Position numbers and translations under genes: made by a program. Shown one piece after another: positions 1 to 64,000 of a stretch of 64,000 bases of DNA (position 1 is its first letter; every line of letters begins with the position of its first letter). This stretch comes from Bacteroidota bacterium. Lineage in GTDB: Bacteria > Bacteroidota > Bacteroidia > UBA4408. The stretch spans positions 186,001 through 250,000 of the forward strand of contig CAUJCU010000021.1 in assembly GCA_963169745.1 (NCBI GenBank). The letters run 5' to 3'. A model generated the notes under the pieces. It saw only the letters and a program-made list of their open reading frames with translations. It made no database searches and was not told where the DNA came from.

Positions 1-1280
1 CTGTCGCTATTCCAATGCGTATTAACTTCAAATACAAGTCCCACACTATCAGATTGCTGTAGTGTGAAATTGATTTTGTTTTTGCCCTCAAATAAGTATA
101 TACTATCCTTTTGAGTTTTTAATACCGGATTGTTACTTTGAAGTGTCACAGGAATATTGAAATCCTTATCATTCCCTTGGGCAGGTGTTATTTTGAGTAT
201 TGTTTTTTGTGGGATAACTCTTTTAGTTTTAGAGATAAACTTTTCTTTAGGGAGAACGGCAAACGCAATAGTATCAATCCCTTTTCCTTGACTTAATAGA
301 GCTAAGCGAATACTGTCAGGAGTAAAATCTTGCAACCAAATATTTAGTGTATCATTTGTTTTGCTTTTAGAAATAATACTCCAGGCATTGTTTTTTATGG
401 GATGTAAAGCTTTAATTTCGATATTGGGTAAGGCTTTATTTAAGATTATATTAAAGTGGCCATAAGATGGATTGCTTTTTCCTTTTACGTAACTTTTACT
501 TTCTACTTCTTTAAATATTTTAAAGTCAAGCTCTATGTTTGACTTTAGGTCAATTGTAGAGTCAGAAAAACCAATTGCTTCTTCAAAATTGTCAAACAAG
601 TAATTATTATTTAAATCTTTTAGGGCTATGGCTCTGTATTTTCCTTCTTTAATAAAGTTAATTTGGTATTTTCCTTGGTCATCACTCAGGGCAAAGTAAT
701 CAGGCGGTATTTTATAGGCAAAAGAGTCGTTTGTACAACGTGCTTCTTTATACAACATAATTGTAATTTCTTTTTCATTTTGATTACTTAATGCATTACG
801 TACTAAGCCTTGTACTTGGAGCGAGTCAATAAAATTACCGGTGCTGAAGACGTAACTCCAGGGAGGTATAATATTACCTTCGTTAACATCAGCAATTGAT
901 TTCCCAAAATTAAAATTATAAGTTGTGTTTTCTTTTAAGGTATCTTCAATTTGAATTATCAGATTTTTACCTTTAATTTTATATTCGGGTACCTTTTTAA
1001 ATGGGGGAGAAATAAGCCATTGTTTGCTTGGATCTTTTACGATAAAGTATTCATCAAACTGAATAGCAATGGTTTTAGAGTTGAAGTAGAGTGACTTGTT
1101 TTCAGGAGAAACTTTTAAAATTGCAGGTGCTTCTCGGTCTGTTTGACCTCCTGTAGGGCGTACCACTTGTGCGCAGCCTGCAACAAAAAGACTCCATAAA
1201 ATTATGAAAACCTCTATTCTGTTTTTAAAGCGTATGGGCACTTTGAAAGTATTACTCTGTTTAAACACAAAAGAACACAT
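1..1280 (-). CDS. Ig-like domain lipoprotein, C-terminus cut by window edge
   Basis: The minus strand is open from an ATG at 1280 to the left edge (426 codons read by hand without a stop), so the gene is partial and its C-terminus is missing. The N-terminus has a hydrophobic stretch ending in a lipobox (LFVAGC) followed by AQVVRPTGG. The 'C-x-x-x-x-x-PTGG' start followed by a region like a bacterial Ig-like (SbsA-type) domain is typical of a widespread Bacteroidota outer-membrane lipoprotein family of unknown role. A later segment (GKYQINFIKEGKYRAIALKD) looks like a carboxypeptidase-regulatory-like beta module. It is divergent from the glycosyltransferase gene. Family assignment is from memory of the motif; function is unknown. 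Confidence 0.75.
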   Translation of the reverse strand, partial: MCSFVFKQSNTFKVPIRFKNRIEVFIILWSLFVAGCAQVVRPTGGQTDREAPAILKVSPENKSLYFNSKTIAIQFDEYFIVKDPSKQWLISPPFKKVPEYKIKGKNLIIQIEDTLKENTTYNFNFGKSIADVNEGNIIPPWSYVFSTGNFIDSLQVQGLVRNALSNQNEKEITIMLYKEARCTNDSFAYKIPPDYFALSDDQGKYQINFIKEGKYRAIALKDLNNNYLFDNFEEAIGFSDSTIDLKSNIELDFKIFKEVESKSYVKGKSNPSYGHFNIILNKALPNIEIKALHPIKNNAWSIISKSKTNDTLNIWLQDFTPDSIRLALLSQGKGIDTIAFAVLPKEKFISKTKRVIPQKTILKITPAQGNDKDFNIPVTLQSNNPVLKTQKDSIYLFEGKNKINFTLQQSDSVGLVFEVNTHWNSD

Positions 1281-1377
1281 TTTTTACGAATGCTTGTAGA
1301 AGCGCATGGGTATATTATGTTAATTACTTTGTTTATACTAAAGTTTAATAACAGCTAAATACAATTTCTTGCTTTGT

Positions 1378-1385
1378 AACTTTGC
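1378..1385 (+). promoter_or_regulatory. Bacteroidota -7 element (TAACTTTG)
   Basis: TAACTTTG matches the Bacteroidota -7 consensus TAnnTTTG and ends 16 bp before the glycosyltransferase ATG at 1402. No good TTTG -33 element was found at the usual spacing, so only the -7 half is supported. Confidence 0.4.
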
Positions 1386-1401
1386 AGACTAAGGTGATTT
1401 T

Positions 1402-2523
1402 ATGACGATTCCAGATTTGATTTGGGAAATTATTTTGGGCTTATTTGTAGTAGCAACACTAAGCCAATTGTATTACTACTGGGTGTATTATGTTCGTACA
1501 GCCTGGTTTAAAACTAAAACGGGGTTTCAAGTTCAACCCCCTGTTTCGGTGGTTATTTGTGCCAAAAATGAGGCTTTAAAATTACATAAAAATATACCTC
1601 TTTTTTTTCAGCAAGATTACCCACAGTATCAAGTTGTTGTTGTTAATGATTGTTCTGTTGACGAATCTTCTGATATTTTAGAAGAGTTTCAGAAGACCTA
1701 TCACAATTTGCATGTGGTGGATTTGAATGAGGACGACATAAAAGCGCATGATAAAAAATTAGCTTTAACTTTAGGGATAAAAGGAGCTAAATATGAGCAT
1801 TTGCTGTTAACAGATGCTGATTGTGTTCCGGCAGATTCTAAGTGGATAGCTACAATGGCTCGAAATTTTAATGATGAGAATGAAATTGTTATAGCTTATG
1901 GGCCATATAAAAATACAGGTGGTTTGCTTAATAAAATAATTCGTTTTGATGCCTTTTTTATTGCATTACAATACTTATCATTTGCGTTAGCCCGTAAAAC
2001 ATATATGGGCGTGGGACGCAATTTGGCTTATACCAAAACTGTTTTTTTTCGTAACAAGGGTTTTGCTTCGCAATATCACATACAGTCAGGTGATGATGAC
2101 TTATTCATCAATAAGGTATCTACACCAACAAATACCGTTGTTGAACTAGCGCCACAATCCTTCACATACAGTGATCCAAAAACAAGTCTAAGTGCTTGGA
2201 TAAAACAAAAAAGAAGGCATTTAACTACTGCAAAACATTATAAGCCAATACATCAATATAGGTTGGGGTATTGGAATTTATCGCAGTATTTATTTTATGT
2301 TTGTTTTGTATCTTTATTATTTGGCTCGGTTGATTATAGAATAGTTTTAGCAATTTTTGGGATAAGATTTGTTACCCAAATTATAATTCTGCGTAAAGCA
2401 ATGAAACAAATGAAGGAAACAGATTTATTTTTTTTATTTTTAGTTTTTGAAATTCTATTGTTAATCTTATATCCGATAATTTATATTGGAAACAGTTTTG
2501 TAAAAAAACACAAATGGAAATAG
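1402..2523 (+). CDS. membrane-anchored family 2 glycosyltransferase
   Basis: 373 residues. One N-terminal membrane segment (about residues 8-28), a GT-A catalytic domain, and two or three C-terminal membrane segments (about 290-365). The GT2 signatures are visible: VVNDCSVDESSD for nucleotide-sugar binding, TDADC as the metal-binding DxD, SGDDDLF as the catalytic acid region, and KQKRRH as a Q-x-x-R-W-like motif. It should transfer a sugar from a nucleotide donor to a lipid or surface polysaccharide acceptor at the cytoplasmic face of the inner membrane. The acceptor cannot be told from sequence. The stop codon lies inside the next gene: the sigma-factor ATG at 2514 overlaps it by 10 bp, so the two are probably co-transcribed. 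Confidence 0.85.
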   Translation: MTIPDLIWEIILGLFVVATLSQLYYYWVYYVRTAWFKTKTGFQVQPPVSVVICAKNEALKLHKNIPLFFQQDYPQYQVVVVNDCSVDESSDILEEFQKTYHNLHVVDLNEDDIKAHDKKLALTLGIKGAKYEHLLLTDADCVPADSKWIATMARNFNDENEIVIAYGPYKNTGGLLNKIIRFDAFFIALQYLSFALARKTYMGVGRNLAYTKTVFFRNKGFASQYHIQSGDDDLFINKVSTPTNTVVELAPQSFTYSDPKTSLSAWIKQKRRHLTTAKHYKPIHQYRLGYWNLSQYLFYVCFVSLLFGSVDYRIVLAIFGIRFVTQIIILRKAMKQMKETDLFFLFLVFEILLLILYPIIYIGNSFVKKHKWK

Positions 2524-3125
2524 GCAACAATTTAACCGACAAAGCAAAATATGATTATAAGCTTGTACTGCAAGCTGTAGATCAGGGTGATCAAAAAGCC
2601 TACGCAGAGCTTATGGGTCGTTATCGTGAGTCGGTTTATTTTATGTTGTTTAAAATGGTTAATAATAAAGATGATGCTGATGATTTAACCATTGAGGCTT
2701 TTGGTAAGGCCTTTAGCCGATTAGATCAATACACCCCTAATTTTGCGTTTAGTACTTGGTTATTTAAAATAGCCACCAATAACTGCATTGATTTTATTCG
2801 AAAAAAGAAAAATAATTTAATTATTTCAATTGACAAGCCTTATGAGAATGACGAAGGAGGAGGCTTAACATTAGATATAAAAATGCCCGGGCCAGATCCT
2901 GAAGAAAATATTATACGCAAGCAAAAGAATATTTTGATGCGCGATGTGGTTGAAAAACTTAAGCCTAAATATCGCACTCTAGTGCAGTTGCGTTATTTTG
3001 AAGAACTGTCGTACGAGGAAATTGCAGAGCAGTTAAACTTACCTATTGGCACGGTTAAGGCGCAGCTATTTAGGTCACGAGATTTGTTATACAACATCTT
3101 GAAAAAAAGCCAGTCAGGAATATAA
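2514..3125 (+). CDS. ECF-type RNA polymerase sigma-70 factor
   Basis: 203 residues, normal for the RpoE/SigW group. Region 2 (about residues 25-95) shows DADDLTIEAFGKAF and the -10-recognising helix ending in FSTWLFKIATNNCIDFIRKKK. Region 4 (about 140-195) shows the helix-turn-helix LSYEEIAEQLNLPIGTVKAQLFRSR. No anti-sigma gene is adjacent: the next gene is convergent. It overlaps the glycosyltransferase by 10 bp, an arrangement that suggests translational coupling. The regulon is unknown. Confidence 0.9.
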   Translation: MEIGNNLTDKAKYDYKLVLQAVDQGDQKAYAELMGRYRESVYFMLFKMVNNKDDADDLTIEAFGKAFSRLDQYTPNFAFSTWLFKIATNNCIDFIRKKKNNLIISIDKPYENDEGGGLTLDIKMPGPDPEENIIRKQKNILMRDVVEKLKPKYRTLVQLRYFEELSYEEIAEQLNLPIGTVKAQLFRSRDLLYNILKKSQSGI

Positions 3126-3130
3126 GCCAT

Positions 3131-4267
3131 TTAATGTTGCTGATATATTTCATTAAACATTTCGATTACTGCTTTTACTTCTTCAGTTGTATTGTGTTTT
3201 CCTAAGCTAAAACGAATACTTGATTGCGCTTCACTTTCAGAAAATCCCATTGCCATTAGAACATGAGATGGAGAGGCTTTTTCTGAAGTACAAGCTGAAC
3301 CCATAGAGACTGCTAATTTTTTAAGATGACGAATAAGGTCAGCAGCAGACTTATTTTTAAACCCAATATTACTTGTATTTACCAAGCGGTTTTGAACATC
3401 GCCATGAATATAAGTATTGGGTAAAAGGGTTAACTTTTCCTCTAATAGATTACGTAGATTAGCTATCTTCAGATTGGTTGCTGCCATTTGTTGTTTAACC
3501 ATATCACAAGCTTTCCCCAATCCTACTATGCCCGGCACATTAAGCGTTCCTGAGCGCATTCCATTTTGATGACCGCCCCCATCAATTAAGGGTTGTATAT
3601 TTATTCGAGGTCTTTTTTTCTTAATATATAAAGCACCCACACCTTTAGGGCCATACATTTTATGGGCCGAAAGGCACAATATATCAATCCCACTTTCTAT
3701 TACATTAACCTCTACTTTACCAACTGCCTGTGTGGCATCGCAAAAAAGGAGAGCTCCGTGTTTGTGAGTTATTTCAGCTATTTCTTTTATTGGGAATAGG
3801 GTGCCTGTTTCGTTGTTGGCAAACATTAAACAAACCAAAAAGGTTTGAGAAGTGAATGCTTTATCTAACTGTTCTAAATTAATTTGACCTTGTTGATTTA
3901 CCGGTAATAGTGTTACTTCAAAGCCTTTTAATTGAAGTTTTTTAAGATTTTCGAGAACCGCTTCATGCTCTGTAACGGCACTAATAATATGATTTTTATT
4001 GTTCCCAAAACGAGCACACAACCCTTTTAATGCGGTATTGATACTTTCTGTTGCCCCAGAAGTAAAAAATATTTCTTCGGGATGTGCTTGAATAAGGTTA
4101 GCCACTTGCTCTTGTGCTGTTTTTACAGCTTGTTCAGCTATCCATCCAAAGGCATGTGTTTTACTGGATGCATTCCCGTAATGCTTTGTAAAATAAGGAA
4201 GCATTGTTTCTAAAACTTCTGCATCTACAGGTGTTGTGGCATTATGATCAAAATAAATAATTTTCAA
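3131..4267 (-). CDS. cysteine desulfurase (NifS/IscS-like)
   Basis: 378 residues, class V aminotransferase fold using PLP. It removes sulfur from cysteine as an enzyme persulfide for Fe-S cluster or tRNA thiolation. Visible features are the N-terminal FDHNATTPV, His101 (TEHEAV) and Asp177 (CDATQAVGK) at the PLP, the Schiff-base lysine at 203 (LSAHKMYGPKG), and the active-site Cys326 in GSACTSEKASPSH. The start is TTG at 4267 (LKIIYFDHNATT reads as the family N-terminus). It lies 37 bp downstream of the TonB-like gene in the same direction. No IscU or SufE partner is adjacent, so the exact subgroup (IscS, NifS, MnmA partner) is open. Confidence 0.92.
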   Translation of the reverse strand: MKIIYFDHNATTPVDAEVLETMLPYFTKHYGNASSKTHAFGWIAEQAVKTAQEQVANLIQAHPEEIFFTSGATESINTALKGLCARFGNNKNHIISAVTEHEAVLENLKKLQLKGFEVTLLPVNQQGQINLEQLDKAFTSQTFLVCLMFANNETGTLFPIKEIAEITHKHGALLFCDATQAVGKVEVNVIESGIDILCLSAHKMYGPKGVGALYIKKKRPRINIQPLIDGGGHQNGMRSGTLNVPGIVGLGKACDMVKQQMAATNLKIANLRNLLEEKLTLLPNTYIHGDVQNRLVNTSNIGFKNKSAADLIRHLKKLAVSMGSACTSEKASPSHVLMAMGFSESEAQSSIRFSLGKHNTTEEVKAVIEMFNEIYQQH

Positions 4268-4304
4268 TCCATAAGGGTTTTGAAATCCAATAAAGATAAT
4301 ATAA

Positions 4305-4784
4305 TTATTTAGTATCGGAGTTTAATGCATCACTAAGCTTAAAGGATATAGGCAGAGTAAGGGAGGTATTTATAGCCTTACCATCCATTTTCCCGGGCTT
4401 CCAATTGGGCATAGCTTGCATAACACGTATGGCTTCTTTTTCTAAGGCCTCCCCATCTTCTATTCCCCTAATCACTTTAATATTTTGAATAGTGCCTGTT
4501 TTAGTCACTACAAATTGAACAAAAACTTTCCCTTCTAACCCCATTTTACGCGCTTCTTCGGGATATTTAATATTCGTATTTAAATTTTTTATTAAAGCCT
4601 CATAACCTCCTGAAAACTCAGGCATTTCTTCAACTTTAGTGTAAAGTTGTGTGTCTGACTCCATCTGTGTTGTTTGTTGTGCCTTTGACTCTAAAGATAG
4701 TAGGGCAATCAGCAAAAATAGTGGGGTGTGAATTAAATTCTTAATTGTTGAAATTAAACGAATAAATGTTTGAAAGATAGCCAT
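4305..4784 (-). CDS. TonB C-terminal domain protein, secreted/anchored
   Basis: 159 residues with a hydrophobic N-terminal helix (about 19-35) followed by a single TonB C-terminal domain (about 50-150). Signatures are YPEEARKMGLEGKVFVQFVV, VIRGI and MPNWKPGKMDGKAI, typical of the many TonB-family energy-transducer paralogues in Bacteroidota. There is no proline-rich linker of canonical length, so it may be a short periplasmic TonB-like protein rather than the energy transducer itself. It follows the T9SS cargo gene by 6 bp. Confidence 0.8.
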   Translation of the reverse strand: MAIFQTFIRLISTIKNLIHTPLFLLIALLSLESKAQQTTQMESDTQLYTKVEEMPEFSGGYEALIKNLNTNIKYPEEARKMGLEGKVFVQFVVTKTGTIQNIKVIRGIEDGEALEKEAIRVMQAMPNWKPGKMDGKAINTSLTLPISFKLSDALNSDTK

Positions 4785-4790
4785 GATCTC

Positions 4791-5657
4791 TTAATCCGTT
4801 TTAATTATTTTTTGAGAAAAGTGATGCTGTTTTGATACAATAGAAACTGAATATAGCCCATTGTTCCATTGGTTGATATGAAGGACTTTACGAGATGTTC
4901 CTATAGGTATTTTTTCTGTATAAATAGTTCTACCGCTTGCATCATATATGTACAAATAATTTTCATCTTCAATGATAAGATTATCAATAACAATATCGTT
5001 GTTTGTGGGGTTAGGAGAAATGGTAATCTTAGGTGTTGTTGTAACATGACTTCGTCCTGTTGTTATCAAATAATCAAAACCAAAATCTTGCCAGGTGCTA
5101 CTACCAAAACCAGTTTGTGCTATAGCTGCAGTATCGTTACTAATAATTTTTTGCCCGCTGTTGCTATTGCCTAAAGTTCCAAAGTTAGATGCCGTTGAAT
5201 TGTAAAACTTAATTTCTAAAATAAGGGATAAAGTGCTGTCATAGGCAAAAGGAGTTTGTAAATTAATTCCAAACCAATCACCTTGATTGCCTGCAGAAAT
5301 AGTATAAAGAGAATCAAATCTTACAATGGATAATCCTGTAAAGAAGGCGCTATTAAGAAAAGTAGTATCTGCTGTTTGCCCCAGTTTAATTGTAAATGGG
5401 CTTAATGAGTGATCAGCAGCTATTCCGGTAGAACCATATCGAAAATAAATTCTATCAATAAGACCGCTATGGGGAAGGGTATTAAAATCAGAGGGTTTAT
5501 ATATGCATTGTGTTTTTCTGGCACTGGTGTTCCCCAAAAGGAAAGTGCTGTTTTCAAGATTTAACCCCTTGTAAACGACCTGAGCATTTACAGAAAGAGA
5601 AAATGAACAGAGCCCATAAATTAGACTCAGAATAAAGAGAATGGCCGACTTTGGCAT
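4791..5657 (-). CDS. secreted protein with type A T9SS sorting domain
   Basis: 288 residues. Signal peptide at 1-25 (hydrophobic, ending SVNA-Q). The central part is beta-rich and unrecognised. The last ~75 residues form a Por-secretion-system (type IX) sorting domain: ISPNPTNNDIVIDN, then YIYDASGRTIYTEKI and the terminal NGLYSVSIVS...QKIIKTD. The protein is therefore exported and anchored or released at the cell surface. Substrate or role is unknown. It is probably first in an operon with the TonB-like protein and cysteine desulfurase. Confidence 0.8.
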   Translation of the reverse strand: MPKSAILFILSLIYGLCSFSLSVNAQVVYKGLNLENSTFLLGNTSARKTQCIYKPSDFNTLPHSGLIDRIYFRYGSTGIAADHSLSPFTIKLGQTADTTFLNSAFFTGLSIVRFDSLYTISAGNQGDWFGINLQTPFAYDSTLSLILEIKFYNSTASNFGTLGNSNSGQKIISNDTAAIAQTGFGSSTWQDFGFDYLITTGRSHVTTTPKITISPNPTNNDIVIDNLIIEDENYLYIYDASGRTIYTEKIPIGTSRKVLHINQWNNGLYSVSIVSKQHHFSQKIIKTD

Positions 5658-6154
5658 GATGATGAACTTTTTACAAATATATATAAGAAACCCATGTAAT
5701 TATTTGAATAAGAAAAAAGTTTTTAAAAGGCTCATATTTGAAAATCTTATATTATAAACTTCAGGTTATTTAGATATTTTTTCAAAATCTCTTTTCATTT
5801 GATGCAGTCTTTAACGCAGTTAAATTTTATAATTTTTGATTTATTGTTTATCATTTTACCCGTAAGTTTATTTGAACGGCTTACTTCATAGTTAATTTAG
5901 GTCTTACTTTCTTAAACAATAGCCTTGAATTGCAGTGATAGAGCCCCTAACTTAGGTGTCTTATTTCATAGCCAAGTCTTTTCAAAATCAGGGCTAAGCA
6001 AATGAAGCTTTTATAAGTTTTCAGATTTCTTTTCATATATACTTATTAATTAGGGAAATAAGAAATTGTCCAACAAGTTCTCTATCCAATCTCTGCTTTT
6101 TAATGTACTTTTACTTTCATTCCACAAAAAGCAACACTACGAGAAAACAATTAT
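5658..6154. other. 497 bp intergenic region, nothing recognised
   Basis: This divergent spacer between the T9SS cargo gene and the antiporter is very AT-rich with stops in all frames. I see no tRNA, repeat or clear gene remnant. It must hold both promoters, but no convincing TAnnTTTG element with a paired TTTG could be placed. Confidence 0.6.
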
Positions 6155-8317
6155 ATGACCGATTTTTTTAACCATCTGATGCATGAATTTGAGTTGCCGC
6201 TTAGCAACCCAGTTTTGGTTTTTTCTTTAATTCTATTTATCATTCTTTTATCACCCATAGTTTTAAAAAGACTAAACATACCAGGCATTATTGGTTTAAT
6301 TATATCGGGTGTAATTATAGGGCCTCATGGCCTTTATCTTTTAGAAAAAAACTCAGCAGTAGATTTATTCTCAACGATTGGACTTTTATATATTATGTTT
6401 ATTGCTGGCTTGGAACTTGACTTGAACGATTTTAAATCAAATAAAAATAAAAGTTTCTTATTTGGTTTTTTTACTTTCGTTTTCCCATTAACATTGGGTT
6501 TCCCGGTGTGCTATTATTTGCTGGGGTATGATTTTAATGCCAGTTTTTTAACGGCCAGTATGTTTGCTACTCATACTTTGGTTGCCTATCCTATAGTCAG
6601 TAAATTTGGAATTACCAAAAATCAGGCAGTAACCATTGCAGTTGGAGGAACTGTGTTAACAGATACAGCAGTACTTATTATTCTTGCTGTAATAATGGGG
6701 AATAGTAGGGGTAATTTAAATGAAGAGTTTTGGATTCGATTAGGAGTATCATTGGCAATTTTTTCGGCAATTATGTTTTTAATTATTCCTCGAATTGCAA
6801 AATGGTTTTTCAGTAAATTAGAAAGTGAGAAACACTCTCACTATATTTTTGTTTTGTCTATAGTTTTCTTAGCTGCCTTTCTTGCTGAAGTAGCCGGTGT
6901 AGAACCTATTATAGGAGCTTTTATGGCGGGCTTAGCATTAAATAAACTTATTCCACACTCATCAGCATTAATGAACAGAATCGAATTTATTGGAAATTCT
7001 CTTTTTATTCCTTTCTTTCTAATAAGTGTTGGTATGATTGTAAATATTAATGTTATTTTGGAAGGCCCCGAAGCATTAATTATTGCAGGAACATTATCTG
7101 TTGCCGCTATTAGTAGCAAATGGATAGCTGCTTTTTTTACTCAAATTGTTTTTAAGTACTCAGCGGCACAACGACAGTTAATTTTTGGCTTAAGCAGTGC
7201 TCATGCAGCCGCTACATTAGCTGTAATTTTAGTAGGCTATAAGGCCGGAATTATTGATGAAGCTATCTTAAACGGAACGATTGTTCTTATTTTGATTACG
7301 TGCATAGTAGCCTCACTGGCAGCAGAACAAGCAGCTAAAAAAATTATTCTGGAGTCGGAAGACGATAGTAACTTATTGAGTAATCTTGAAAACGGAAAGA
7401 GTGAGCATATTTTATTACCAGTTGCTAGTGTCGAAAACATGGAGAAGCTTTTGGAGTTTTCTATATTTATTAAAGATAAAAAATCGGTGAACCCTCTTTC
7501 TGTATTAAGTATTGTTTCTAACGATCAGGAAGCAGAGTTGAATATTATAAAGACTAGGAATAAATTAAAAGAGCTTGAAAAACAAGCGTCAGCCTTAGAA
7601 ACTAAGGTTAATATATTAACCACAATTGACCATAATGCTGCTAGTGGAATTGTTCGGATTTCCAGAGAAATTATGGCCGATATTATAATTCTAGGCAAGC
7701 CCGGAGAAGAAGGATTTATAGCTAGACTAATGGGCGAAAAAACAGAAAGTGTGATTGCTAATAGCGACAAAACTATTTTTATTTGCCAAATAGAGCAGCC
7801 TATGGTGCTGCACAAACGAATTGTGATTTATGTTCCACCGCTGGCTTCTTATGAAAATGGCTTTGAGTATTGGATGGGAAAAGTTTCTAAACTAGCGCAA
7901 GAATTAAGTATTCCGGTTAATTTCTTTTGCAATGATGATAATAAAAAAGCGATTGATGGCGTGTTGAAGCTTATCAAATCATCTGCTTCTGTTCAATACT
8001 ATTTATTTGATGATTGGGATGATTTTTTTGTAGCAACAAGAACAGTTGTTAACAGCGATTTATTAATTTTAGTATCGGCACGTAAGGGAACTGTGTCGCA
8101 CATCGGTGTTTTAGAGAAGCTTCCTGAAAAGCTTGAAAAGCATTTACCAGAAAATAGTAAAGTAATTATTTACCCACAACAATTTAGTACTGAATATTCT
8201 GGAAGCTCTTATGAAGAGATTTCTACAGAATCTATAAATAAAGGTTTGGAAAGTATTCAGAAGATTGGGAAAGAAATTGGAGATATTTTTAAAAAAACGG
8301 GTGCACCAAAGAAATAA
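6155..8317 (+). CDS. CPA2-family cation:proton antiporter with C-terminal cytosolic domain
   Basis: 720 residues. Residues ~15-395 form a 12-13 helix Na+/H+ exchanger domain (KefB/GerN-like): LNIPGIIGLIISGVIIGPHG, LYIMFIAGLELDLNDF, GGTVLTDTAVLIILA with the transport Asp, and FLISVGMIVN. Residues ~415-545 resemble a universal-stress-protein fold (HILLPVASVENMEKLLEF; DIIILGKPGEEG). The remaining ~150 residues may be a second degenerate copy of it. It likely exchanges Na+ or K+ for H+ across the inner membrane. The ion is not determinable here. It stands alone, followed by the unrelated nucleoside transporter. Confidence 0.85.
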   Translation: MTDFFNHLMHEFELPLSNPVLVFSLILFIILLSPIVLKRLNIPGIIGLIISGVIIGPHGLYLLEKNSAVDLFSTIGLLYIMFIAGLELDLNDFKSNKNKSFLFGFFTFVFPLTLGFPVCYYLLGYDFNASFLTASMFATHTLVAYPIVSKFGITKNQAVTIAVGGTVLTDTAVLIILAVIMGNSRGNLNEEFWIRLGVSLAIFSAIMFLIIPRIAKWFFSKLESEKHSHYIFVLSIVFLAAFLAEVAGVEPIIGAFMAGLALNKLIPHSSALMNRIEFIGNSLFIPFFLISVGMIVNINVILEGPEALIIAGTLSVAAISSKWIAAFFTQIVFKYSAAQRQLIFGLSSAHAAATLAVILVGYKAGIIDEAILNGTIVLILITCIVASLAAEQAAKKIILESEDDSNLLSNLENGKSEHILLPVASVENMEKLLEFSIFIKDKKSVNPLSVLSIVSNDQEAELNIIKTRNKLKELEKQASALETKVNILTTIDHNAASGIVRISREIMADIIILGKPGEEGFIARLMGEKTESVIANSDKTIFICQIEQPMVLHKRIVIYVPPLASYENGFEYWMGKVSKLAQELSIPVNFFCNDDNKKAIDGVLKLIKSSASVQYYLFDDWDDFFVATRTVVNSDLLILVSARKGTVSHIGVLEKLPEKLEKHLPENSKVIIYPQQFSTEYSGSSYEEISTESINKGLESIQKIGKEIGDIFKKTGAPKK

Positions 8318-8431
8318 GCTATTGTTTCTTTGAGGATGCCTAATTCTCATCAAAAACAACACACTATCAATATTTTTTCAACTGTAAATTTAAAGCTCTA
8401 TTATTACATAATTATTATTTAATCAAATTAT

Positions 8432-8439
8432 TACATTTG
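8432..8439 (+). promoter_or_regulatory. Bacteroidota -7 element (TACATTTG)
   Basis: TACATTTG fits TAnnTTTG exactly and lies 22 bp before the nucleoside transporter ATG. The upstream -33 region is AT-rich with no clear TTTG. Confidence 0.4.
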
Positions 8440-8461
8440 AAGTTTTCAAATAATTGAAATT

Positions 8462-9745
8462 ATGGAAAGATTTACGGGACTTATAGGAATCTTAGTGATT
8501 TTAGGGATTGCCTTTTTGCTGAGCAATAATAAAAAGAAAATAAACTATAGATTGGTAGGCACAGGCTTGTTGTTGCAAACCTTGTTAGCCATATTTATAT
8601 TAAAAGTTCCTCTTGGGCAAGCACTATTTGGGAAGTTAGGTCATGCTGTAAGCAAACTATTGGAGTTTAGTGACCGGGGTGCTGATTTTGTTTTTGGCAT
8701 ATTGGTAAGTAAAGAGAAATTGGAGAGTATTTTTGGTGTTGGAAGTAGTTTTATATTTATGTTTAAAATTATGCCAACTATTATTTTTGTATCAGTTCTG
8801 GTAAGTATAGCCTATCATATTGGACTGATGCAACGTATAGTTGCAATAGTTGCTAAAGCAGTGCATTGGCTTATGGGCGTTAGTGGCAGCGAAGCTATAA
8901 GTAACGTAGCGAGTGCCTTTGTAGGACAAGTTGAAGCCCAAATTATGATTAAACCTTATATCAGCACTATGACTATGAGCGAAATATTAGCTTCAATGGC
9001 AGGAAGTATGGCCTGTATTGCCGGAGGTGTTATGGCGGTGTACATTTCTATGGGTGTACCTGCTGAATATTTAATAGCAGCTAGTTTAATGGCAGCTCCC
9101 GGAGCTTTAGTTATTTCAAAGATTGTTTTGCCTGAAACCGAAGAGTCAACAACTAAAGGAACGGTAAAACTGGAAATAAAGAAGACACACGCCAATCTTA
9201 TGGATGCTATATCACATGGAGCTTCTGATGGCCTAAAGGTTTCATTAAATGTTATTGCTATGCTTATAGGTTTTATTGCTTTAATAGCTATGATTGATGC
9301 AATTTTAGGATATTCAGGACGCGCCTTGTCATCCAGTGGTTTGTCATTATCAGCCATAGGAATTGATTTAAGTACTTTGTCATTGAAACAAATTTTAGGC
9401 TCATTCTTTTCTGTCTTTGCTTTTGTAATGGGGGTTCCATGGCATGAGGCAGCACAAGCAGGAGGCTTGTTAGGAACAAAAATGGTGATTAATGAATTTG
9501 TTGCATATAGTGATTTATCAGGAATGATGAAGAATAATGTATTTAGTCCAAAAGCACTAACAATTGTCAGCTTTGCTTTGTGTGGGTTTGCAAACTTCAG
9601 CAGCATTGCTATTCAGGTTGGTGGCATTGGGGAACTTGCTCCTGATCGCAGACAAGACTTGGCACGATTGGGTTTTAAAGCATTAATTTGTGGTACATTG
9701 GCCAGTTATTTAAGTGCTACTATTGCCGGAATCTTAATAGGATAA
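8462..9745 (+). CDS. concentrative nucleoside transporter (CNT/NupC family)
   Basis: 427 residues, the size of bacterial CNT proteins. It imports nucleosides using a proton or sodium gradient. An N-terminal helix bundle (LLLQTLLAIFILKVPLGQ) is followed by the gate domain (IMPTIIFVSVLVSIAYHIG) and nucleoside-binding core (NVASAFVGQVEAQ, IMIKPYISTMTMSEIL, ASMAGSMACIAGGVMAVYIS). A C-terminal core gives GFANFSSIAIQVGGIGELAP. All conserved CNT blocks are intact. It is monocistronic with its own -7 element. Ion coupling and purine/pyrimidine preference are not resolved. Confidence 0.92.
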   Translation: MERFTGLIGILVILGIAFLLSNNKKKINYRLVGTGLLLQTLLAIFILKVPLGQALFGKLGHAVSKLLEFSDRGADFVFGILVSKEKLESIFGVGSSFIFMFKIMPTIIFVSVLVSIAYHIGLMQRIVAIVAKAVHWLMGVSGSEAISNVASAFVGQVEAQIMIKPYISTMTMSEILASMAGSMACIAGGVMAVYISMGVPAEYLIAASLMAAPGALVISKIVLPETEESTTKGTVKLEIKKTHANLMDAISHGASDGLKVSLNVIAMLIGFIALIAMIDAILGYSGRALSSSGLSLSAIGIDLSTLSLKQILGSFFSVFAFVMGVPWHEAAQAGGLLGTKMVINEFVAYSDLSGMMKNNVFSPKALTIVSFALCGFANFSSIAIQVGGIGELAPDRRQDLARLGFKALICGTLASYLSATIAGILIG

Positions 9746-9835
9746 AAAGGTGCATAATTATTTTTTTAGCCCCATATTACTTCCGAATTTTCAAAAATAA
9801 GACGGGAAAATGTTATATCCGATAGTTTAAGCGTT

Positions 9836-10714
9836 TTGTATAAAAATTATTTTCTATTACACCTCATTGTTTTTATTTACGGCTTTACGGCAATTTTGGG
9901 GAAACTAATAAGTATTCCAGCACAAAATTTAGTTTGGTACCGTTTATTTATTGCTGTTTTTTCTTTATTGGTTTTCATAAAATGGAGAAAAAAGCAACTA
10001 TTTGATTGTAGCACACAACAACTTTTGCAATACTTGGCTACAGGTATAGTTATTGCTTTGCATTGGGTGTTTTTTTATTTAAGTATAAAAATGGCTCCTG
10101 TAAGTATTGCAGTATTGTGTTTATCAGCATCAACCTTTTTTACTGCTTTTATTGAGCCACTTTTATACAAACGAAAAGTTTTTACTTATGAAATTGTACT
10201 TGGTTTAGTAATTATAGTTAGTCTTTATTTGATTTTTAAAATTAATAATGCTTACAAATGGGGTATGTTATATGGAATTATTTCAGCTATGCTGGCAGCT
10301 CTTTTTCCGGTTATAAATGGACTTTTTGTAAAAAAAGGGAATGCTTATACTATTACATTTGTAGAACTTTTAGGAGGTTTTTTATTTTTAAGTTTCTATT
10401 TTTTACTAACCGGGAGTTTTACTGTTGACTTTTTTCAAATTTCTGTAACAGATTGGATTTGGCTCTTATTGTTAGGAATAATTTGTACGGCATTTACCTT
10501 TGTTATTAGTGTTGAAATTATGAAGCAAATAAGTCCTTATACGGTTGTTCTTACCGTTAACTTAGAACCTGTTTATACCATTATATTGGCTGCTTTAATC
10601 TTTTCGGAAAGTAAACACCTTAAGCCCGGGTTTTACTTAGGAACAGCTTTTATATTATGTACAATATTTGTAAATAGCTGGGTTAAGAAAAGATATCAAA
10701 ATAGGCTTAGGTAA
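9836..10714 (+). CDS. EamA/DMT-superfamily transporter
   Basis: 292 residues with ten predicted membrane helices in two EamA repeats (about 1-140 and 145-285), typical of RhaT/YdcZ-like drug/metabolite transporters. The C-terminal repeat carries the SPYTVVLTVNLEPVYTIIL block. The start used is TTG at 9836, because the only nearby ATG (9810) is out of frame and stops at once. The substrate is not predictable. It converges on the asparaginase operon, with a hairpin between them. Confidence 0.85.
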   Translation: MYKNYFLLHLIVFIYGFTAILGKLISIPAQNLVWYRLFIAVFSLLVFIKWRKKQLFDCSTQQLLQYLATGIVIALHWVFFYLSIKMAPVSIAVLCLSASTFFTAFIEPLLYKRKVFTYEIVLGLVIIVSLYLIFKINNAYKWGMLYGIISAMLAALFPVINGLFVKKGNAYTITFVELLGGFLFLSFYFLLTGSFTVDFFQISVTDWIWLLLLGIICTAFTFVISVEIMKQISPYTVVLTVNLEPVYTIILAALIFSESKHLKPGFYLGTAFILCTIFVNSWVKKRYQNRLR

Positions 10715-10733
10715 GAAAATTATTTTTCATACG

Positions 10734-10754
10734 ATTGTACATAAAAAGTACAAT
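10734..10754. terminator. hairpin between convergent genes, candidate bidirectional terminator
   Basis: The inverted repeat ATTGTAC / GTACAAT (7 bp stem, 7 nt A-rich loop) lies between the convergent EamA transporter and asparaginase genes. There is no long T-tract, so its role as an intrinsic terminator is inferred from position and symmetry only. Confidence 0.4.
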
Positions 10755-10778
10755 GTTGGTAAACTCTTTAGCTTGGTT

Positions 10779-11807
10779 TTAATTTATTGATATTTCTCCC
10801 CGTAAATTTTTTTGCAGGTATTTCTTAATATCACTTTTGTTGTTTATATGTGCCAACAGATACATGAGCTTGGTTACTGCAGATTCAAAAGTAATATCAT
10901 AACCACCAATAACCCCAGCCTCTAAAAAGTATTTGCTTGGAGCATAGCGTCCTTGTGTAACTGCTCCCTGATTGCACTGTGTTACATTCAGAATGATTAA
11001 GTCACGTTCTTTTATAGCTTGCTCTATTTCATTAAGAAACCAACTTTCGGAGGGGCCATTACCAGAACCAAAGGATTCCATTATAATTGCATTAACCATA
11101 GGACTATGCAATATGCTGTGTACTATACTTTGTGTTATACCCGGAAACAATTTAAGCACACCAATTTGGCGATCCATATTTAAACGTACTTCAAGCGCAT
11201 TATTGGGAGGCTCTAATAAAGCATTAAGTTTATAATCAATATTGATACCAGCTTCGGCTAATACAGGATAGTTGGGCGATTTGAAAGCGTCAAAATGCTC
11301 CGCATTGTACTTATGCGTTCTATTGCCTCTATACAGCTTATATTCAAAGTAAATAGCTACTTCGTTTACAATGGGTTTATCATTTTTTTTAGCTGCTGCT
11401 ATTTCAATGGCCGTAATTAAATTTTCTTTCCCGTCAGTTCGTATAACTCCAATTGGCAGTTGAGAACCTGTTAAGATAACAGGTTTTGATAAATTTTTTA
11501 ACATAAAGCTTAAAGCAGATGCTGTGAAAGCCATGGTATCAGTACCATGGAGGATAACAAAACCATCATATAAGTGATAATTTTCTTTAATAATTGTAGC
11601 CAACCTCTGCCAGTCTTCAATTGCCATATTGGAGGAATCCACAGGTGTTTCAAACGATTGTATGTCAATATTCAAATCGAAACGCTTTAATTCAGGAACT
11701 TGCTTGTACAAGTGGTCAAAATCAAAAGGAACAAGTGTATGTGTTCCTGCATCCATGATCATGCCTATAGTTCCACCAGTATAAATTAGTAATACGCTAC
11801 TTTTCAC
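10779..11807 (-). CDS. ansA: type I (cytosolic) L-asparaginase
   Basis: 342 residues from a GTG at 11807; the enzyme hydrolyses asparagine to aspartate and ammonia. Threonine motif 1 is YTGGTIGM and motif 2 is HGTDTMAFTASAL with the T-D pair. SFGSGNGP and the C-terminal domain are also present. There is no signal peptide, so it is the cytosolic type. An in-frame ATG at 11867 would add 20 residues lying inside tatD. I prefer GTG 11807 because VKSSVLLIYTGG begins at the family position and the GTG overlaps the tatD TGA by 4 bp, the usual coupling arrangement. Confidence 0.9.
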   Translation of the reverse strand: MKSSVLLIYTGGTIGMIMDAGTHTLVPFDFDHLYKQVPELKRFDLNIDIQSFETPVDSSNMAIEDWQRLATIIKENYHLYDGFVILHGTDTMAFTASALSFMLKNLSKPVILTGSQLPIGVIRTDGKENLITAIEIAAAKKNDKPIVNEVAIYFEYKLYRGNRTHKYNAEHFDAFKSPNYPVLAEAGINIDYKLNALLEPPNNALEVRLNMDRQIGVLKLFPGITQSIVHSILHSPMVNAIIMESFGSGNGPSESWFLNEIEQAIKERDLIILNVTQCNQGAVTQGRYAPSKYFLEAGVIGGYDITFESAVTKLMYLLAHINNKSDIKKYLQKNLRGEISIN

Positions 11808-12592
11808 ACGCCAAATATACGAATTGAATTTTGTGTTGTAATTGTTGCCACATCCATTAAACTGCAATTTTTTATTTCTGCCAGCTTCTCTGCAACATAA
11901 CGTAGGTATGCGCTTTCGTTTCTTTTCCCCCGAAAGGGAACAGGAGCTAAATAGGGAGCATCAGTTTCTAAAACTAAGTTATTTAAACTTATATTCTGAA
12001 TGGCCTTATCCAATCCCGAATTTTTAAAGGTAATTACCCCACCAATACCCAAATAGAAGCCATATTGTACTAACTTATTTGCTTCTTCAGCATTTCCTGA
12101 AAAACAATGAAATATACCTTTAAATAAACAGTCTTTATAGGCTGTTGTCTGCTTCAATTCTTCTAAAATTTCAAGTATTTCGTTCATCGCATTACGGCAA
12201 TGAATAGCAACCGGTAGCTGATATTCCAGAGCCCACAACATCTGCTCTTTAAAGGCTATTTTTTGCTGTTCAAAAAAAGTTTTATCCCAATATAAGTCAA
12301 TTCCAATTTCACCAATAGCATAAAATTTATGCTTATTCAATACCGTTTTAATTTCATGTAATTGTTGTTCAACAAGGTTAGTTATTGAACAAGGGTGTAG
12401 CCCCATCATAGGGAAACACGTATCAGGGTATTGATGGGCTAATGCTAAAAGACCATTAACGCTATTCAAATCTATATTAGGTAAAAAGAATCGTTTTACT
12501 CCTAATTGCCTGGCACGTCCAAACATCTCATCACGGTCTGAGTCAAATTCAGATGCATACAAATGGGCATGTGTATCGGTTAGTGTTATCAA
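11804..12592 (-). CDS. tatD: TatD-family metal-dependent hydrolase
   Basis: 262 residues, a TIM-barrel DNase of the TatD/YcfH/YabD group, normal length. Metal ligands are visible in DTHAHLY, GEIGIDLYWD, VAIHCRNA, GIFHCFSG and LETDAPYL. It starts with TTG at 12592. It is translationally coupled to ansA by a 4 bp overlap and follows the LolE-like permease by 23 bp. The physiological role (3'-5' nuclease or DNA repair) is from family knowledge. Confidence 0.9.
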   Translation of the reverse strand: MITLTDTHAHLYASEFDSDRDEMFGRARQLGVKRFFLPNIDLNSVNGLLALAHQYPDTCFPMMGLHPCSITNLVEQQLHEIKTVLNKHKFYAIGEIGIDLYWDKTFFEQQKIAFKEQMLWALEYQLPVAIHCRNAMNEILEILEELKQTTAYKDCLFKGIFHCFSGNAEEANKLVQYGFYLGIGGVITFKNSGLDKAIQNISLNNLVLETDAPYLAPVPFRGKRNESAYLRYVAEKLAEIKNCSLMDVATITTQNSIRIFGV

Positions 12593-12615
12593 GTTATTTT
12601 AAAATTTTCAATCAT

Positions 12616-13908
12616 TTACTGTTCTTGTTTCATGATCCCTGCTATCCCTTCTTCTTCAATTTTAGAAATGTTTTGTGAAGCTATTAGAGAAGCTGTAAAA
12701 CCTATCAGTAAAACGGTAATTAATACATAAAGCACATCAGTAAAGATTATTTTTACTGGGTAACTATCAATAACAAAGCTGCCACTATTCCCTAAACTAA
12801 TTAACCCCAAATGTTGTTGCAATAAGCAAACCAACAAACCAAGCAAAATGCCGCCAACAGCACCATAAAAAGTAATGAGCATTCCTTGAAATAAAAATAT
12901 ATTTTTTATAACAGACATTTTGGCCCCTAGGCTTTTTAAAACAGCAATATCTTTCTTTTTATCAATGATAAGCATAGTTAACGATCCAATTACGTTAAAC
13001 GAGGCTACAATAAGAATAAATACTAGGATAGAAAAAACGGCTAATTTCTCGGACTTCATAATTTTATATAACAATTCATGCTGTTGCTCTTTATTTTTAA
13101 CTATAAAACGGGGGCCAATTAGTGTTTGAATTTTTTTTTGCAAGATTTGATTGGTTGTATTGTTGTGTACATAAATTTCTATTGCGTTTACTTCTTTGTC
13201 ATAATCGAGTAACTGGCGTAAAAAGCTGATGGGTGCTAATACTAATTTAGAGTCCACATCTTGCTGCACACTAAAAACAGAACTAACATTGATATTTAAA
13301 ATTTTAAAAGCATTAGCAGTATTACTTAAGTCAGGTTTGGTTAAGCGATTGGGAACATAAACAGTAAGCGGATACATACTGTTATTTGAAGTTAAACTAA
13401 GTCCTACAGCAACACCTTGACCCAAACAGGAATACGGAATACCACCTGATTCAAGTATAAGTTTACCATCAATAATTAAATTTTGAATACGTTTAATTTG
13501 AGCAATTTGTGGGGTAACCCCTTTGATGACTGCAAAATATTGTTTATCGCCATTTTTTAGAAGAACATTTTCTTCAAGCACCTGCCCAACCAGAGCAACA
13601 TCATCTAATTGAGATAATTGCTTAAGGAGTGTACTGTCGGGTATAAAGGTCTTCCCTTTTTGTGGTGTAATAACATAATCGGCATCAAATGAATTGTATA
13701 AACTTGTAACCAAAGTTTCAAAACCATTAAAAACCGATAGTACAATAATTAAAGCTGCAGCACCAACAAATACTCCAATTGTAGCAATGGCCGACATAAT
13801 GCTGATAGCACTCTGTGATTTTTTAGACTTGACGTATCTTTGGGCAATATATAGTGAAAATAATTGCAATACTCTAAAAGTTGAGTTTCTACTTCCAGGC
13901 CTTAACAA
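12616..13908 (-). CDS. FtsX-like ABC permease, LolC/LolE type
   Basis: 430 residues. One N-terminal helix (about 37-62, IGVFVGAAALIIVLSVFNGF), a large periplasmic MacB-like domain (about 65-290) and three C-terminal helices (about 290-315, 335-365, 390-415). This topology and the VKSKKSQSAISIMS start match LolC/E proteins that lift lipoproteins from the inner membrane. No LolD ATPase is adjacent. The ATG at 13908 overlaps the upstream methyltransferase by 20 bp. TTG at 13869, after that gene's stop, is an alternative giving a more family-like N-terminus (LQLFSLYIAQRY). Confidence 0.85.
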   Translation of the reverse strand: MLRPGSRNSTFRVLQLFSLYIAQRYVKSKKSQSAISIMSAIATIGVFVGAAALIIVLSVFNGFETLVTSLYNSFDADYVITPQKGKTFIPDSTLLKQLSQLDDVALVGQVLEENVLLKNGDKQYFAVIKGVTPQIAQIKRIQNLIIDGKLILESGGIPYSCLGQGVAVGLSLTSNNSMYPLTVYVPNRLTKPDLSNTANAFKILNINVSSVFSVQQDVDSKLVLAPISFLRQLLDYDKEVNAIEIYVHNNTTNQILQKKIQTLIGPRFIVKNKEQQHELLYKIMKSEKLAVFSILVFILIVASFNVIGSLTMLIIDKKKDIAVLKSLGAKMSVIKNIFLFQGMLITFYGAVGGILLGLLVCLLQQHLGLISLGNSGSFVIDSYPVKIIFTDVLYVLITVLLIGFTASLIASQNISKIEEEGIAGIMKQEQ

Positions 13909-14695
13909 TAAGGCCGGTTCCAGTAGGATGCTTTATAACTGTATCAAAATAATTGAGAACAAATGCAAATGGATACACCAAAATAAAATAGAAAGGAAGT
14001 ATTACAAAAAACATTTTTGAATAGCCCAAAAGCATTATAGGGTATTTCATACTTAAACGCCAAGCTATTTTACCGGGATTGCCGTATGAGTATCGAGCTT
14101 CTACTTTGGAAAAACCAGAGTTTAAAAGCTTTTTTTCAATTTCGTTAATATTGTAACCATCACGAACATGTTCTTCTATAAACGAACTTTCACCTTCGTC
14201 TTGGACATCACTACCACCTTGGTCAGAAGGAGTTGAAATAAGCAACATGCCTCCTTTATTCATTGAATTTACATAATTTTTAAACACGGCAACATCTTCT
14301 AATATATGTTCCATTACATCAACACAAAGAACCAAATCAAACTGAGGAGGTGTAACAAATTTTGTTAGGTCGGCAATTTTAAAGCTTACATTTTTTAATC
14401 CTGTTGCCTGAAAGAACATTTTACAATCGGCAATTTGCTCTTCTTTTACATCAACAGCTAAAATTTCGGCTTGAGGCATTCTTTTAGCCATAAAGTAGGT
14501 GTATTGTCCAAAGCCCATTCCAGCATCCAAAATTTGAGGCTTGTTTGGAATTGTTTTCATCCACTTCTTAAGTTCTAAATGTACATGCCATGATCTTAAT
14601 AACAAAAGATCGAGCAGGAAGTAAAAAAGCTTTCGTAAAAAGAGGGATTTATTAAAAAAATTACCTAAGGTTCGCTTAATAGGATCGTATTGCAT
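13889..14695 (-). CDS. class I SAM-dependent methyltransferase
   Basis: 268 residues. A Rossmann methyltransferase domain (about 45-165) has motif I ILDAGMGFGQYTYFMAKRMP, motif II AVDVKEEQI, and the post-I/IV region FDLVLCVDVMEHI. The C-terminal ~60 residues are hydrophobic (MLLGYSKMFFVILPFYFILV), suggesting a membrane-associated enzyme acting on a lipid or quinone-like substrate. The substrate is not determinable. It precedes and slightly overlaps the LolE-like gene. Confidence 0.8.
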   Translation of the reverse strand: MQYDPIKRTLGNFFNKSLFLRKLFYFLLDLLLLRSWHVHLELKKWMKTIPNKPQILDAGMGFGQYTYFMAKRMPQAEILAVDVKEEQIADCKMFFQATGLKNVSFKIADLTKFVTPPQFDLVLCVDVMEHILEDVAVFKNYVNSMNKGGMLLISTPSDQGGSDVQDEGESSFIEEHVRDGYNINEIEKKLLNSGFSKVEARYSYGNPGKIAWRLSMKYPIMLLGYSKMFFVILPFYFILVYPFAFVLNYFDTVIKHPTGTGLIVKAWK

Positions 14696-14719
14696 AAGTT
14701 AAAGGAATGCGGTCTTTGT

Positions 14720-15214
14720 TTAATTAATAGTAATTTTTCCGTTGGCAGTTTTAAATTTTAATTTGTCTGCTTTATAATTTACCACCCGACCTTCATTTTT
14801 TGCCGGTAAAAAATCGGGAAGCTGTTTTATTGCAAGGTTTATTGTGTTTACTAAAGCAAGTTCGGCCGGGTTTTCCTTATCTCCATATTTCAAAAGCTTC
14901 AAACTTCCGGCTACCCCTTTGCAGTTAACAACAATTTCTACAACAATAGTAGCATTTCCTTCAATTGCAGGCTCATTGTTGATTTTTTCTTGCAACACAT
15001 CAATAAAATTAACCTTTTTACTGCCCGACTTAATATATGGAAGTTGATCAGCATAGGTAAAAAAGGTCTCGTCACCACACAGTACTGACTGTTTTCCGCG
15101 AGCGGCTGCATAATCGAGTGTATCTGTCCAGCGATTTTTCTTTTGCGCCTGAGCAGGATTGAAGCATGCGTTCCACAAGCCAAGCAATAATATAAAATAA
15201 AAGGATAGTTTCAT
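14720..15214 (-). CDS. exported protein of unknown function, TonB-domain-like
   Basis: 164 residues with a signal peptide (1-23, ending AQA-QKK). The mature part (about 60-160) has a TonB-C-terminal-like pattern: VVEIVVNCKGVAGSLKLLKYG and INLAIKQLPDFLPAKNEGRVV resemble the 'V-x-G-x-V...LPxWxPGxxxGxxV' layout of that fold. The similarity is weak. It sits 24 bp upstream of the methyltransferase and likely begins that operon. Function is unknown. Confidence 0.6.
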   Translation of the reverse strand: MKLSFYFILLLGLWNACFNPAQAQKKNRWTDTLDYAAARGKQSVLCGDETFFTYADQLPYIKSGSKKVNFIDVLQEKINNEPAIEGNATIVVEIVVNCKGVAGSLKLLKYGDKENPAELALVNTINLAIKQLPDFLPAKNEGRVVNYKADKLKFKTANGKITIN

Positions 15215-15263
15215 GTTATTTTAATTTGATATAAAACATACAAAGGTCAAAAAATATTTCAAA

Positions 15264-15371
15264 AAAATGTCATTTTATTTTTAGCCTACATTTTAAGTTA
15301 CTTGAACTTTTCCATATAACCGTTTAGGGCTTTTGTTAAAGGTGTAAGAGTGAGCAAAAAAATGACATTTT
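15264..15371. repeat. inverted pair of 13 bp near-palindromes upstream of phosphate genes
   Basis: AAAATGTCATTTT (15264-15276) and its exact reverse complement AAAATGACATTTT (15359-15371) are separated by 82 bp in the divergent spacer ahead of the DUF47-Pit operon. They could be operator half-sites for a phosphate-responsive regulator or a chance AT-rich match. No PhoB-type direct repeat was seen. Confidence 0.3.
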
Positions 15372-15445
15372 GACTCCTGAAATGTGTCTAATGTTATACT
15401 ATTGTTAAGGAATTATTAAGTGAGCTTTTGAACTACTCTAAACCC

Positions 15446-15453
15446 TACATTTG
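15446..15453 (+). promoter_or_regulatory. Bacteroidota -7 element (TACATTTG)
   Basis: TACATTTG fits TAnnTTTG exactly. A TTTG at 15427-15430 could be the -33 element, but the 15 bp spacer is shorter than usual. Transcription would start near 15460, which rules out the upstream in-frame TTG at 15451 and supports the ATG at 15478 as the DUF47 start. Confidence 0.45.
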
Positions 15454-15477
15454 TGGAACAAAACACCTAAAACTGAT

Positions 15478-16125
15478 ATGAAATTAGACTACATTATTCA
15501 ATTGTTTTCGCCCAAAGACAAAAAATTTTTCCCTTTATTTGAACGGGCATCGGCCAACTTGCTTGATGTTTCAAAAATACTTATTAAGGCTTTAAATTCA
15601 CGTGATGTTGACGAACGCGATGCGTATATTAATGAGATTCAACAATTGGAACAAAAGGGAGATCAAATAACACACGAAATTTTTCACGAATTAAGTTCTT
15701 CTTTTATTACCCCGTTTGACCGAGAAGACATACACAATTTGGCTTCGGCCGTTGATGATATACTTGATTATATTCATGGTTCAGCCAAGCGTATTCAGTT
15801 ATATAATCTCAAGCAAACTACAAAATCTATGGTTCGACTTTCAGAACTTATTTTACAAGGTAATGAGCAGTTACATGAAGGAATTAAAGCACTTAAAAAC
15901 TTAAAAGATATTGAGAAAGTGAGTACTATTTGTATAAAAATAAATAGTATTGAGAACATTGCCGATGATGTTTATGACACGGCTGTGGCTCGTTTATTTG
16001 AAGAAGAAAAAGATGCTATTGAGTTGATAAAAGTTAAAGAAATATTACAAAATTTAGAAACAGCCACCGATAAGTGCGAAGATGCCGCCAACGTTTTAGA
16101 ATCAATTATAGTAAAATACTCATAA
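15478..16125 (+). CDS. DUF47 (PhoU-like) Pit accessory protein
   Basis: 215 residues from ATG 15478. An all-helical PhoU-like protein of the DUF47/TIGR00153 family, usually encoded directly upstream of a Pit transporter and thought to regulate it. Typical motifs are FPLFERASANLLDVS, TPFDREDIHNLASAVDDILDYIHG and DKCEDAANVLESIIVKYS. The gap to pit is 6 bp, so they form an operon. An in-frame TTG at 15451 would fall within the predicted -7 element and is rejected. Confidence 0.9.
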   Translation: MKLDYIIQLFSPKDKKFFPLFERASANLLDVSKILIKALNSRDVDERDAYINEIQQLEQKGDQITHEIFHELSSSFITPFDREDIHNLASAVDDILDYIHGSAKRIQLYNLKQTTKSMVRLSELILQGNEQLHEGIKALKNLKDIEKVSTICIKINSIENIADDVYDTAVARLFEEEKDAIELIKVKEILQNLETATDKCEDAANVLESIIVKYS

Positions 16126-16131
16126 GCCTTT

Positions 16132-17571
16132 ATGCAATATCTTTTTATTATAATAGCACTAGCACTGATTTTCGATTTTATTAATGGATTTCATGATGCG
16201 GCAAACTCAATTGCTACGGTAGTTTCAACAAAAGTTTTGTCACCGTTACAAGCGGTGATATGGGCTGCCTCTTTTAATATTGCTGCTTTTTGGGTGTTTG
16301 ACATGAGTGTTGGAAATACGGTAGCTAAAACAGTTGACAACAACTTTATTGATTTAACCGTTATTTTTTCTGGGTTAATTGCGGCCACTGCCTGGAGCTT
16401 ACTTACTTGGTGGTTTGGAATTCCTTCTTCTTCTTCGCATACTTTAATTGGAGGATTTGCAGGAGCAGCAATTGCTCATGCAGGTTTTTCGGTTATTCAA
16501 TCGGCCGAAATTTTAAAAGTAGTTTTATTTATTTTTTTAGCTCCAATTATTGGTGGGCTTATTTCTATAATTATTACGTTGGTCACTGTTTCGCGAAAGG
16601 TGGTACTCAAGATGGTTATAATGATTTCGGTTACTATAGCTATTTATTTCCTGATGGAATATATGATTAAGTATCAGGATATGAAACCTATAATGAAATA
16701 TATATTGATGACTATGTTTTCAATATTTATAGTAGTTTACTTATGGTACTATTTCATTCAAAAGAAAAAACAATCAGCCTCTAGCGAAAATACGATGTAT
16801 AGAAGACTTCAACTTGTGTCTTCTGCAGCATTTTCATTAGGACATGGTGGAGCAGATTCACAAAAAGTAATGGGTATTATTTGTGCCGCTTGTATGGTTT
16901 ATGGTAATATGTATCGTGATGGAAAAATAAGCTCGGCTGATTATCCCGACTTCTTAAAAGTATCAGAAGTTATTCATATTGAGTACCATGATGAGAAAGG
17001 CCGATTAATAAAGGCAAAACCTCATGATGAGGAGAAAAAGAGCTTGCTGGTATATACCCGTGGAGATAGTATTTTTGATGTTGAAAGTAATCAACTCATT
17101 TTTATAAAAAATCAACTTAATCCTGAATATACGCATGCAGCAGCCTTTACCCCTTATATTTTAAAAAACAAACTAAAAGAGGGGTTTAAAATTAAAACAA
17201 GAGTACACTCCGATTCCATGCCTTTTTGGATTGCTATTTCATGCTATTTAGCCATAGGATTCGGAACATTATTTGGAGGGTGGCGCATTGTAAAAACAAT
17301 GGGGTCAAAAATAACTAAAGTTACACCTTTAGAAGGAGTTTGTGCTGAAACATCTGGAGCGCTTACTTTATTTACCGTCTCACAAATGGGCATACCGGTT
17401 TCTACCACACATACAATTACCGGAGCTATAATTGGTGTAGGAATTACTAAAAGAGCATCAGCGGTGCGTTGGGGAATTACCTTTAATTTACTTTGGGCTT
17501 GGATATTGACCATACCCGTGTCGGGGCTAATTGGAGGGCTAACTTATTACATTATATCGGCCATTCGATAA
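16132..17571 (+). CDS. pit: Pit-family inorganic phosphate transporter
   Basis: 479 residues. Two PHO4 repeats carry the signatures DFINGFHDAANSIATVVST (N-terminal) and the C-terminal copy ETSGALTLFTVSQMGIPVSTTHTI. GIPSSSSHTLIGGFAGAAIA and FSLGHGGADSQKVMG are also conserved. About ten helices are split by a ~90-residue soluble loop (about 270-355, EYHDEKGRLIKAKPHD). It imports metal-phosphate with protons or sodium across the inner membrane. It is co-transcribed with the DUF47 protein. The large soluble loop is common in longer Pit proteins. Confidence 0.93.
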   Translation: MQYLFIIIALALIFDFINGFHDAANSIATVVSTKVLSPLQAVIWAASFNIAAFWVFDMSVGNTVAKTVDNNFIDLTVIFSGLIAATAWSLLTWWFGIPSSSSHTLIGGFAGAAIAHAGFSVIQSAEILKVVLFIFLAPIIGGLISIIITLVTVSRKVVLKMVIMISVTIAIYFLMEYMIKYQDMKPIMKYILMTMFSIFIVVYLWYYFIQKKKQSASSENTMYRRLQLVSSAAFSLGHGGADSQKVMGIICAACMVYGNMYRDGKISSADYPDFLKVSEVIHIEYHDEKGRLIKAKPHDEEKKSLLVYTRGDSIFDVESNQLIFIKNQLNPEYTHAAAFTPYILKNKLKEGFKIKTRVHSDSMPFWIAISCYLAIGFGTLFGGWRIVKTMGSKITKVTPLEGVCAETSGALTLFTVSQMGIPVSTTHTITGAIIGVGITKRASAVRWGITFNLLWAWILTIPVSGLIGGLTYYIISAIR

Positions 17572-17597
17572 TTGATTGAAATCTAATACTTTTATTT

Positions 17598-18386
17598 TTA
17601 AATTCGAATTTTAAAATGTTGCTTGCTTGCCCCGGTTTTAAAAAAGACAAGTCCCATATCAAATAAATCAACAGAAATGCTTACCTCAGGATGTGATTTT
17701 ATATTTTCCCAGGCTTCCTTCATTTCTTTTGACCAGTATATATCATCAAACACAAACACACTGTTTTCGCTTTTGAAAGGTAGGGCTAAATGAAAGTAAG
17801 ATAAAGTGGGCTCAAGTCGGTGATTTCCGTCAAACAAAATAAAATCTACATTTTTGCATTGATGTAGAATTTTAGGAAAATGTTCCTCAAAAGATCCATT
17901 TACACTAATGATATTATTTATTCCAAGCTTTTTAAAACCTTGCTGTGCAACTGCAGCCAACTCAGGATTTCCCTCTATGGTATAAATCTTACTTCGGGTA
18001 AGCGCTTTACCCAAATAACAGGTACTTATTCCTAACGATGTTCCTAACTCAATAATATTTTCAGGTTGCAAAAAATCAGCTAAACGAAATAACAAGCGGG
18101 CGTTTTTTGCACTTTGAAGAGATGTGCAGGCTATACGCGCAATATTTTGTTCAGGTGAGTTTCCTAAAACAGAGCCAGCTCCTAAATCATACTTTTTAAT
18201 CGTATTGTTATTGGTTAAATATGAAGCCCTAAGAGATTCTATAGGCCCAAAAAAATAATATTCTTTATCGGTGTTAAGGACTTCATTATACAAATTATAA
18301 ACAAAAGGAGAATGAATACCATGTGCATTAACGGATTGCTTTAAAAATCCTAAATATTCAAAAAGCTGAAAAAGTGCTCTTTTCAT
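17598..18386 (-). CDS. class I SAM-dependent methyltransferase (O-methyltransferase-like)
   Basis: 262 residues from ATG 18386. The N-terminal NAHGIHSPFVYNLYNEVL is typical of a Bacteroidota methyltransferase family. The Rossmann domain has IELGTSLGISTCYLGKAL (motif I), IYTIEGNPE (motif II) and VDFILFDGNHR (motif IV), as in class I O-methyltransferases. An in-frame ATG at 18458 would add 24 residues with no family similarity (LLETQIFLKSRNEHRECL), so the internal start is preferred. It is convergent with pit. The substrate is unknown. Confidence 0.8.
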   Translation of the reverse strand: MKRALFQLFEYLGFLKQSVNAHGIHSPFVYNLYNEVLNTDKEYYFFGPIESLRASYLTNNNTIKKYDLGAGSVLGNSPEQNIARIACTSLQSAKNARLLFRLADFLQPENIIELGTSLGISTCYLGKALTRSKIYTIEGNPELAAVAQQGFKKLGINNIISVNGSFEEHFPKILHQCKNVDFILFDGNHRLEPTLSYFHLALPFKSENSVFVFDDIYWSKEMKEAWENIKSHPEVSISVDLFDMGLVFFKTGASKQHFKIRI

Positions 18387-18582
18387 GTTTTCAAAGGTAA
18401 GACATTCTCTGTGTTCATTTCGGCTTTTTAAGAAAATTTGAGTTTCTAACAATTTCAAATATTGTAAAGAACATACATATTAAGAGGCCAACATATAATT
18501 TAAAGATACTTTTTTAGATGTAATTAAATATTGATTATTAGGTTAAAGAGAAAATGGTTAATTTTTTTTATTTAAAATAAAG

Positions 18583-19049
18583 ATGGCTTTCGACACTATA
18601 AATGAGTTTCAAAAAATTCAAGAACAATCGTATTCCGCTTTATACCCAAATAAACACTAGCTGATTGACCACCCAAAGCAAATCAAAACCATTAACTATT
18701 GTTTTTTTATGAAAGAATTGAGCTTGTTTTTAAAAAAAAGAAAACAGATTCCTCGATGTCTGAATTTCTAATTAAGGAGTTATCGCCTTTTAATGCGAGT
18801 AATTTAAAATTCTTAACCATTTTCCCAAACAAGAATTTACAATTTGGGTATATGGGAGAAAACAGCATCAATAACATGGGAGGGTTTTACTTGCTAGGAA
18901 AAGCCTATGCCGTACAGGGTGATTTAGAAGGATAAAAACAATGTTGGGATACTTTATTTGCTAGAAACTCGGGTACGAGCTATTGCATTGGCTTGGGTGC
19001 CTTTTACTCTTTTATGTTAGTATACGTTGATTTATTATTTTTTAATTAA
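18583..19049 (+). pseudogene. decayed reading frame in the 18387-19117 spacer
   Basis: The 731 bp spacer before the catabolic island holds no intact gene but shows coding-like fragments on the plus strand. ATG 18583 opens MAFDTINEFQKIQEQSYS and meets TAG at 18658, then stays open to ~18771. A frame starting at 18699 (78 codons) ends at TAA 18933 and is open again to 19049. Across that stop it reads LGKAYAVQGDLEG, stop, KQCWDTLF, reminiscent of a TPR helix pair. I read this as one gene broken by two stops and a frameshift. The original function is unknown and the call is tentative. Confidence 0.3.
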
Positions 19050-19117
19050 TCCAATACAAACTTACATTACACAAAATTATTTATTCCTCCATAATTTTTA
19101 TCCAAAAAAAGAATTCA

Positions 19118-20533
19118 CTAGGCTACTACACTCCCTTTTTTGGCACTTGGTAAATCGGCTTTAATGTTTCTTCGTGCAAACATAGCTCCTCCCAAGGCCC
19201 CCATAAATATGGAGTCGGTATGGATATTAATGGTAATATTATCACCATAATTTTCTTTAACTAGCTCTGTGAGGTATTTAATAACTGCCGGATTACGAGC
19301 TACTCCACCGGTAAAAGTAAATTCATTAAACACTCCCCCTGAACGTGCAATGAGCGACATGGCACGCATAATAATAGCTTTATGCAAACCTCCTAAAATA
19401 TCTTCTCGTTTTTCGCCTAGGTTGGTTAGTTCGCGTAGTTCAGCTCCGGCAAAAACGGTACAGGTTGAACAGATGGTAACATCTTTTTTAGCCTCCATAG
19501 CCATAGGACCTAATTCGTTCAATGAAATACTCATTTCATCAGCAATATAGCCTAAATAGCGCCCACAACCAGCGGCACAGCGGTCATTCATTTGAAAACT
19601 GGTAACCAATCCGTGTTTGTCCACCTGAATAGCTTTTGTGTCCTGCCCGCCTATGTCGAGAACAGTTCTTGTATTCGGAAAAACAGCATGAGCACCAAAA
19701 GCATGACACAAAATTTCAGAACGAATGCAATCCTGAGGGAATGGTAAAAGTGCACGCCCATATCCTGTACCGGTCATATTTTCAATATTAAATTCTAAGT
19801 CTGCAATTTCATCAATATGCTTCATTAAGGACTCTGAAACTTGTTGAAAATCTTTTTTCAACATAATCAATTCAGCGTCAAGGTTGGCATTTGCATCAGT
19901 ATTTTCGGAAAGGTTTTTATATTTCAAATGCAGCTCCTCAATTGCTTTATGAATAAGCTCTTTAAAATCAAATTTTATTCGCTCATTTTCAGCCGGACTG
20001 ATGCTCTTATCCCATACCGTCATTAAAGGCTCAAACAGTGCCATATCAAGTTTGTTGACTTCCTCATTATACTTTTCCGAAACAATATCTCTGAAAAACT
20101 GATTCTTAGAACCAAGATCATTGTATAAATAGTCGTGTTTTATTTTGGGCTTAAATGCTTTACGAATGTTACGCAGGTGTGTCAGAATTTCGTTGCGCTG
20201 GTTGTCATCTTTAAAAAAGGTGTTGCAAGTTTTCAAGAGCTCATCACCCAGTTTGTCTAATTTCACTCTGAACTGTTCATATTGAAAAACACTCTCCAAA
20301 TCGGAAATATATTTCCGATACTCTGGTTTTGCTTTTATTTCACTTTCAAGATTCTTTTTTAGAACAAAGAAACGTGCATTGTATGTCGCTTCATCACGGG
20401 CAATATCTGCTGCAACTGAGTAGTTAGCACGTGTGTTGGTAATACCGCGACCAATAATTTCATCCTGCTCATTGATGATGACCGCTTTTGAAGTGGTGGA
20501 GCCAAGATCAACTCCAAGGTAATACTTGTTCAT
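19118..20533 (-). CDS. bcrA: benzoyl-CoA reductase ATPase subunit A (BcrA/BadF-like)
   Basis: 471 residues, an ASKHA-fold ATPase. The phosphate-1 motif is GVDLGSTTSKAV (7-18), phosphate-2 is VLDIGGQDTKAI, and adenosine binding is FTGGVARNPAV. The [4Fe-4S] ligands shared between two ATPase subunits are Cys319 (NDRCAAGCGR) and Cys358 (CSTCTVFAG). A helical insert of ~200 residues (about 50-245) makes it longer than BcrD, as in the BcrA/BadF type. It hydrolyses ATP to push low-potential electrons onto BcrBC for ring reduction. It is last in the bcrCBA operon, 3 bp after bcrB. Alternative: activator of a 2-hydroxyacyl-CoA dehydratase, made unlikely by the neighbours. Confidence 0.85.
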   Translation of the reverse strand: MNKYYLGVDLGSTTSKAVIINEQDEIIGRGITNTRANYSVAADIARDEATYNARFFVLKKNLESEIKAKPEYRKYISDLESVFQYEQFRVKLDKLGDELLKTCNTFFKDDNQRNEILTHLRNIRKAFKPKIKHDYLYNDLGSKNQFFRDIVSEKYNEEVNKLDMALFEPLMTVWDKSISPAENERIKFDFKELIHKAIEELHLKYKNLSENTDANANLDAELIMLKKDFQQVSESLMKHIDEIADLEFNIENMTGTGYGRALLPFPQDCIRSEILCHAFGAHAVFPNTRTVLDIGGQDTKAIQVDKHGLVTSFQMNDRCAAGCGRYLGYIADEMSISLNELGPMAMEAKKDVTICSTCTVFAGAELRELTNLGEKREDILGGLHKAIIMRAMSLIARSGGVFNEFTFTGGVARNPAVIKYLTELVKENYGDNITINIHTDSIFMGALGGAMFARRNIKADLPSAKKGSVVA

Positions 20534-20536
20534 GGT

Positions 20537-21832
20537 CTATACTGTTTCTTGTTGTAAAATAATTTTTCGTTGCTCCAGCATTTGGAAATATGACTCCAAA
20601 CGGTTTTTAATATTGGCATAGGAGAAATACCGTGGGTCAACCAAATCTGATTCAATAAACCCTACTGGTACTCCGGTGCGTTGCTCAATTTCTCGCATAA
20701 TCATCAATTGCCCGGCCGAAAATGAATTACATGACTTTATGGAATTAATCAAAAACCCATCGGCTTTGTATTCTTTAATATATTTTTCAATTAAGTCAAC
20801 CCGTTGCGGAAGATTCATATTGGTGTAACAGCCCATACAGTATTCGGCAATACTCTCTAGTGGTTGTTCCGGATTTTGGCGATAGCCCATATCAAAAAGC
20901 CCACCTACCTTGGTGTACGTAGAGGCAACAATAACAGCACCCATATCATAAAAAATTTTCCAAAATTCACGGAAATTAGTCCAGTTGGGAGGACCTTCTA
21001 CTACGAGGCGGAATTTTTCTTCGGGTATAATACCCTCGGGTGTAACAGGTAATAGTTTTTGTTGGGCACGCTCAGTTACTTCATCATAAAGTTCTTTGTA
21101 ATATTGTACACACTCTTCGGTACCTCTAAAAGACGTGTTGATAGGCCCCATATAGTAAACCCCTGCAAAGTAGGCATCAATTGGTGAAGGTTTATTTTTT
21201 GCAGTTTGTAAAATCTTTACCCAATAATCTTCTGATTGTACAGAATTTCGAAGTAATTTTTTTAGTTTCTCAGGGTCGTATTTGTTTCCCGAAACTTTTT
21301 CCATCTTTGGAATAACCTCTTCCTTTAACTGCTTAACCATATAGTCCACCTGCTCTTTTGTCATTTTACCAGCTTCCTGATAGGGCGTATGTAACATGGC
21401 TATTTCGGCATTAGGATAAAGACGGTTAAGATTTTCGAACCATTTTAAAAAGGTAAAACAACCGGTGTAGCTGAGCAACAATAAATCCGGTTCAGGAATT
21501 TTATCTCCAGTGGGGCCAATGTTACCGTTTAACATCATTCCAATATCGCACTTTACGTAAGTACATACATCTTCTGAATGTCCCATTTTCTCAGCGTCTT
21601 TGATAAAACCGCCTGATTTTTTTCGCATACCTGACTGGAGTGCGTTTATCTCAGGATAAACGGGTAACATATCAAAAGCGAGAATTAGTTCAATGAGGTT
21701 TCCCGGAACAAAAGTATATACCACTTTTTTACCGAGCTCTTTTGCTTTGCTGAGTTCCTGAAATTGTTTTGTGAGCATTTCTTTTTGGATGATCATGCTC
21801 TTTTCTTTTATTGCATCTTTAGGAGTTGCCAT
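20537..21832 (-). CDS. bcrB: benzoyl-CoA reductase subunit B (BcrB-like)
   Basis: 431 residues, member of the 2-hydroxyacyl-CoA dehydratase D-component/BCR family, close to the ~438 residues I recall for Thauera BcrB. Conserved cysteines suited to a [4Fe-4S] cluster are Cys90 (SEDVCTYVKC), Cys95 and Cys125 (SYTGCFTF). Later conserved blocks are GPPNWTNFREFWK, YCMGCYTNMNLPQRV and SIKSCNSFSAGQ. With BcrC it forms the catalytic half that dearomatises benzoyl-CoA. It lies between bcrC (19 bp) and bcrA (3 bp). Assignment rests on gene order C-B-A plus the had/oah/dch genes nearby. Confidence 0.82.
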   Translation of the reverse strand: MATPKDAIKEKSMIIQKEMLTKQFQELSKAKELGKKVVYTFVPGNLIELILAFDMLPVYPEINALQSGMRKKSGGFIKDAEKMGHSEDVCTYVKCDIGMMLNGNIGPTGDKIPEPDLLLLSYTGCFTFLKWFENLNRLYPNAEIAMLHTPYQEAGKMTKEQVDYMVKQLKEEVIPKMEKVSGNKYDPEKLKKLLRNSVQSEDYWVKILQTAKNKPSPIDAYFAGVYYMGPINTSFRGTEECVQYYKELYDEVTERAQQKLLPVTPEGIIPEEKFRLVVEGPPNWTNFREFWKIFYDMGAVIVASTYTKVGGLFDMGYRQNPEQPLESIAEYCMGCYTNMNLPQRVDLIEKYIKEYKADGFLINSIKSCNSFSAGQLMIMREIEQRTGVPVGFIESDLVDPRYFSYANIKNRLESYFQMLEQRKIILQQETV

Positions 21833-21851
21833 TACTTCTTTTTTTAAATTG

Positions 21852-23015
21852 TTATGCCCAAAGTTTTATAGAGTCAGAAAAGGTACCTGCTTGTTCTTTA
21901 ATCACTTTAAATTGGCCTGTGTTTTCATGATACTGAAAGTTAATATGCGGAATGCCAGCTTCATCGCATTCTTTCTGCATCTCAGGGCGATCGAGAAGGG
22001 CAGGGTCACAAAAGCTTGCTGCAGAGAATATAATCCCATCGGCACCGCGCTTATTGGCTTGGGCCACCAAACGTTTTCCTTTAGGATTACCTACATCATA
22101 ATAGGCAGATGAAAATTGACTTTGATATAAATAGGCATTCGTTAGTGCTTGTAAAGGATCGTCAGTATTTTCTTCTACATCTCCCAAAATCCATCGTGAG
22201 CCCAGCATAAAGTCATCATCTACAATATAGCAACCGGCCATTTCAATTGATTTTATTAAACCAATAGGTGGCTGCTCACAAAATGAACCCGAAACGACTA
22301 CGCGAATATTATCCATCGGCTCGCCACGATCAGTTTGAATATAATCCAACACTTGTTTTAGTATTTCATTATGCTCTTCAACAGGCATAGCAATACCGGC
22401 ACGTAAAATATGATATGTTTCAACTGCCGATAACCTCCAGGGAAATTCCTGCCGTATATCATAGATAGCTTCAATAAGCCTCCGGTTAATATTATAGAGG
22501 CGAATGGAGTTATTTAAGGAATTAACATCAGCTCTCACTCCGTTAATGTTAAATATATCATCCATTACCTTTTCCATTTCCTGGATATAGAAAACCCCTC
22601 CAATCTTAGGGTCAAAATTTTGCGGATAATCGAAATAGCGTTGAAACTTACCCTTATGTGCCAACTTGTACATACCAGACAAATTACGAATACAGTCGCA
22701 AATTGCTGGAAACAGAAAGCCATCAAAGCCATCTAGGTTTTTATCTAAGGCCATTTCTATTACTCCACGCGGCAAGTGGCATATATACGACTGGTAATAG
22801 GCATCGCCTTTAATAATCTGCTTGCGATCGCCAACACCCATAATACCCACCGGTAGCCCGCTGGAAGCATGAATAACTTCACGAGGAACATAAATGGGTA
22901 AATAACCTACAATAACTCTTTTTTCATTCTGGCTCTTCCAATTTTTGGCATGAGCAAAGTTTAAATCAAACGCAACTTTTTCGCAGTATGTGAGAAGCTC
23001 ATCTATTGATTGCAT
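21852..23015 (-). CDS. bcrC: benzoyl-CoA reductase subunit C (BcrC-like)
   Basis: 387 residues from ATG 23015, matching the ~386 recalled for BcrC. It belongs to the 2-hydroxyacyl-CoA dehydratase/BCR family: VGYLPIYVPREVIHASSGLP at the N-terminus; Cys79 (QSYICHLPRG), Cys106/108 (FPAICDCIRNLSG) and SFCEQPPIG/SFCDPALLDRP as candidate cluster and substrate residues. A longer form from GTG 23036 is possible. However, the predicted -7 element occupies 23036-23043, so transcription would start near 23030 and only the ATG at 23015 would be translated. It is first in the bcrCBA operon, divergent from mobA across a shared FNR-type site. Confidence 0.82.
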   Translation of the reverse strand: MQSIDELLTYCEKVAFDLNFAHAKNWKSQNEKRVIVGYLPIYVPREVIHASSGLPVGIMGVGDRKQIIKGDAYYQSYICHLPRGVIEMALDKNLDGFDGFLFPAICDCIRNLSGMYKLAHKGKFQRYFDYPQNFDPKIGGVFYIQEMEKVMDDIFNINGVRADVNSLNNSIRLYNINRRLIEAIYDIRQEFPWRLSAVETYHILRAGIAMPVEEHNEILKQVLDYIQTDRGEPMDNIRVVVSGSFCEQPPIGLIKSIEMAGCYIVDDDFMLGSRWILGDVEENTDDPLQALTNAYLYQSQFSSAYYDVGNPKGKRLVAQANKRGADGIIFSAASFCDPALLDRPEMQKECDEAGIPHINFQYHENTGQFKVIKEQAGTFSDSIKLWA

Positions 23016-23035
23016 TACTTTATTTTTAGTTATCA

Positions 23036-23043
23036 CAAAATAA
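23036..23043 (-). promoter_or_regulatory. -7 element for bcrCBA (TTATTTTG on minus strand)
   Basis: Read on the minus strand, TTATTTTG matches TAnnTTTG at 7 of 8 positions. Its upstream edge lies 29.5 bp from the centre of the palindrome at 23065-23080, the spacing of a class II (-41.5) activator site. It decides the bcrC start in favour of ATG 23015. Confidence 0.5.
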
Positions 23044-23064
23044 CCCAGTACAATTCATTTAAAC

Positions 23065-23080
23065 TATGATGGTCATCATA
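23065..23080. promoter_or_regulatory. FNR-type operator shared by bcrC and mobA promoters
   Basis: TATGATGGTCATCATA is a perfect 16 bp palindrome (arms TATGATG/CATCATA, 2 bp centre). It matches the FNR box TTGAT-N4-ATCAA at 8 of 10 specified bases (A for the outer T on each side). The same core ATGATG-N2-CATCAT recurs at 30594. It is placed symmetrically between two divergent -7 elements, each ~29.5 bp from its centre, so one dimer could activate both. The Crp/Fnr regulator encoded at 29681-30403 is the obvious candidate protein. Confidence 0.7.
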
Positions 23081-23101
23081 ATTTACTTATAGGCCTAACA
23101 A

Positions 23102-23109
23102 TATTTTTG
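23102..23109 (+). promoter_or_regulatory. -7 element for the mobA-hcr operon (TATTTTTG)
   Basis: TATTTTTG matches TAnnTTTG perfectly and begins 29.5 bp from the palindrome centre. It predicts transcription from about 23115 and a short leader before the GTG at 23131. No TTTG -33 box is needed if the FNR-like protein overlaps that position. Confidence 0.6.
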
Positions 23110-23130
23110 TAAGAAATAAATTCAGTATTA

Positions 23131-23739
23131 GTGGAAACTTGCGGACTACTTATTCTTGCAGGAGGAAAATCACAAAGAATGTTTTTCCCTAAGCCTTATT
23201 TACAGTATCAAGGTAAACCCTTTTTTGAGCATATTGCAACGGTATATAAATCTACCAATATTTCTAAAAGTTGTTTAGTTATTAATAGAGATATTACAAC
23301 TCACGAATGGGAATCCTATTATAAAAAGGCTTTGTCTCTTTTTTCTGTTGTTAAAAAAATAGATACCCATCAAGGTCGGTTTCATTCAGTGAAAACCGGA
23401 ATTAATGCATTATCGGAAATGGATTATTGTTTTATTCACAATATTGATAATCCATTTATTGATATGGAAACCATCAATTTTATGTGGCAACACCGTAATA
23501 AATCAGGATACACCGTTCCTGTGTTTCAAGAAAAAAAGGGGCATCCAGTTTTAATATCAAAGCCGCTTATTAAAAGAATATTGGAATTAACGCATCGTGA
23601 TTATAATTTGAAAGAGCTGTTGAAAGAATTTTCGGAACAATTTGTAAGCGCCACACATAAAGGTGTGTTGCTAAATATAAATACCCCTGATGATTACAGA
23701 AAGTTTATACAGAAATATGAAACAAATGAATTGGTATAA
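23131..23739 (+). CDS. MobA-like molybdenum cofactor nucleotidyltransferase
   Basis: 202 residues, GTG start. NTP-transferase fold: LLILAGGKSQRMFFPKPYL is the nucleotide-binding loop with the catalytic Lys, and FIHNIDNPFIDMETI is the metal-binding region. HPVLISKPLIKRIL and LLNINTPDDYRKF match the MobA/MocA group. It attaches CMP or GMP to molybdopterin. Xanthine-oxidase-family enzymes use the cytosine form, so a MocA (CTP) activity is likely. It is first in the operon that leads to 4-hydroxybenzoyl-CoA reductase, which needs this cofactor. Confidence 0.82.
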   Translation: METCGLLILAGGKSQRMFFPKPYLQYQGKPFFEHIATVYKSTNISKSCLVINRDITTHEWESYYKKALSLFSVVKKIDTHQGRFHSVKTGINALSEMDYCFIHNIDNPFIDMETINFMWQHRNKSGYTVPVFQEKKGHPVLISKPLIKRILELTHRDYNLKELLKEFSEQFVSATHKGVLLNINTPDDYRKFIQKYETNELV

Positions 23740-23750
23740 AATTACATTTT

Positions 23751-24551
23751 GTGAAAAGCATTTATGAAAAAATAGTTGAAGCAGGGCAAGAAAATATTGC
23801 TTTCTGTACTATCGTTAACACAAAAGGGAGTACCCCTAGAAAAGTGGGAGCAAAAATGATTGTATATGAAAATGGGAAAATTTTTGGAACAATAGGAGGA
23901 GGCGAACTCGAAAAAGATGTGATTAAAAATGCATTGAATGTAATTAAAGAATGTACACCTAAAATGTATAAACATGATTTGCTGCATCAGCACAACATGT
24001 GTTGTGGAGGTACAGTTGAAATTTTTATTGAACCCATTATGAAAAAAAAGGGACTCTACATTTTTGGAGCAGGACATACGGGCCAAGCGCTGGCAAGTTT
24101 TGCCTCCAATTTAGGATTTATGGTCGTATTGATTGACAGCAGGAAAGAATATATAGACAATTGCATACTGCCGGATGTAAGTAAGTTGAATCTACCCTAT
24201 CAACAAGCCTTGCAGGCACTACCTTTTGACGAAAATACAATGATTTGCATCATGACTCACAGTCATCCCATTGATAGAGATATACTTTTATATTGCTTGA
24301 AGAAACCTTATATCTATTTGGGCATGATAGGAAGCCGAAGAAAAGTAGAGTTGACCAAAAAAATGTTTCTGGAAAACTTAGGCATTTTTCCGGAAGCGTT
24401 AGAACGTGTTGACATGCCCATGGGAATAGATATAGGTGCCGAAGGCCCTGAAGAAATTGCATTAAGCATTATGGCTAAACTAATAAGCGTCAAGAATAAC
24501 ATACAGAGTAATCAAGAAGAAAAAAATAGAGAAAGCAAGTTACTGTACTAA
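23751..24551 (+). CDS. XdhC/CoxI-family molybdenum insertase chaperone
   Basis: 266 residues, GTG start. N-terminal XdhC/CoxI domain (FCTIVNTKGSTPRKVGAKMIV, IGGGELEKDV, HQHNMCCGGTVEIF) and a C-terminal Rossmann domain (YIFGAGHTGQALASFASNLG; GMIGSRRKVELTKKM). These proteins sulfurate and load the molybdenum cofactor into xanthine-oxidase-type enzymes. Its client here should be the hydroxybenzoyl-CoA reductase encoded 0.8 kb downstream. Spacing to mobA is 11 bp and to the SDR gene 8 bp. Confidence 0.88.
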   Translation: MKSIYEKIVEAGQENIAFCTIVNTKGSTPRKVGAKMIVYENGKIFGTIGGGELEKDVIKNALNVIKECTPKMYKHDLLHQHNMCCGGTVEIFIEPIMKKKGLYIFGAGHTGQALASFASNLGFMVVLIDSRKEYIDNCILPDVSKLNLPYQQALQALPFDENTMICIMTHSHPIDRDILLYCLKKPYIYLGMIGSRRKVELTKKMFLENLGIFPEALERVDMPMGIDIGAEGPEEIALSIMAKLISVKNNIQSNQEEKNRESKLLY

Positions 24552-24559
24552 AAAATAAA

Positions 24560-25303
24560 ATGATGACAGAAAAAAGAATAGCCATAGTAACTGGATCGGC
24601 CAAGGGAATAGGAAAAGCTATTGTTAAGAGACTAATTGAAGATAACTATTTTATTATTGCTGTGGACATTGATGACTTCGAAGGAGCAAGGTTATTACAT
24701 GAATTTGGGCAAGAGGAAATCATTTATATTAACTGTGATATAACTGATGAAAAACAGGTTCAGGAACTGTTTCATAGAATGATAAATGCCTATACAAAAT
24801 TAGATTTATTAATTAATAATGCAGGAATTATCAAAGATGATGCAATTTGGAATATGAGCATTGAAAATTTTGATTTAGTTATTGATGTTAACTTAAAAGG
24901 AACGTGGATAATGTGTCGCGAGGCAGCAAAAATTTTTAAGGAGCAGAAAAAGGGGAGGATAGTAAATATCTCCTCGCGAGCATGGCTGGGTAATTTTGGA
25001 CAAAGTAACTATGCTGCATCAAAAGCAGGAGTAGTGGCTCTAACTCGTGTACTTGCTCTTGAACTTGGAAAATACAATGTGTTGGTAAATGCTGTTGCTC
25101 CCGGACTTATTGATACACCACTGACACAAAAATTAGAACAACATGTTTTGAAAAGATTAATTGAAGCGCAACCAACCAAAACTATGGGCAGTACAGACGA
25201 TGTAGCCCATGTGGTGTCCTTTTTGGCGTCAGATCAAACACGCTTTATTACTGGACAAACAATTTATGTTGATGGTGGAAAAAGCATAGGAGCTGGTATA
25301 TAA
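24560..25303 (+). CDS. short-chain dehydrogenase/reductase, FabG-like
   Basis: 247 residues, classical SDR. The cofactor loop is TGSAKGIGKAI. NNAG (LLINNAGIIKD), the catalytic Ser (VNISSRAW), YAASK, and PGLIDTPLT followed by the C-terminal YVDGGKSIGAG are all present. The Asp after beta-2 (AVDIDD) favours NAD(H). It lies between the Mo-maturation genes and hydroxybenzoyl-CoA reductase. It may oxidise a hydroxyacyl-CoA of the lower pathway, such as 3-hydroxypimeloyl-CoA, or act on a peripheral aromatic alcohol. I cannot choose between these. Confidence 0.75.
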   Translation: MMTEKRIAIVTGSAKGIGKAIVKRLIEDNYFIIAVDIDDFEGARLLHEFGQEEIIYINCDITDEKQVQELFHRMINAYTKLDLLINNAGIIKDDAIWNMSIENFDLVIDVNLKGTWIMCREAAKIFKEQKKGRIVNISSRAWLGNFGQSNYAASKAGVVALTRVLALELGKYNVLVNAVAPGLIDTPLTQKLEQHVLKRLIEAQPTKTMGSTDDVAHVVSFLASDQTRFITGQTIYVDGGKSIGAGI

Positions 25304-25323
25304 AATTAAAATGCGAATAGAAG

Positions 25324-28128
25324 ATGAGGCCAATCAATATTAAAATTAATGGAAGAAAGTACAAACTCTTGGTTGATGATCACGAGCTTTTATCTAATGT
25401 TATCCGTAATAAAATAGGACTTACAGGAACCAAGATAGGTTGCGAGCAGGGTAGCTGTGGGGCTTGTACAGTATTGGTAAATGAAAACCCTACTTTGAGT
25501 TGTATAACACCTGCTTTACGATGCAACAATACCGAAATACTTACTATTGAAGCTTTGGCCAAAGACGGAGAACTTCACCACTTACAACAAAAATTTGTAG
25601 AGAAAGGAGCTATTCAATGTGGATTTTGCACTCCAGGCATGGTCATTACAGCACTTGATTTTGTCAATAACAATCCAGATCCTTCTGTTGAAGAAATTAA
25701 GGGAGCACTTTCAGGAAATTTGTGTCGTTGCACCGGATATAAAAAAATTATTGAAGCTGTTGCAGAATTTATAAAAGAATCAAACCAGATAACTGAGGGG
25801 AGTTACAACGAGCAGCAAAAAAATGGGAAAACAAATGAATCGTTTGGCGCTATTGGAAAAGGCAGACCTTATATTGAGGCTGAAAAGAAAGTAAAAGGCA
25901 CAGCAGAATATGCTGATGATATTGCTGTAAGAAATGCTTTACATTGTAAGTTTCTTAGAAGTATCTACCCGCATGCAAAGATCGAAAGTATTGATATTTC
26001 TGAAGCATTAAAATTAGATGGTGTACATTACATTTCTACCGGAAAAGAACTGCCTGTTAAATTCGGAGTGCTCCCAATTTCTCAGGATGAAACGGCTATG
26101 GCTGTTGATAAAGTAAGGTATATTGGTGAAATTGTAGCTGCTGTAGCTGCCGATACAGAGGAGATTGCTGCTGAGGCTTGTAACCGTATTAAGGTCGGGT
26201 ATAAACCAATTAAAGAATTTGTTGAAATTGATGACTCAATAAACGATATTGGTAATTATGAAAAAATTCATGATCATACTAAATTCAACAATAATATACA
26301 TAAGAAAGCAGAGTTGCGTTTTGGCGACCAGCAGCAGGGTTTAAAAAACTCCTTTGCTATCAGTAAAATGTCGTTTACTTTTGAGGGAATTAGCCATGGT
26401 TTTACTGAGCCACATGCTGCAACAGCATGGTGGGATGAAAACGGGCTAACTATAATTACTGCAACGCAAGTACCTCATTACTTGCACCGTGCACTGGCAA
26501 AAGTTATGGAAGTACCTTTAAGTCGTGTACGAGTTATTAAACCATACGTTGGAGGAGGTTTTGGAGGTAAAAGTGATCCTTTCCCTCACGAAGTGATTAT
26601 AGCGCATCTGGCGCGTAAAACAGGTCGTCCAGTACGGGTTCGTTTTTCTAGAGAAGAGGTTTTTCTAACCAATCATGGACGTCATCCTTCTAAAATGACT
26701 GTTGAGATGGGTCTTGCAGAAGACGGAACATTTAATGCTCTGGATGCAGACATAGCTATTGATGGAGGAGCTTATGGTAGTTTTGGTGTGGTTACATCGT
26801 ATTATAATGGAGTGCTGCTTCAGGCGCCATACAAGCTCAGTAATTTTGGGTTTAAAACCTATCGGGTTTATACCAATAAACCTCAATGTGGAGCTATGCG
26901 AGGCCATGGTGCTGTAAATTCACGCTTTGCTGTAGAAACGTTAATTGATGATTTGGCACATCAGTTAAAGATGGATCCGTGTGAAATAAGACTAAAAAAC
27001 TTTTTAGACTCCAATACACTTACTGTAGGCCAATATCGTATTACATCAAACGGCAGCCGCGAATCATTACAGAAGGTTATGGAGCAATCAGAATGGAAAA
27101 GTCGCTTTGGGAAATTAGAATACGGGCACGGCATTGGTGTAGGATGTGGATTTTTTATTAGCGGAAGTGCTTTACCTATCATCTGGAACGAATTGCCTCA
27201 GTCGGTGGTGCATTTGAAAGTTGATTTTGATGGGCGGGTAGTTATTACCTCAGGCGCCAGCGATATTGGACAAGGGAGTGATACGATGTTGGCTATGATT
27301 GTTTCAGAAGTATTAGGAATTAGTATGGATAAAGTGTTTGTGCTTGCAGCCGATACTTTACTTACTCCGGTAGATATGGGAAGTTATTCTAGTCGAGTAA
27401 CTTTCATGGCTGGTAATGCAGCTAAGATGGCTGCAGAAAATTTGAAAAAAGAAATAACAGAGGCTATTGTAAAAAAGAGAGGAATTGCAGAAACAGAGCT
27501 GAATTTCTCTGATAACTGCGTTGTTAGTAATGATAAAGAGGTTAACTTATCATGGATCGAAGCCATTGATATTCTTACAGCAAACCGAGGTGCAGTAAGT
27601 GTTAGCGGAAAATATATATCACCCAAACTGGGAGGCGATTTTAAAGGAGCAGGTGCAGGACTTAGTCCATCATATAGCTTTGGGGCTTGCATTGCCGAAG
27701 TTAAGGTGAATTTGGAAACAGGCTTTGTAAAAGTACTCCATGTGTGGGGGGCACACGATTGTGGTAAGGCAATAAATCCATTGGCTGTTCAGGGACAGCT
27801 GGAGGGTTCGTGGCACATGGGAATAGGTCAGGCTATGTCCGAGCAAATGCGCTATCATAACGGATTGTTGCTAAATAACAATTTTCTGGATTACAGAATA
27901 CCTACTTCTCTCGATACCCCGGATATTCATACCAATATAATTGAAACGAATGACCCAGAAGGACCATTTGGAGCTAAAGAATGTGGTGAAGGTGCTTTAC
28001 ACCCGGTTATGCCGGCTATAGGGAATGCTATTTACAATGCTGTTGGTGTGCGTATTACCAACCTGCCCATAAGTGCTGAGGAAATACTTAAAAAGATGAA
28101 AGAAAAAAATAAATATCAGCAAGTATGA
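25324..28128 (+). CDS. 4-hydroxybenzoyl-CoA reductase, fused small [2Fe-2S] and large Mo subunits
   Basis: 934 residues. Residues 1-155 are the two-cluster small subunit: plant-type [2Fe-2S] Cys40/45/48/60 (CEQGSCGAC) and second cluster Cys99/102/134/136 (CGFC, CRC). A ~25-residue linker leads to the molybdopterin subunit (~175-934) with GGGFGGKSDPFPHE, GGAYGSFG, MRGHGAVNSRFAVE and GPFGAKECGEGALHPV, the last holding the catalytic Glu. In known 4-hydroxybenzoyl-CoA reductases these are separate HcrC and HcrA chains, so the fusion is unusual. It removes the 4-hydroxyl to give benzoyl-CoA. Its TGA overlaps the hcrB start by 4 bp. Alternative: another aromatic or purine hydroxylase. Confidence 0.8.
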   Translation: MRPINIKINGRKYKLLVDDHELLSNVIRNKIGLTGTKIGCEQGSCGACTVLVNENPTLSCITPALRCNNTEILTIEALAKDGELHHLQQKFVEKGAIQCGFCTPGMVITALDFVNNNPDPSVEEIKGALSGNLCRCTGYKKIIEAVAEFIKESNQITEGSYNEQQKNGKTNESFGAIGKGRPYIEAEKKVKGTAEYADDIAVRNALHCKFLRSIYPHAKIESIDISEALKLDGVHYISTGKELPVKFGVLPISQDETAMAVDKVRYIGEIVAAVAADTEEIAAEACNRIKVGYKPIKEFVEIDDSINDIGNYEKIHDHTKFNNNIHKKAELRFGDQQQGLKNSFAISKMSFTFEGISHGFTEPHAATAWWDENGLTIITATQVPHYLHRALAKVMEVPLSRVRVIKPYVGGGFGGKSDPFPHEVIIAHLARKTGRPVRVRFSREEVFLTNHGRHPSKMTVEMGLAEDGTFNALDADIAIDGGAYGSFGVVTSYYNGVLLQAPYKLSNFGFKTYRVYTNKPQCGAMRGHGAVNSRFAVETLIDDLAHQLKMDPCEIRLKNFLDSNTLTVGQYRITSNGSRESLQKVMEQSEWKSRFGKLEYGHGIGVGCGFFISGSALPIIWNELPQSVVHLKVDFDGRVVITSGASDIGQGSDTMLAMIVSEVLGISMDKVFVLAADTLLTPVDMGSYSSRVTFMAGNAAKMAAENLKKEITEAIVKKRGIAETELNFSDNCVVSNDKEVNLSWIEAIDILTANRGAVSVSGKYISPKLGGDFKGAGAGLSPSYSFGACIAEVKVNLETGFVKVLHVWGAHDCGKAINPLAVQGQLEGSWHMGIGQAMSEQMRYHNGLLLNNNFLDYRIPTSLDTPDIHTNIIETNDPEGPFGAKECGEGALHPVMPAIGNAIYNAVGVRITNLPISAEEILKKMKEKNKYQQV

Positions 28129-29060
28129 TACAAAAAGAAAGAACATACTTCCAACCTCATTCTGCTGAAGAGGCTGTTAACATTGCACATAAACATGAAA
28201 ACGAGTCATGCTTTATTGCCGGTGGAACAGATGTAATGGTTAATAAGTTTCAAGGGAATAATGAATTTTCTTGTTTTATTGATATTACCGGTATTTCTGA
28301 AATGAAACAAATTTCGGTACAGGATAATTATTTAAAAATAGGTTCTTTAGTTACACTTGACAACATAACGAAACATACCCAAATAAAAAATAATTTTCCT
28401 TTATTAATACAGGCAGCTAATGCTATAGCCTCTCCTGTTATCAGAAAAACGGCTACTGTTGGGGGTAATTTACTTTGCGAAAACCGCTGTGTATATTACA
28501 ATCAGAGCACCTGGTGGCGTGAAGCTGTTGGACACTGCCTTAAATGCGATGGTGATATATGTATTGCCACTGGAGGTAAAAAAAATTGCTTCTCAAAATT
28601 TGTTTCCGACTTGGCTGTTGCATTGATTTGTATGGATTCCAACATTGAGGTTGTGGAACATGGTGGAAGCTATATTGCTCCATTAGAAAACTTGTATAGC
28701 GGTGATGGTGTAAACCCTCATAAACTAAAAAAATCAACACTAATTAAATATATTCATATTCCCTTGCAGCAAGACTTTCGGTTTGCATTTAAAAAACTGC
28801 GCCAACGCGAAAGTATGGAATTTAGTTCATTAACTACTGCTGTTACAAGAAATAAACACGGCAAAATAAAAATTGTACTTGGAGGTGTTGATCCACGTCC
28901 TGTTGTTGTTGAAGGCACTCATGGCAATAATGAACAAGATTTAATTAAACAAGCTGTAAAGAAAACAAGAATCGTAGATAACGATGTATTCTCACGCCAA
29001 TATCGTAAAGATATGATTAGTGTTTTTCTAAATCAAAGCTTTCAAGAAATTGCTGTTTAA
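28125..29060 (+). CDS. hcrB: 4-hydroxybenzoyl-CoA reductase FAD/[4Fe-4S] subunit (HcrB-like)
   Basis: 311 residues, FAD-binding CO-dehydrogenase-flavoprotein fold: FIAGGTDVMVNK and TATVGGNLL bind FAD. The diagnostic feature is an inserted loop with Cys122, Cys138, Cys146 and Cys155 around CVYYNQSTWWREAVGHC. As I recall, the Thauera enzyme binds its extra [4Fe-4S] cluster at Cys122/138/146/155, an exact match in number and spacing. This insert separates 4-hydroxybenzoyl-CoA reductases, which run backwards with ferredoxin electrons, from xanthine dehydrogenases. It is coupled to the Mo subunit by a 4 bp ATGA overlap. Confidence 0.88.
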   Translation: MIQKERTYFQPHSAEEAVNIAHKHENESCFIAGGTDVMVNKFQGNNEFSCFIDITGISEMKQISVQDNYLKIGSLVTLDNITKHTQIKNNFPLLIQAANAIASPVIRKTATVGGNLLCENRCVYYNQSTWWREAVGHCLKCDGDICIATGGKKNCFSKFVSDLAVALICMDSNIEVVEHGGSYIAPLENLYSGDGVNPHKLKKSTLIKYIHIPLQQDFRFAFKKLRQRESMEFSSLTTAVTRNKHGKIKIVLGGVDPRPVVVEGTHGNNEQDLIKQAVKKTRIVDNDVFSRQYRKDMISVFLNQSFQEIAV

Positions 29061-29113
29061 ATAAAAAATTAAAAAAATACGACAATGTTTAACCTACTAA
29101 ATTCAGTACAACT

Positions 29114-29656
29114 ATGAATCCAATCACAACACTTTACCAGGAACATGCTATTATTGTTGATGCCGTTGAAGTGGCCCGAGAGGCCGAGAAATTAATTGAA
29201 AAGGATAACGAAGCCTATCTTCAAACAATGAAGTTGTTACTTCACTTTTTTAGAGTTTATTCCGATCAATATCATCATCATAAAGAGGAAGAGATTTTAT
29301 TTCCTGAAATGAACAAAAAGAATGAACTGCTTGAAGATGGGGTAGTAAAAGAGATGTTTGAAAATCATGAAGACTTTCGTAACATGATTAATACGATTGA
29401 AAATCATCTCAACACCGGAGAGTATGTAAAAGCGCAACAACAACTTCAAAATTATACAGAAGCTCTGCTTGACCATATTGCAGTTGAAAATGATGAAGTT
29501 TTCCAGATGGCTGAAACCCTTTTTGATGAAAGCGAACTAGAGCGAATATACTTCCGTTTTGAAGATTGCGACCGCGAAATAGGAGAGCAGCAGAAAACTG
29601 ATTTGGTGAATCAGTTAAGAGAAATAAAAGCTACATTAATGTATTCGCAGGCGTAA
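29114..29656 (+). CDS. hemerythrin/HHE-domain protein
   Basis: 180 residues, four-helix bundle with di-iron ligands: LYQEHAIIVDAV, YHHHKEEEILFPEM, FENHEDFRNM and LLDHIAVENDEVF. Such proteins bind O2, NO or iron. As last gene of the hydroxybenzoyl-CoA reductase operon (53 bp after hcrB) it may scavenge oxygen near O2-labile enzymes or pass an oxygen signal. The role is inferred from position. It converges on the Crp/Fnr gene. Confidence 0.82.
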   Translation: MNPITTLYQEHAIIVDAVEVAREAEKLIEKDNEAYLQTMKLLLHFFRVYSDQYHHHKEEEILFPEMNKKNELLEDGVVKEMFENHEDFRNMINTIENHLNTGEYVKAQQQLQNYTEALLDHIAVENDEVFQMAETLFDESELERIYFRFEDCDREIGEQQKTDLVNQLREIKATLMYSQA

Positions 29657-29680
29657 AAAAAGAATGAGTAGAACTCTGTA

Positions 29681-30403
29681 CTAATCGGAAAGATTAGCAA
29701 CTTTGATGAGTTCCTTATTGTCAAGAACTTGAATTCTTTTTCCAACTAAAGCAATAATACGACTTTTATGTAGGTCAGATAAAGCCCGAATAGTTGATTC
29801 TGTTGTCGTACCTGCAATGTTACCAATACTTTCACGAGTAAGAATGGTGTTGATGGTGGTATTATCCTGCTCCAACCCAAAAAATTCTTTGAGCATCAAA
29901 ATAGTTTCAGCAATACGTTCTTTAACTTGTTTTTGAATCATATTTACTGCTTTTTGTTCCGCTTGTTTTAAATCTAAAGAAAGCAAACGAATAATTTGAG
30001 CCGACAATGCCGGGTTGCTGACAATTTGACTCTGATAAGCCGATTTTGGGAAAAAACAGAGTTCTGTATCTTCAATAGCTGTGGCCGATGCATGATACTT
30101 GTCATCACTTAATAAGGCACGATAGCCTATTACACTTCCTTTTTTTGCAAAACGCAGTATCTGTTCTTTTCCTGCGCTTCTAAATTTGTGAACTCTTACT
30201 TTTCCTGAGTATATACAATATAAACCCTGCGGATATTTTCCCTCCTCAAAAATGGTTTCTCCTTTTTTATACAAATGGTGCGTCTTACTTTGTGATAAAA
30301 AACTCAATTCATTATGATCAAGCACACAAAAAATAGAATAACATAGCGATTCACATTTTTCACAAGGTGGAATTCTACTCGATAAGTCAGGAAAAACTTT
30401 CAT
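29681..30403 (-). CDS. Crp/Fnr-family regulator with N-terminal cysteine cluster
   Basis: 240 residues. N-terminal Cys14, Cys17, Cys21 and Cys26 (CEKCESLCYSIFC) precede a cyclic-nucleotide-type beta-roll (about 28-150: KGETIFEEGKYPQGLYCIYSGKVRV). A dimer helix and a winged HTH follow (about 168-232: ESIGNIAGTTTESTIRALSDL). The recognition helix keeps the Glu and Arg of FNR (E-x-x-x-R), fitting the TGAT/ATCA core of the two palindromes flanking the island. The cysteines suggest an O2-sensitive [4Fe-4S] cluster. Predicted role: activates the bcr/hcr/had operons without oxygen. A degenerate TTATTTTG -7 lies at 30464-30471 on the minus strand. Confidence 0.85.
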   Translation of the reverse strand: MKVFPDLSSRIPPCEKCESLCYSIFCVLDHNELSFLSQSKTHHLYKKGETIFEEGKYPQGLYCIYSGKVRVHKFRSAGKEQILRFAKKGSVIGYRALLSDDKYHASATAIEDTELCFFPKSAYQSQIVSNPALSAQIIRLLSLDLKQAEQKAVNMIQKQVKERIAETILMLKEFFGLEQDNTTINTILTRESIGNIAGTTTESTIRALSDLHKSRIIALVGKRIQVLDNKELIKVANLSD

Positions 30404-30593
30404 AACACATCATTAAGGTTGTTAGTATTTATCTTTAAACAGATTCTAAAAATTGCAATTAACCAAAATAAATTTTTAGTTTTTTACTCATTTTCTAATG
30501 TAAAATCTAAAATTATTCTCTAAAGTTAATAAACTTTTTAATCATTTCCATCAAATATCAAAAAATTAAAGCATTGAATTTTACCCCTAAAGC

Positions 30594-30607
30594 ATGATGA
30601 ACATCAT
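30594..30607. promoter_or_regulatory. FNR-type operator upstream of bcrD operon
   Basis: ATGATGAACATCAT is a perfect palindrome with the same arms as the site at 23065. It lies in the 303 bp spacer (30404-30706) between the Crp/Fnr gene and bcrD. Its centre is 30.5 bp upstream of the -7 element at 30631, fitting class II activation of the bcrD operon. It is ~190 bp from the regulator's own start, so autoregulation is less likely. Nothing else was recognised in this spacer. Confidence 0.7.
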
Positions 30608-30630
30608 AAAATATTAGGCATTTAGGCTGT

Positions 30631-30638
30631 TACTTTAC
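30631..30638 (+). promoter_or_regulatory. weak -7 element for bcrD operon (TACTTTAC)
   Basis: TACTTTAC matches the fixed positions of TAnnTTTG at 4 of 6 (final TG replaced by AC). It is supported mainly by its position relative to the operator. A weak promoter is what a strongly activator-dependent operon would need. Transcription would start near 30643, leaving a ~64 nt leader. Confidence 0.4.
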
Positions 30639-30706
30639 CTAAAATATTTTCAGAAAATAGGGCTCAACTTGGTATTATCCACAAAAATTATCAGTTAAAA
30701 ATTTAA

Positions 30707-31558
30707 ATGCTACAAAATATGGAAGAAAAAACGTACACCATGGGAATTGACGTTGGTTCCAACTTTATTAAGTTGGTGCTGGTTGATTATGATAGTCAAT
30801 CAAAAATTATTGATAAGCATACTGAGAAAATTAGAAAACGAAACCCTACTCAAGTTGCTGATGAGATGATCCAGAATATGCTGAACAAACACAAACTCAA
30901 GTATGAAAACATTGCATATCTTGCCTCAACGGGTGAAGGAGATTTGGTAAAACGCAAACGAGGCCATTTTTATGGAATGACAACTCATGCCAAAGGAGCA
31001 AACTTCTTTTTCCCCGATGGGCGTACTATTGTTGATATGGGTGCCTTGTATGTAAGAGCCATAAAGGTTTCACCAGATGCCCGGGTTGAGGACTATAAAA
31101 TGACCGGGCAATGTGCCTCCGGTTCAGGTCAATTTGTTGAAAATATCTCGCGTTATCTTGGGTTATCTATCGAAGAGGTGGGTGATGTTTCACTCCAATC
31201 AGATACGCCTGAAGTTTCCTCCGGAATTTGTGCTGTACTGGCAGAAACGGATGTCATCAATATGGTATCTCGAGGTATCTCTACACCCAATATTATTAAA
31301 GGTATCCATATTTCAATTGCCAACCGAATTATTAAACTGTTAAGTTCATTAAAGGCCGAGTCACCAATTATTTTAACAGGAGGTATGGCCTTAAACAAAG
31401 GTATGATGCAAGCCATAGAAGAACAATTGGCCGAATCAGGTAAAAAGTTTGATATAAAGACACATCCTGATGCTATTTATGCTGGTGCCATAGGTGCTGC
31501 ATTATGGGGAGGATACCGCCACTTCAAACTAAAAGAAAAACAATCAATGGCTGTATGA
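30707..31558 (+). CDS. bcrD: benzoyl-CoA reductase ATPase subunit D (BcrD/BadG-like)
   Basis: 283 residues, the same length I recall for Thauera BcrD. ASKHA ATPase with GIDVGSNFIKLVLVD, STGEGD, and [4Fe-4S] ligands Cys136 (TGQCASGSGQF) and Cys175 (SSGICAVLAETD). The phosphate-2 motif reads VDMGALYVRAI instead of DIGGQDTKAI, a variation I associate with the BcrD/BadG type. It pairs with BcrA to share one cluster and drive electrons with ATP. It is first gene of a nine-gene operon, separate from bcrCBA. The alternative start ATG 30722 cannot be excluded. Its stop overlaps the ligase start (ATGA). Confidence 0.85.
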   Translation: MLQNMEEKTYTMGIDVGSNFIKLVLVDYDSQSKIIDKHTEKIRKRNPTQVADEMIQNMLNKHKLKYENIAYLASTGEGDLVKRKRGHFYGMTTHAKGANFFFPDGRTIVDMGALYVRAIKVSPDARVEDYKMTGQCASGSGQFVENISRYLGLSIEEVGDVSLQSDTPEVSSGICAVLAETDVINMVSRGISTPNIIKGIHISIANRIIKLLSSLKAESPIILTGGMALNKGMMQAIEEQLAESGKKFDIKTHPDAIYAGAIGAALWGGYRHFKLKEKQSMAV

Positions 31559-33297
31559 TGTTGTATCTTGAATCGGATAAAAAATTAGGCACTGTTGTTC
31601 ACAATATTGCTACGCTGCTAGAAAGAAATTCTATTCTTTTTGCTGATAAAATGATTTATGCCGAAAAGCATAACGGCAATTACAAAGGAATAACTTGGAA
31701 GGACTTTTATAAGAATGTTCAGAATATTGCCGGAAACCTGAAAAGGCATGGATTTGAAAGTGGGGATAAAATGATGGTGTATTCTCCTAATAGGCTCGAA
31801 ATGTTGGAAATGGAAATGGCTGTAATGGCCTCTGGAGGCATCAGCGTTCCTATCTTTGCCTATTTTCATACCGAAACAGCAACCTTGCTTTTTAAACATT
31901 CAGATGCAAGATTTATTGCCGTTGCAGGTGATTTACAGTATAACAGAATAAGACACTTACAACCAGAAAAATTAATTTTGTTTGACAAATTAGAAACATC
32001 GGATAAAAATATTCTCTTTTTTGATGCATTGCTAGCAGATACTCCACAGGCAAAGGATGCCTTGGTTTTTGATGCACCCCCTGATGCTATTTGTCTCAAT
32101 ATGTACACCTCCGGCACTATGGGCACCCCTAAATGTGTACAACTTACACATCAAAATATTCTTTCACAGCAGGCTGCACTTGGGCAAATATGGAATCTTG
32201 ACGAGCATGACCGTTTTCTCTCATATTTGCCGTGGCACCACAGCTTTGGTGGAATTTTTGAACGATTTTCAGCACTTTACAATGGCGCTACGATATACCT
32301 TGAATCCAGCTATGGTAAAGACCCAAAAGAAATTATGACTAACTGGAAATTAATTCAACCAACTTTGTTTTTAAGCGTTCCCAAAGTTTATCAATCGCTT
32401 GTTGATCTAGCTAAATCAGATTCTGAAATTGAAAAACTGTTTTATCATTCAGGATTAAAATTTGTATTTACAGCTGCCGCTCCATTGCCTTCAAACATTT
32501 CAGCTGAATTTGAAAAACGCAATGTTTCCGTAGTCGAAGGATGGGGGCTTACAGAAACCTCTCCGTGCTGTACGCTAACCGATCCGAGTATTAAACGAGA
32601 AAATGGCGTAGTAGGAAAACCAATACCGGGAGTGCGTATTCGCGTTACTGATGATGGTGAAATTGAAGTGAAAGGTCCTCATGTTATGAAAAGTTATTAC
32701 CATAATAATGAAGCCAACAGTACAGCTTTTACACCAGATGGTTGGTACCGTACCGGAGATGTTGGGCAAATTGTAGATTCAGGTTTAAAATTAATTACTC
32801 GTAAGGACAGAATATTTAAACTTACCAATGGCGAAAAAGTTATTCCAACCGAAATGGAAGCATTGATACAAGCAAAATGTCACTATATCACTTTTGCTAT
32901 GATTGTTGGTGAAGGTTCAGAATACCCTGTGGCATTATTATTCCCGAATAAAAAAGCCTTAGATCATCCTAATTATGAACTGTCGCCCGAAGAAGGATGC
33001 TTTTGTCCGAGAAGCCTTAATGAGTTGGGGAAATGCCTGCATGGTTGCTTGCATGACACTAATTGCGGACTGGCACAGAAGTTCTCTAAGATAAAATACG
33101 CCATGGTAATTGACGATGAGTTGAGTATTGAAAACAATACACTCACGCCATCTATGAAAGTGGCTCCCAAGAAAGTAATGGAAGCTTATAAAGCACATAT
33201 CGAAAATTTATATGGAGCTAAGAACAAAATAAGCGAAGAAGTTTACGTAATTAGACTTGATACCGAAGAGAAAATAAACAAAAAAATTGAAATTTAA
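31555..33297 (+). CDS. AMP-forming acyl-CoA ligase with cysteine-rich insert
   Basis: 580 residues from ATG 31555, which overlaps bcrD by 4 bp. ANL-superfamily signatures: MYTSGTMGTPKCVQLTH (P-loop-like A3), EGWGLTETS (A5), GWYRTGDVG (A7), KDRIFKLTNGEKVIP (A8). The C-terminal domain ends with LTPSMKVAPKKV carrying a likely catalytic Lys. It probably activates benzoate or 4-hydroxybenzoate with ATP and CoA, feeding the pathway. Overall it looks closer to long-chain acyl-CoA ligases than to classical benzoate-CoA ligases, so another carboxylate is possible. Odd feature: Cys482, 484, 494, 498 and 504 cluster in a C-terminal-domain insert (CFCPRSLNELGKC, HGC, TNC). Confidence 0.82.
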   Translation: MMLYLESDKKLGTVVHNIATLLERNSILFADKMIYAEKHNGNYKGITWKDFYKNVQNIAGNLKRHGFESGDKMMVYSPNRLEMLEMEMAVMASGGISVPIFAYFHTETATLLFKHSDARFIAVAGDLQYNRIRHLQPEKLILFDKLETSDKNILFFDALLADTPQAKDALVFDAPPDAICLNMYTSGTMGTPKCVQLTHQNILSQQAALGQIWNLDEHDRFLSYLPWHHSFGGIFERFSALYNGATIYLESSYGKDPKEIMTNWKLIQPTLFLSVPKVYQSLVDLAKSDSEIEKLFYHSGLKFVFTAAAPLPSNISAEFEKRNVSVVEGWGLTETSPCCTLTDPSIKRENGVVGKPIPGVRIRVTDDGEIEVKGPHVMKSYYHNNEANSTAFTPDGWYRTGDVGQIVDSGLKLITRKDRIFKLTNGEKVIPTEMEALIQAKCHYITFAMIVGEGSEYPVALLFPNKKALDHPNYELSPEEGCFCPRSLNELGKCLHGCLHDTNCGLAQKFSKIKYAMVIDDELSIENNTLTPSMKVAPKKVMEAYKAHIENLYGAKNKISEEVYVIRLDTEEKINKKIEI

Positions 33298-33299
33298 TT

Positions 33300-34508
33300 A
33301 TGTACGAAATAAAAGCCACACAGCAGTTAAAAAAACTCATGCGTGATTATTTTACGAGTATGAGCAAACCGGTAGCGTGGTGTACTAGTGTTGGTCCTGC
33401 CGAACTGTTACGGTCATTTGGATTTGATGTATATTTTCCTGAAAACCACGGTGCTTTATTAGGGGCAACCCGAACAGCTATGGATTATATCCCTGCTGCT
33501 GTTCAATGCGGATATTCCGGACATGTATGTTCCTACACAACTAGCGATATAGGCGCTTTTCTTAGCGGCAAAACACCTTTGCAGAAACAATACGGAATGG
33601 AAGGTATTCCTAAACCCGATTTGATTGTATATAATACGAATCAATGCCGCGAAGTTCAGGACTGGTTTAACTTTTACGCAAAACACTTTAATTGTCCGGT
33701 TGCTGGTATTCAGCCTCCTCGACATATAGATGAGGTATCAAAAGAAGAAACAGACTTAGTGGTGCAACAGTTTAAAAAGATAATTCCTGCTTGCGAAGAA
33801 GTCAGTAAAAAGAAATTTGATATTGATCGCTTCAGAGAAACTATTAAGCTAAGTAAAGAAGCTACTATGCTTTGGCAACAAGTACTCAAAACAGCAATTG
33901 CATCTCCTGCTCCAATCAGTTTTTTTGATGGTGTTATTCACATGGGGCCAATTGTTGTACTTCGTGGTACGCAGCAAGCTAAAGATTATTACCAGTTGCT
34001 GCTTGATGAGCTTACACAAAACATTATGGATAAGAAAGGAGTTGTAAAAAACGAACAATGTAGAATATTCTGGGAAGGTATGCCTATTTGGGGAAAAATC
34101 AGAATGTTGTCAGACTTGTTTACACAGAATAACAGCGTTGTTGTGGCTTCTACGTATTGCAACAGTTGGATTTTTGACGAGTTTGATGAGCGAAACCCAT
34201 TTGAATCTTCAGCACTTGCATACACTAAAATATTTATCAACAGAAGCGAAAAAGCAAAGATGCAAATGCTTAAAAGCTGGATGGACGAGTATCACTGTGA
34301 TGGAATTGTTTTTCATGATTCTAAAACTTGTCATAATAACTCCAATGCGAAATTTGGGATGCCTCAGCGCATGAAAGAAGAAACCGGAATTCCGTATTTA
34401 ATTGTAGAGGGCGATTTATGCGATTTGCGTTTTTTCTCAGAAGGGCAAAGTATAACTAAAATAGAAACATTCATAGAGCAGATTGAAAGCTCAAAAATTA
34501 AAATTTAA
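33300..34508 (+). CDS. additional BcrB/HgdB-family protein (2-hydroxyacyl-CoA dehydratase-like)
   Basis: 402 residues of the same family as BcrB and BcrC. Candidate cluster cysteines are Cys70 and Cys77 (QCGYSGHVCSYTTSD) and Cys116 (YNTNQCREVQDWF). Other blocks are IFWEGMPIWGKIRML, ASTYCNSWIFDEF and FHDSKTCHNNS. It starts 2 bp after the ligase stop and is followed 4 bp later by the PanE::ATPase fusion. It is a third member beyond the two subunits needed for a reductase. It could be an alternative reductase subunit, half of a dehydratase whose activator is the fusion, or a scaffold. Family certain, role open. Confidence 0.8.
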   Translation: MYEIKATQQLKKLMRDYFTSMSKPVAWCTSVGPAELLRSFGFDVYFPENHGALLGATRTAMDYIPAAVQCGYSGHVCSYTTSDIGAFLSGKTPLQKQYGMEGIPKPDLIVYNTNQCREVQDWFNFYAKHFNCPVAGIQPPRHIDEVSKEETDLVVQQFKKIIPACEEVSKKKFDIDRFRETIKLSKEATMLWQQVLKTAIASPAPISFFDGVIHMGPIVVLRGTQQAKDYYQLLLDELTQNIMDKKGVVKNEQCRIFWEGMPIWGKIRMLSDLFTQNNSVVVASTYCNSWIFDEFDERNPFESSALAYTKIFINRSEKAKMQMLKSWMDEYHCDGIVFHDSKTCHNNSNAKFGMPQRMKEETGIPYLIVEGDLCDLRFFSEGQSITKIETFIEQIESSKIKI

Positions 34509-34512
34509 GAAT

Positions 34513-36336
34513 ATGGAAAGCCATGACAGAAAAAAAACAGGCATCATAGGTTTAGGACCTGTTGGTATGATTCTGGCTGTACATCTGCGCGAAGCCGGAC
34601 ATGATGTTATCTTATGTGATAATGATAAAGTAAAAATAAATCAAATTAGAAATGAAGGAATTCGTCTCGAAAACGTAATTCAAAAAACAGCTAAGTTTGA
34701 AAATATTGCTTCCTCATCAAAAGAATTACTCGAGCAAAACCCTGATTTTGTATTTATGTCCGTAAAAACATATCAAGTTGAAAGTATATTAAATGAAATT
34801 CCTGCTGATAATACTTCTGTTTTTATTTGCGCTCAGAACGGAATAGATCCTGAACTGATGGTAGCTAACAAATTAGGAGAACAACGAACTATGCGTATGG
34901 TAATTAACTTTGCAGGTAATCTTACTGCTGCAAATTGTGCCAAAGTAACTTTTTTTAATGCTCCTAATTATATTGCCTGCTTAGATGATCATAAAAGAAA
35001 TTATGCCGAAGAAATAGCCGCAGCGCTCAATGCTGTTCAACTCGATACAAAGGCTATCAGCTCTTTTGAGCTCACAAAGTCAACCTGGAAAAAAACCATT
35101 TTAAATTCATCATTAAGCGCCTTGTGCGGTATTGGAAAGTTCACTATGGCCGAAGCTATGGTTTTTCCGGACACTATTGAATTAATAGAACAAATTATTC
35201 AGGAAGCTATTGAAGTGGCTGAAGCTGAAAAAATTCGCTTCCCTGACGATTTTGTAAGAAACTGTTTACGCTATCTTAAAAAAGGGGGTAACCACTTTCC
35301 GTCTCTTGCTGGAGACTTAATTAACAATCGCCCTACCGAGATAGACTATATGAATGGGAAGATTGTAGAATACGGTCGTAAACATTATATCAGAACACCA
35401 TTAAATCTTTCTATGGTGAATATGGTAAAAGCAATGACACATAAAAATATGCTTACCCAGTTCTCTGAAAAGGCTAGCGGTTCAACAAAATTAAGGCTCC
35501 AGTTAAAAGCAAATTGTCAACCTAAAGGCAATTGTTTTCTTGGAATAGACTTAGGTTCAGCATACACCAAGTTCACGGTAATTGATGAAACAAAAAATGT
35601 GGTCTTCCGCTATATTTTAAAAACACTAAATCGCGATAAAATTGCATCTAAACATATTATTACAGCCATTCAGGAAGAATTTCCTATCAAATACAGTTGT
35701 GCTACCGGTTACGGACGAAAAAATTTTATAGATGCCGATATAGTCAAAACTGAAATTAACTGCGCTGCAATGGGTGTTAATGAGTTATTATATGGGGCTA
35801 AAAACATTCTCGACATTGGTGGAGAAGATATCAAAATGATTCATTGCGACAAAGAAGGAAAGGTTGAAAATTTTTATCTTAATGATAAATGCGCTGCCGG
35901 CACGGGCGCATTTCTTACTGAAATTGCTGAAAGAGCCGGAATTGATATCAAAGAGATGAGCCAACTGGCCTTGCAGTCAGAATACAATCAAGAGCTGAAT
36001 AGCTTTTGTACTGTTTTCGCAAAAACCGAAATTATGAAATGGATTTTTGAAGGACAACCTATTGAAAACCTAGCTAAAGGCATTTACCTCTCTATCGGTA
36101 ATCGTATCGCAAAAATGCGTATGGATCATTCTTTGCCGGTAGTAATGATTGGTGGTGTAATAGCATACCATCCTTATTTGAAAACCTTGCTTGAACAGAA
36201 ACTTAATAAAGAAGTGATGGTGCTTAACAATTCACAGCATATTGTTTCATTGGGAGCTGCACTAATTGCCAGAGAATATGTTCTAACACATAAAAACTTA
36301 TCAGAAAACGATTTAAAACAAGAAGTAACGACATAA
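34513..36336 (+). CDS. fusion: ketopantoate-reductase-like domain + BadF/BcrA-type ATPase
   Basis: 607 residues from ATG 34513 (an earlier in-frame ATG lies inside the upstream gene). Residues 1-315 are a complete 2-dehydropantoate-2-reductase-like unit: NADP loop GLGPVG (13-18), CAQNG (106-110), a Lys in STWKKTILN (193/194), and NRPTEIDYMNG (272-282). Residues ~340-607 are a BadF/HgdC-type ATPase: GIDLGSAYTKF, ATGYGRKNF, DIGGEDIKMI, and [4Fe-4S] ligands Cys460 (DKCAAGTGAF) and Cys499 (SFCTVFAKTE). I know no characterised protein with this pair. It may couple NAD(P)H binding to an ATP-driven activator for the 33300 protein. That is inference. Confidence 0.85.
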   Translation: MESHDRKKTGIIGLGPVGMILAVHLREAGHDVILCDNDKVKINQIRNEGIRLENVIQKTAKFENIASSSKELLEQNPDFVFMSVKTYQVESILNEIPADNTSVFICAQNGIDPELMVANKLGEQRTMRMVINFAGNLTAANCAKVTFFNAPNYIACLDDHKRNYAEEIAAALNAVQLDTKAISSFELTKSTWKKTILNSSLSALCGIGKFTMAEAMVFPDTIELIEQIIQEAIEVAEAEKIRFPDDFVRNCLRYLKKGGNHFPSLAGDLINNRPTEIDYMNGKIVEYGRKHYIRTPLNLSMVNMVKAMTHKNMLTQFSEKASGSTKLRLQLKANCQPKGNCFLGIDLGSAYTKFTVIDETKNVVFRYILKTLNRDKIASKHIITAIQEEFPIKYSCATGYGRKNFIDADIVKTEINCAAMGVNELLYGAKNILDIGGEDIKMIHCDKEGKVENFYLNDKCAAGTGAFLTEIAERAGIDIKEMSQLALQSEYNQELNSFCTVFAKTEIMKWIFEGQPIENLAKGIYLSIGNRIAKMRMDHSLPVVMIGGVIAYHPYLKTLLEQKLNKEVMVLNNSQHIVSLGAALIAREYVLTHKNLSENDLKQEVTT

Positions 36337-37602
36337 ATGACTAAAGGATTTTTTCAGAAAAAAAAGGGGACAGGAATAATTTTTAATGATATATTTTTGA
36401 TAAATGGTATGCGTACTCCATTTGGAAAATTTTGTGGTACTTTATCACAAGTGTCACCAACCGACTTGGGTATTTATGCCGCACAAGCAGCACTCAAAAA
36501 ATGCCATGTAGATGGGGCTGAAATTGATCAGGTAATTACAGCTAATATTGGCCAAAGTTCTTGTGATGCCTATTTTTTACCACGCCATATTTCACTTTTC
36601 TCAGGGGTGCCTATTGAGGTTCCTTCATTAATGGTGCAGCGTATTTGTGGGTCGGGTTTTGAAACAATAGTAAGTGCTTCTGAACAGATTGCTTTGAATA
36701 AGGCTGCCTCTGTGTTGTGTGTAGGGGCAGAAAATATGTCGCTGTCGCCAACCGTATCTTTTGGGAATAGAATGGGTTATCCCTTAGGTCGGCCTGTATT
36801 TAAAGATATGCTATGGGAGGCATTAGATGACACTGCAGCCGGTTACCCAATGGGATTTACCGCAGAAAATGTGGCAAAAAAACATAAAATAACCCGTCAG
36901 GATTGTGATGAATATGCTTTGTCTTCGTTTCAGAGAGCTTTAAATGCTGCTTCACAAGGCTATTTTAAAGAAGAAATTGCAGAAGTAAGTCCGATAACTT
37001 TTGAAAGAGATGGATTAAAACCCCGCAAAACCCGTTTCTCAGGTGGAGCAAAAATTCTAACTACAGATGAACAGGTTAGAGAAACCTCTATGCAAGCTTT
37101 AGCTAAACTTCCAACGGTGTTTTCTGAAGTGGGTGTGCTAACTGCCGGTAATTGTAGTGGAATTGTTGACGGGGCTGGAGCAGCAGTGGTAGCAAATAAA
37201 TCCTTTATTCAGGAAAAAAAGATAATACCATTAACTAAAATTATTGCTGCTACAAGTTGCGGTATAGATCCTAAAATTATGGGATTGGCACCGGTTCCTG
37301 CTATAAACTTGCTTCTCGAACTTACCGGAATAAAATTAGATGACATTGGACTTTTTGAAATAAATGAAGCGTTTTCTGCTCAAATTATAGGATGTGAGAG
37401 AGAACTAAACATCGATAGAAACAAACTAAATGTAAATGGTGGTGCTATTGCTATAGGACATCCATTAGCCGCTACTGGTATTCGCCTTTCAATAACACTT
37501 TCACACCTAATGAACCAGAAAAAAATTAAATATGGAATTGCTTCTGCTTGTATTGGTGGAGGACAAGCTACTGCCATTCTATTTGAAAACACAAACATAT
37601 AG
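36337..37602 (+). CDS. thiolase (acetyl-CoA acyltransferase)
   Basis: 421 residues. Nucleophile Cys in VQRICGSGFETIV, NEAFSAQ, GGAIAIGHPLAATG with the catalytic His, and the second Cys in SACIGGGQA: all thiolase residues intact. The start ATG abuts the upstream stop. The predicted step is cleavage of 3-oxopimeloyl-CoA to glutaryl-CoA and acetyl-CoA, following Oah and a hydroxyacyl-CoA dehydrogenase. A short lysine-rich N-terminal extension (TKGFFQKKKGTG) precedes the usual start. Acetoacetyl-CoA cleavage at the end of the pathway is also possible. Confidence 0.88.
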   Translation: MTKGFFQKKKGTGIIFNDIFLINGMRTPFGKFCGTLSQVSPTDLGIYAAQAALKKCHVDGAEIDQVITANIGQSSCDAYFLPRHISLFSGVPIEVPSLMVQRICGSGFETIVSASEQIALNKAASVLCVGAENMSLSPTVSFGNRMGYPLGRPVFKDMLWEALDDTAAGYPMGFTAENVAKKHKITRQDCDEYALSSFQRALNAASQGYFKEEIAEVSPITFERDGLKPRKTRFSGGAKILTTDEQVRETSMQALAKLPTVFSEVGVLTAGNCSGIVDGAGAAVVANKSFIQEKKIIPLTKIIAATSCGIDPKIMGLAPVPAINLLLELTGIKLDDIGLFEINEAFSAQIIGCERELNIDRNKLNVNGGAIAIGHPLAATGIRLSITLSHLMNQKKIKYGIASACIGGGQATAILFENTNI

Positions 37603-37644
37603 TTAAAGAAGCTATAATGAGAACCAATAAAAATAATAAATACA

Positions 37645-38712
37645 ATGAGTATTGATAGAATATTTCAATGGCAAATGGTTGAACTTAAAAAAGAATTTCA
37701 ACTGGCCGAAGAAAAAAATCTTGTACTAAATGAAGATGAAGTGTTGGTAAAAATTGCCGGTTGCGGTGTGTGTCATACCGATTTAAGTTTTTGGCATGAT
37801 GGTGTGCAGACTAAACATGCTTTACCCTTAACATTAGGTCATGAAATTTCGGGAACAGTAATTTCAGGAGAAAAAAAATGGCTTCATAAAAAAGTAATAA
37901 TTCCTGCTGTATTGCCATGTGGCGAATGTGAGTTATGCAAAAAAGGGAGAAGCAATATTTGTCGTAATCAATTAATGCCCGGTAATGATTTTCATGGTGG
38001 CTTCGCTTCACACATTAAAGTTCCTTCAAAATACTTATGCGAAGTTTCAGATAAAATATTAGAAAAGTACCCCCTTGAGAAACTAGCGGTTATCGCTGAT
38101 GCCATTTCTACTCCTTATCAGGTAGTAAAAAAATCTGAAATTGAATTGGGCGATTTGGCTATTGTGATTGGTGTTGGCGGTGTAGGTATTTATGGTGCTT
38201 TGATAGCTCAAATTTTTGGGGCAAAAGTGCTTGCACTAGATATTAACGATGAAAAATTGGGTATAGCTAAACAAAATGGTATTGAGGCAACTCTTAACAT
38301 CAAGGGTCTTGATATTAAAACAATAAAAGAAAAAGTAAAAGCACTGGCTCAAGAAATGAAAGCTCCAAAATTAGGATGGAAAATTTTTGAAATTAGCGGA
38401 ACCCAAGCAGGGCAGGAACTGGCTTTTAATCTAATAACTTTTGCATCTACGCTTTCTATTGTTGGTTTTACCACCAACAAAGTGGAGGTACGCCTCAGTA
38501 ATCTTATGGCATTTGATGCCAAATTAATAGGAACTTGGGGATGCCGTTCTGAATTATATCCTGAAGTTTTAAAACTAATTGAAGAAGACAAACTTAGAAT
38601 AGATCAGTTTGTTGAAACTTTTCCGCTTTCAAAAATTAATGAAGTATTTAAAAACACTTTAGATCATAAATATACCAAACGCTCTGTTCTTGTACCTGAC
38701 TTTAAAAACTGA
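37645..38712 (+). CDS. had: 6-hydroxycyclohex-1-ene-1-carbonyl-CoA dehydrogenase
   Basis: 355 residues, zinc-type medium-chain dehydrogenase. Catalytic zinc site GCGVCHTDLSFWHDG and LGHEISGTV; structural zinc cysteines in LPCGECELCKKGRSNIC; NAD fold IGVGGVGIYGALIAQIFGA. It is placed directly before oah and dch, the order expected for the NAD-dependent oxidation of 6-hydroxycyclohexene-carbonyl-CoA to the 6-oxo compound. From sequence alone it is an alcohol dehydrogenase; the substrate follows from context. It starts 42 bp after the thiolase gene, the largest gap in this operon. Confidence 0.85.
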   Translation: MSIDRIFQWQMVELKKEFQLAEEKNLVLNEDEVLVKIAGCGVCHTDLSFWHDGVQTKHALPLTLGHEISGTVISGEKKWLHKKVIIPAVLPCGECELCKKGRSNICRNQLMPGNDFHGGFASHIKVPSKYLCEVSDKILEKYPLEKLAVIADAISTPYQVVKKSEIELGDLAIVIGVGGVGIYGALIAQIFGAKVLALDINDEKLGIAKQNGIEATLNIKGLDIKTIKEKVKALAQEMKAPKLGWKIFEISGTQAGQELAFNLITFASTLSIVGFTTNKVEVRLSNLMAFDAKLIGTWGCRSELYPEVLKLIEEDKLRIDQFVETFPLSKINEVFKNTLDHKYTKRSVLVPDFKN

Positions 38713-38716
38713 TAAA

Positions 38717-39817
38717 ATGAACCCTTTAAAAAATCATGATTTAGTTGATTCCAACTTTAAAGAAATTATTTTCGAAAAACGTTCTTGCCTCGATAATGAC
38801 GGCAATCCAGTAAATGGCTTATATAATGCTTGGATATGGCTCAATAACCCAACACAATATAACTCCTACACCACTCAAGCAGTAAAAGAAATTATCCTTG
38901 CTTTTGGACAGGCATCTAACGACCGTAGTGTGGTTGCTGTTGTGTTTACTGGTGTTGGAGATAAAGCCTTCTGTACGGGCGGAAACACAAAAGAATATGC
39001 CGAGTATTATGCCGGAAACCCACAAGAATACTCACAGTATATGCGTTTGTTTAACGATATGGTTAGTGCTATTCTTAAATGCGAGAAACCGGTTATTTGC
39101 CGCGTAAATGGCATGCGTATTGGTGGCGGACAGGAAATAGGTATGGCTTGCGATTTCTCTATAACAAGTGATATGGCTCGCTTCGGGCAAGCAGGACCAA
39201 AACATGGCAGTGCACCTATTGGAGGGGCTACTGATTTTCTGCCCCTGTTCTTGGGCATTGAACGCGCTATGGGATCTTTAACACTTTGTGAGCCATTTTC
39301 TGCTCATCAGGCTTATTACCTGGGTATTGTTACAGATATTGTTCCCGTACTTAAATACAATGGGAATTTCATAGCCAACCCAATGGTTATTACCGATAAA
39401 AATTTTGATGATTATGGCAAACTAATTTTTGGCTCTCAAAAAACAGGCGAGCAATTAAAATCGGCTAAAGAAATTATTGCTAAAGCTGAAACAGATTTAA
39501 CTTTACTTGATAGCGCTGTAAACAAACTCGCTACTAAAATACTATACACTTTCCCTAACTGTACTAACAAAACAATTTCTGAAGTTCGTAAATTTAAACT
39601 CGAACATTGGGATAAAAATAAAGAAAGCAGCCGCGAGTGGCTTGCACTCAATATGATGACAGAAGCCAAGGCTGGATTCCGTGCCTTTAATGATGGACCT
39701 AAGGATAACCGCGAAGTAGATTTTATCAAATTGCGTCAGTTGTTGGCCAATGGCAAAGCATGGAATGATGATATGCATAAAGTTATTTCACCTTTATATC
39801 AAACAGAAAAAGCTTAA
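38717..39817 (+). CDS. oah: 6-oxocyclohex-1-ene-1-carbonyl-CoA hydrolase (Oah/BamA)
   Basis: 366 residues from ATG 38717, 4 bp after had. Crotonase superfamily; longer than ordinary enoyl-CoA hydratases. It has the hallmark block GGNTKEYAEYYAGNPQEY, together with VICRVNGMRIGGGQEIG and QAGPKHGSAPIGGATDF. These are the marker motifs used to detect anaerobic aromatic degraders. It hydrates and opens the alicyclic ring to 3-hydroxypimeloyl-CoA. This is the strongest single piece of evidence that the island degrades aromatic rings by the benzoyl-CoA route. Confidence 0.93.
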   Translation: MNPLKNHDLVDSNFKEIIFEKRSCLDNDGNPVNGLYNAWIWLNNPTQYNSYTTQAVKEIILAFGQASNDRSVVAVVFTGVGDKAFCTGGNTKEYAEYYAGNPQEYSQYMRLFNDMVSAILKCEKPVICRVNGMRIGGGQEIGMACDFSITSDMARFGQAGPKHGSAPIGGATDFLPLFLGIERAMGSLTLCEPFSAHQAYYLGIVTDIVPVLKYNGNFIANPMVITDKNFDDYGKLIFGSQKTGEQLKSAKEIIAKAETDLTLLDSAVNKLATKILYTFPNCTNKTISEVRKFKLEHWDKNKESSREWLALNMMTEAKAGFRAFNDGPKDNREVDFIKLRQLLANGKAWNDDMHKVISPLYQTEKA

Positions 39818-39820
39818 GCA

Positions 39821-40594
39821 ATGAAAAAAATAAAATTAATTTATCATCATAGTAATACAGTAGCACAAATCATTTTAAATGATGGTAAGGGTAATGTGCT
39901 CGACTATGTTATGATGGAAGAACTACAAGCCTTATTTGACGAATTCAAAAATAAACCACAACTTAAGTTAATTACATTTGAAGGTGAAGGAAAACATTTT
40001 TCATTTGGAGCAAGTGTTGAAGAGCACCAGAAAGAGTTTGCTGAAGCCATGCTCAAAGGCTTTCACCGTTTGTTTTTCTCACTGCGTGATTTGGCTATTC
40101 CAACAGCAGCTAAAGTAAGCGGCCAGTGCCTTGGAGGCGGCATGGAGCTGGCGTTGATGTGTAACTTTATTTTTGCCGATAAGACTGCCATGTTTGGCCA
40201 ACCCGAAATTATATTGGGCGTTTTCCCGCCACCGGCTTCTATTATTCTTCCTGAAAAAATAGGTCTTGCTCAAGCCGAAGCACTTGTGCTAACCGGAAAA
40301 AGTATTTCTGCAAATGAAGCTAAAAGTATCGGTTTAGTAAATCATGTTTCTGATGATAAAACCAATTTGAACTCCTGGATTGATGAATGGATTGTCGAAT
40401 ATATCCTTCCAAAAAGCGCATCTTCTTTACGTTATGGTGTTAAAGCGGTACGTGCTAAATTTAATCATGTACTCAGCAATTTTTTACCACAGCTTGAAAC
40501 ACAGTATTTACAGCAGCTTATGCAGTCGCACGATGCCAATGAAGGTATCGCTTCTTTTATAGAAAAAAGAAAACCTGTTTGGGAAAACAATTAA
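39821..40594 (+). CDS. dch: cyclohexa-1,5-diene-1-carbonyl-CoA hydratase
   Basis: 257 residues, crotonase fold. FSFGASVEEHQKE in the oxyanion-hole region, KVSGQCLGGGMELALMCNF, and MFGQPEIILGVFPPPASIIL are typical of Dch. It adds water to the dienoyl-CoA made by benzoyl-CoA reductase, giving 6-hydroxycyclohex-1-ene-1-carbonyl-CoA for Had. The gap to oah is 3 bp and to the next gene 12 bp. Product specificity toward the 1,5-diene (class I reductase product) is implied by the bcr genes. Confidence 0.88.
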   Translation: MKKIKLIYHHSNTVAQIILNDGKGNVLDYVMMEELQALFDEFKNKPQLKLITFEGEGKHFSFGASVEEHQKEFAEAMLKGFHRLFFSLRDLAIPTAAKVSGQCLGGGMELALMCNFIFADKTAMFGQPEIILGVFPPPASIILPEKIGLAQAEALVLTGKSISANEAKSIGLVNHVSDDKTNLNSWIDEWIVEYILPKSASSLRYGVKAVRAKFNHVLSNFLPQLETQYLQQLMQSHDANEGIASFIEKRKPVWENN

Positions 40595-40606
40595 TCAATA
40601 TTTAAA

Positions 40607-42619
40607 ATGAAAACTATTAGAACTGTTGGTGTTGTTGGTGCTGGTACTATGGGTGCTGCTCTTGCACAAAAATTTGCTCAGGAGGGCTTTAATGTTATTC
40701 TTGCCGACCGCGCCTTGAGCTTTGTAGAAAAAGGAATTGTTCAAATTAAAACAGTTTTTGATCAAGCAATAGAGAGACGCTTGTTTTCTCACGAACAAGT
40801 AAATAAATTTTTAAGTAATTTAAACGGAACCGAAAAATTAACCGATTTAAAAGCCTGTGATCTTATTGTTGAAGCAATCTTCGAAAATTTTGAAGCAAAA
40901 ACAGAATTGTTCAGGCAGTTATCAGAAATTGTCCCTGATGATACTATACTGGCTTCTAACACTTCTTCTTTCTCAATAACCGAACTTGCAACGGCAGTGA
41001 AAAATCCGAAACGCTTTGTTGGCTTACATTATTTTTATCATGCTGCTAAAAATCGCCTTGTCGAAATTATTCCCGGTGAAAATACGTCAGCTCAAACTCT
41101 CAAAACATCTCAGAGGTTTTCTGTTGTTTCAGGTAAAGATGCTATTGTTTGTGCTGATGCTTACGGCTTTGTAGTTAACCGTTTTTTTGTTCCCTGGCTA
41201 AATGAAGCTGTGCGCCTTTATGAAGAGCAGGTGGCTTCTATTGAAGAGATTGATTTGGTTTGTAAAGAAACATTCGGTATTGGTATGGGACCTTTTGAGC
41301 TTATGAATGCTACGGGTGTACCTGTTGCCTATCATGCCGAAAAAACCCTTGAAGTGTTTGGCAATTTATATGTCGTTGCCCAAGCCTTAAAAAATCAGGC
41401 TGAAAGTATGCAGCGATGGCCGTTTGAAAAAGCTGGAGAAATGAATCTTCAGATGGTCAAGCCCATAGCTGAAAAACAAATTAAAGAGCGAATGATGGGA
41501 GTTGTTTTCTTTATATGCGCTCAATTGTTGGACGAAAAAGTTTGTTCTGCTACTGACATCAATCGTGGTGCAAGAATTGGGTTGCAATGGAAAAAGGGAC
41601 CTATTGATTTGATGAAGAAAACAGGAGAACAACAAGTTGCTAAAATGATTCATGATATAGGTGCTTTATACCAAATGCCTTTGCCAAAATCTATCGGTAA
41701 AAACCATTGGGAAACATCTTCTGTTAAGCTCGAAATAAACGGAGTTATTGCCGTTATAACGATGGATTTACCTGAGCAACAAAATGCCCTCAGCGAAGAA
41801 ACCATGACACAACTTTACGACTGTTTTATTCAGGCTGATGAAGACCCGCGTATTGAAATAATTTACATTACAGGTACAGGAAAAGCCTTTGTTGCAGGTG
41901 CCGATATCAAATTTTTTGTCAATAAAATTAAAAATAACCTCATTGGAGATATTGAAACCTTTACAGAATTCGGTCAAAAAGTATTCCGCCTTATTGACCA
42001 TTCTAAGAAAAAAGTAATCGCTGTTATCAATGGCCTGGCACTAGGCGGTGGTCTTGAGCTTGCTCTCTGTGCAGATATTATTCTGGCACTGCCCAAAGCA
42101 CAACTTGCATTCCCCGAAACAGGTATTGGTATTTACCCCGGTCTTGGTGGAACTCAACGCAGTACGCAAAGAATAGGTGAAGGACTTAGCAAATTTCTTA
42201 TCCATACCGGTAAAACACTTTCTGCTTCCGAAGCAGAGCAAATTGGACTAGTAGATAAAGTAATTTCTTACGATGAAATGTTCAGCCTTTTCGAAGGAAA
42301 TGGCATTTTACCACAACGAAGCAGTGTATCCCTCACATCTAAATGGAAAGCCATTGAAGATTTTTTTGAAAACAATCACCTGGCCAACATCAGTAATAAC
42401 AAGCTATCTAAAAATATTTTATCACCAGAAGAAACAGAAAAAATTATAAAAACAATTCACCAAAAAGCACCAATCGCCTTACGTATTGCTGATAAACTGA
42501 TCACTGAGAAACGTGGCTGTGAATCGGAATTAGAGCACTTACACGAAATTTTTTCAACTTCCGATGCCCTACTCGGGCTTACATCTATCGGTAAGCAAGT
42601 TGCTTACGAGGGGAAATAA
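40607..42619 (+). CDS. bifunctional 3-hydroxyacyl-CoA dehydrogenase / enoyl-CoA hydratase
   Basis: 670 residues. The dehydrogenase comes first: NAD loop VGAGTMGAALAQKF (10-23), SNTSSFSITELA, GLHYFYHAAKNRLVEIIPG with the catalytic His, and a helical C-terminal domain to about 365. A crotonase domain follows (about 375-650): AFVAGADIKFF, NGLALGGGLELALCADI and FPETGIGIYPGLGGTQR with both Glu residues. This order is the reverse of FadB/FadJ. It probably oxidises 3-hydroxypimeloyl-CoA and also handles crotonyl-CoA to acetoacetyl-CoA. It is last gene of the bcrD operon. No clear terminator follows. Confidence 0.88.
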   Translation: MKTIRTVGVVGAGTMGAALAQKFAQEGFNVILADRALSFVEKGIVQIKTVFDQAIERRLFSHEQVNKFLSNLNGTEKLTDLKACDLIVEAIFENFEAKTELFRQLSEIVPDDTILASNTSSFSITELATAVKNPKRFVGLHYFYHAAKNRLVEIIPGENTSAQTLKTSQRFSVVSGKDAIVCADAYGFVVNRFFVPWLNEAVRLYEEQVASIEEIDLVCKETFGIGMGPFELMNATGVPVAYHAEKTLEVFGNLYVVAQALKNQAESMQRWPFEKAGEMNLQMVKPIAEKQIKERMMGVVFFICAQLLDEKVCSATDINRGARIGLQWKKGPIDLMKKTGEQQVAKMIHDIGALYQMPLPKSIGKNHWETSSVKLEINGVIAVITMDLPEQQNALSEETMTQLYDCFIQADEDPRIEIIYITGTGKAFVAGADIKFFVNKIKNNLIGDIETFTEFGQKVFRLIDHSKKKVIAVINGLALGGGLELALCADIILALPKAQLAFPETGIGIYPGLGGTQRSTQRIGEGLSKFLIHTGKTLSASEAEQIGLVDKVISYDEMFSLFEGNGILPQRSSVSLTSKWKAIEDFFENNHLANISNNKLSKNILSPEETEKIIKTIHQKAPIALRIADKLITEKRGCESELEHLHEIFSTSDALLGLTSIGKQVAYEGK

Positions 42620-42620
42620 T

Positions 42621-42788
42621 TCAAATTTTTGCTCTTAAAAACTTATTATTTTCACCAAAGGCAATTTCCTCAATAGCATTTTTTGAAAAAAGCAGACGAA
42701 GCTTATCTTTTATTTTCTGTAATTTTGTAATAGTATGTTCTCGAATATGGCTATTTGTTTTTAAAAACTTATAAAGTATCTCTAACAG
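42621..42788 (-). pseudogene. possible C-terminal gene remnant
   Basis: In the 224 bp spacer after the island, the minus strand is open for 55 codons without an ATG (from CTG 42788 to TGA 42621). It reads like real helical protein (HIREHTITKLQKIKDKLRLL, EEIAFGENNKFLRAKI). It may be the tail of a displaced gene at the island border. It could also be chance. Family not recognised. Confidence 0.25.
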
Positions 42789-42843
42789 CTAACAAAATAA
42801 ATTATCCCAAACGTATTTAAAGCTTATTTAAAAAATAGAAAAC

Positions 42844-43800
42844 ATGAAAAAAATATTACTTCTTTTATTTGTCTTTACATACATTAAAACACAAGCCCAA
42901 ATCATCAATTCGGGTTTTGAAACTTGGGCTCCAGATTTTCTTGCCCCTACATCTATGCAACCCAATACAGGAAACAACTCTACGGGTTGGTGGACTTATA
43001 ATATGTATAACGCAGCTATTCTTGGAGGGAGTCCTATATCTGCATTTCGTAGCACCAACGCCCACTCAGGTTCTTATGCTGCTCAAATTACCTCGGTTGT
43101 ATATACCCCCGCTTCTCACAGCATAAATGCCCCTTGGGGAACTCCTTTTATCGGGCATCCTTATTTAGATACCCTCGGAATATTATTTACCGGAACAACC
43201 AACGAAACTTCAGGAACCTATACACCTGGAATTCCCTTTTCACAAAAAATAGGAACACTTAGTTTTTGGTATCAATATGCCCCACAAGGGAATGATACTG
43301 CCGAGTGCAGAGCTTTGTTACTTACCGGTAATACCCCTCAGGGCGGGGGCTCTATAAAAATATTTGCACCTACAGGAACAACTTGGCAACAAGCCCATAT
43401 CCCTTTTTTCTATATTGATTCCCAAATACCTGACACTTTGTTTATTCTTTTTAGCGCCTCTTCTTTAGACCATACTCCTATACCCGGAAGCTCTATTTGG
43501 ATTGATGATATCACAGTTTCACTTCTTACCGGAATCGAAGAAAATACAAGTAGCTCATTTGTTGTTTACCCAAACCCTTCAAACGGAATTTTTAATCTGG
43601 AAACCAATCACACATGGGGAAGTAATACCCAAGTTGAAATTAGAAACGTATTAGGTGCTTGTGTATATAAATCAGCAAAGCCTGAAGTGGGTAAGCATAT
43701 TAACTTTACCTTGAGTTTACCTGATGGCTTTTATTTTATAACATTAAAAACACCAGAGATTTCTCTTACTCAAAAAATCCAAATCATAAAACAGCAATAG
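42844..43800 (+). CDS. secreted protein with type A T9SS sorting domain
   Basis: 318 residues. Signal peptide at 1-18 (LLLFVFTYIKTQA-Q). Residues ~20-235 resemble a carbohydrate-binding-module-like beta-sandwich (GFETWAP, NAHSGSYAAQITSV, GSSIWIDDITVS), as in PCMD/lectin-like Bacteroidota proteins. The C-terminal ~75 residues are a Por secretion tail: VYPNPSNGIFNLETN, VEIRNVLGACVYKS, LPDGFYFITLKT...QKIQIIKQQ. It is an exported surface protein of unknown ligand, in a single-gene unit. Confidence 0.8.
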   Translation: MKKILLLLFVFTYIKTQAQIINSGFETWAPDFLAPTSMQPNTGNNSTGWWTYNMYNAAILGGSPISAFRSTNAHSGSYAAQITSVVYTPASHSINAPWGTPFIGHPYLDTLGILFTGTTNETSGTYTPGIPFSQKIGTLSFWYQYAPQGNDTAECRALLLTGNTPQGGGSIKIFAPTGTTWQQAHIPFFYIDSQIPDTLFILFSASSLDHTPIPGSSIWIDDITVSLLTGIEENTSSSFVVYPNPSNGIFNLETNHTWGSNTQVEIRNVLGACVYKSAKPEVGKHINFTLSLPDGFYFITLKTPEISLTQKIQIIKQQ

Positions 43801-43860
43801 CTAGTATCGAAATTATATTTATTGAATGAACAAAAGATGCTAAAAGGAAGAATTTAATTT

Positions 43861-44313
43861 ATGCGTGCAGTAATACAAAGAGTGAGTCAAGCAGAAGTTC
43901 AGGTAAATAATACTACTTGTGGATCAATAAACAATGGTTTGCTTGTATTGCTGGGTATTGAAGAAACGGACACATTAGAAGATATACAGTGGCTGATTGC
44001 AAAAATTATTAATCTTAGAGTTTTTGATGATCACGCAGGTCTAATGAACCTTTCAATAAAGGATATTGATGGACAGCTATTGATAGTTAGCCAGTTTACC
44101 TTACTTGCCAGCACCAAAAAAGGGAATCGCCCATCATACATGAGAGCTGCAAAGCCCGAAACAGCTCTTGAAATTTATCAAAAATTTAATGAAGCTTTAT
44201 CCGCACAATTTATGGGTAAAATTGCGAATGGTGTTTTTGGTGCTGATATGAAAGTGTCATTGATTAATGATGGCCCGGTTACCATCATGATCGACTCTAA
44301 GCAAAAAGAATGA
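43861..44313 (+). CDS. dtd: D-aminoacyl-tRNA deacylase
   Basis: 150 residues, the standard Dtd length. MRAVIQRVSQAEVQV at the N-terminus, the active-site SQFTLLASTKKGNRPSY, and the C-terminal NGVFGADMKVSLINDGPVT with the Gly-cisPro region are intact. It removes D-amino acids (and glycine) mischarged on tRNA. It converges with the peptidase gene 4 bp away. Confidence 0.95.
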   Translation: MRAVIQRVSQAEVQVNNTTCGSINNGLLVLLGIEETDTLEDIQWLIAKIINLRVFDDHAGLMNLSIKDIDGQLLIVSQFTLLASTKKGNRPSYMRAAKPETALEIYQKFNEALSAQFMGKIANGVFGADMKVSLINDGPVTIMIDSKQKE

Positions 44314-44317
44314 ATTC

Positions 44318-46468
44318 TTATAAATTGTCAAAAAAGTAATTACTTATTTTTTGCATAAGATGCACTCTGTCTTTACCGAGCACGTTATGTAAGTGACCGG
44401 GATAGGGGAAATAATCAAGCTGTATATTTTCATCAACGGCCTTTTTTACAAACTTTAAACTGTGTTGCCATACCACAACATCATCTGAAGTGCCATGTAT
44501 AAGCATTAGTTTTCCTTGTAATTTATCAACATAGTTGAGTAAATTACTGTTTTGATAGCCTTCTTTGTTGCTTTGAGGTGTGTCCATATAGCGCTCGGTG
44601 TACATAATTTCGTAATAACTCCAATCAATTACCGGACCTCCAGCAACGGCTACTTTAAAAACACCCGGATAACGTGTCATTAACGATGTGGTCATAAAAC
44701 CACCATAGCTCCAGCCATGAACTCCAATACGTGTGCTATCAACATATTTCAGTGATTTTAAAAAATCTACTCCTGCTAATTGATCTTCCATTTCAACTGT
44801 TCCCAATTGCCTGAAAGTAGCCTGTTCAAACTTTTTTCCACGAGCCTCAGAACCACGATTATCTAAAGTAAAAACTAAATATCCTTTTTGGGCCATATAC
44901 TGAAACCATAAATTTGCCCCACCCAACCAGCTATTGGTAACCATTTGAGCATGAGGGCCACCATATAAATAAACAACTACTGGGTATTTTTTAGTACTGT
45001 CAAAATCTATAGGCTTAAACATGCGGCAGTATAATTTATCTCCGTTTTTGTTGTTTATCGAAAACAAACTTAAACTTCCCAGCTTATAATCAAGCAGTGG
45101 GTTAGGGGCTTGAGACAATTCTTTAGTTTTTCCGCTCTGTGTATTTATAAGTTGTGTTTTAGTAGGAACAGTAATATTGGAAAAGTTGTTGAGAAAGAAA
45201 CTGCCATTGTCACTCATAAGCGCCCTGTTTACACCATCTCCTGTACTTAAGCGTGTAATTTTTCCATCACGAAGAGTCACACTATAAAGATCTCTGTTTA
45301 ATGGACTTTCTTGCGTAGATTCTATAAATATTTTACTGCCATCTTCTGAGAACCCAAATACATTAGTAACCTCCCATGGACCGCTCGTAAGTTGCTTTAT
45401 CAATTTTCCTTCTATGTCATACAAGTATATATGATTCCATCCATCACGTCTGCTTTGCCAAATAAACTGGTTTGTTTGGGTAGGAACAAACAACATTGGA
45501 TGCAACGGCTCAACGTACTTATCATCTGTTTCAACAAATAGTGTTTTTTCGAAAGTTCCATTTACGGTATTATAGCTATTCAGTTTCATTTCGTTTTGAT
45601 CTCTGTTAAGCTCTGCCACATAAATATGTTTATCGTCAGGGCTAAAGGCAATATTTGTGAGATAATGATCGGCTGGCTGAGGAGTTTTCAAATACGTTGT
45701 CTCTAATTTCTTTAAATCAAAAATTCCTATAGTAACCTGATGGCTGCTGTCTCCGGCCATAGGATATTTAATGAGATTTGCTTTGGCAGGCCTTTCACTA
45801 AAATCGGTAATAGGATAATCTTTAACCATGCTTTGATCCATTCTGTAAAAGGCTAAATAGTTGGATGTATTTCCCCAAAAAGTACCTTTTTGAATGCCAA
45901 ATTCATTCCGATGAACACTTTCGCCATAGATTAATTTTGAGTTACCGTCTTTGGTTATGCTATAATTTTTTCCGGCATTCCATAAATATAAATTATAATC
46001 TTGGGTATAAGCTATAAACCCTTTCTTCTTGTCTTTATCAACATTCTCAGCAAGATCCGGAAAATTTAGGAGTGGTTTCTTCTCTAAGGTTTTTACCGCA
46101 GTTATCCACATCCAGCGTTTTTTGTTTGCATTAAAAATAAAACTGTTTACATCTTCCCATGATATCAATGGAAAGCTGGCCAAAGTATCTTCTTTTTGAT
46201 CTCTTAGGGCTTTGTTAATTGTTTTTAAATCTACAATTAACTCTGCTTTCCCATCATTAGCCTGGGCTTTAAATAAAATAGTTTGATTGGCGACATAACT
46301 ATACCAGGTACTGTTTTTTATCCACATTAATTGTTTTAAACTTTGTGGAGCAAGTGTAGTTCTACTATTGATAACGGCATCTTTCATAGTAAACATTTTG
46401 TTTTGAGCAAAACTTACTTCTACAGCAAGCAATAATAGTAGGGTAATTCTGTTTTTCATAAAGTTCAA
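44318..46468 (-). CDS. dipeptidyl peptidase IV-like S9 serine peptidase
   Basis: 716 residues. Signal peptide at 1-21 (FAQ end), an eight-bladed propeller (about 50-470, repeats such as FSPDDKHIYVAELNRDQ and FGFSEDGSKIFIEST), and an alpha/beta-hydrolase domain (about 480-716). Nucleophile Ser587 in GWSYGGFM, acid Asp662/663 in HGTSDDVV, His692/694 in GHLHNVLG. The propeller keeps YRMDQS and RDGWNHIYLYD, typical of the S9B group. It cleaves X-Pro or X-Ala dipeptides from exported peptides in the periplasm or at the surface. Two amino-acid permeases follow divergently. Confidence 0.9.
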   Translation of the reverse strand: MNFMKNRITLLLLLAVEVSFAQNKMFTMKDAVINSRTTLAPQSLKQLMWIKNSTWYSYVANQTILFKAQANDGKAELIVDLKTINKALRDQKEDTLASFPLISWEDVNSFIFNANKKRWMWITAVKTLEKKPLLNFPDLAENVDKDKKKGFIAYTQDYNLYLWNAGKNYSITKDGNSKLIYGESVHRNEFGIQKGTFWGNTSNYLAFYRMDQSMVKDYPITDFSERPAKANLIKYPMAGDSSHQVTIGIFDLKKLETTYLKTPQPADHYLTNIAFSPDDKHIYVAELNRDQNEMKLNSYNTVNGTFEKTLFVETDDKYVEPLHPMLFVPTQTNQFIWQSRRDGWNHIYLYDIEGKLIKQLTSGPWEVTNVFGFSEDGSKIFIESTQESPLNRDLYSVTLRDGKITRLSTGDGVNRALMSDNGSFFLNNFSNITVPTKTQLINTQSGKTKELSQAPNPLLDYKLGSLSLFSINNKNGDKLYCRMFKPIDFDSTKKYPVVVYLYGGPHAQMVTNSWLGGANLWFQYMAQKGYLVFTLDNRGSEARGKKFEQATFRQLGTVEMEDQLAGVDFLKSLKYVDSTRIGVHGWSYGGFMTTSLMTRYPGVFKVAVAGGPVIDWSYYEIMYTERYMDTPQSNKEGYQNSNLLNYVDKLQGKLMLIHGTSDDVVVWQHSLKFVKKAVDENIQLDYFPYPGHLHNVLGKDRVHLMQKISNYFFDNL

Positions 46469-46653
46469 ATTAAAGTTGATGACACAATATTACGAAACTG
46501 TATGGTCCTAAAAAAAGTTTATAAATTAATTCTAATACGAAATTAAGCACGTATAAATATTTACAAGTGAAAGAAATAAATCTCTTTTTTTGGAAAACAT
46601 AAAAAGAATTACATAAAACTTATTTTATATTAGCACTCAGAAAATTCTTAAAA

Positions 46654-48153
46654 ATGGCAAATAAAATATTCGCAAAAAAATCTCTCGAATCAGTAATTGC
46701 TGAATCAGCAGAGAATGAAAAGGGCTTACAAAGAACACTCTCAGCAGGCAATTTAATTGCTTTAGGCATAGGGGCAATTATTGGGGCAGGTTTGTTTGTT
46801 AGAACCGCTGCCGCTGCAGGTGAAGCTGCCGGACCTGCGGTAACTTTATCCTTTATAATAGCTGCTGTTGGTTGTGCTTTTGCTGGTTTATGCTATGCTG
46901 AATTTGCTGCTATGATTCCAATATCAGGGAGCGCTTACGCATATAGTTATGTTACCATGGGCGAGCTGGTTGCTTGGATAATCGGATGGGCTTTAATTAT
47001 GGAATATGCACTGGGAGCAGCCACAGTTGCTATAGCTTGGAGCGAGTATTTAAATAAGCTTTTGGGCGGTGCCATCCCTTATGAATGGTGTCACAGCCCA
47101 TTTGAAAGTTTTACCGATTCGGCCGGTGTGCATCATAGCGGAATTATGAATATTCCGGCATTAATAATACTCTTGCTCTTAACCTTATTACTAATAAAAG
47201 GAACAAAAGAAAGTGCTTTAGTGAACGCCATTATTGTATTTATTAAAGTAGGAATTGTTTTGGCTTTTGTGGGGATAGGTTGGCAGTTCATAGATCCGGC
47301 TAATCACACGCCCTATTTAATTCCTGAAGGGACAGCACCTGTGGTAGATAGTGCCGGGAAAATTATTACGAGCTATGATGGAGTTTTTAAACATGGCTGG
47401 GGAGGTGTCTTAGGAGGGGCGGCTATTGTGTTCTTTGCTTTTATTGGATTTGATGCGGTAAGTACCACAGCGCAAGAAGCTAAAAACCCGAAGAGAGATA
47501 TGCCCATAGGTATTTTAGGTTCTTTAGTGATTTGTACCATCCTCTATTTACTATTTGGACATGTATTAACGGGTGTGGCAAACTGGCGTGAGTTTGTTGA
47601 TCCTGAAAAAGGAAGAGAAGCCTCAGTTACTTATGCAATTGCTGAGTATATGACCGGTTATGGTTGGTTGGCAACTGCTGTTACTGTTGCTATTTTAGCT
47701 GGTTTTTCATCGGTTATTTTAGTTATGCTAATGGGACAAAGTCGTGTGTTTTACAGCATGAGCAACGATGGGCTTATCCCTAAATTGTTTAGCGACTTAC
47801 ACCCTAAGTTCCACACTCCTTATAAAGCCAACTGGTTGCTGTTTATATTTGTAGGTTTATTTTCAGCTTTTGTACCGGGATATGTAGCCGGTGATTTAAC
47901 CAGTTTTGGAACTTTATTTGCATTTGTATTAGTGAGTGCTGGTGTGTGGGTTATGCGTGTTAGAAGACCTGATATTCCGCGACCGTTTCGTGCCCCTTTG
48001 GTACCTTTTGTTTCTACTATGGGTGTAGTAGTTTGTTTAGGTATGATTATCGCATTAGATATTCAAACTTTACGAGTAGCTTTGGGTTGGATGATTCTGG
48101 GCATAGTTATTTATTTTGCCTACTCTCAGAAACACAGTAAACTCCATAAGTAA
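46654..48153 (+). CDS. APC-superfamily amino acid permease (cationic type)
   Basis: 499 residues, about 12-14 membrane helices. GIGAIIGAGLFVRTAAAAGE is the substrate-binding helix-1 motif. FAGLCYAEFAAMIP, FFAFIGFDAVSTTAQEAKNP and the C-terminal RRPDIPRPFRAPLVPFV are typical of the CAT/YfnA branch. It imports amino acids; substrate identity is not resolvable. It is 22 bp upstream of a second permease, probably co-expressed, and divergent from the dipeptidyl peptidase, suggesting joint peptide/amino-acid use. Confidence 0.88.
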   Translation: MANKIFAKKSLESVIAESAENEKGLQRTLSAGNLIALGIGAIIGAGLFVRTAAAAGEAAGPAVTLSFIIAAVGCAFAGLCYAEFAAMIPISGSAYAYSYVTMGELVAWIIGWALIMEYALGAATVAIAWSEYLNKLLGGAIPYEWCHSPFESFTDSAGVHHSGIMNIPALIILLLLTLLLIKGTKESALVNAIIVFIKVGIVLAFVGIGWQFIDPANHTPYLIPEGTAPVVDSAGKIITSYDGVFKHGWGGVLGGAAIVFFAFIGFDAVSTTAQEAKNPKRDMPIGILGSLVICTILYLLFGHVLTGVANWREFVDPEKGREASVTYAIAEYMTGYGWLATAVTVAILAGFSSVILVMLMGQSRVFYSMSNDGLIPKLFSDLHPKFHTPYKANWLLFIFVGLFSAFVPGYVAGDLTSFGTLFAFVLVSAGVWVMRVRRPDIPRPFRAPLVPFVSTMGVVVCLGMIIALDIQTLRVALGWMILGIVIYFAYSQKHSKLHK

Positions 48154-48175
48154 TTACACGGGTAACTAAACTCTT

Positions 48176-49633
48176 TTGGAAGAAAATAAACACTCCTTTA
48201 ACCGTTCTTTAGGTTTACTTGATGCCACAATGCTGGTAGCCGGATCTATGATTGGCTCCGGAATATTTATTGTAAGTGCTGATATGAGCCGCTTGGTTGG
48301 AAGTGCTGGGTGGTTACTAACCTTATGGATAGCTAGTGGCATTATTACCCTAATGGTTGCGCTAAGCTATGGAGAATTAGCCGGAATGATGCCCAAGGCA
48401 GGTGGGCAATTTGTTTACATACAAAGAGCCTACGGCAATTTTATTTCCTTTCTTTACGGATGGTCTGTTTTTACAGTTATTCAGTCAGGTGTGATAGCAG
48501 CCGTAGCAGTGGCTTTTGCAAAATATTCAGCTGTTTTTTTTCCGGCATTAAGCCCCGAAAACATATTGTTTAAATGGGGGTTTTTAAAAATCAATGCAGC
48601 ACAGTTATTCGCAATAGCCAGCATTTTCTTGTTAACTTATATTAATACTAAGGGTATTAAAAATGGGAAACTGATTCAATTGTTGTTTACCGGAACTAAA
48701 ATTTTGGCCTTGCTGGCACTTATTGCTGCCGGATTTTATGTAGGGCTTAATCATTCCTATTTTTCAGCCAATATGGCTACTGCTTGGGAGGCCTCTACAT
48801 TTATTAAGGAAGGTGAATCATGGATACTGCAACCCGTGCGTGGAATGGCTCTTGTATTGGTGCTAGGAACTGCTATGATAGGGGCCTTATTTAGCAGTGA
48901 TGCCTGGAATAATGTAACCTTTATAGCCGGAGAAATTAAAGAACCACAAAAAAACATACCGCGCAGTTTAATACTCGGAACCGGTATTGTAACACTTTTA
49001 TATTTACTGGCAAATATTTCATACTTAACATTGCTTCCTTTGCATGGGAGCCCCAATGCAACCGAAACCTTGGAGCAAGGCATACAATTTGCCGGTGGTG
49101 GTACTGACCGGGTGGGAACGGCTGCAGCCTCAGTTATTATGGGTAATGTTTCAGTATATATTATGGCATTACTCATTATAATTTCTACTTTTGGATGTAA
49201 CAACGGTATTATTTTGGCCGGTGCTAGAGTGTATTATGCTATGGCCAACGAAAATTTGTTTTTTAAAGGAGCTGCTTCACTCAATAAAAATCAAGTGCCT
49301 GAACATGCGCTTTGGGTTCAAGCCTTATGGTCGAGCTTGTTGTGCCTTTCCGGAACGTATAGTGATTTATTGGATTACACCACTTTTACATCTCTACTCT
49401 TTTACATCATAACAATTGCCGGTATTTTTGTTTTACGAAAGAAGGAACCCCAAACACCACGCCCCTACAAAGTTTTAGCTTATCCTATACTACCCATAGT
49501 TTATATTTTGGCAGCACTAAGTATTTGTTTAATTTTATTGTACACCAAACCATATAATACATGGAGTGGTTTATTTATTGTATTGTTAGGAATTCCTTTT
49601 TACTTTCTGATAAAAAAAAGAACAGATAAATAA
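48176..49633 (+). CDS. APC-superfamily amino acid permease (LAT-like)
   Basis: 485 residues, 12 helices. GSMIGSGIFIVSADMSRLVG is the helix-1 motif; GELAGMMPKAGGQFVYIQRA, AGEIKEPQKNIPRSLILG and the C-terminal FVLRKKEPQTPRPYKVLAYP follow. It differs from the upstream permease in subfamily (y+LAT/SteT-like), so the pair is not a simple duplication. Start is TTG at 48176 (LEENKHSFNRSLG). The 49638 small membrane protein starts 4 bp after it. Confidence 0.87.
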   Translation: MEENKHSFNRSLGLLDATMLVAGSMIGSGIFIVSADMSRLVGSAGWLLTLWIASGIITLMVALSYGELAGMMPKAGGQFVYIQRAYGNFISFLYGWSVFTVIQSGVIAAVAVAFAKYSAVFFPALSPENILFKWGFLKINAAQLFAIASIFLLTYINTKGIKNGKLIQLLFTGTKILALLALIAAGFYVGLNHSYFSANMATAWEASTFIKEGESWILQPVRGMALVLVLGTAMIGALFSSDAWNNVTFIAGEIKEPQKNIPRSLILGTGIVTLLYLLANISYLTLLPLHGSPNATETLEQGIQFAGGGTDRVGTAAASVIMGNVSVYIMALLIIISTFGCNNGIILAGARVYYAMANENLFFKGAASLNKNQVPEHALWVQALWSSLLCLSGTYSDLLDYTTFTSLLFYIITIAGIFVLRKKEPQTPRPYKVLAYPILPIVYILAALSICLILLYTKPYNTWSGLFIVLLGIPFYFLIKKRTDK

Positions 49634-49637
49634 TTTC

Positions 49638-49976
49638 ATGCACATAATTAAAAGACCCACCATAGTAACAGTTGTATGTGTTATTGCTTTTGTGGTTTCA
49701 GTACTCAGTTTTGCCAATGTATTTTCCCCTTTTATTAAAAAGAAAGGCGATTTTTTTCCGGCTATCAATGGCTTGCTGATAGCTTGTGAGTTTATTTCTT
49801 TGGTAGGCGTATGGTATATGAAAAGGTGGGGTTTAATCCTTTATTTGATTACTGCAATACTTTACCAGGCTTTGCTAATAGGAATAGACAATTGGGCCTT
49901 TTACAAAGTTATTTTACCCCTGTTTTTTATCATTACGGTAGCTTTTTTTTATAAAAAAATGGACACCAACCTTTAA
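49638..49976 (+). CDS. small four-helix membrane protein
   Basis: 112 residues with four predicted membrane helices (about 9-29, 42-58, 62-82, 87-106) and short charged loops (KKKGD, YMKRW). It is not assigned to a named family. Position 4 bp behind the permease suggests the same transcript. A stem-loop follows at 50069. Confidence 0.65.
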   Translation: MHIIKRPTIVTVVCVIAFVVSVLSFANVFSPFIKKKGDFFPAINGLLIACEFISLVGVWYMKRWGLILYLITAILYQALLIGIDNWAFYKVILPLFFIITVAFFYKKMDTNL

Positions 49977-50068
49977 GCTCAGTTAATAATAAAAAATTCC
50001 CAGTTCCTACTTTTTTCATATACAGAGTAAAGACTGGAAGCATTAACCACGACATAACTTAGCCTTAA

Positions 50069-50091
50069 AAAAGTACTTGTTAAGTGCTTTT
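50069..50091 (+). terminator. stem-loop after the permease operon, before kmo
   Basis: AAAAGTACTT-gtt-AAGTGCTTTT forms a 10 bp stem (one G-U wobble) with a 3 nt loop, ending in four Us. It probably terminates the permease transcript. It also sits just upstream of the kmo -7 element, so it may overlap that promoter. Confidence 0.45.
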
Positions 50092-50108
50092 ACAAAAAGA
50101 GATTCCTT

Positions 50109-50116
50109 TATCTTTG
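50109..50116 (+). promoter_or_regulatory. -7 element for kmo (TATCTTTG)
   Basis: TATCTTTG matches TAnnTTTG exactly, 13 bp before the kmo ATG. The -33 region falls in the hairpin's right arm (CTTTT), so only the -7 half is well supported. Confidence 0.45.
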
Positions 50117-50129
50117 CTAAAAAATAACT

Positions 50130-51494
50130 ATGACTCAGAGCAAAAAAGAAGTAGGAATTATAGGATCCGGATTGGTGGGCTCTTTACTATCTGTATATCT
50201 AGCACAAAGAGGCTGGAATATTAATGTGTATGAACGCAGACCCGATATGCGTAAAGTTTCGGGACTTGCTGGACGTTCCATTAATTTGGCACTAAGCGAC
50301 CGCGGCTGGAAAGCTCTAAGAGAAGTGGGTATAGAGCATAAAATAAAAGATATTGCTATTCCTATGTATGGAAGATATATTCATACTCAGGATGGCAACT
50401 CTCAGTTTATTCCCTATGGAAAAAAAGACCAGGCCATTTATTCTGTTTCCCGTTCCGGTATCAATATGGCCTTAATGGATGCGGCCGAAACATACAGTAA
50501 TGTAAAGCTGCATTTTGACACGCGTTGTACCGGAATAGATTTAAAAACGTATACAGTCGAACTGGAAAATGAACATCACCAAAAAAAAACGATACAGCCC
50601 GATTTGGTTTTTGGGAGTGACGGAGCCTTTTCAGCAATCCGGCTTTCACAACAAACCAGCACTGACCGTTTTGACTATCAACAGTTTTATATTGATTGCG
50701 GATATAAAGAACTGCATATACCTGCCGGACCCAATAACAGCTTTTTAATAGAAAAAAATGCTTTGCATATATGGCCGCGTGGAAAGTACATGATGATTGC
50801 CTTACCCAATAACGATGGAAGTTTTACCTGTACGCTCTTTTTTCCTTTTGAAGGTGAAAAGTCTTTTGCCGCTTTAAATTCTAAAGAAAAAGTACAAGCT
50901 TTTTTTGAAGCAGAGTTTTCTGATGCTGTACCTTTGATGCCTAGCTTGTTGCATGATTTTTTTACTAACCCTACTTCATCTTTGGTTACGGTAAAGTGTT
51001 ACCCATGGGTTTATCAAGACAAAATGGCCATGATTGGCGATGCTGCCCATGCAATTGTCCCTTTTTTCGGACAAGGAATGAACTGTGGTTTTGAAGATTG
51101 CAGTGTATTAAATTCTTTAATAGATACCTATAAAGACGACTGGAAAACGATTTTGTCAACCTACCAAGCATTGCGCAAACCCGATGGTGATGCTATTGCT
51201 GACTTGGCCATAGCCAACTTTATTGAAATGCGAGATTTGGTATCTAACCCGGTTTTTCAGCTACAGAAAAAGATAGAGGCCCACATGAGTACAAAATACC
51301 CCGATGTGTGGATTCCGGCTTATAGTTTAGTAACGTTTAGCCCACATATACGATACTCCGAAGCACTACAAAGAGGGCAAAAACAAGAACAAATTATGAA
51401 AAAAGTAATGCAAATACCGCAAATTGAAACACTTTATGAAGGGGAAGAGATAGAGCTTTATATTTTAAATGAAATTAAAGCAGAAACAAATTAA
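50130..51494 (+). CDS. kmo: kynurenine 3-monooxygenase
   Basis: 454 residues, FAD-dependent aromatic hydroxylase. FAD loop GIIGSGLVGSLLSVYLAQR, GRSINLALSDRGWKALREVG and GRYIHTQDG are characteristic of KMO. GDAAHAIVPFFGQGMNCGFE binds FAD, and MRDLVSNPVFQLQKKIE lies in the C-terminal membrane-associating region. It hydroxylates L-kynurenine with O2 and NADPH, in tryptophan degradation or NAD synthesis. No kynureninase or HAAO gene is adjacent. Its use of O2 shows the organism meets oxygen. It overlaps aroQ tail-to-tail by 4 bp. Confidence 0.92.
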   Translation: MTQSKKEVGIIGSGLVGSLLSVYLAQRGWNINVYERRPDMRKVSGLAGRSINLALSDRGWKALREVGIEHKIKDIAIPMYGRYIHTQDGNSQFIPYGKKDQAIYSVSRSGINMALMDAAETYSNVKLHFDTRCTGIDLKTYTVELENEHHQKKTIQPDLVFGSDGAFSAIRLSQQTSTDRFDYQQFYIDCGYKELHIPAGPNNSFLIEKNALHIWPRGKYMMIALPNNDGSFTCTLFFPFEGEKSFAALNSKEKVQAFFEAEFSDAVPLMPSLLHDFFTNPTSSLVTVKCYPWVYQDKMAMIGDAAHAIVPFFGQGMNCGFEDCSVLNSLIDTYKDDWKTILSTYQALRKPDGDAIADLAIANFIEMRDLVSNPVFQLQKKIEAHMSTKYPDVWIPAYSLVTFSPHIRYSEALQRGQKQEQIMKKVMQIPQIETLYEGEEIELYILNEIKAETN

Positions 51495-51925
51495 GAAACA
51501 TTTTTTTGTTGCTGAACAAAATACGTTACTGCCAGCACATAACCCCTCATGCCTAATCCCATAATAGTTCCAGCACAGTAAACTCCGGTTAGCGATAGGT
51601 GACGTAAGGATTCGCGAGATAAAAGATTACTTAAATGCACTTCAATAACGGGTGTTTTTATAGCTTTAATGGTATCAGCAAGTGCAATCGAAGTGTGGGT
51701 ATATGCGCCTGCATTTAAAATAATTCCGTCATAAGAAAATCCCTTCTGCTGCAATTCATCAATGAGCTCTCCTTCAACATTACTTTGAAAATAGCTGAAG
51801 TTTACTTTAGGAAAATGTAATTCCAATTCCTGGTATAGTTGATCAAAACTCTGTGTCCCGTATATTTCAGGTTCTCTTTTCCCTGTAAGATTCAAATTTG
51901 GCCCGTTAATAATAGCTATTTTCAT
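51491..51925 (-). CDS. aroQ: type II 3-dehydroquinate dehydratase
   Basis: 144 residues, the typical AroQ length. INGPNLNLTGKREPEIYG with the catalytic Arg and Tyr at the flexible loop, FQSNVEGELIDELQQ, LNAGAYTHTSIALADTI, and EVHLSNLLSRESLRH with the catalytic His are all present. It makes 3-dehydroshikimate in aromatic amino acid synthesis. It is divergent from etfB. Confidence 0.95.
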   Translation of the reverse strand: MKIAIINGPNLNLTGKREPEIYGTQSFDQLYQELELHFPKVNFSYFQSNVEGELIDELQQKGFSYDGIILNAGAYTHTSIALADTIKAIKTPVIEVHLSNLLSRESLRHLSLTGVYCAGTIMGLGMRGYVLAVTYFVQQQKNVS

Positions 51926-52038
51926 TAAGTTTTAAAAGAGTTTTCATTGTTTTCACTACAAATATATAGCTTAAATAGCAGCCCCGAAAAAAAGACTCGA
52001 TTCCAACAAAAATTTCAACAATAAAAGATTGTTTTGAA

Positions 52039-52070
52039 TTTGGCTTTATGGGTTGATATAAGTACATTTG
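52039..52070 (+). promoter_or_regulatory. complete Bacteroidota promoter for etfBA
   Basis: TTTG at 52039-52042, a 20 bp spacer and TACATTTG at 52063-52070 match the Bacteroidota TTTG-N19/21-TAnnTTTG consensus exactly. Transcription would start about 52077, 27 nt before etfB. This is the best promoter match in the window. No FNR-type palindrome is near it, so etfBA looks constitutive. Confidence 0.7.
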
Positions 52071-52103
52071 CGTGCTTTTTATAATTATTAAAAAAATTAA
52101 ATC

Positions 52104-52844
52104 ATGAAAATACTTGTTTGTATTAGTAAAGCTCCCGATACCACGGCCAAAATTGCTTTCAAAGATAACAATACCGCCTTTGATGAAAATAATGTACAAT
52201 TTATCGTAAACCCTTATGATGAGTGGTATGCTTTGGTACGAGCCCTAGAGCTTAAAGAAACCTTAGGAGGAACAGTTACAACCATAAGTGTAGGAGAGGT
52301 CGACATGGATGCCATCATCAGAAAAGCATTTGCTATAGGTGCTGATGATGGAGTACGAATTGACGCTCCGGCAACAGATGCTTATTTTGTTGCAGAACAA
52401 ATTGCCACTTTTGCCAAACAAGGAGCTTATGACCTAATATTGACCGGAAAAGAAACAATTGACTATAATGGCTCTTCAGTTGGGGGAATGATTGCCGAAA
52501 TGTTGAATTTACCTTTTGTATCATTAGCCACAAAGCTTGACTTGTCTGGTACTACTGCTACTTTAGAATGTGATATTGATGGAGGAACCGAAGTGCTGGA
52601 ATGTAATTTACCTTTAGTAATAAGTGCTGCAAAAGGAATGGCCGAGGCCCGTATCCCTAACATGAGAGGAATTATGGCTGCACGCACCAAAGCACTTCAG
52701 GTTATTGCAGCAACTACTGCCGATAAGCTTACCGAAATAAAATCTTATACCTTGGCTCCGGGGCGTACCACTTGCAAAATGATTGATGCCGAAAATGCTG
52801 CCAGTCTTATTGATATGCTTCATAATGAAGCCAAAGTAATTTAA
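52104..52844 (+). CDS. etfB: electron transfer flavoprotein beta subunit
   Basis: 246 residues, usual length. N-terminal KILVCISKAPDTTAKI; VNPYDEWYALVRALELKE; LTGKETIDYNGSSVGGMIAE; C-terminal recognition loop region PNMRGIMAARTKALQ. It binds AMP and pairs with EtfA to accept electrons from acyl-CoA dehydrogenases. It may serve a glutaryl-CoA dehydrogenase located elsewhere, but ETF is general metabolism in this phylum. It is followed 25 bp later by etfA. Confidence 0.95.
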   Translation: MKILVCISKAPDTTAKIAFKDNNTAFDENNVQFIVNPYDEWYALVRALELKETLGGTVTTISVGEVDMDAIIRKAFAIGADDGVRIDAPATDAYFVAEQIATFAKQGAYDLILTGKETIDYNGSSVGGMIAEMLNLPFVSLATKLDLSGTTATLECDIDGGTEVLECNLPLVISAAKGMAEARIPNMRGIMAARTKALQVIAATTADKLTEIKSYTLAPGRTTCKMIDAENAASLIDMLHNEAKVI

Positions 52845-52869
52845 TTTCTAATTTATAAAAAAAATAAAA

Positions 52870-53847
52870 ATGTCAGTTTTAGTATATACCGAAGTTTCAA
52901 AAGGAAAAATAAAAAAGGCTTCTTTAGAAGCTGTAAACTATGCAGCAGCTATGGCTACCCAAATGGGTACAACTACTACAGCAATTATTATTAATTCCGC
53001 AGAGGCGTCTCTTGATGATTTAGGAAAAGCCGGAGCCAACAAAGTGTTGCAACTAACAAACAGCGCTGTTAATACAAGTGATTCGCAAGTCATGACCCGT
53101 ATTATAAACCATGCGGCTGAGGCAGAAAATGCGCAACTAATTATTTTCTCTAACGATCTAACGGCTAAAGCTGTTGCCCCACGCTTAGCAGCCCGTTTAA
53201 AAGCTGGATATATTGCCGGAGCAATTGCACATCCAATTATGGAGGGCAATGCTTTTACCATTAATAAAAATGTGTTCTCAGGAAAAGCTATAGCTTCTTG
53301 TTATACCAACAGTGCCAAAAAAATTATTAGTTTGTTACCGAACACTTTTCCTGTGCAAACTACTGGAACACCTGTTGCACCAACGTCTTTTGAAGTGCCA
53401 TCCGAAATGTTGACATCACAAATTAAAGTTAAGGAAGTGAAGCGCGAAAGCAATGAATTATCTTTGCCTGAAGCAGAACTTGTTGTGTCAGCAGGTCGGG
53501 GTATGAAAGGTCCTGAAAATTGGGGAATGGTTGAAGAATTAGCTAAAGAATTAGGAGCAGCTACAGCTTGTTCAAGACCCGTTTCAGATATAGGGTGGCG
53601 CCCTCATCATGAACACGTTGGTCAAACCGGATTGGCTATTCGCCCTAATCTGTATATTGCTATTGGTATTTCGGGTGCTATCCAGCATTTAGCGGGAGTA
53701 AACGGAAGTAAAACTATTGTAGTAATTAATAAAGACCCTGAAGCCCCTTTCTTCAAATCAGCCGATTATGGTATTGTGGGCGATGCTTTTGAAGTGGTAC
53801 CTAAACTTATTGAAGCCGTAAAAAAATTTAAAGCAGCACACCATTAA
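52870..53847 (+). CDS. etfA: electron transfer flavoprotein alpha subunit
   Basis: 325 residues. The N-terminal alpha/beta domain is followed by the FAD domain (about 205-325). That domain carries VVSAGRGMKGPENWGMVEE, ATACSRPVSDIGW, HEHVGQTGLAIRPNLYIAIG, SGAIQHLAGVNGSKTIVVIN and DPEAPFFKSADYGIVGD. All FAD contacts are present. It forms the ETF heterodimer with EtfB and passes electrons to ETF:quinone oxidoreductase, not encoded here. Confidence 0.95.
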   Translation: MSVLVYTEVSKGKIKKASLEAVNYAAAMATQMGTTTTAIIINSAEASLDDLGKAGANKVLQLTNSAVNTSDSQVMTRIINHAAEAENAQLIIFSNDLTAKAVAPRLAARLKAGYIAGAIAHPIMEGNAFTINKNVFSGKAIASCYTNSAKKIISLLPNTFPVQTTGTPVAPTSFEVPSEMLTSQIKVKEVKRESNELSLPEAELVVSAGRGMKGPENWGMVEELAKELGAATACSRPVSDIGWRPHHEHVGQTGLAIRPNLYIAIGISGAIQHLAGVNGSKTIVVINKDPEAPFFKSADYGIVGDAFEVVPKLIEAVKKFKAAHH

Positions 53848-53932
53848 TTGAATAAAAAAGCGTAATTTTATCAAACCATATTTTATTCTCTTTTAGGGTT
53901 AGATTTTTTTAAAGCAGGTATTTCCATAACGT

Positions 53933-54529
53933 GTGAAAAAAGTAAAATTAGAAATTATAGCTCTTTCCTACAGCCAAACTCAGGCAGGCGCTTATGCTCT
54001 TGTATTGGGCGAAGAGAAAGGAAAAAGAAGGTTGCCCATAATAATTGGAGGATATGAGGCACAGGCTATTGCCATTGAACTAGAAAAAATGACTCCTAGT
54101 CGGCCACTTACCCATGATCTCATAAAATCATTTGCCGAAAGTTTTAATATTGTTATTACTGAGGTTGTAATTTACAAAATAGTGGAAGGTGTGTTTTATG
54201 CCAAACTTGTGGCTAATAACGAACAACAAGTAGCGGAAATTGACGCCCGTACTTCAGACGCTATTGCTATGGCACTTCGTTTTGATTGTCCTATCTATAC
54301 TTTTGAATCAATGCTTTCATCATACGGAGTTGTGTTAGATGAAGAAACAAACAGACTCAGCGAAAGCCAAACAGCACAACCCCAAAATACAAGCGAAGAA
54401 AATAAGGGTAAAAATGAGTTCGAAAACTTATCTGGAGATGAGTTGCAACATTTGCTTCAAAGCGCTATTGATAATGAAGATTATGAGAGAGCCTCTCACA
54501 TTCGCGATGAAATTAAAAAACGCAAATAA
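53933..54529 (+). CDS. bifunctional nuclease-domain protein with UVR motif
   Basis: 198 residues, GTG start. Residues 1-135 are a DUF151/bifunctional nuclease domain (LPIIIGGYEAQAIAIELEKM, PLTHDLIKSFAESF, DARTSDAIAMALRFDCPIY). The C-terminus (about 165-198, LSGDELQHLLQSAIDNEDYE, RASHIRDEIKKR) is a UVR/UvrB-C-type coiled motif that mediates protein contacts. This two-part architecture is common in Bacteroidota. The biochemical role (DNase/RNase activity) comes from a few studied homologues and is uncertain here. The next gene follows 4 bp later. Confidence 0.88.
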   Translation: MKKVKLEIIALSYSQTQAGAYALVLGEEKGKRRLPIIIGGYEAQAIAIELEKMTPSRPLTHDLIKSFAESFNIVITEVVIYKIVEGVFYAKLVANNEQQVAEIDARTSDAIAMALRFDCPIYTFESMLSSYGVVLDEETNRLSESQTAQPQNTSEENKGKNEFENLSGDELQHLLQSAIDNEDYERASHIRDEIKKRK

Positions 54530-54533
54530 CGGG

Positions 54534-55673
54534 ATGAGAAAATCAAAAATAATAACTACCCTGTTGCTCCTTTGGGGAAGTTTTTCATGGGCACAAAATA
54601 CCATTACAGGAAGTATTATGAGCGGGGGCTTACAACGTGAATATAAAATTTATGTTCCGGCTCTTTATGATGGCACATTGGAAGTTCCTTTAATATTTAA
54701 TTTTCATGGATACAGCTCTAATTTTAATGAACAGGAAGTTTATGGAGATTTTAGACCTATTGCCGATACAGCTAATTTTATTGTAGTACACCCAAACGGA
54801 ACAACAGACTCTCAAGGAAATAACTCATGGAATACTTTTGATATTGGTACCGCCAACGATGTTCAGTTTATAGCCGATTTATTAGATACTTTAAAATTAT
54901 TGTATCTTGTAGATACCAATGCTGTTTTTTGTACCGGTATGAGCAATGGTGGTTTTATGTCTTATGACTTAGCCTGTCAAATGAGTCAGAAAATTGCTGC
55001 TATTGCCTCAGTTACGGGCAGTATGATTGATACTCATCTGAATAATTGCAATGTTGTTAACACAATGCCGGTTATGCAAATTCATGGAACGCTTGATGGT
55101 ACAGTGCCATACAACGGAATATTGAATTTTACACCTATTGAAGATTTAGTGGAATATTGGCTGCAATATAATAATTGTGAGCCAGTGCCTATTGTAACTC
55201 AGGTACCTAATACCAATATTCTTGATAATTGCACAGCCGAACATTATGTTTATCCTAACGGAAATGATGGTGCTGAGGTTGAATTTTATAAGATTATAGG
55301 AGGGGGGCATTCTTGGCCTGGTGCCCCTGTTAATTTGAATACAACCAATATGGATTTTAGTGCCAGTGCCGAAATTTGGCGCTTCTTTCGAAAACACAAA
55401 CGAAATAATCAAGTTACTAATTTACAAACTGCCAATTCACAAAATAATGGGATTGTATATCCCAACCCTTCAACAAGTGAAAAAATACAACTTCGTTTTA
55501 AGAATAATCAATTTAGAGAATTGACCTTAAGCAATGCCTTAGGTCAAACATTAAAACAATTTAGCGGAACTCAAAATGAATGGGAAATTACAATAGCTCC
55601 CAAAGGATTGTTTTTTATAACGATAAAAGAGCCTAATCAAGGTGCTTTTACCCAAAAAGTAATACGCTATTAA
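54534..55673 (+). CDS. secreted polyhydroxybutyrate-depolymerase-like esterase with T9SS tail
   Basis: 379 residues from ATG 54534. A signal peptide (1-20, SFSWA-Q) fixes this start. An upstream in-frame start at 54339 would lie within the nuclease gene. The alpha/beta-hydrolase domain (about 25-300) resembles LpqC/PHB depolymerase: FNFHGYSSNFNEQE (oxyanion), nucleophile in CTGMSNGGFMSY, acid near HGTLDGTVPYNG, His in GGGHSWPGAP. The C-terminal ~70 residues (VYPNPSTSEKIQLRFK, LTLSNALGQTLKQF) form a type A sorting domain. Substrate may be a polyester or feruloyl-type ester. The ester type is not determined. Confidence 0.85.
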   Translation: MRKSKIITTLLLLWGSFSWAQNTITGSIMSGGLQREYKIYVPALYDGTLEVPLIFNFHGYSSNFNEQEVYGDFRPIADTANFIVVHPNGTTDSQGNNSWNTFDIGTANDVQFIADLLDTLKLLYLVDTNAVFCTGMSNGGFMSYDLACQMSQKIAAIASVTGSMIDTHLNNCNVVNTMPVMQIHGTLDGTVPYNGILNFTPIEDLVEYWLQYNNCEPVPIVTQVPNTNILDNCTAEHYVYPNGNDGAEVEFYKIIGGGHSWPGAPVNLNTTNMDFSASAEIWRFFRKHKRNNQVTNLQTANSQNNGIVYPNPSTSEKIQLRFKNNQFRELTLSNALGQTLKQFSGTQNEWEITIAPKGLFFITIKEPNQGAFTQKVIRY

Positions 55674-55788
55674 GCAATTTACATAGCATAACCGGAGTGG
55701 TTCTTTGTTCAAATTTTTAACTGTACTTGTATAGCTTCAATTAAAATCAGGAGTACCGCTAAACGGCTTACAATTTATAACTCGTAAA

Positions 55789-55812
55789 AAAAGTGTAATT
55801 TCGCACACTTTT
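55789..55812 (+). promoter_or_regulatory. 8 bp hairpin over the pheT promoter/leader
   Basis: AAAAGTGT and ACACTTTT form a perfect 8 bp inverted repeat with an 8 nt loop, ending 14 bp before the pheT ATG. A -7-like TAATTTCG (55796-55803) lies within it. It could be an operator, a leader hairpin or chance. No leader peptide rich in Phe codons was found. Confidence 0.3.
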
Positions 55813-55825
55813 AATATTGGAGTAC

Positions 55826-58258
55826 ATGAAAATTTCTTATAGTTGGTTAAAAGATTATGTTAACACCGATTTGTCTGTCGCTGAAATTGCCAATAGTTTA
55901 ACCTTTTGTGGATTAGAAGTTGAATCTGTTGAAGATTTTGAAAAAATAAAAGGAGGCCTACAGGGCTTAGTAACCGGAGAGGTTATAAGTAAAGAAAAAC
56001 ACCCGGATGCAGATAAATTAAGCCTTACGACCGTAAATACTGGAGGCGAAAGCCTTTTACAAATTGTTTGCGGAGCACCCAATGTAGCTGTAGGTCAAAA
56101 AGTAATTGTGGCCTTGGTGGGAGCCAAGTTATATCCCACACAGGGAGAATCGTTTGAAATTAAAAAATCAAAAATTAGAGGAGTTGTTTCTGAAGGAATG
56201 ATTTGTGCCGAAGATGAAATAGGACTGGGAAACGCACATGAGGGCATAATGGTTTTACCTGATGATACTCCTGTTGGTATTCCGGCAGCCCAGTATTTTA
56301 AATTAGAAAAAGATACTGTTTTTGAAATAGGCCTTACTCCTAATAGAGTAGATGCTGCCTCGCACATAGGTGTAGCACGTGATTTAGCTGCCGTTTTAGC
56401 TGTAAGGCTTCAAAAAGATATTTCAATAAAATACCCCAAAGTTGAAGAACTTAACTCACAAAATAATCAGTTTCACATAGACGTTGAACTGGCCGATACT
56501 CAAGCCTGTATCCGTTATAGTGCAGTGTGCATTAATAATATTTCAGTTGGGGAGTCGCCTGAATGGCTAAAAAATTATTTAGCAGCCATTGGTTTAAAAA
56601 GCATAAATAATATTGTTGATATAACCAACTTTGTTCTTTTTGAAACAGGGCAACCTCTTCATGCATTTGACGGTGATGTTATCAAAGGCAATAAAGTAAT
56701 CGTTAGAAAAGCAATGGACGGAACACGTTTTACTTTATTAGATGGTTCAGAAAGAGTGCTTACAGCAAACGATTTAATGATTTGCAACACACAGGAACCG
56801 ATGTGTATGGCCGGCATTTATGGAGGCCTACATTCGGGAGTAAAACCAGAAACGAATAAAATATTCTTGGAAAGCGCTTGTTTTGAACCATCAGGAATTC
56901 GTAAATCATCTAAACAGCATAATCTGAAAACTGATTCTTCATTCCGTTTTGAAAGAGGAACTGACCCTGAGGCTACTTTATTCGCTTTGAAAAGAGCAGC
57001 CTTGTTGATTCAACAAATTGCCGGAGGCACAATAAGTTCAGCCGTTACAGATATTTATCCGATAAAGGCAATTCCGGTAGTACTACCATTTAGTCTCAAA
57101 AAATGTGCACAACTCATTGGTAAACAAATACCGGAGTCCACTATTAAAACAATTTTGAAACATTTGGAAATACAGGTCTTAAAACAGGAAGATGATATGC
57201 TGACCCTGCAAATTCCTTTGTGTAAAGTAGATGTTAAACGTGAGGTAGATGTGATCGAAGAAATACTACGAATTTACGGCTACAACAATGTGGAAGAGCC
57301 CGAACAAATGCGAATTTCCCTGATAAATAAAGTAACATCCGATACAGAAGCCGTTCTGCGAAAAACACGTATGGTTTTATGTGGTAGTGGAATGCAGGAA
57401 ATTTGGAACAACTCTCTTACAGCATCAGATTATACCCTCCATCATCTAAAAGTAAAATCACATACTATTGTTAAGCTACAAAATTCTTTAAGCTCAGAGT
57501 TAGATAGTTTAAGACAGTCGTTACTTTTTGGCATGTTGGAAACAATGCGTTATAACATTAACCGCAAAAGCCAGCAGCTTAAACTTTTCGAGATTGGTAA
57601 AGTTTATTTTAAAACGGATACCGCTTATATTGAAAAAAATATGCTGGCACTGGCCTTTTATGGCAATCAACATGCTGAATCATGGCAAGGTAAGCCGGAA
57701 AAGGAAAATATATTCAGACTAAAAGGAGTACTTCAAAATTTGTTTACACAATTAGGAGTTAACCCTAAAGCCCAATCTGAAGTAACTAATGAATTGTATT
57801 CGGAATGCTTGCAGTTCCAATTAGAGAACAAAACAGTAGCATACTTGGGAACGTTAAACAACAACCTTTTAAAAATATTTGACATCCCATCTGAGGTTTT
57901 TTATGCCGAAATAATGCTCGATGATATTTTCAATAAGGTTTCACAACAAAAAGTGTACTATCATGAAGTTAGCAAATTTCCTGAAGTTCGAAGAGATTTA
58001 GCTTTGTTGGTTAATGAAAATGTAACGTATGAACAAATGGTGCAATTAGCACATAAAACAGAAAAAAACCTATTACAGGCTGTTACCCTTTTTGATGTGT
58101 ATCAAGGAAAAAATTTGGAGCAAGGGAAAAAGTCCTATGCCCTTACTTTTACCTTATTGGATAATAAAGCCACGCTTACCGAAAAACAAATCGAGAAAAC
58201 AATGAACAAGTTAATACAAGCTTTTCAAAGCGAATTGGGAGCCACATTGCGTCAATAG
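55826..58258 (+). CDS. pheT: phenylalanyl-tRNA synthetase beta subunit
   Basis: 810 residues from ATG 55826; an in-frame TTG at 55817 is rejected. Domains in order: tRNA-binding OB fold (about 40-155, HPDADKLSLTTVNTGG, GMICAEDEIGLG), B3/B4 editing domain (about 215-395, NIVDITNFVLFETGQPLHAFD), B5 (about 405-480), catalytic-like core (about 485-690), and C-terminal FDX-ACB anticodon domain (about 718-810, SKFPEVRRDLALLVNENVTY). It pairs with PheS, which is not in the window, to charge tRNA-Phe. Confidence 0.96.
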   Translation: MKISYSWLKDYVNTDLSVAEIANSLTFCGLEVESVEDFEKIKGGLQGLVTGEVISKEKHPDADKLSLTTVNTGGESLLQIVCGAPNVAVGQKVIVALVGAKLYPTQGESFEIKKSKIRGVVSEGMICAEDEIGLGNAHEGIMVLPDDTPVGIPAAQYFKLEKDTVFEIGLTPNRVDAASHIGVARDLAAVLAVRLQKDISIKYPKVEELNSQNNQFHIDVELADTQACIRYSAVCINNISVGESPEWLKNYLAAIGLKSINNIVDITNFVLFETGQPLHAFDGDVIKGNKVIVRKAMDGTRFTLLDGSERVLTANDLMICNTQEPMCMAGIYGGLHSGVKPETNKIFLESACFEPSGIRKSSKQHNLKTDSSFRFERGTDPEATLFALKRAALLIQQIAGGTISSAVTDIYPIKAIPVVLPFSLKKCAQLIGKQIPESTIKTILKHLEIQVLKQEDDMLTLQIPLCKVDVKREVDVIEEILRIYGYNNVEEPEQMRISLINKVTSDTEAVLRKTRMVLCGSGMQEIWNNSLTASDYTLHHLKVKSHTIVKLQNSLSSELDSLRQSLLFGMLETMRYNINRKSQQLKLFEIGKVYFKTDTAYIEKNMLALAFYGNQHAESWQGKPEKENIFRLKGVLQNLFTQLGVNPKAQSEVTNELYSECLQFQLENKTVAYLGTLNNNLLKIFDIPSEVFYAEIMLDDIFNKVSQQKVYYHEVSKFPEVRRDLALLVNENVTYEQMVQLAHKTEKNLLQAVTLFDVYQGKNLEQGKKSYALTFTLLDNKATLTEKQIEKTMNKLIQAFQSELGATLRQ

Positions 58259-58301
58259 TACAACATTCTTTTTTATAAACTTAAGCTCCTGCAAAACGGA
58301 T

Positions 58302-59432
58302 ATGGAATTTACAGTAACAGCTCAAGATACATTAAGCAAAGCCCGAGCCGGTACGGTTATTACTGCCCATGGCCCTATAAATACACCTGTTTTTATGCCT
58401 GTTGGAACAGTTGCCTCAGTAAAAGGAGTACACCAACAAGAATTGGATAAAGACATTAAGGCTCGCATTATTTTAGGAAATACGTACCACCTGTTTTTGC
58501 GCCCGGGTGTTGAAATTTTAGGTAAAGCTGGGGGTTTGCATCGCTTTATGAATTGGAATAAACCCATACTTACCGATAGTGGCGGGTATCAAGTTTACTC
58601 TTTGGCCAAACAACGAAAACTTACCGAAGAAGGGGTAAAGTTTGCCTCTCATATTAATGGCTCCAAACACATGTTCACTCCCGAAGGAACAATGGACATT
58701 CAACGCATTATTGGCGCTGATATTATAATGGCACTTGACGAATGCACCCCTTACCCATGCGATTATAAATATGCACAAAAATCCATGCAGCTTACGCATC
58801 GCTGGCTCGATCGTTGTTGCTCTCGGGTTAACGAAACACAAGGTTTATACGGCTACGATCAAACCCTTTTTCCTATTGTACAGGGCAGCGTGTATCGCGA
58901 TCTGAGAAAGCAATCGGCCGAGTACATTGCCTCTAAAGAACGTGATGGAAATGCAATAGGAGGGTTATCAGTAGGAGAACCGGCCGAACTTATGTATGAA
59001 ATGACGGAGTTAGTTTGTGATATTTTACCTCAAGATAAACCTCGGTACCTGATGGGAGTAGGTACTCCGGTAAATATTCTGGAAAGTATTGCATTAGGCA
59101 TTGATATGATGGATTGTGTGATGCCCACCCGAAATGCACGTAATGGAATGTTGTTTACACAGAGGGGAATTATGAATATGAAAAATGAAAAATGGAAAGA
59201 TGACTTCACAGCATTGGACGATGATGGGACTTCCTTTGTAGATCATTATTACAGTAAAGCATACCTTAGACACCTTTTTGTTGCAGGCGAGCGTTTAGCC
59301 GGTCAAATTGCAAGCATTCATAATTTGGCCTTTTATTTGTGGTTGGTTGATGAAGCCAGACAGCAAATTTTAAACAATACTTTTTTAACTTGGAAAAACA
59401 AAATGGTAATACAGTTAGCCACCCGCTTGTAG
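58302..59432 (+). CDS. tgt: queuine/preQ1 tRNA-guanine transglycosylase
   Basis: 376 residues. TPVFMPVGTVASVKGV, GNTYHLFLRPG, TDSGGYQVYSL with the general acid/base Asp, GGLSVGEP for preQ1, and MMDCVMPTRNARNG with the nucleophile Asp are intact. The usual zinc motif C-x-C-x2-C is replaced (ALDDDGTSFVDHYYSKAYLRH: Gly, Ser, Asp at the Cys positions) while the His of IHNLAFYLWL remains. I believe this is normal for Bacteroidota Tgt. It inserts preQ1 at position 34 of GUN tRNAs. Confidence 0.94.
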   Translation: MEFTVTAQDTLSKARAGTVITAHGPINTPVFMPVGTVASVKGVHQQELDKDIKARIILGNTYHLFLRPGVEILGKAGGLHRFMNWNKPILTDSGGYQVYSLAKQRKLTEEGVKFASHINGSKHMFTPEGTMDIQRIIGADIIMALDECTPYPCDYKYAQKSMQLTHRWLDRCCSRVNETQGLYGYDQTLFPIVQGSVYRDLRKQSAEYIASKERDGNAIGGLSVGEPAELMYEMTELVCDILPQDKPRYLMGVGTPVNILESIALGIDMMDCVMPTRNARNGMLFTQRGIMNMKNEKWKDDFTALDDDGTSFVDHYYSKAYLRHLFVAGERLAGQIASIHNLAFYLWLVDEARQQILNNTFLTWKNKMVIQLATRL

Positions 59433-59442
59433 TATAAATAAA

Positions 59443-60519
59443 TTGAAAAAAATTGATGTCTATATCATAAAAAAGTTTCTGGGTACTTTTGTGTATGCCA
59501 TTATGCTTATTATCTTAATAGCCATCATCTTTGATATATCCGAAAAAATAGATGATTTTATTCAAGGACAGGCGCCCCTAAAAGCTATTGTGTTTGACTA
59601 TTATTTTAATTTCATCCCCTTTTTTGTAAACTTATTTAGCCCTTTATTTACCTTTATTGCGGTGGTTTTCTTTACCTCTAAAATGGCTGGAAATACCGAA
59701 ATTGTGGCTATTTTAACTAGTGGGGTTAGCTTTAAACGCTTGCTGATGCCATATATGCTTTCGGCTGCAGTTATTGCTACACTATCATTTATACTCAACC
59801 ATTATGTTATTCCACATGCTAACCAGCGCAGACTTAATTTTGAAAATACGTATATACGTAATAAGTACAGAAATACCGATATGAATATTCATCGGCAAAT
59901 AAAACCCGATGAATACATCTATTTTGAAAGCTACAACAATTTTGAAAATATAGGTTCGCGCTTCAGCTACGAAAAAATGAAAAACGGAAAGCTGGTATAT
60001 AAGCTTATGGCCAATCAAATTGCATACGACAGTCTAAAGAACTCCTGGCGGGTTATAAATTATACAATTAGAACTATTGATGGATTGAAAGAGCATATTA
60101 AAATGGGCGAGTCTTTTGATACAACCTACAATTTTACTCCCGAGGATTTTGGAACACGGCTTAATAACGTAGAAACGATGAACCGTCCGGAACTAAATAA
60201 ATTTATTACCGAAGAAAAAATGCGCGGCTCAGATGAAATTGCTTTTTTTGAATTAGAAAAATACCGCAGAACTTCTATGCCTTTTGCTACTTTTATTTTA
60301 ACCCTTATTGGAGTGAGTATGGCTAGCCGAAAAACACGGGGCGGAATAGGCTTGCATATTGGCTTGGGCATGTTGGTTAGCTTTTCTTATATTCTTTTTT
60401 TACAAATTTCTACCACGTTTGCTACCAACGGAAACCTTTCACCACTTCTTGCCGTTTGGATTCCCAATATCATATACTTTTTTATTGCCTTAACTTTACT
60501 CAAATTAGCGCCTAAATAA
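59443..60519 (+). CDS. LptF/LptG-family (YjgP/YjgQ) permease
   Basis: 358 residues from a TTG start at 59443. Three N-terminal helices (about 12-32, 50-80, 100-120), a periplasmic beta-jellyroll (about 125-260, RQIKPDEYIYFESYNNFENI), and three C-terminal helices (about 275-355). The KIDVYIIKKFLGTFVYA start is typical of LptG. It extracts lipopolysaccharide from the inner membrane together with the LptB ATPase. No partner is adjacent. It lies between tgt (10 bp gap) and the exonuclease gene (13 bp), probably one transcript. F versus G is not certain. Confidence 0.88.
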   Translation: MKKIDVYIIKKFLGTFVYAIMLIILIAIIFDISEKIDDFIQGQAPLKAIVFDYYFNFIPFFVNLFSPLFTFIAVVFFTSKMAGNTEIVAILTSGVSFKRLLMPYMLSAAVIATLSFILNHYVIPHANQRRLNFENTYIRNKYRNTDMNIHRQIKPDEYIYFESYNNFENIGSRFSYEKMKNGKLVYKLMANQIAYDSLKNSWRVINYTIRTIDGLKEHIKMGESFDTTYNFTPEDFGTRLNNVETMNRPELNKFITEEKMRGSDEIAFFELEKYRRTSMPFATFILTLIGVSMASRKTRGGIGLHIGLGMLVSFSYILFLQISTTFATNGNLSPLLAVWIPNIIYFFIALTLLKLAPK

Positions 60520-60532
60520 CATATTATAAAAA

Positions 60533-61300
60533 ATGACTCGAATAGTAACCTATAATGTAAATGGCATTAGAGCGGCACTCTCAAAAAACTGGAATGCTTG
60601 GCTGCTTGACACAGCACCCGATATTGTTTGTTTGCAAGAAATAAAGGCAACTCCCGAACAATTTGACACGCGTATATTCGATAGTTTGGGATACCATCAC
60701 TTTTGGTATCCGGCTCAAAAAAAAGGCTATAGTGGTGTGGCTATTTTAAGTAAACAAAACCCCAATCATGTTGAGTACGGTATGGGAATAGAAAAGTATG
60801 ATGCTGAAGGTCGCTTCATAAGAGCCGATTTTGAAAACTTTTCTGTAGTTAGTGTATATATGCCTTCGGGCTCTAGTGGAGACGAGCGACAAGCATTTAA
60901 AATAACCTGGCTTGCTGATTTTACACAATACATTAATGTACTGAAACAAGAAAAAACAAAACTTATTTTATGTGGCGATTACAATATTTGTAATAAACCT
61001 ATAGATATACACAATCCCAAGTCCAATGCGAACACTTCCGGCTTTTTACCCGAAGAACGGGCATGGTTTGATAATTTTTTAGCAACCGGATTTACAGATA
61101 GTTTTCGTTTTTTTAACCCCCAACCACATCAATATACTTGGTGGAGCTTCAGGGCTAATGCAAGAGCGAAAAATTTAGGCTGGCGTATTGATTACAATTT
61201 AGTGAGTGATAATTTAAAATCAGAACTAAAAAATGCATATATTCAACCTCATGCAGTTCACTCCGATCATTGCCCTTGTGTCTTGGAAATGACGCTTTAA
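60533..61300 (+). CDS. xth: exodeoxyribonuclease III (AP endonuclease)
   Basis: 255 residues, ExoIII/XthA type of the endonuclease/exonuclease/phosphatase fold. RIVTYNVNGIRAAL, CLQEIKATPEQF with metal-binding Glu, SVYMPSG, LCGDYNICNKPIDIHNPK with Asp/Asn, TWWSFRANARAKNLGWRIDY and the catalytic HSDHCPC are intact. It repairs abasic sites. It is last in the tgt-lptG-xth run, followed by a convergent hairpin. Confidence 0.94.
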   Translation: MTRIVTYNVNGIRAALSKNWNAWLLDTAPDIVCLQEIKATPEQFDTRIFDSLGYHHFWYPAQKKGYSGVAILSKQNPNHVEYGMGIEKYDAEGRFIRADFENFSVVSVYMPSGSSGDERQAFKITWLADFTQYINVLKQEKTKLILCGDYNICNKPIDIHNPKSNANTSGFLPEERAWFDNFLATGFTDSFRFFNPQPHQYTWWSFRANARAKNLGWRIDYNLVSDNLKSELKNAYIQPHAVHSDHCPCVLEMTL

Positions 61301-61303
61301 TAC

Positions 61304-61326
61304 TAAGTCAAAATCAAACTGACTTA
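61304..61326. terminator. hairpin between convergent xth and adhesin genes
   Basis: TAAGTCA / TGACTTA (7 bp perfect stem, 9 nt loop) begins 3 bp after the xth stop, in the 150 bp convergent spacer. It is a candidate terminator by position. There is no strong T-tract. The rest of the spacer shows nothing. Confidence 0.4.
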
Positions 61327-61450
61327 TAAAGTGGTGTTACTTACAATAAGCCCAGTAAAATATAGGTGTTGAGTGCACTCTTTGAAAGTAGAAACTGCTG
61401 TCTTTATGAGTTCAATAATTACTTATGAAGCTGCTTAAGTGCAGTAGTCT

Positions 61451-64000
61451 CTATCTAATTAAGGTAACACTACCAGTATATTCAAGCAATTTTCCAGTAA
61501 AGTCTTTTACCTTCAATACATAAACATAAGCACCTTGTGGAGCATCATAACCTCCTTTTATTTTGCCTTCCCATTGTTGTTTTATGTTTTGCGATTGAAA
61601 TACTTTTTCACCCCATCGGTCAAAAATATCTAATTGAAACTCATTAATAGCGTTTCCATTTATCTCAAACCAATCGTTTAAACCATCATCGTTAGGCGAA
61701 AAAGCACTTGGAATGAATAAATGGTAATAAGGGGTTACCAATACTGTTTTTTCAGTTTCCGAAGAGCAGCCTGTTGTCGTGTTCTTTACATTGTATTTGA
61801 TAATGTAAATGCCAGTATCTCCAAATATGTGCGAAGGACTGTAGTCGGTGCTGGTGTAATTATCCCCAAAATCCCAATGGTAAATAAAATTAGAACCAGT
61901 GCTTCCTTGACTTAAAAATTCAATAGTAGGATTTAAAATACTTACTTCTTCAGGATTTGGAAAAAATAATGAAAGAGGTGCTGGTTGAACAATAACTTCT
62001 GTTGCTGTTGCAGCACTCGAACAACCATTGGCTACTTTTATAATTTCATAAGTGCCTGAATGGGCCGGAGTGGCATAAGCAATTACCGGATTTCTTAAAC
62101 TGGAATGAAAGCCTCCAGGGCCAGACCAAACATAGGTAACATTTGGGAAACTATCTGTGCTCAGATGTAAATCTTCTCCTTCACAAAACGGACTATTCGT
62201 CTGGATAATCGGAGTTGGTGGAGTAGGATAAATTGTAGCTACGCTTGTTCCTACAAGACTTGAGCAACCATCTACAATAATATATAGATGATAATCTCCA
62301 CTATCTGCCATACTTACATTAGTGATAGTTGGATTTTGAAGGTTTGAACTAAATCCGTTGGGCCCATCCCAAAAATAGCTTGCATTTTGTACCGTAGTGG
62401 TAATAAAACTTAAATCAAGCCGTTCACACATGGGCGAATTATTAGAAATAAGCGGTAACAACGGACTTGTTTTAACCGTTATGGGCATGGTGTTTGTGAA
62501 CGAACAAACTCCATTAAGCGTATAAGTAATAATATGTAAACCCGGAGTTGCCACCATAGGGTCAAAAGTACCTTGAGAAGCATTTGTAATACCGGCTCCA
62601 GACCATACACCTCCTGGTGTTGCGGCTTGTAAATTTACAGCAGGATCAGTTTCACAGAACGGGTCAACCTGAACTAAGGCATTATCTGGCTCATCTACCA
62701 CGGTAATGCTTATGGTATCATAAGCAATACAATTTCCGGAACCTAAAGTGTAAACAATATTAAATACACCGGCAGTAGCTACCCCTGGGCTGAATAAACC
62801 CGCTTGAGAAACTCCGTTTCCAGACCAAACTCCACCGGCAACTAAAGCAGTTAGCGAAAAAGGAGCTTCAGTAATACAAACCTGTATATTATTAGGACTG
62901 GTAATTGTAGCATCTGGCGAAGTATCTACATCCAAATAAATGGTATCAGACATAAAACAAGTAGGAGAGGCGTAAACAGTATATATAAGTTCATGATTGC
63001 CAATACCTGCAATATTTGGTGTAAATACACCCGAAGAGTTTATTCCATTTCCAGACCAAACCCCACCCGGACTAACGGTAGCAATAGCTACAGCAGGATC
63101 ATTAATGCAGTAAAAAGTTTGATTTGGTAAAATAATACTCGGATCAGGAGGGGCTGTTCCATTTTGAATAACCACAACTGCAGTATCGCTGCAACCACCA
63201 GCAATATCAGTAACGATTACCTGATAGGTACCTGAGCCTGGAGGAATTGTAGTTGGGTTTTGGGTATTAGGGTTGTTTAAGGTGTTTGCCGGAGTCCAGG
63301 AATATGAGTAGTTAGCCGGGTTAGCCGTACCACCGCAATACCCTAATTGAAGGTTAGGTCTTTGATTAGAAGTTGAAGCAGTACCGCTATAACATACCGA
63401 ACTATTATCGGCACGGTAATAGAGAACAGAATTGTAAGCAGTAGTTGAATAGGTGTTAGCGCAATTACTATTCCAACTACTGTTGTTGAAACATGTTTCA
63501 ATAATTAAATTGGAAACTCCATCCCATTCATAAATATTTGCGAGTTGAAAAGTATTCCAGCCTATTGTAACATTATGATTTTGTGCCGGTCTAACAACTG
63601 ATAAACCTGTTTCCCAGTTTGTTAATGCTGTTGCATTGGTACATTTCATTCTAATCTCAAAATTATTATATGCGGGTGTGCTTCCGTTAAGACTTGTTAC
63701 ATTAAAGGCAATAGATGTTATTTTTCCTCCCGAAAAACCCATAGCTTGCAAATCGGCTGCTGTATAAAGAATTTGATGACGGGCACCCCAATAAAAATTA
63801 CCAAATACAGCAGGATACCCCGTTGATGTTGTTGTTGCGGTTCCGGTGCCAATTGTTCCAATTAAGGTAGGCCCGGCACAAGGTGTTGTGGTTGTGGCAC
63901 AAACTGTAGGAATAGTACTGGCAAATTCTACGTTTAGTTGATTGGAGGTGCCTAAACAAACAGTATCAGAAATGGCCGTAACTATAGGGGCAGCACTTTG
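61451..64000 (-). CDS. large secreted repeat protein with gliding-type (type B) T9SS domain, N-terminus cut
   Basis: The frame is open from the stop at 61451 to the right window edge (850 codons), so the N-terminus is missing; an internal ATG at 63751 is not the start. Three ~85-residue repeats share GGVWSGNGI/GGVWSGAGI followed by YT-x(4)-C, and two Ig-like repeats carry FWDGPNGFSSNLQNP and VWSGPGGFHSSLRNP. A PKD domain (YHWDFGDNYTSTDYSPSH) and the gliding-motility-associated C-terminal domain (IPSAFSPNDDGLNDWFEING, QLDIFDRWGEKVF, YDAPQGAYVYVLKVKD) end the protein. It is an exported surface adhesin-like protein. The terminal domain marks it as type IX cargo. Confidence 0.85.
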   Translation of the reverse strand, partial: QSAAPIVTAISDTVCLGTSNQLNVEFASTIPTVCATTTTPCAGPTLIGTIGTGTATTTSTGYPAVFGNFYWGARHQILYTAADLQAMGFSGGKITSIAFNVTSLNGSTPAYNNFEIRMKCTNATALTNWETGLSVVRPAQNHNVTIGWNTFQLANIYEWDGVSNLIIETCFNNSSWNSNCANTYSTTAYNSVLYYRADNSSVCYSGTASTSNQRPNLQLGYCGGTANPANYSYSWTPANTLNNPNTQNPTTIPPGSGTYQVIVTDIAGGCSDTAVVVIQNGTAPPDPSIILPNQTFYCINDPAVAIATVSPGGVWSGNGINSSGVFTPNIAGIGNHELIYTVYASPTCFMSDTIYLDVDTSPDATITSPNNIQVCITEAPFSLTALVAGGVWSGNGVSQAGLFSPGVATAGVFNIVYTLGSGNCIAYDTISITVVDEPDNALVQVDPFCETDPAVNLQAATPGGVWSGAGITNASQGTFDPMVATPGLHIITYTLNGVCSFTNTMPITVKTSPLLPLISNNSPMCERLDLSFITTTVQNASYFWDGPNGFSSNLQNPTITNVSMADSGDYHLYIIVDGCSSLVGTSVATIYPTPPTPIIQTNSPFCEGEDLHLSTDSFPNVTYVWSGPGGFHSSLRNPVIAYATPAHSGTYEIIKVANGCSSAATATEVIVQPAPLSLFFPNPEEVSILNPTIEFLSQGSTGSNFIYHWDFGDNYTSTDYSPSHIFGDTGIYIIKYNVKNTTTGCSSETEKTVLVTPYYHLFIPSAFSPNDDGLNDWFEINGNAINEFQLDIFDRWGEKVFQSQNIKQQWEGKIKGGYDAPQGAYVYVLKVKDFTGKLLEYTGSVTLIR

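Follow-up and report, generated by a model that had tools for sequence, protein, structure and literature searches.

The window, a 64,000-nucleotide stretch of a Bacteroidota genome (contig CAUJCU010000021.1), carries on its minus strand, at 29681..30403, a gene with an ATG start that encodes a Crp/Fnr regulator of 240 aa. The original prediction had picked out this open reading frame for its cysteines at positions 14, 17, 21 and 26 and proposed it as an oxygen switch for aromatic degradation; we confirm it as a real gene and refer to it as fnr. Its end lies 24 bp from the end of a convergent hemerythrin-domain gene (29114..29656, plus strand; Pfam), and it is divergent from bcrD, which begins at 30707. 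The proposed aromatic-degradation context is right in outline, as judged from NCBIfam and Pfam matches of the cluster genes. The benzoyl-CoA reductase genes bcrC, bcrB and bcrA occupy 19118..23036 on the minus strand. On the plus strand, a mobA-like gene, xdhC, an SDR gene, hcrCA and hcrB (23131..29060) form a 4-hydroxybenzoyl-CoA reductase-like group, and a third block (30707..42619) comprises bcrD and genes for a CoA ligase, a BcrB-like protein, a PanE-activase fusion, a thiolase, Had, Oah, a dienoyl-CoA hydratase-like protein and a 3-hydroxyacyl-CoA dehydrogenase/hydratase. BcrB, BcrC, BcrD, Had and Oah pass the NCBIfam equivalog cut-offs; for BcrA (436 against a cut-off of 578), the dienoyl-CoA hydratase and the Hcr subunits, the best NCBIfam matches are those named, at scores below the cut-offs.

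Three of these proteins have a noteworthy make-up. In the open reading frame at 34483..36336, a 2-dehydropantoate 2-reductase-type domain (TIGR00745) and an acyl-CoA dehydratase activase (TIGR00241), both above their cut-offs, form an unusual fusion. The protein encoded at 33300..34508 is a second BcrB/HadB-like protein that scores best as a 2-hydroxyisocaproyl-CoA dehydratase alpha subunit, below every cut-off. The hcrCA gene (25324..28128) encodes the gamma and alpha subunits of 4-hydroxybenzoyl-CoA reductase fused in one protein of 934 aa, and most matches in our Hcr search of 395 genomes align with this fusion over nearly its full length. As the original prediction had also stated, no benzoyl-CoA-sensing repressor is visible: all 18 other protein genes scanned with Pfam or NCBIfam in the block 19118-42619 encode enzymes, activases, maturation factors or hemerythrin, with no second transcription factor among them.

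Pfam, a structure model (mean pLDDT 85) and structure comparison agree on the fold of the window protein, a cNMP-type β-roll with a Crp HTH domain. Its cysteines are at positions 14, 17, 21, 26, 63 and 116, and the first four do lie N-terminal to the β-roll (Pfam cNMP_binding, 45-126; model strands from residue 41). We aligned the window protein with 33 Bacteroidia relatives that are 41 to 70% identical to it. C14, C17 and C116 are present in all 34 sequences, C63 in 33 and C26 in 31, and C21 is found in the window protein alone. Cys116, which was absent from the original prediction, aligns with Cys122 of E. coli FNR (L160), just as C14 and C17 align with C20 and C23; the remaining E. coli cysteine, C29, falls opposite Ser23, between C21 and C26. 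C20, C23, C29 and C122 are described as the proven ligands of the E. coli cluster (PMC5398030). The likely [4Fe-4S] ligands are hence C14, C17, C26 and C116, the most economical set that the alignment offers, which provides the three N-terminal cysteines plus one β-roll cysteine of an FNR protein with a CX2CX8C spacing that differs from the CX2CX5C of E. coli FNR. Thus, the FNR-type set of four cysteines is supported once C116 is included, and the combination C14/17/21/26 is rejected because C21 occurs in only 1 of 34 sequences and had been over-read as a ligand.

The relatives that lack C26 have Gly (L055), Ser (L056) or, in the case of the own-genome paralogue L003, His at this position. L056 and L003 carry a CXXCXXC motif instead, so the third ligand may shift in these proteins. 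The closest solved structure is that of 2gau, a Crp/Fnr protein of Porphyromonas gingivalis (phmmer 2e-34; structure comparison Z 27.2). It has no Cys at the positions of C26, C63 and C116 in a phmmer alignment that stops short of C14/C17, which argues that the sensor cysteines are a property of the present clade and not of all Bacteroidota homologues. L004, a weak homologue in the own genome, also lacks the N-terminal CXXC.

Comparing the window protein with FNR of A. fischeri and E. coli reveals a common fold (5e44, Z 22.7), the three aligned cluster cysteines and, as had been predicted, the Glu and Arg of the recognition helix: E202 and R206 align with E209 and R213 of E. coli FNR and are kept in 34/34 sequences. 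The overall identity to E. coli FNR is 28-29%, and the protein scores 96.2 bits with the NCBIfam FNR model NF008365, far below its cut-off of 228. The position of E. coli FNR Ser212 is taken by Ile205. From known FNR-DNA contacts, one might guess that this Ser212 to Ile change is paired with a change of the box from TTGAT to ATGAY.

That box emerged from an unbiased scan of the DNA upstream of 23 orthologue genes, in which we counted every perfect palindrome whose 5-bp arms are 0-10 bp apart. ATGAT-N4-ATCAT ranked at the top (8/23 orthologues); offset versions of this site and ATGAC-N4-GTCAT (4/23) came next. HcpR, another FNR-like family, likewise has box arms of the 5-N4-5 type. Its published motifs, those of hcp regulons, are TTGACnnnnGTCAA and GTAACnnnnGTTAC (PMC1274295); neither of these HcpR/HcpR2 arms is among the top palindromes upstream of the 23 orthologues. 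The exact form is present twice between genes of the window: one FNR-type box, ATGATGAACATCAT, lies at 30594..30607 between fnr (minus) and bcrD (plus), and another, ATGATGGTCATCAT, at 23066..23079 in the bcrC/mobA intergenic region, where it is common to two divergent promoters. The sequence ATGATGNNCATCAT occurs in the own genome only at 23066 and 30594. Their central G..C (TGATGNNCATCA, 7 against 2 for the control) is not common to the orthologues' own boxes and was discarded as a feature of the window boxes.

The number of ATGAYN4RTCAT sites in the own genome is not in excess (23, with 23 for a reversed control pattern), and WTGAT-N4-ATCAW shows no clear excess genome-wide either (43 against 30). 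What carries the signal is where the box stands with respect to genes and the -7 element. Whereas 11 of the 23 own-genome sites are intergenic, only 1/23 of the control sites is (Fisher p 0.0017), and 4 of the 23 are packed into 7.5 kb (23066 to 30607; Poisson 4e-7); two of these four (24240 and 30092) lie within coding sequence, without a -7 element. Neither the classical TTGAT-N4-ATCAA with one mismatch (10 in the window, 6.2 expected) nor the CRP site (2, 1.8 expected) gave a signal. Box density is higher in the 23 orthologue genomes than in 20 genomes without a close homologue (9.1 vs 5.3 per Mb, p 0.00015). The box/control ratio for the same genomes gave p 0.08, and we set this comparison aside, as the control pattern varies widely.

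The reported -7 consensus of Bacteroides promoters is TANNTTTGY (PMC12632263), which we scored as TANNTTTG with one mismatch allowed. In 13 of 15 orthologue fnr promoters, such an element begins exactly 22 bp past the box (binomial 1.6e-24). Of 15 own-genome boxes, counted in the direction of a gene, 6 have it as well (binomial 1.4e-7; the other 9 are without it), and at any other offset the element is found in no more than 3 of 30 box directions. The box centre thus lies 29 bp before the -7 element, at a predicted position of about -41.5, that of class II activation, as in AcpR/bzd. The 23066 box has a perfect -7 element, TATTTTTG, 22 bp away on the plus strand (23102..23109), directed towards mobA-xdhC-SDR-hcrCA-hcrB-hemerythrin, and at the same distance on the minus strand a -7-like element with one mismatch, TTATTTTG (minus-strand letters; 23036..23043), directed towards bcrC-bcrB-bcrA. 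This predicted promoter overlaps the annotated GTG start of bcrC at 23036, so that bcrC probably starts at the internal ATG at 23013-23015. The transcription starts predicted for the two directions are near 23114 (plus) and 23031 (minus). On the bcrD side of the 30594 box, TTACTTTA (30630..30637, plus strand), again 22 bp after the box, has two mismatches to TANNTTTG and places the predicted transcription start near 30642; the fnr side of this box has no -7 element at 22 bp.

This architecture is conserved over the aromatic promoters of other Bacteroidia. We compared nine divergent bcrC/mobA intergenic regions (the window, L068, L161, L164, L167, L168, L172, L175 and L179). In seven, a single exact box is followed 22 bp away, whichever way it is read, by a -7 element with no more than one mismatch. 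L068 shows this two-way arrangement with one mismatch in the box, which brings the count to 8/9, and L172 is without it. The seven exact regions span five families (f1, f21, f6, f4 and f37), and in the six other than the window fnr does not adjoin the cluster. Twenty hcr clusters of other Bacteroidia were drawn on for this comparison. Of 21 hcr operons in all, 12 have an exact box no more than 300 bp from the first gene that was recognised, compared with a mean of 0.06 and a maximum of 2 in shuffles; the distance was measured from hcrCA in 8/21 operons, where no earlier operon gene was recognised. The nine operons without an exact box within 300 bp are L068, L163, L165, L170, L171, L172, L173, L177 and L178. 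A bidirectional Fnr/Dnr box has a described precedent in the denitrification genes of Dinoroseobacter (PMC5398030).

The box is also found well beyond the aromatic genes. Intergenic boxes of the own genome precede ccoNO (NCBIfam cut-offs reached), a CCP_MauG cytochrome c peroxidase (ccp) operon, a second hemerythrin gene, a COX1-type oxidase operon, an acyl-CoA synthetase-like gene (CoA-binding/Succ_CoA_lig), a tryptophanase/tyrosine phenol-lyase family gene (L033 1581..2966, in the promoter), pyruvate kinase (pyk), a multihaem cytochrome-like gene and a secreted-protein gene. A -7 element at 22 bp accompanies the boxes of ccp, the COX1 operon, the acyl-CoA synthetase and L087 and both directions of the 23066 box; the ccoNO and pyk boxes have none at that distance. 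We counted the composite of box, 22 bp and -7 element in the first 100 of 395 genomes. The median count is 11 in the 27 genomes with a close homologue and 2 in the other 73 (p 3e-11; sums for the control, 24 and 39); these counts are uncorrected for kinship, and the 73 may include genomes with more distant Fnr proteins.

The L013 orthologue adjoins narGHJI, along with genes for a cytochrome c and a NarK-type transporter (named by eye and tblastn). Among 18 further loci (L065-L082), narGHJI lies directly upstream of fnr in L078, a NarK gene is present in L077 and L079, and a convergent hemerythrin gene stands beside fnr in five (L067, L068, L069, L072 and L073). Only L068 (G050) matches the window order bcrA-B-C / mobA-xdhC-SDR-hcrCA-hcrB-hemerythrin-fnr, and the right-hand bcrD block was not found within the stretch examined there. 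Aromatic genes beside fnr are thus the exception; hemerythrin or nitrate genes accompany it at least as often. The box upstream of ccoNO and ccp and the presence of two paralogues with similar cysteines, which could use these boxes too, point the same way, so the proposal of a dedicated local regulator of the aromatic genes is not supported, and we reject this as the only role of the protein.

Hemerythrin-domain genes adjoin two Fnr paralogues in the own genome, in the window (29114..29656) and at L002 (2308..2856). At L002, an FNR-type box precedes the hemerythrin gene and separates it from the regulator gene, and in three genus mates a box lies just past the end of the L002-type gene. The narGHJI genes of the own genome are beside the paralogue L003, and no exact box was found near them in this stretch (G000:C10, about 294900-303850; L084 and L003). 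In L013, a gene resembling tryptophanase/tyrosine phenol-lyase (by eye) lies directly upstream of fnr (776..2161). An enzyme of this type, which also has a boxed gene in the own genome, could supply the aromatic pathway with phenol.

The own genome (2.99 Mb, 24 contigs) encodes two close paralogues of the window protein, L002 (45% identity) and L003 (43%), plus two weak ones. No homologue in genus mates exceeds 49%, and the best in family mates outside the genus is one of 28%; orthologues (51 to 72%) occur in 23 further genomes among the 395 sampled from the class (hand count). A maximum-likelihood tree puts the window protein into a clade of 12 rows (100/99), the others of which come from six other families (those of L012 and L013 taken from their twins L037 and L041), apart from L002 and the genus mates (100/100). 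The Hcr large subunit, found in 51/395 genomes, is absent from genus and family mates in the same way. At 65% identity or more, it occurs in 17/24 orthologue genomes, the own included, vs 31/371 others (hand count, uncorrected for kinship). Since both show the same pattern of presence, fnr and the aromatic genes were probably acquired together. The case rests on their absence from genus and family mates and not on G+C content, which does not clearly point to a foreign source (cluster 0.372, right flank 0.373, left flank 0.337).

Taken together, the FNR-type cysteines, the class II boxes at bcr and hcr and the conservation of this arrangement in other families make an FNR-type switch on the aromatic genes well supported at the level of sequence. 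We propose that the window protein is an FNR-type [4Fe-4S] activator that acts at -41.5 boxes and places bcr, hcr and bcrD under anaerobic control within a wider regulon, and we assign this explanation as a whole a probability of roughly 0.7. Without oxygen, a [4Fe-4S] cluster on C14, C17, C26 and C116 would keep the regulator dimeric. The dimer would bind ATGAY-N4-RTCAT boxes near -41.5 and recruit RNA polymerase at the TANNTTTG -7 element, so that the single 23066 box, working both ways, would switch on bcrCBA as well as the mobA-hcr operon, while the 30594 box would switch on the bcrD operon. Oxygen would destroy the cluster and turn the oxygen-sensitive pathway off. The regulator would be part of a wider anaerobic or microaerobic regulon and would probably share its boxes with the paralogue L002 (G000:C10:233078). 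Benzoyl-CoA reductase is oxygen-sensitive and costly in ATP, which would make it physiologically sensible to place bcr and hcr under a class II FNR switch. A Bacteroidia bin (koll-22, MAG 18) in a nitrate-reducing benzene culture is reported to express enzymes of benzoyl-CoA degradation (PMC8099898), which fits the proposed physiology.

L002 may, however, do more than share these boxes. It has the same C-X2-C-X8-C spacing, a β-roll Cys and a very similar recognition helix, and genus mates without the window gene, whose only Fnr is of the L002 type, still carry 23 to 35 boxes, so that the paralogue may be the main binder. The box between L002 and its hemerythrin gene supports the same idea. L002 would then be a genus-wide FNR that mainly reads the boxes of the aromatic cluster, and the window gene a hitch-hiking extra copy acquired with that cluster; the absence of both the gene and hcr from genus and family mates speaks for this. 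However, the window gene is intact, fnr stands beside hcr in G050 as well, and the fnr promoters of orthologues in several families themselves carry the box with its -7 element, which argues against L002 as the main reader. We therefore regard this explanation as possible, and hold it tentatively.

Nitric oxide or other nitrogen oxides could be sensed in place of oxygen, as by a Dnr/NnrR-like protein, with aromatic use coupled to nitrate respiration; the narGHJI or NarK genes beside four orthologues (L013, L078, L077 and L079) and beside the paralogue L003 are compatible with this, and Dnr boxes are reported to be able to equal Anr boxes (PMC5398030). The sensor cysteines are nevertheless conserved as in FNR, and in the account given for Dinoroseobacter, FnrL alone of four regulators has such cysteines (PMC5398030), which makes a nitrogen oxide signal unlikely. 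The cysteines might also hold another ligand such as zinc or haem or form a thiol redox switch. Haem binding is reported for PgRsp, another Bacteroidota Crp/Fnr protein (PMC6955866), and C63, present in 33/34 sequences, has no counterpart in E. coli FNR. As three of the four presumed ligands match established FNR ligands in the alignment, we consider this quite improbable.

The proposed [4Fe-4S] activator shares with FNR the box arms of 5-N4-5 and the class II position, which is here predicted from the -7 element, but differs in the box itself (ATGAY-N4-RTCAT here, TTGAT-N4-ATCAA in FNR). Two proteobacterial regulators offer a functional parallel. In Rhodopseudomonas palustris, the FNR-type regulator AadR, which the original prediction had named as a precedent, controls the anaerobic use of aromatic acids. 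AcpR of Azoarcus sp. CIB is described as an FNR-type activator of the benzoyl-CoA pathway that acts on the bzd promoter at -41.5 (PMC6678401); AcpR is paired with the benzoyl-CoA repressor BzdR, whereas none was seen in the window cluster. In the Bacteroidota, Crp/Fnr homologues of Flavobacteriales and Saprospiraceae have been assigned to carbon sensing through MalR (PMC8510549). Our literature search, which reached few subscription journals, recognised no description of the box or of an Fe-S oxygen sensor of the present clade.

We think it rather probable that the Bacteroidota have an oxygen regulon of their own, in which an FNR clade with CX2CX8C and a further Cys would act on ATGAY-N4-RTCAT exactly 22 bp before the unusual -7 element of this phylum and the box driving bcrCBA and hcr would be kept even without a linked regulator. 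The aromatic pathway is no rarity in Bacteroidia, as 48/395 sampled genomes carry a close Hcr large subunit (at least 65% identity; hand count). FNR-type oxygen control of anaerobic aromatic degradation is known from Proteobacteria; the same logic appears here in Bacteroidota, where sensor spacing, box and core promoter all differ. If true, oxygen control of benzoyl-CoA reduction would have been built here with a box and core promoter unlike those of proteobacterial FNR-type regulators, and the defined box and promoter grammar would make the oxygen regulon of Bacteroidota directly testable and callable from genomes.

Follow-up and report, generated by a model that had tools for sequence, protein, structure and literature searches.

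The window, by which we mean the whole 64,000-nucleotide stretch of contig CAUJCU010000021.1 that was analysed, holds a gene cluster for the anaerobic breakdown of aromatic compounds which, with its complete BcrABCD set, is of the class I benzoyl-CoA reductase type. Within it lies a single gene that joins a PanE-type dehydrogenase to a HadI/HgdC-type activator ATPase, directly downstream of a gene for an HGD-D protein, here called HGDD (Table 1). Packing is tight around this gene, which starts 4 bases past the stop of HGDD and is followed at once by the thiolase gene.

Table 1. Features of the aromatic degradation cluster and parts of the fused protein
Feature	Position	Strand	Basis
BcrA-like ATPase subunit (bcrA)	19118..20533	-	TIGR02259, 436 bits, below cut-off of 578
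BcrB (bcrB)	20537..21832	-	TIGR02260, 671 bits, above cut-off
BcrC (bcrC)	21852..23036	-	TIGR02263, 462 bits, above cut-off
SDR dehydrogenase; recurs in such clusters, often beside a second thiolase	24560..25303	+	
4-hydroxybenzoyl-CoA reductase-like fused gamma and alpha subunits	25324..28128	+	best models TIGR03193 and TIGR03194, both below cut-offs
4-hydroxybenzoyl-CoA reductase-like beta subunit	28125..29060	+	best model TIGR03195, below cut-off
Benzoyl-CoA reductase ATPase subunit (bcrD)	30707..31558	+	TIGR02261, 317 bits, above cut-off of 313
AMP-forming acyl-CoA ligase, proposed maker of the CoA ester	31552..33297	+	profile matches
HadB-like HGD-D protein (HGDD), 402 aa	33300..34508	+	profile and fold
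PanE::activator fusion	34513..36336	+	607-aa uninterrupted frame; Pfam, NCBIfam and PDB matches
Fusion: PanE/D-mandelate-dehydrogenase-like domain	aa 8-312		
Fusion: linker	about aa 312-340		
Fusion: HadI/HgdC-type activator ATPase (C460, C499)	aa 342-588		
Thiolase	36337..37602	+	profile matches
Had, 6-hydroxycyclohex-1-ene-1-carbonyl-CoA dehydrogenase	37645..38712	+	TIGR03201, above cut-off
Oah, 6-oxocyclohex-1-ene-1-carbonyl-CoA hydrolase	38714..39817	+	TIGR03200, above cut-off
Dch-like dienoyl-CoA hydratase	39821..40594	+	best model TIGR03189, 216 bits, below cut-off of 292
Bifunctional 3-hydroxyacyl-CoA dehydrogenase/enoyl-CoA hydratase	40607..42619	+	profile matches

A first-pass annotation had called the HgdB-like neighbour of the fusion an orphan. 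This reading was rejected, as the full Bcr set lies in the same window, with bcrCBA (19118-23036) 10-15 kb upstream of the HGDD gene and bcrD two genes upstream of it. The gene order BcrCBAD-ligase-HGDD-PanE::Act-thiolase-Had-Oah-Dch-Hbd is conserved in relatives, and in other lineages an ADP-forming synthetase takes the place of the AMP-forming ligase. Searches of ligase families for a clue to the substrate returned generic AMP-ligases only. Two amino-acid-permease-like ORFs and one kynurenine-3-monooxygenase-like ORF, recognised by reading only, follow the aromatic cluster on its downstream side (46654-49633 and 50130-51494), and a link to amino-acid catabolism is possible. Four related loci (L020, L034, L045, and L071) share a conserved gene for an Nramp-like membrane protein (PF01566 in the L034 copy) close to the HGD-D or Dch gene of their benzoyl-CoA cluster.

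A conserved fusion of dehydrogenase and activator

Pfam resolved the fused protein into ApbA (aa 10-142, 1.6e-18), ApbA_C (aa 188-308, 6e-27), and BcrAD_BadFG (aa 343-586, 2.4e-37), all above the gathering threshold, and both TIGR00745 apbA_panE (156 bits, cut-off 141) and TIGR00241 CoA_E_activ (174 bits, cut-off 125) matched it. These results and the open reading frame bear out the first-pass description of a complete PanE-like reductase and a complete HgdC/BadF-type ATPase in one frame, the latter with cysteines at 460 and 499. In an alignment of 14 fusions, every residue of the motifs GLGPVG (aa 13-18) and TEID (aa 275-278) and both cysteines are invariant, except for L14 and V17. The linker between the domains is variable and predicted to be disordered. 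An AlphaFold model of the full-length protein (pTM 0.53) has low inter-domain confidence, at which the packing of the two domains is not readable.

The gene at 34513-36336 is a genuine, conserved gene fusion. Among 67 related loci collected from GTDB genomes, 12 contain the same fused ORF (L005-L010, L012-L014, and L017-L019) and in L011 the junction is also open, without a stop. A 601-aa fusion is present in genome G071 (locus L098), and seven more class-level relatives found via TIGR00745, which may partly overlap the genomes of the 67-locus set, are fused with no stop across the junction. Since the fused ORF thus occurs in many independent genomes with stop-free junctions, a sequencing error that merged two ORFs was ruled out. 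The first-pass annotation had named such a read-level merge, or homologues that are always separate genes, as grounds for abandoning the fusion; stop-free homologues recur in at least 13 other Bacteroidota/Ignavibacteriota genomes and in the seven further relatives. PanE and activator are adjacent genes with a stop between them in six loci (L015, L016, L023, L024, L029, and L057), and in other lineages they lie a few genes apart within the same cluster. In the PanE tree two changes suffice for the fused state, and a single origin is also possible. Seven relatives from the same genus or family (G703-G709) all lack PanE, so that the distribution of the cluster in the genus is patchy, through gain or loss.

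As a Rosetta-stone link, the fusion predicts that the dehydrogenase and the activator work in one pathway. In the literature searched, in which subscription journals were mostly missing, we found no matching description of the fusion or of an activase tied in this way to benzoyl-CoA clusters, in line with the earlier remark that no described enzyme with this pair was known. Within the same limits, searches for benzoyl-CoA with ketopantoate reductase, for benzoyl-CoA with activase, and for Bacteroidota with 2-hydroxyacyl-CoA dehydratase returned nothing relevant.

Identity of the fused domains and of HGDD

Among solved structures, the PanE half is best matched by two D-mandelate dehydrogenases, 8wl1 (L. 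brevis, 91 bits) and 3wfi (76 bits), and the characterised ketopantoate reductases 1ks9, 8iwg, and 5ayv scored 24.7, 35, and 50 bits, respectively. By sequence, true ketopantoate reductases are more distant from the domain than D-mandelate dehydrogenases are. The domain has the features of the D-2-hydroxyacid dehydrogenase family, namely PF02558, PF08546, a GxGxxG motif, and the residues K194, N198, S264, and E276, which are invariant in the 14 fusions and which we take to be the catalytic Lys, Asn, Ser, and Glu equivalent to E. coli K176, N180, S244, and E256. D-mandelate dehydrogenases are members of the 2-ketopantoate-reductase-related D-2-hydroxyacid dehydrogenase family, and the Enterococcus enzyme was described as active on C3-branched oxoacids (PMC4230899). 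For the activator half, HadI (4eht) was the top match in the PDB, and the best solved relatives also include an MBR ATPase subunit. The two cysteines that hold the inter-subunit [4Fe-4S] cluster in the HAD system are present as C460 and C499, invariant in all 14 fusions.

By profile and predicted fold, HGDD is an alpha (active-site) type 2-hydroxyacyl-CoA dehydratase subunit that is HadB-like, not BcrB-like. A profile of 24 HGDD orthologues ranked HadB (3o3m_A, E 8.6e-72) far ahead of the next-best relatives MbdO (4.9e-48) and BzdO, with the beta subunits of dehydratases and reductases at background. HadB was also closest to the AlphaFold model of HGDD (mean pLDDT 89.6, pTM 0.90), with a TM-score of 0.91. 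HGDD scored 232 of 750 bits against the HadB equivalog model, below its cut-off, and 184 bits against TIGR02260 (BcrB; cut-off 487), which places it outside the BcrB/BzdO type. Five residues are invariant in the 24 orthologues: C77, C116, and C344 align with the three cluster cysteines, and S30 and E48 align with S37/E55 of HadB and S44/E65 of BzdO, where the Ser44/Glu65 pair contacts the cluster-bound water (PMC11971306). At position 32, HGDD has an invariant glycine in place of Trp46 of BzdO and Phe39 of HadB, which may give room for an aryl side chain.

In characterised 2-hydroxyacyl-CoA dehydratases, an alpha subunit that bears the active site forms a heterodimer with a beta subunit (PMC11574389). 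For HGDD we found no beta partner, the only PF06050 proteins in its own genome being BcrB, BcrC, and HGDD, and in the Desulfobacterota loci the HGD-D/activator pair showed no further HGD-D gene at its sides, apart from a weak one in L198. A single-gene dehydratase would be unusual, and a putative HGDD homodimer is the simplest reading. Sharing of BcrC as a partner is less likely because the HGDD gene also occurs in loci that bear BamB-type genes and in Desulfobacterota.

Association with the benzoyl-CoA pathway and partner genes

The distribution of HGDD follows that of Oah. Among 396 Bacteroidota genomes Oah is found in four, and exactly those four have an HGDD orthologue at 66% identity or above (4/4 vs. 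0/392). Among 297 Desulfobacterota genomes, 71 carry Oah and 46 an HGDD orthologue (52% identity or more, separated by a gap from matches at 39% and below); 36 of these 46 also carry Oah (odds ratio 22, Fisher p 7e-18, where p-values are indicative only, the genomes not being phylogenetically independent). The other 10 carriers have no Oah, and some of them may be incomplete; half of the Oah-bearing Desulfobacterota are without HGDD. This distribution suggests that the dehydratase module is tied to benzoyl-CoA degradation without being a universal step in it. The association with Oah, together with the absence from half of the Desulfobacterota Oah carriers, fits a feeder route and disfavours the module as a core step of the ring pathway. 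In four Bacteroidales loci (L027, L036, L053, and L054), class II genes, i.e., BamB-like genes of the aldehyde:ferredoxin-oxidoreductase family and/or HdrA/Bam-like genes, lie beside the PanE/HGD-D/activator set.

In 40 Desulfobacterota neighbourhoods, the HGD-D gene nearly always adjoins an activator gene. Eighteen of them include a 2-hydroxyacid dehydrogenase, which is of three kinds: the PanE clade, another PanE clade, or an FAD dehydrogenase of GlcD type (PF01565, PF02913, CCG). That the HGD-D/activator pair has recruited 2-hydroxyacid dehydrogenases of different kinds argues that the substrate of the dehydratase is a 2-hydroxyacid. An ADP- or AMP-forming acyl-CoA ligase is present in 23 of the 40 loci. 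No CoA-transferase FldA/HadA accompanies the dehydratase, the ligase or ADP-forming synthetase standing in that position, and a Cat1-like transferase was found in some Desulfobacterota loci only. Indolepyruvate:ferredoxin oxidoreductase (IorAB) occurs in eight loci of the 40 (TIGR03336 is above cut-off in L031) and PaaK is also recurrent, as in the order IorA-IorB-PaaK-FAD dehydrogenase-ligase-activator-HGD-D of L179; these neighbours argue for an arylpyruvate or arylacetate. The module stands beside Oah/Had/Dch-type genes in L167-L170. Two Bacteroidota/Ignavibacteriota loci, L026 and L040, contain, in this order, HGD-D, PanE, a HisC-like aminotransferase, and a second PanE copy. In a subgroup (e.g., L183-L185, L187-L189, and L191), the pair lies beside a hydroxyacyl-CoA dehydrogenase instead of a 2-hydroxyacid dehydrogenase and may differ in function. 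Six Desulfobacterota loci (L178, L180, L181, L190, L194, and L195) combine a GlcD-type FAD dehydrogenase with HdrA-like genes, recalling the glycolate-oxidase-like flavoprotein of the benzene degrader BzS1.

Proposed function and alternative readings

We propose, with about even confidence for and against, that the fusion, HGDD, and the ligase form a module that converts an aromatic 2-oxoacid via the (R)-2-hydroxyacid and its CoA ester into a cinnamoyl-type CoA and so feeds the benzoyl-CoA pathway. With NAD(P)H, the PanE-type domain would interconvert the (R)-2-hydroxyacid and an aromatic 2-oxoacid such as phenylpyruvate or 4-hydroxyphenylpyruvate, and the ligase would form the 2-hydroxyacyl-CoA. 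The activator domain would use ATP to drive a single electron from ferredoxin into the [4Fe-4S] cluster of HGDD, which would then remove water via a ketyl radical to yield a cinnamoyl- or p-coumaroyl-type CoA. Beta-oxidation enzymes could convert this product to benzoyl-CoA or 4-hydroxybenzoyl-CoA, to be consumed by the 4-hydroxybenzoyl-CoA reductase, benzoyl-CoA reductase, and Dch/Had/Oah pathway encoded nearby; the 4-hydroxybenzoyl-CoA reductase-like enzyme of the window would suit a branch that starts from tyrosine. Substrate, stereochemistry, and direction are as we infer them. The tether might serve co-assembly or stoichiometry: co-expression or assembly is more likely than channelling, because the joined steps are non-consecutive. 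The wider claim, that Bacteroidota, Ignavibacteriota, and Desulfobacterota have an undescribed feeder pathway from aromatic 2-oxoacids to benzoyl-CoA via an aryl-lactyl-CoA dehydratase that is a homodimer from a single gene and has its activator joined to a 2-hydroxyacid dehydrogenase, is more tentative, and we consider it possible but rather less probable than its opposite. The oxoacids would come from phenylalanine, tyrosine, or arylacetates via arylacetyl-CoA carboxylation. The first-pass suggestion of a new ATP-driven radical enzyme system with a tethered dehydrogenase survives in altered form, with the linked HGDD in place of a fusion standing alone beside an orphan BcrB. Of the two reactions it had offered, dehydration of a hydroxyacyl-CoA is retained; reduction of an alicyclic CoA ester is not favoured, given that HGDD is HadB-like and its partners are of the 2-oxoacid/2-hydroxyacid kind.

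Several observations do not sit easily with an aryl-lactyl-CoA dehydratase. The known enzymes are heterodimers, whereas here there is one HGD-D gene besides bcrB and bcrC; phenylpyruvate is not C3-branched like the oxoacids on which the Enterococcus D-mandelate dehydrogenase is described as active; an aminotransferase lies in the cluster in two loci only and none was identified near the module of the window; the ligase families do not reveal the substrate; and the activator resembles an MBR ATPase subunit besides HadI. The 10 Desulfobacterota carriers without Oah and the subgroup with a hydroxyacyl-CoA dehydrogenase also count against it. Those 10 carriers would suit a module that acts on a branched- or short-chain 2-hydroxyacid and is linked to benzoyl-CoA degraders only through a common amino-acid-oxidising anaerobic lifestyle, and the HadB and D-mandelate dehydrogenase relatives do accept aliphatic substrates. 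We nevertheless consider a non-aromatic substrate unlikely, as in Bacteroidota and in L167-L170 the module is physically linked within the Had/Oah/Dch/Bcr operon and as the presence of IorAB and PaaK beside it suggests arylpyruvates and arylacetates.

The same neighbours, the likeness of the PanE domain to D-mandelate dehydrogenases, and a benzoyl-CoA product that matches the Oah association could also be accommodated by an alpha-oxidation route. In that case PanE or the FAD dehydrogenase would oxidise a D-mandelate-type arylglycolate to the arylglyoxylate, a 2-oxoacid:ferredoxin oxidoreductase would form benzoyl-CoA, PaaK and the ADP-forming synthetase would handle phenylacetyl- and mandelyl-CoA, and HGDD with its activator would interconvert these two by redox at the alpha carbon. 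Mandelyl-CoA, however, has no beta hydrogen, which makes ordinary dehydration impossible, alpha-hydroxylation would need no ATP-driven low-potential electron, and HGDD is closest to a redox-neutral dehydratase; this route appears improbable. We give an equally low probability to HGDD and activator as a second ATP-dependent aryl-CoA reductase or a reductive dehydroxylase, e.g., one that acts on substituted or hydroxylated benzoyl-CoA, where PanE would oxidise an intermediate that is an alicyclic alcohol. The module is embedded in a ring-reduction operon, the BCR/HAD family holds both activities (PMC11971306), and MbdO and BzdO rank next after HadB; but HadB is nearest in sequence and fold, a BzdN/BcrC-like partner is missing, the neighbours are 2-hydroxyacid enzymes, HGDD also occurs near class II genes and in Desulfobacterota, and its absence from half of the Oah-bearing Desulfobacterota speaks against a core step. 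The least probable reading, which we consider very doubtful, is that the PanE domain serves the cell as ketopantoate reductase in CoA biosynthesis and sits in the operon as a mere passenger, in a fusion without joint function. In the source genome and in G071, indeed, no PanE other than the fusion exceeds the TIGR00745 cut-off, the unfused PanE of the cluster is the only one in G307, and PanB is present in the source genome. Against this, the domain resembles D-mandelate dehydrogenases more and stays with HGDD and activator across phyla, and all seven same-genus or same-family relatives are without PanE, which implies that the lineage makes pantoate otherwise.

If the proposed aryl-lactyl-CoA dehydratase module is correct, it would link the radical 2-hydroxyacyl-CoA dehydratases of clostridial amino-acid fermentation to the benzoyl-CoA pathway and would explain how anaerobic Bacteroidota and sulfate reducers might oxidise aromatic keto acids completely; a single-subunit system could also ease the study of this dehydratase family. 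The closest known system is HadBC with HadI from Clostridioides difficile (3o3m, 4eht): HGDD matches HadB by its sequence and fold and by its cluster cysteines, the activator half resembles HadI, and an (R)-2-hydroxyacid dehydrogenase belongs to the same pathway. Here, however, there is no HadC (beta) gene, the activator is fused to the dehydrogenase, a CoA ligase replaces the CoA-transferase HadA, and the genes sit in benzoyl-CoA clusters. The phenyllactate dehydratase FldABC with FldI of Clostridium sporogenes shares the logic of reductase, CoA activation, activator, and dehydratase and the proposed conversion of an aryl-lactyl-CoA to cinnamoyl-CoA, but has more than the single dehydratase subunit seen here, uses FldA and not a ligase, and its product is reduced to phenylpropionate, whereas ours would be oxidised to benzoyl-CoA. 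The class I benzoyl-CoA reductases (BcrABCD, MbdONPQ, and BzdNOPQ) belong to the same ATPase/active-site superfamily, and a true BcrABCD is encoded in the same window; HGDD differs from them in being nearer to HadB, in having no dedicated BcrC/BzdN-type partner, and in occurring also without a class I reductase nearby. The D-mandelate dehydrogenases 3wfi and 8wl1, which among solved structures match the PanE half best in sequence and fold, are stand-alone enzymes of lactic acid bacteria, neither fused nor linked to a dehydratase. For the benzene degrader BzS1 (2026), it was hypothesised that phenylpyruvate might go via a phenyllactyl-CoA dehydratase to cinnamoyl-CoA and benzoyl-CoA, with a glycolate-oxidase-like flavoprotein among the enzymes featured and with loose homologues only as candidates, without a dedicated dehydratase module (PMC13416013). 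The likeness to our module lies in the proposed reaction and in the flavoprotein, and does not imply orthology with HGDD. In other genomes, the HGDD module offers a better-formed candidate for this step and thus a concrete candidate gene set for the phenyllactyl-CoA-dehydratase-type reaction invoked in anaerobic benzene degradation.
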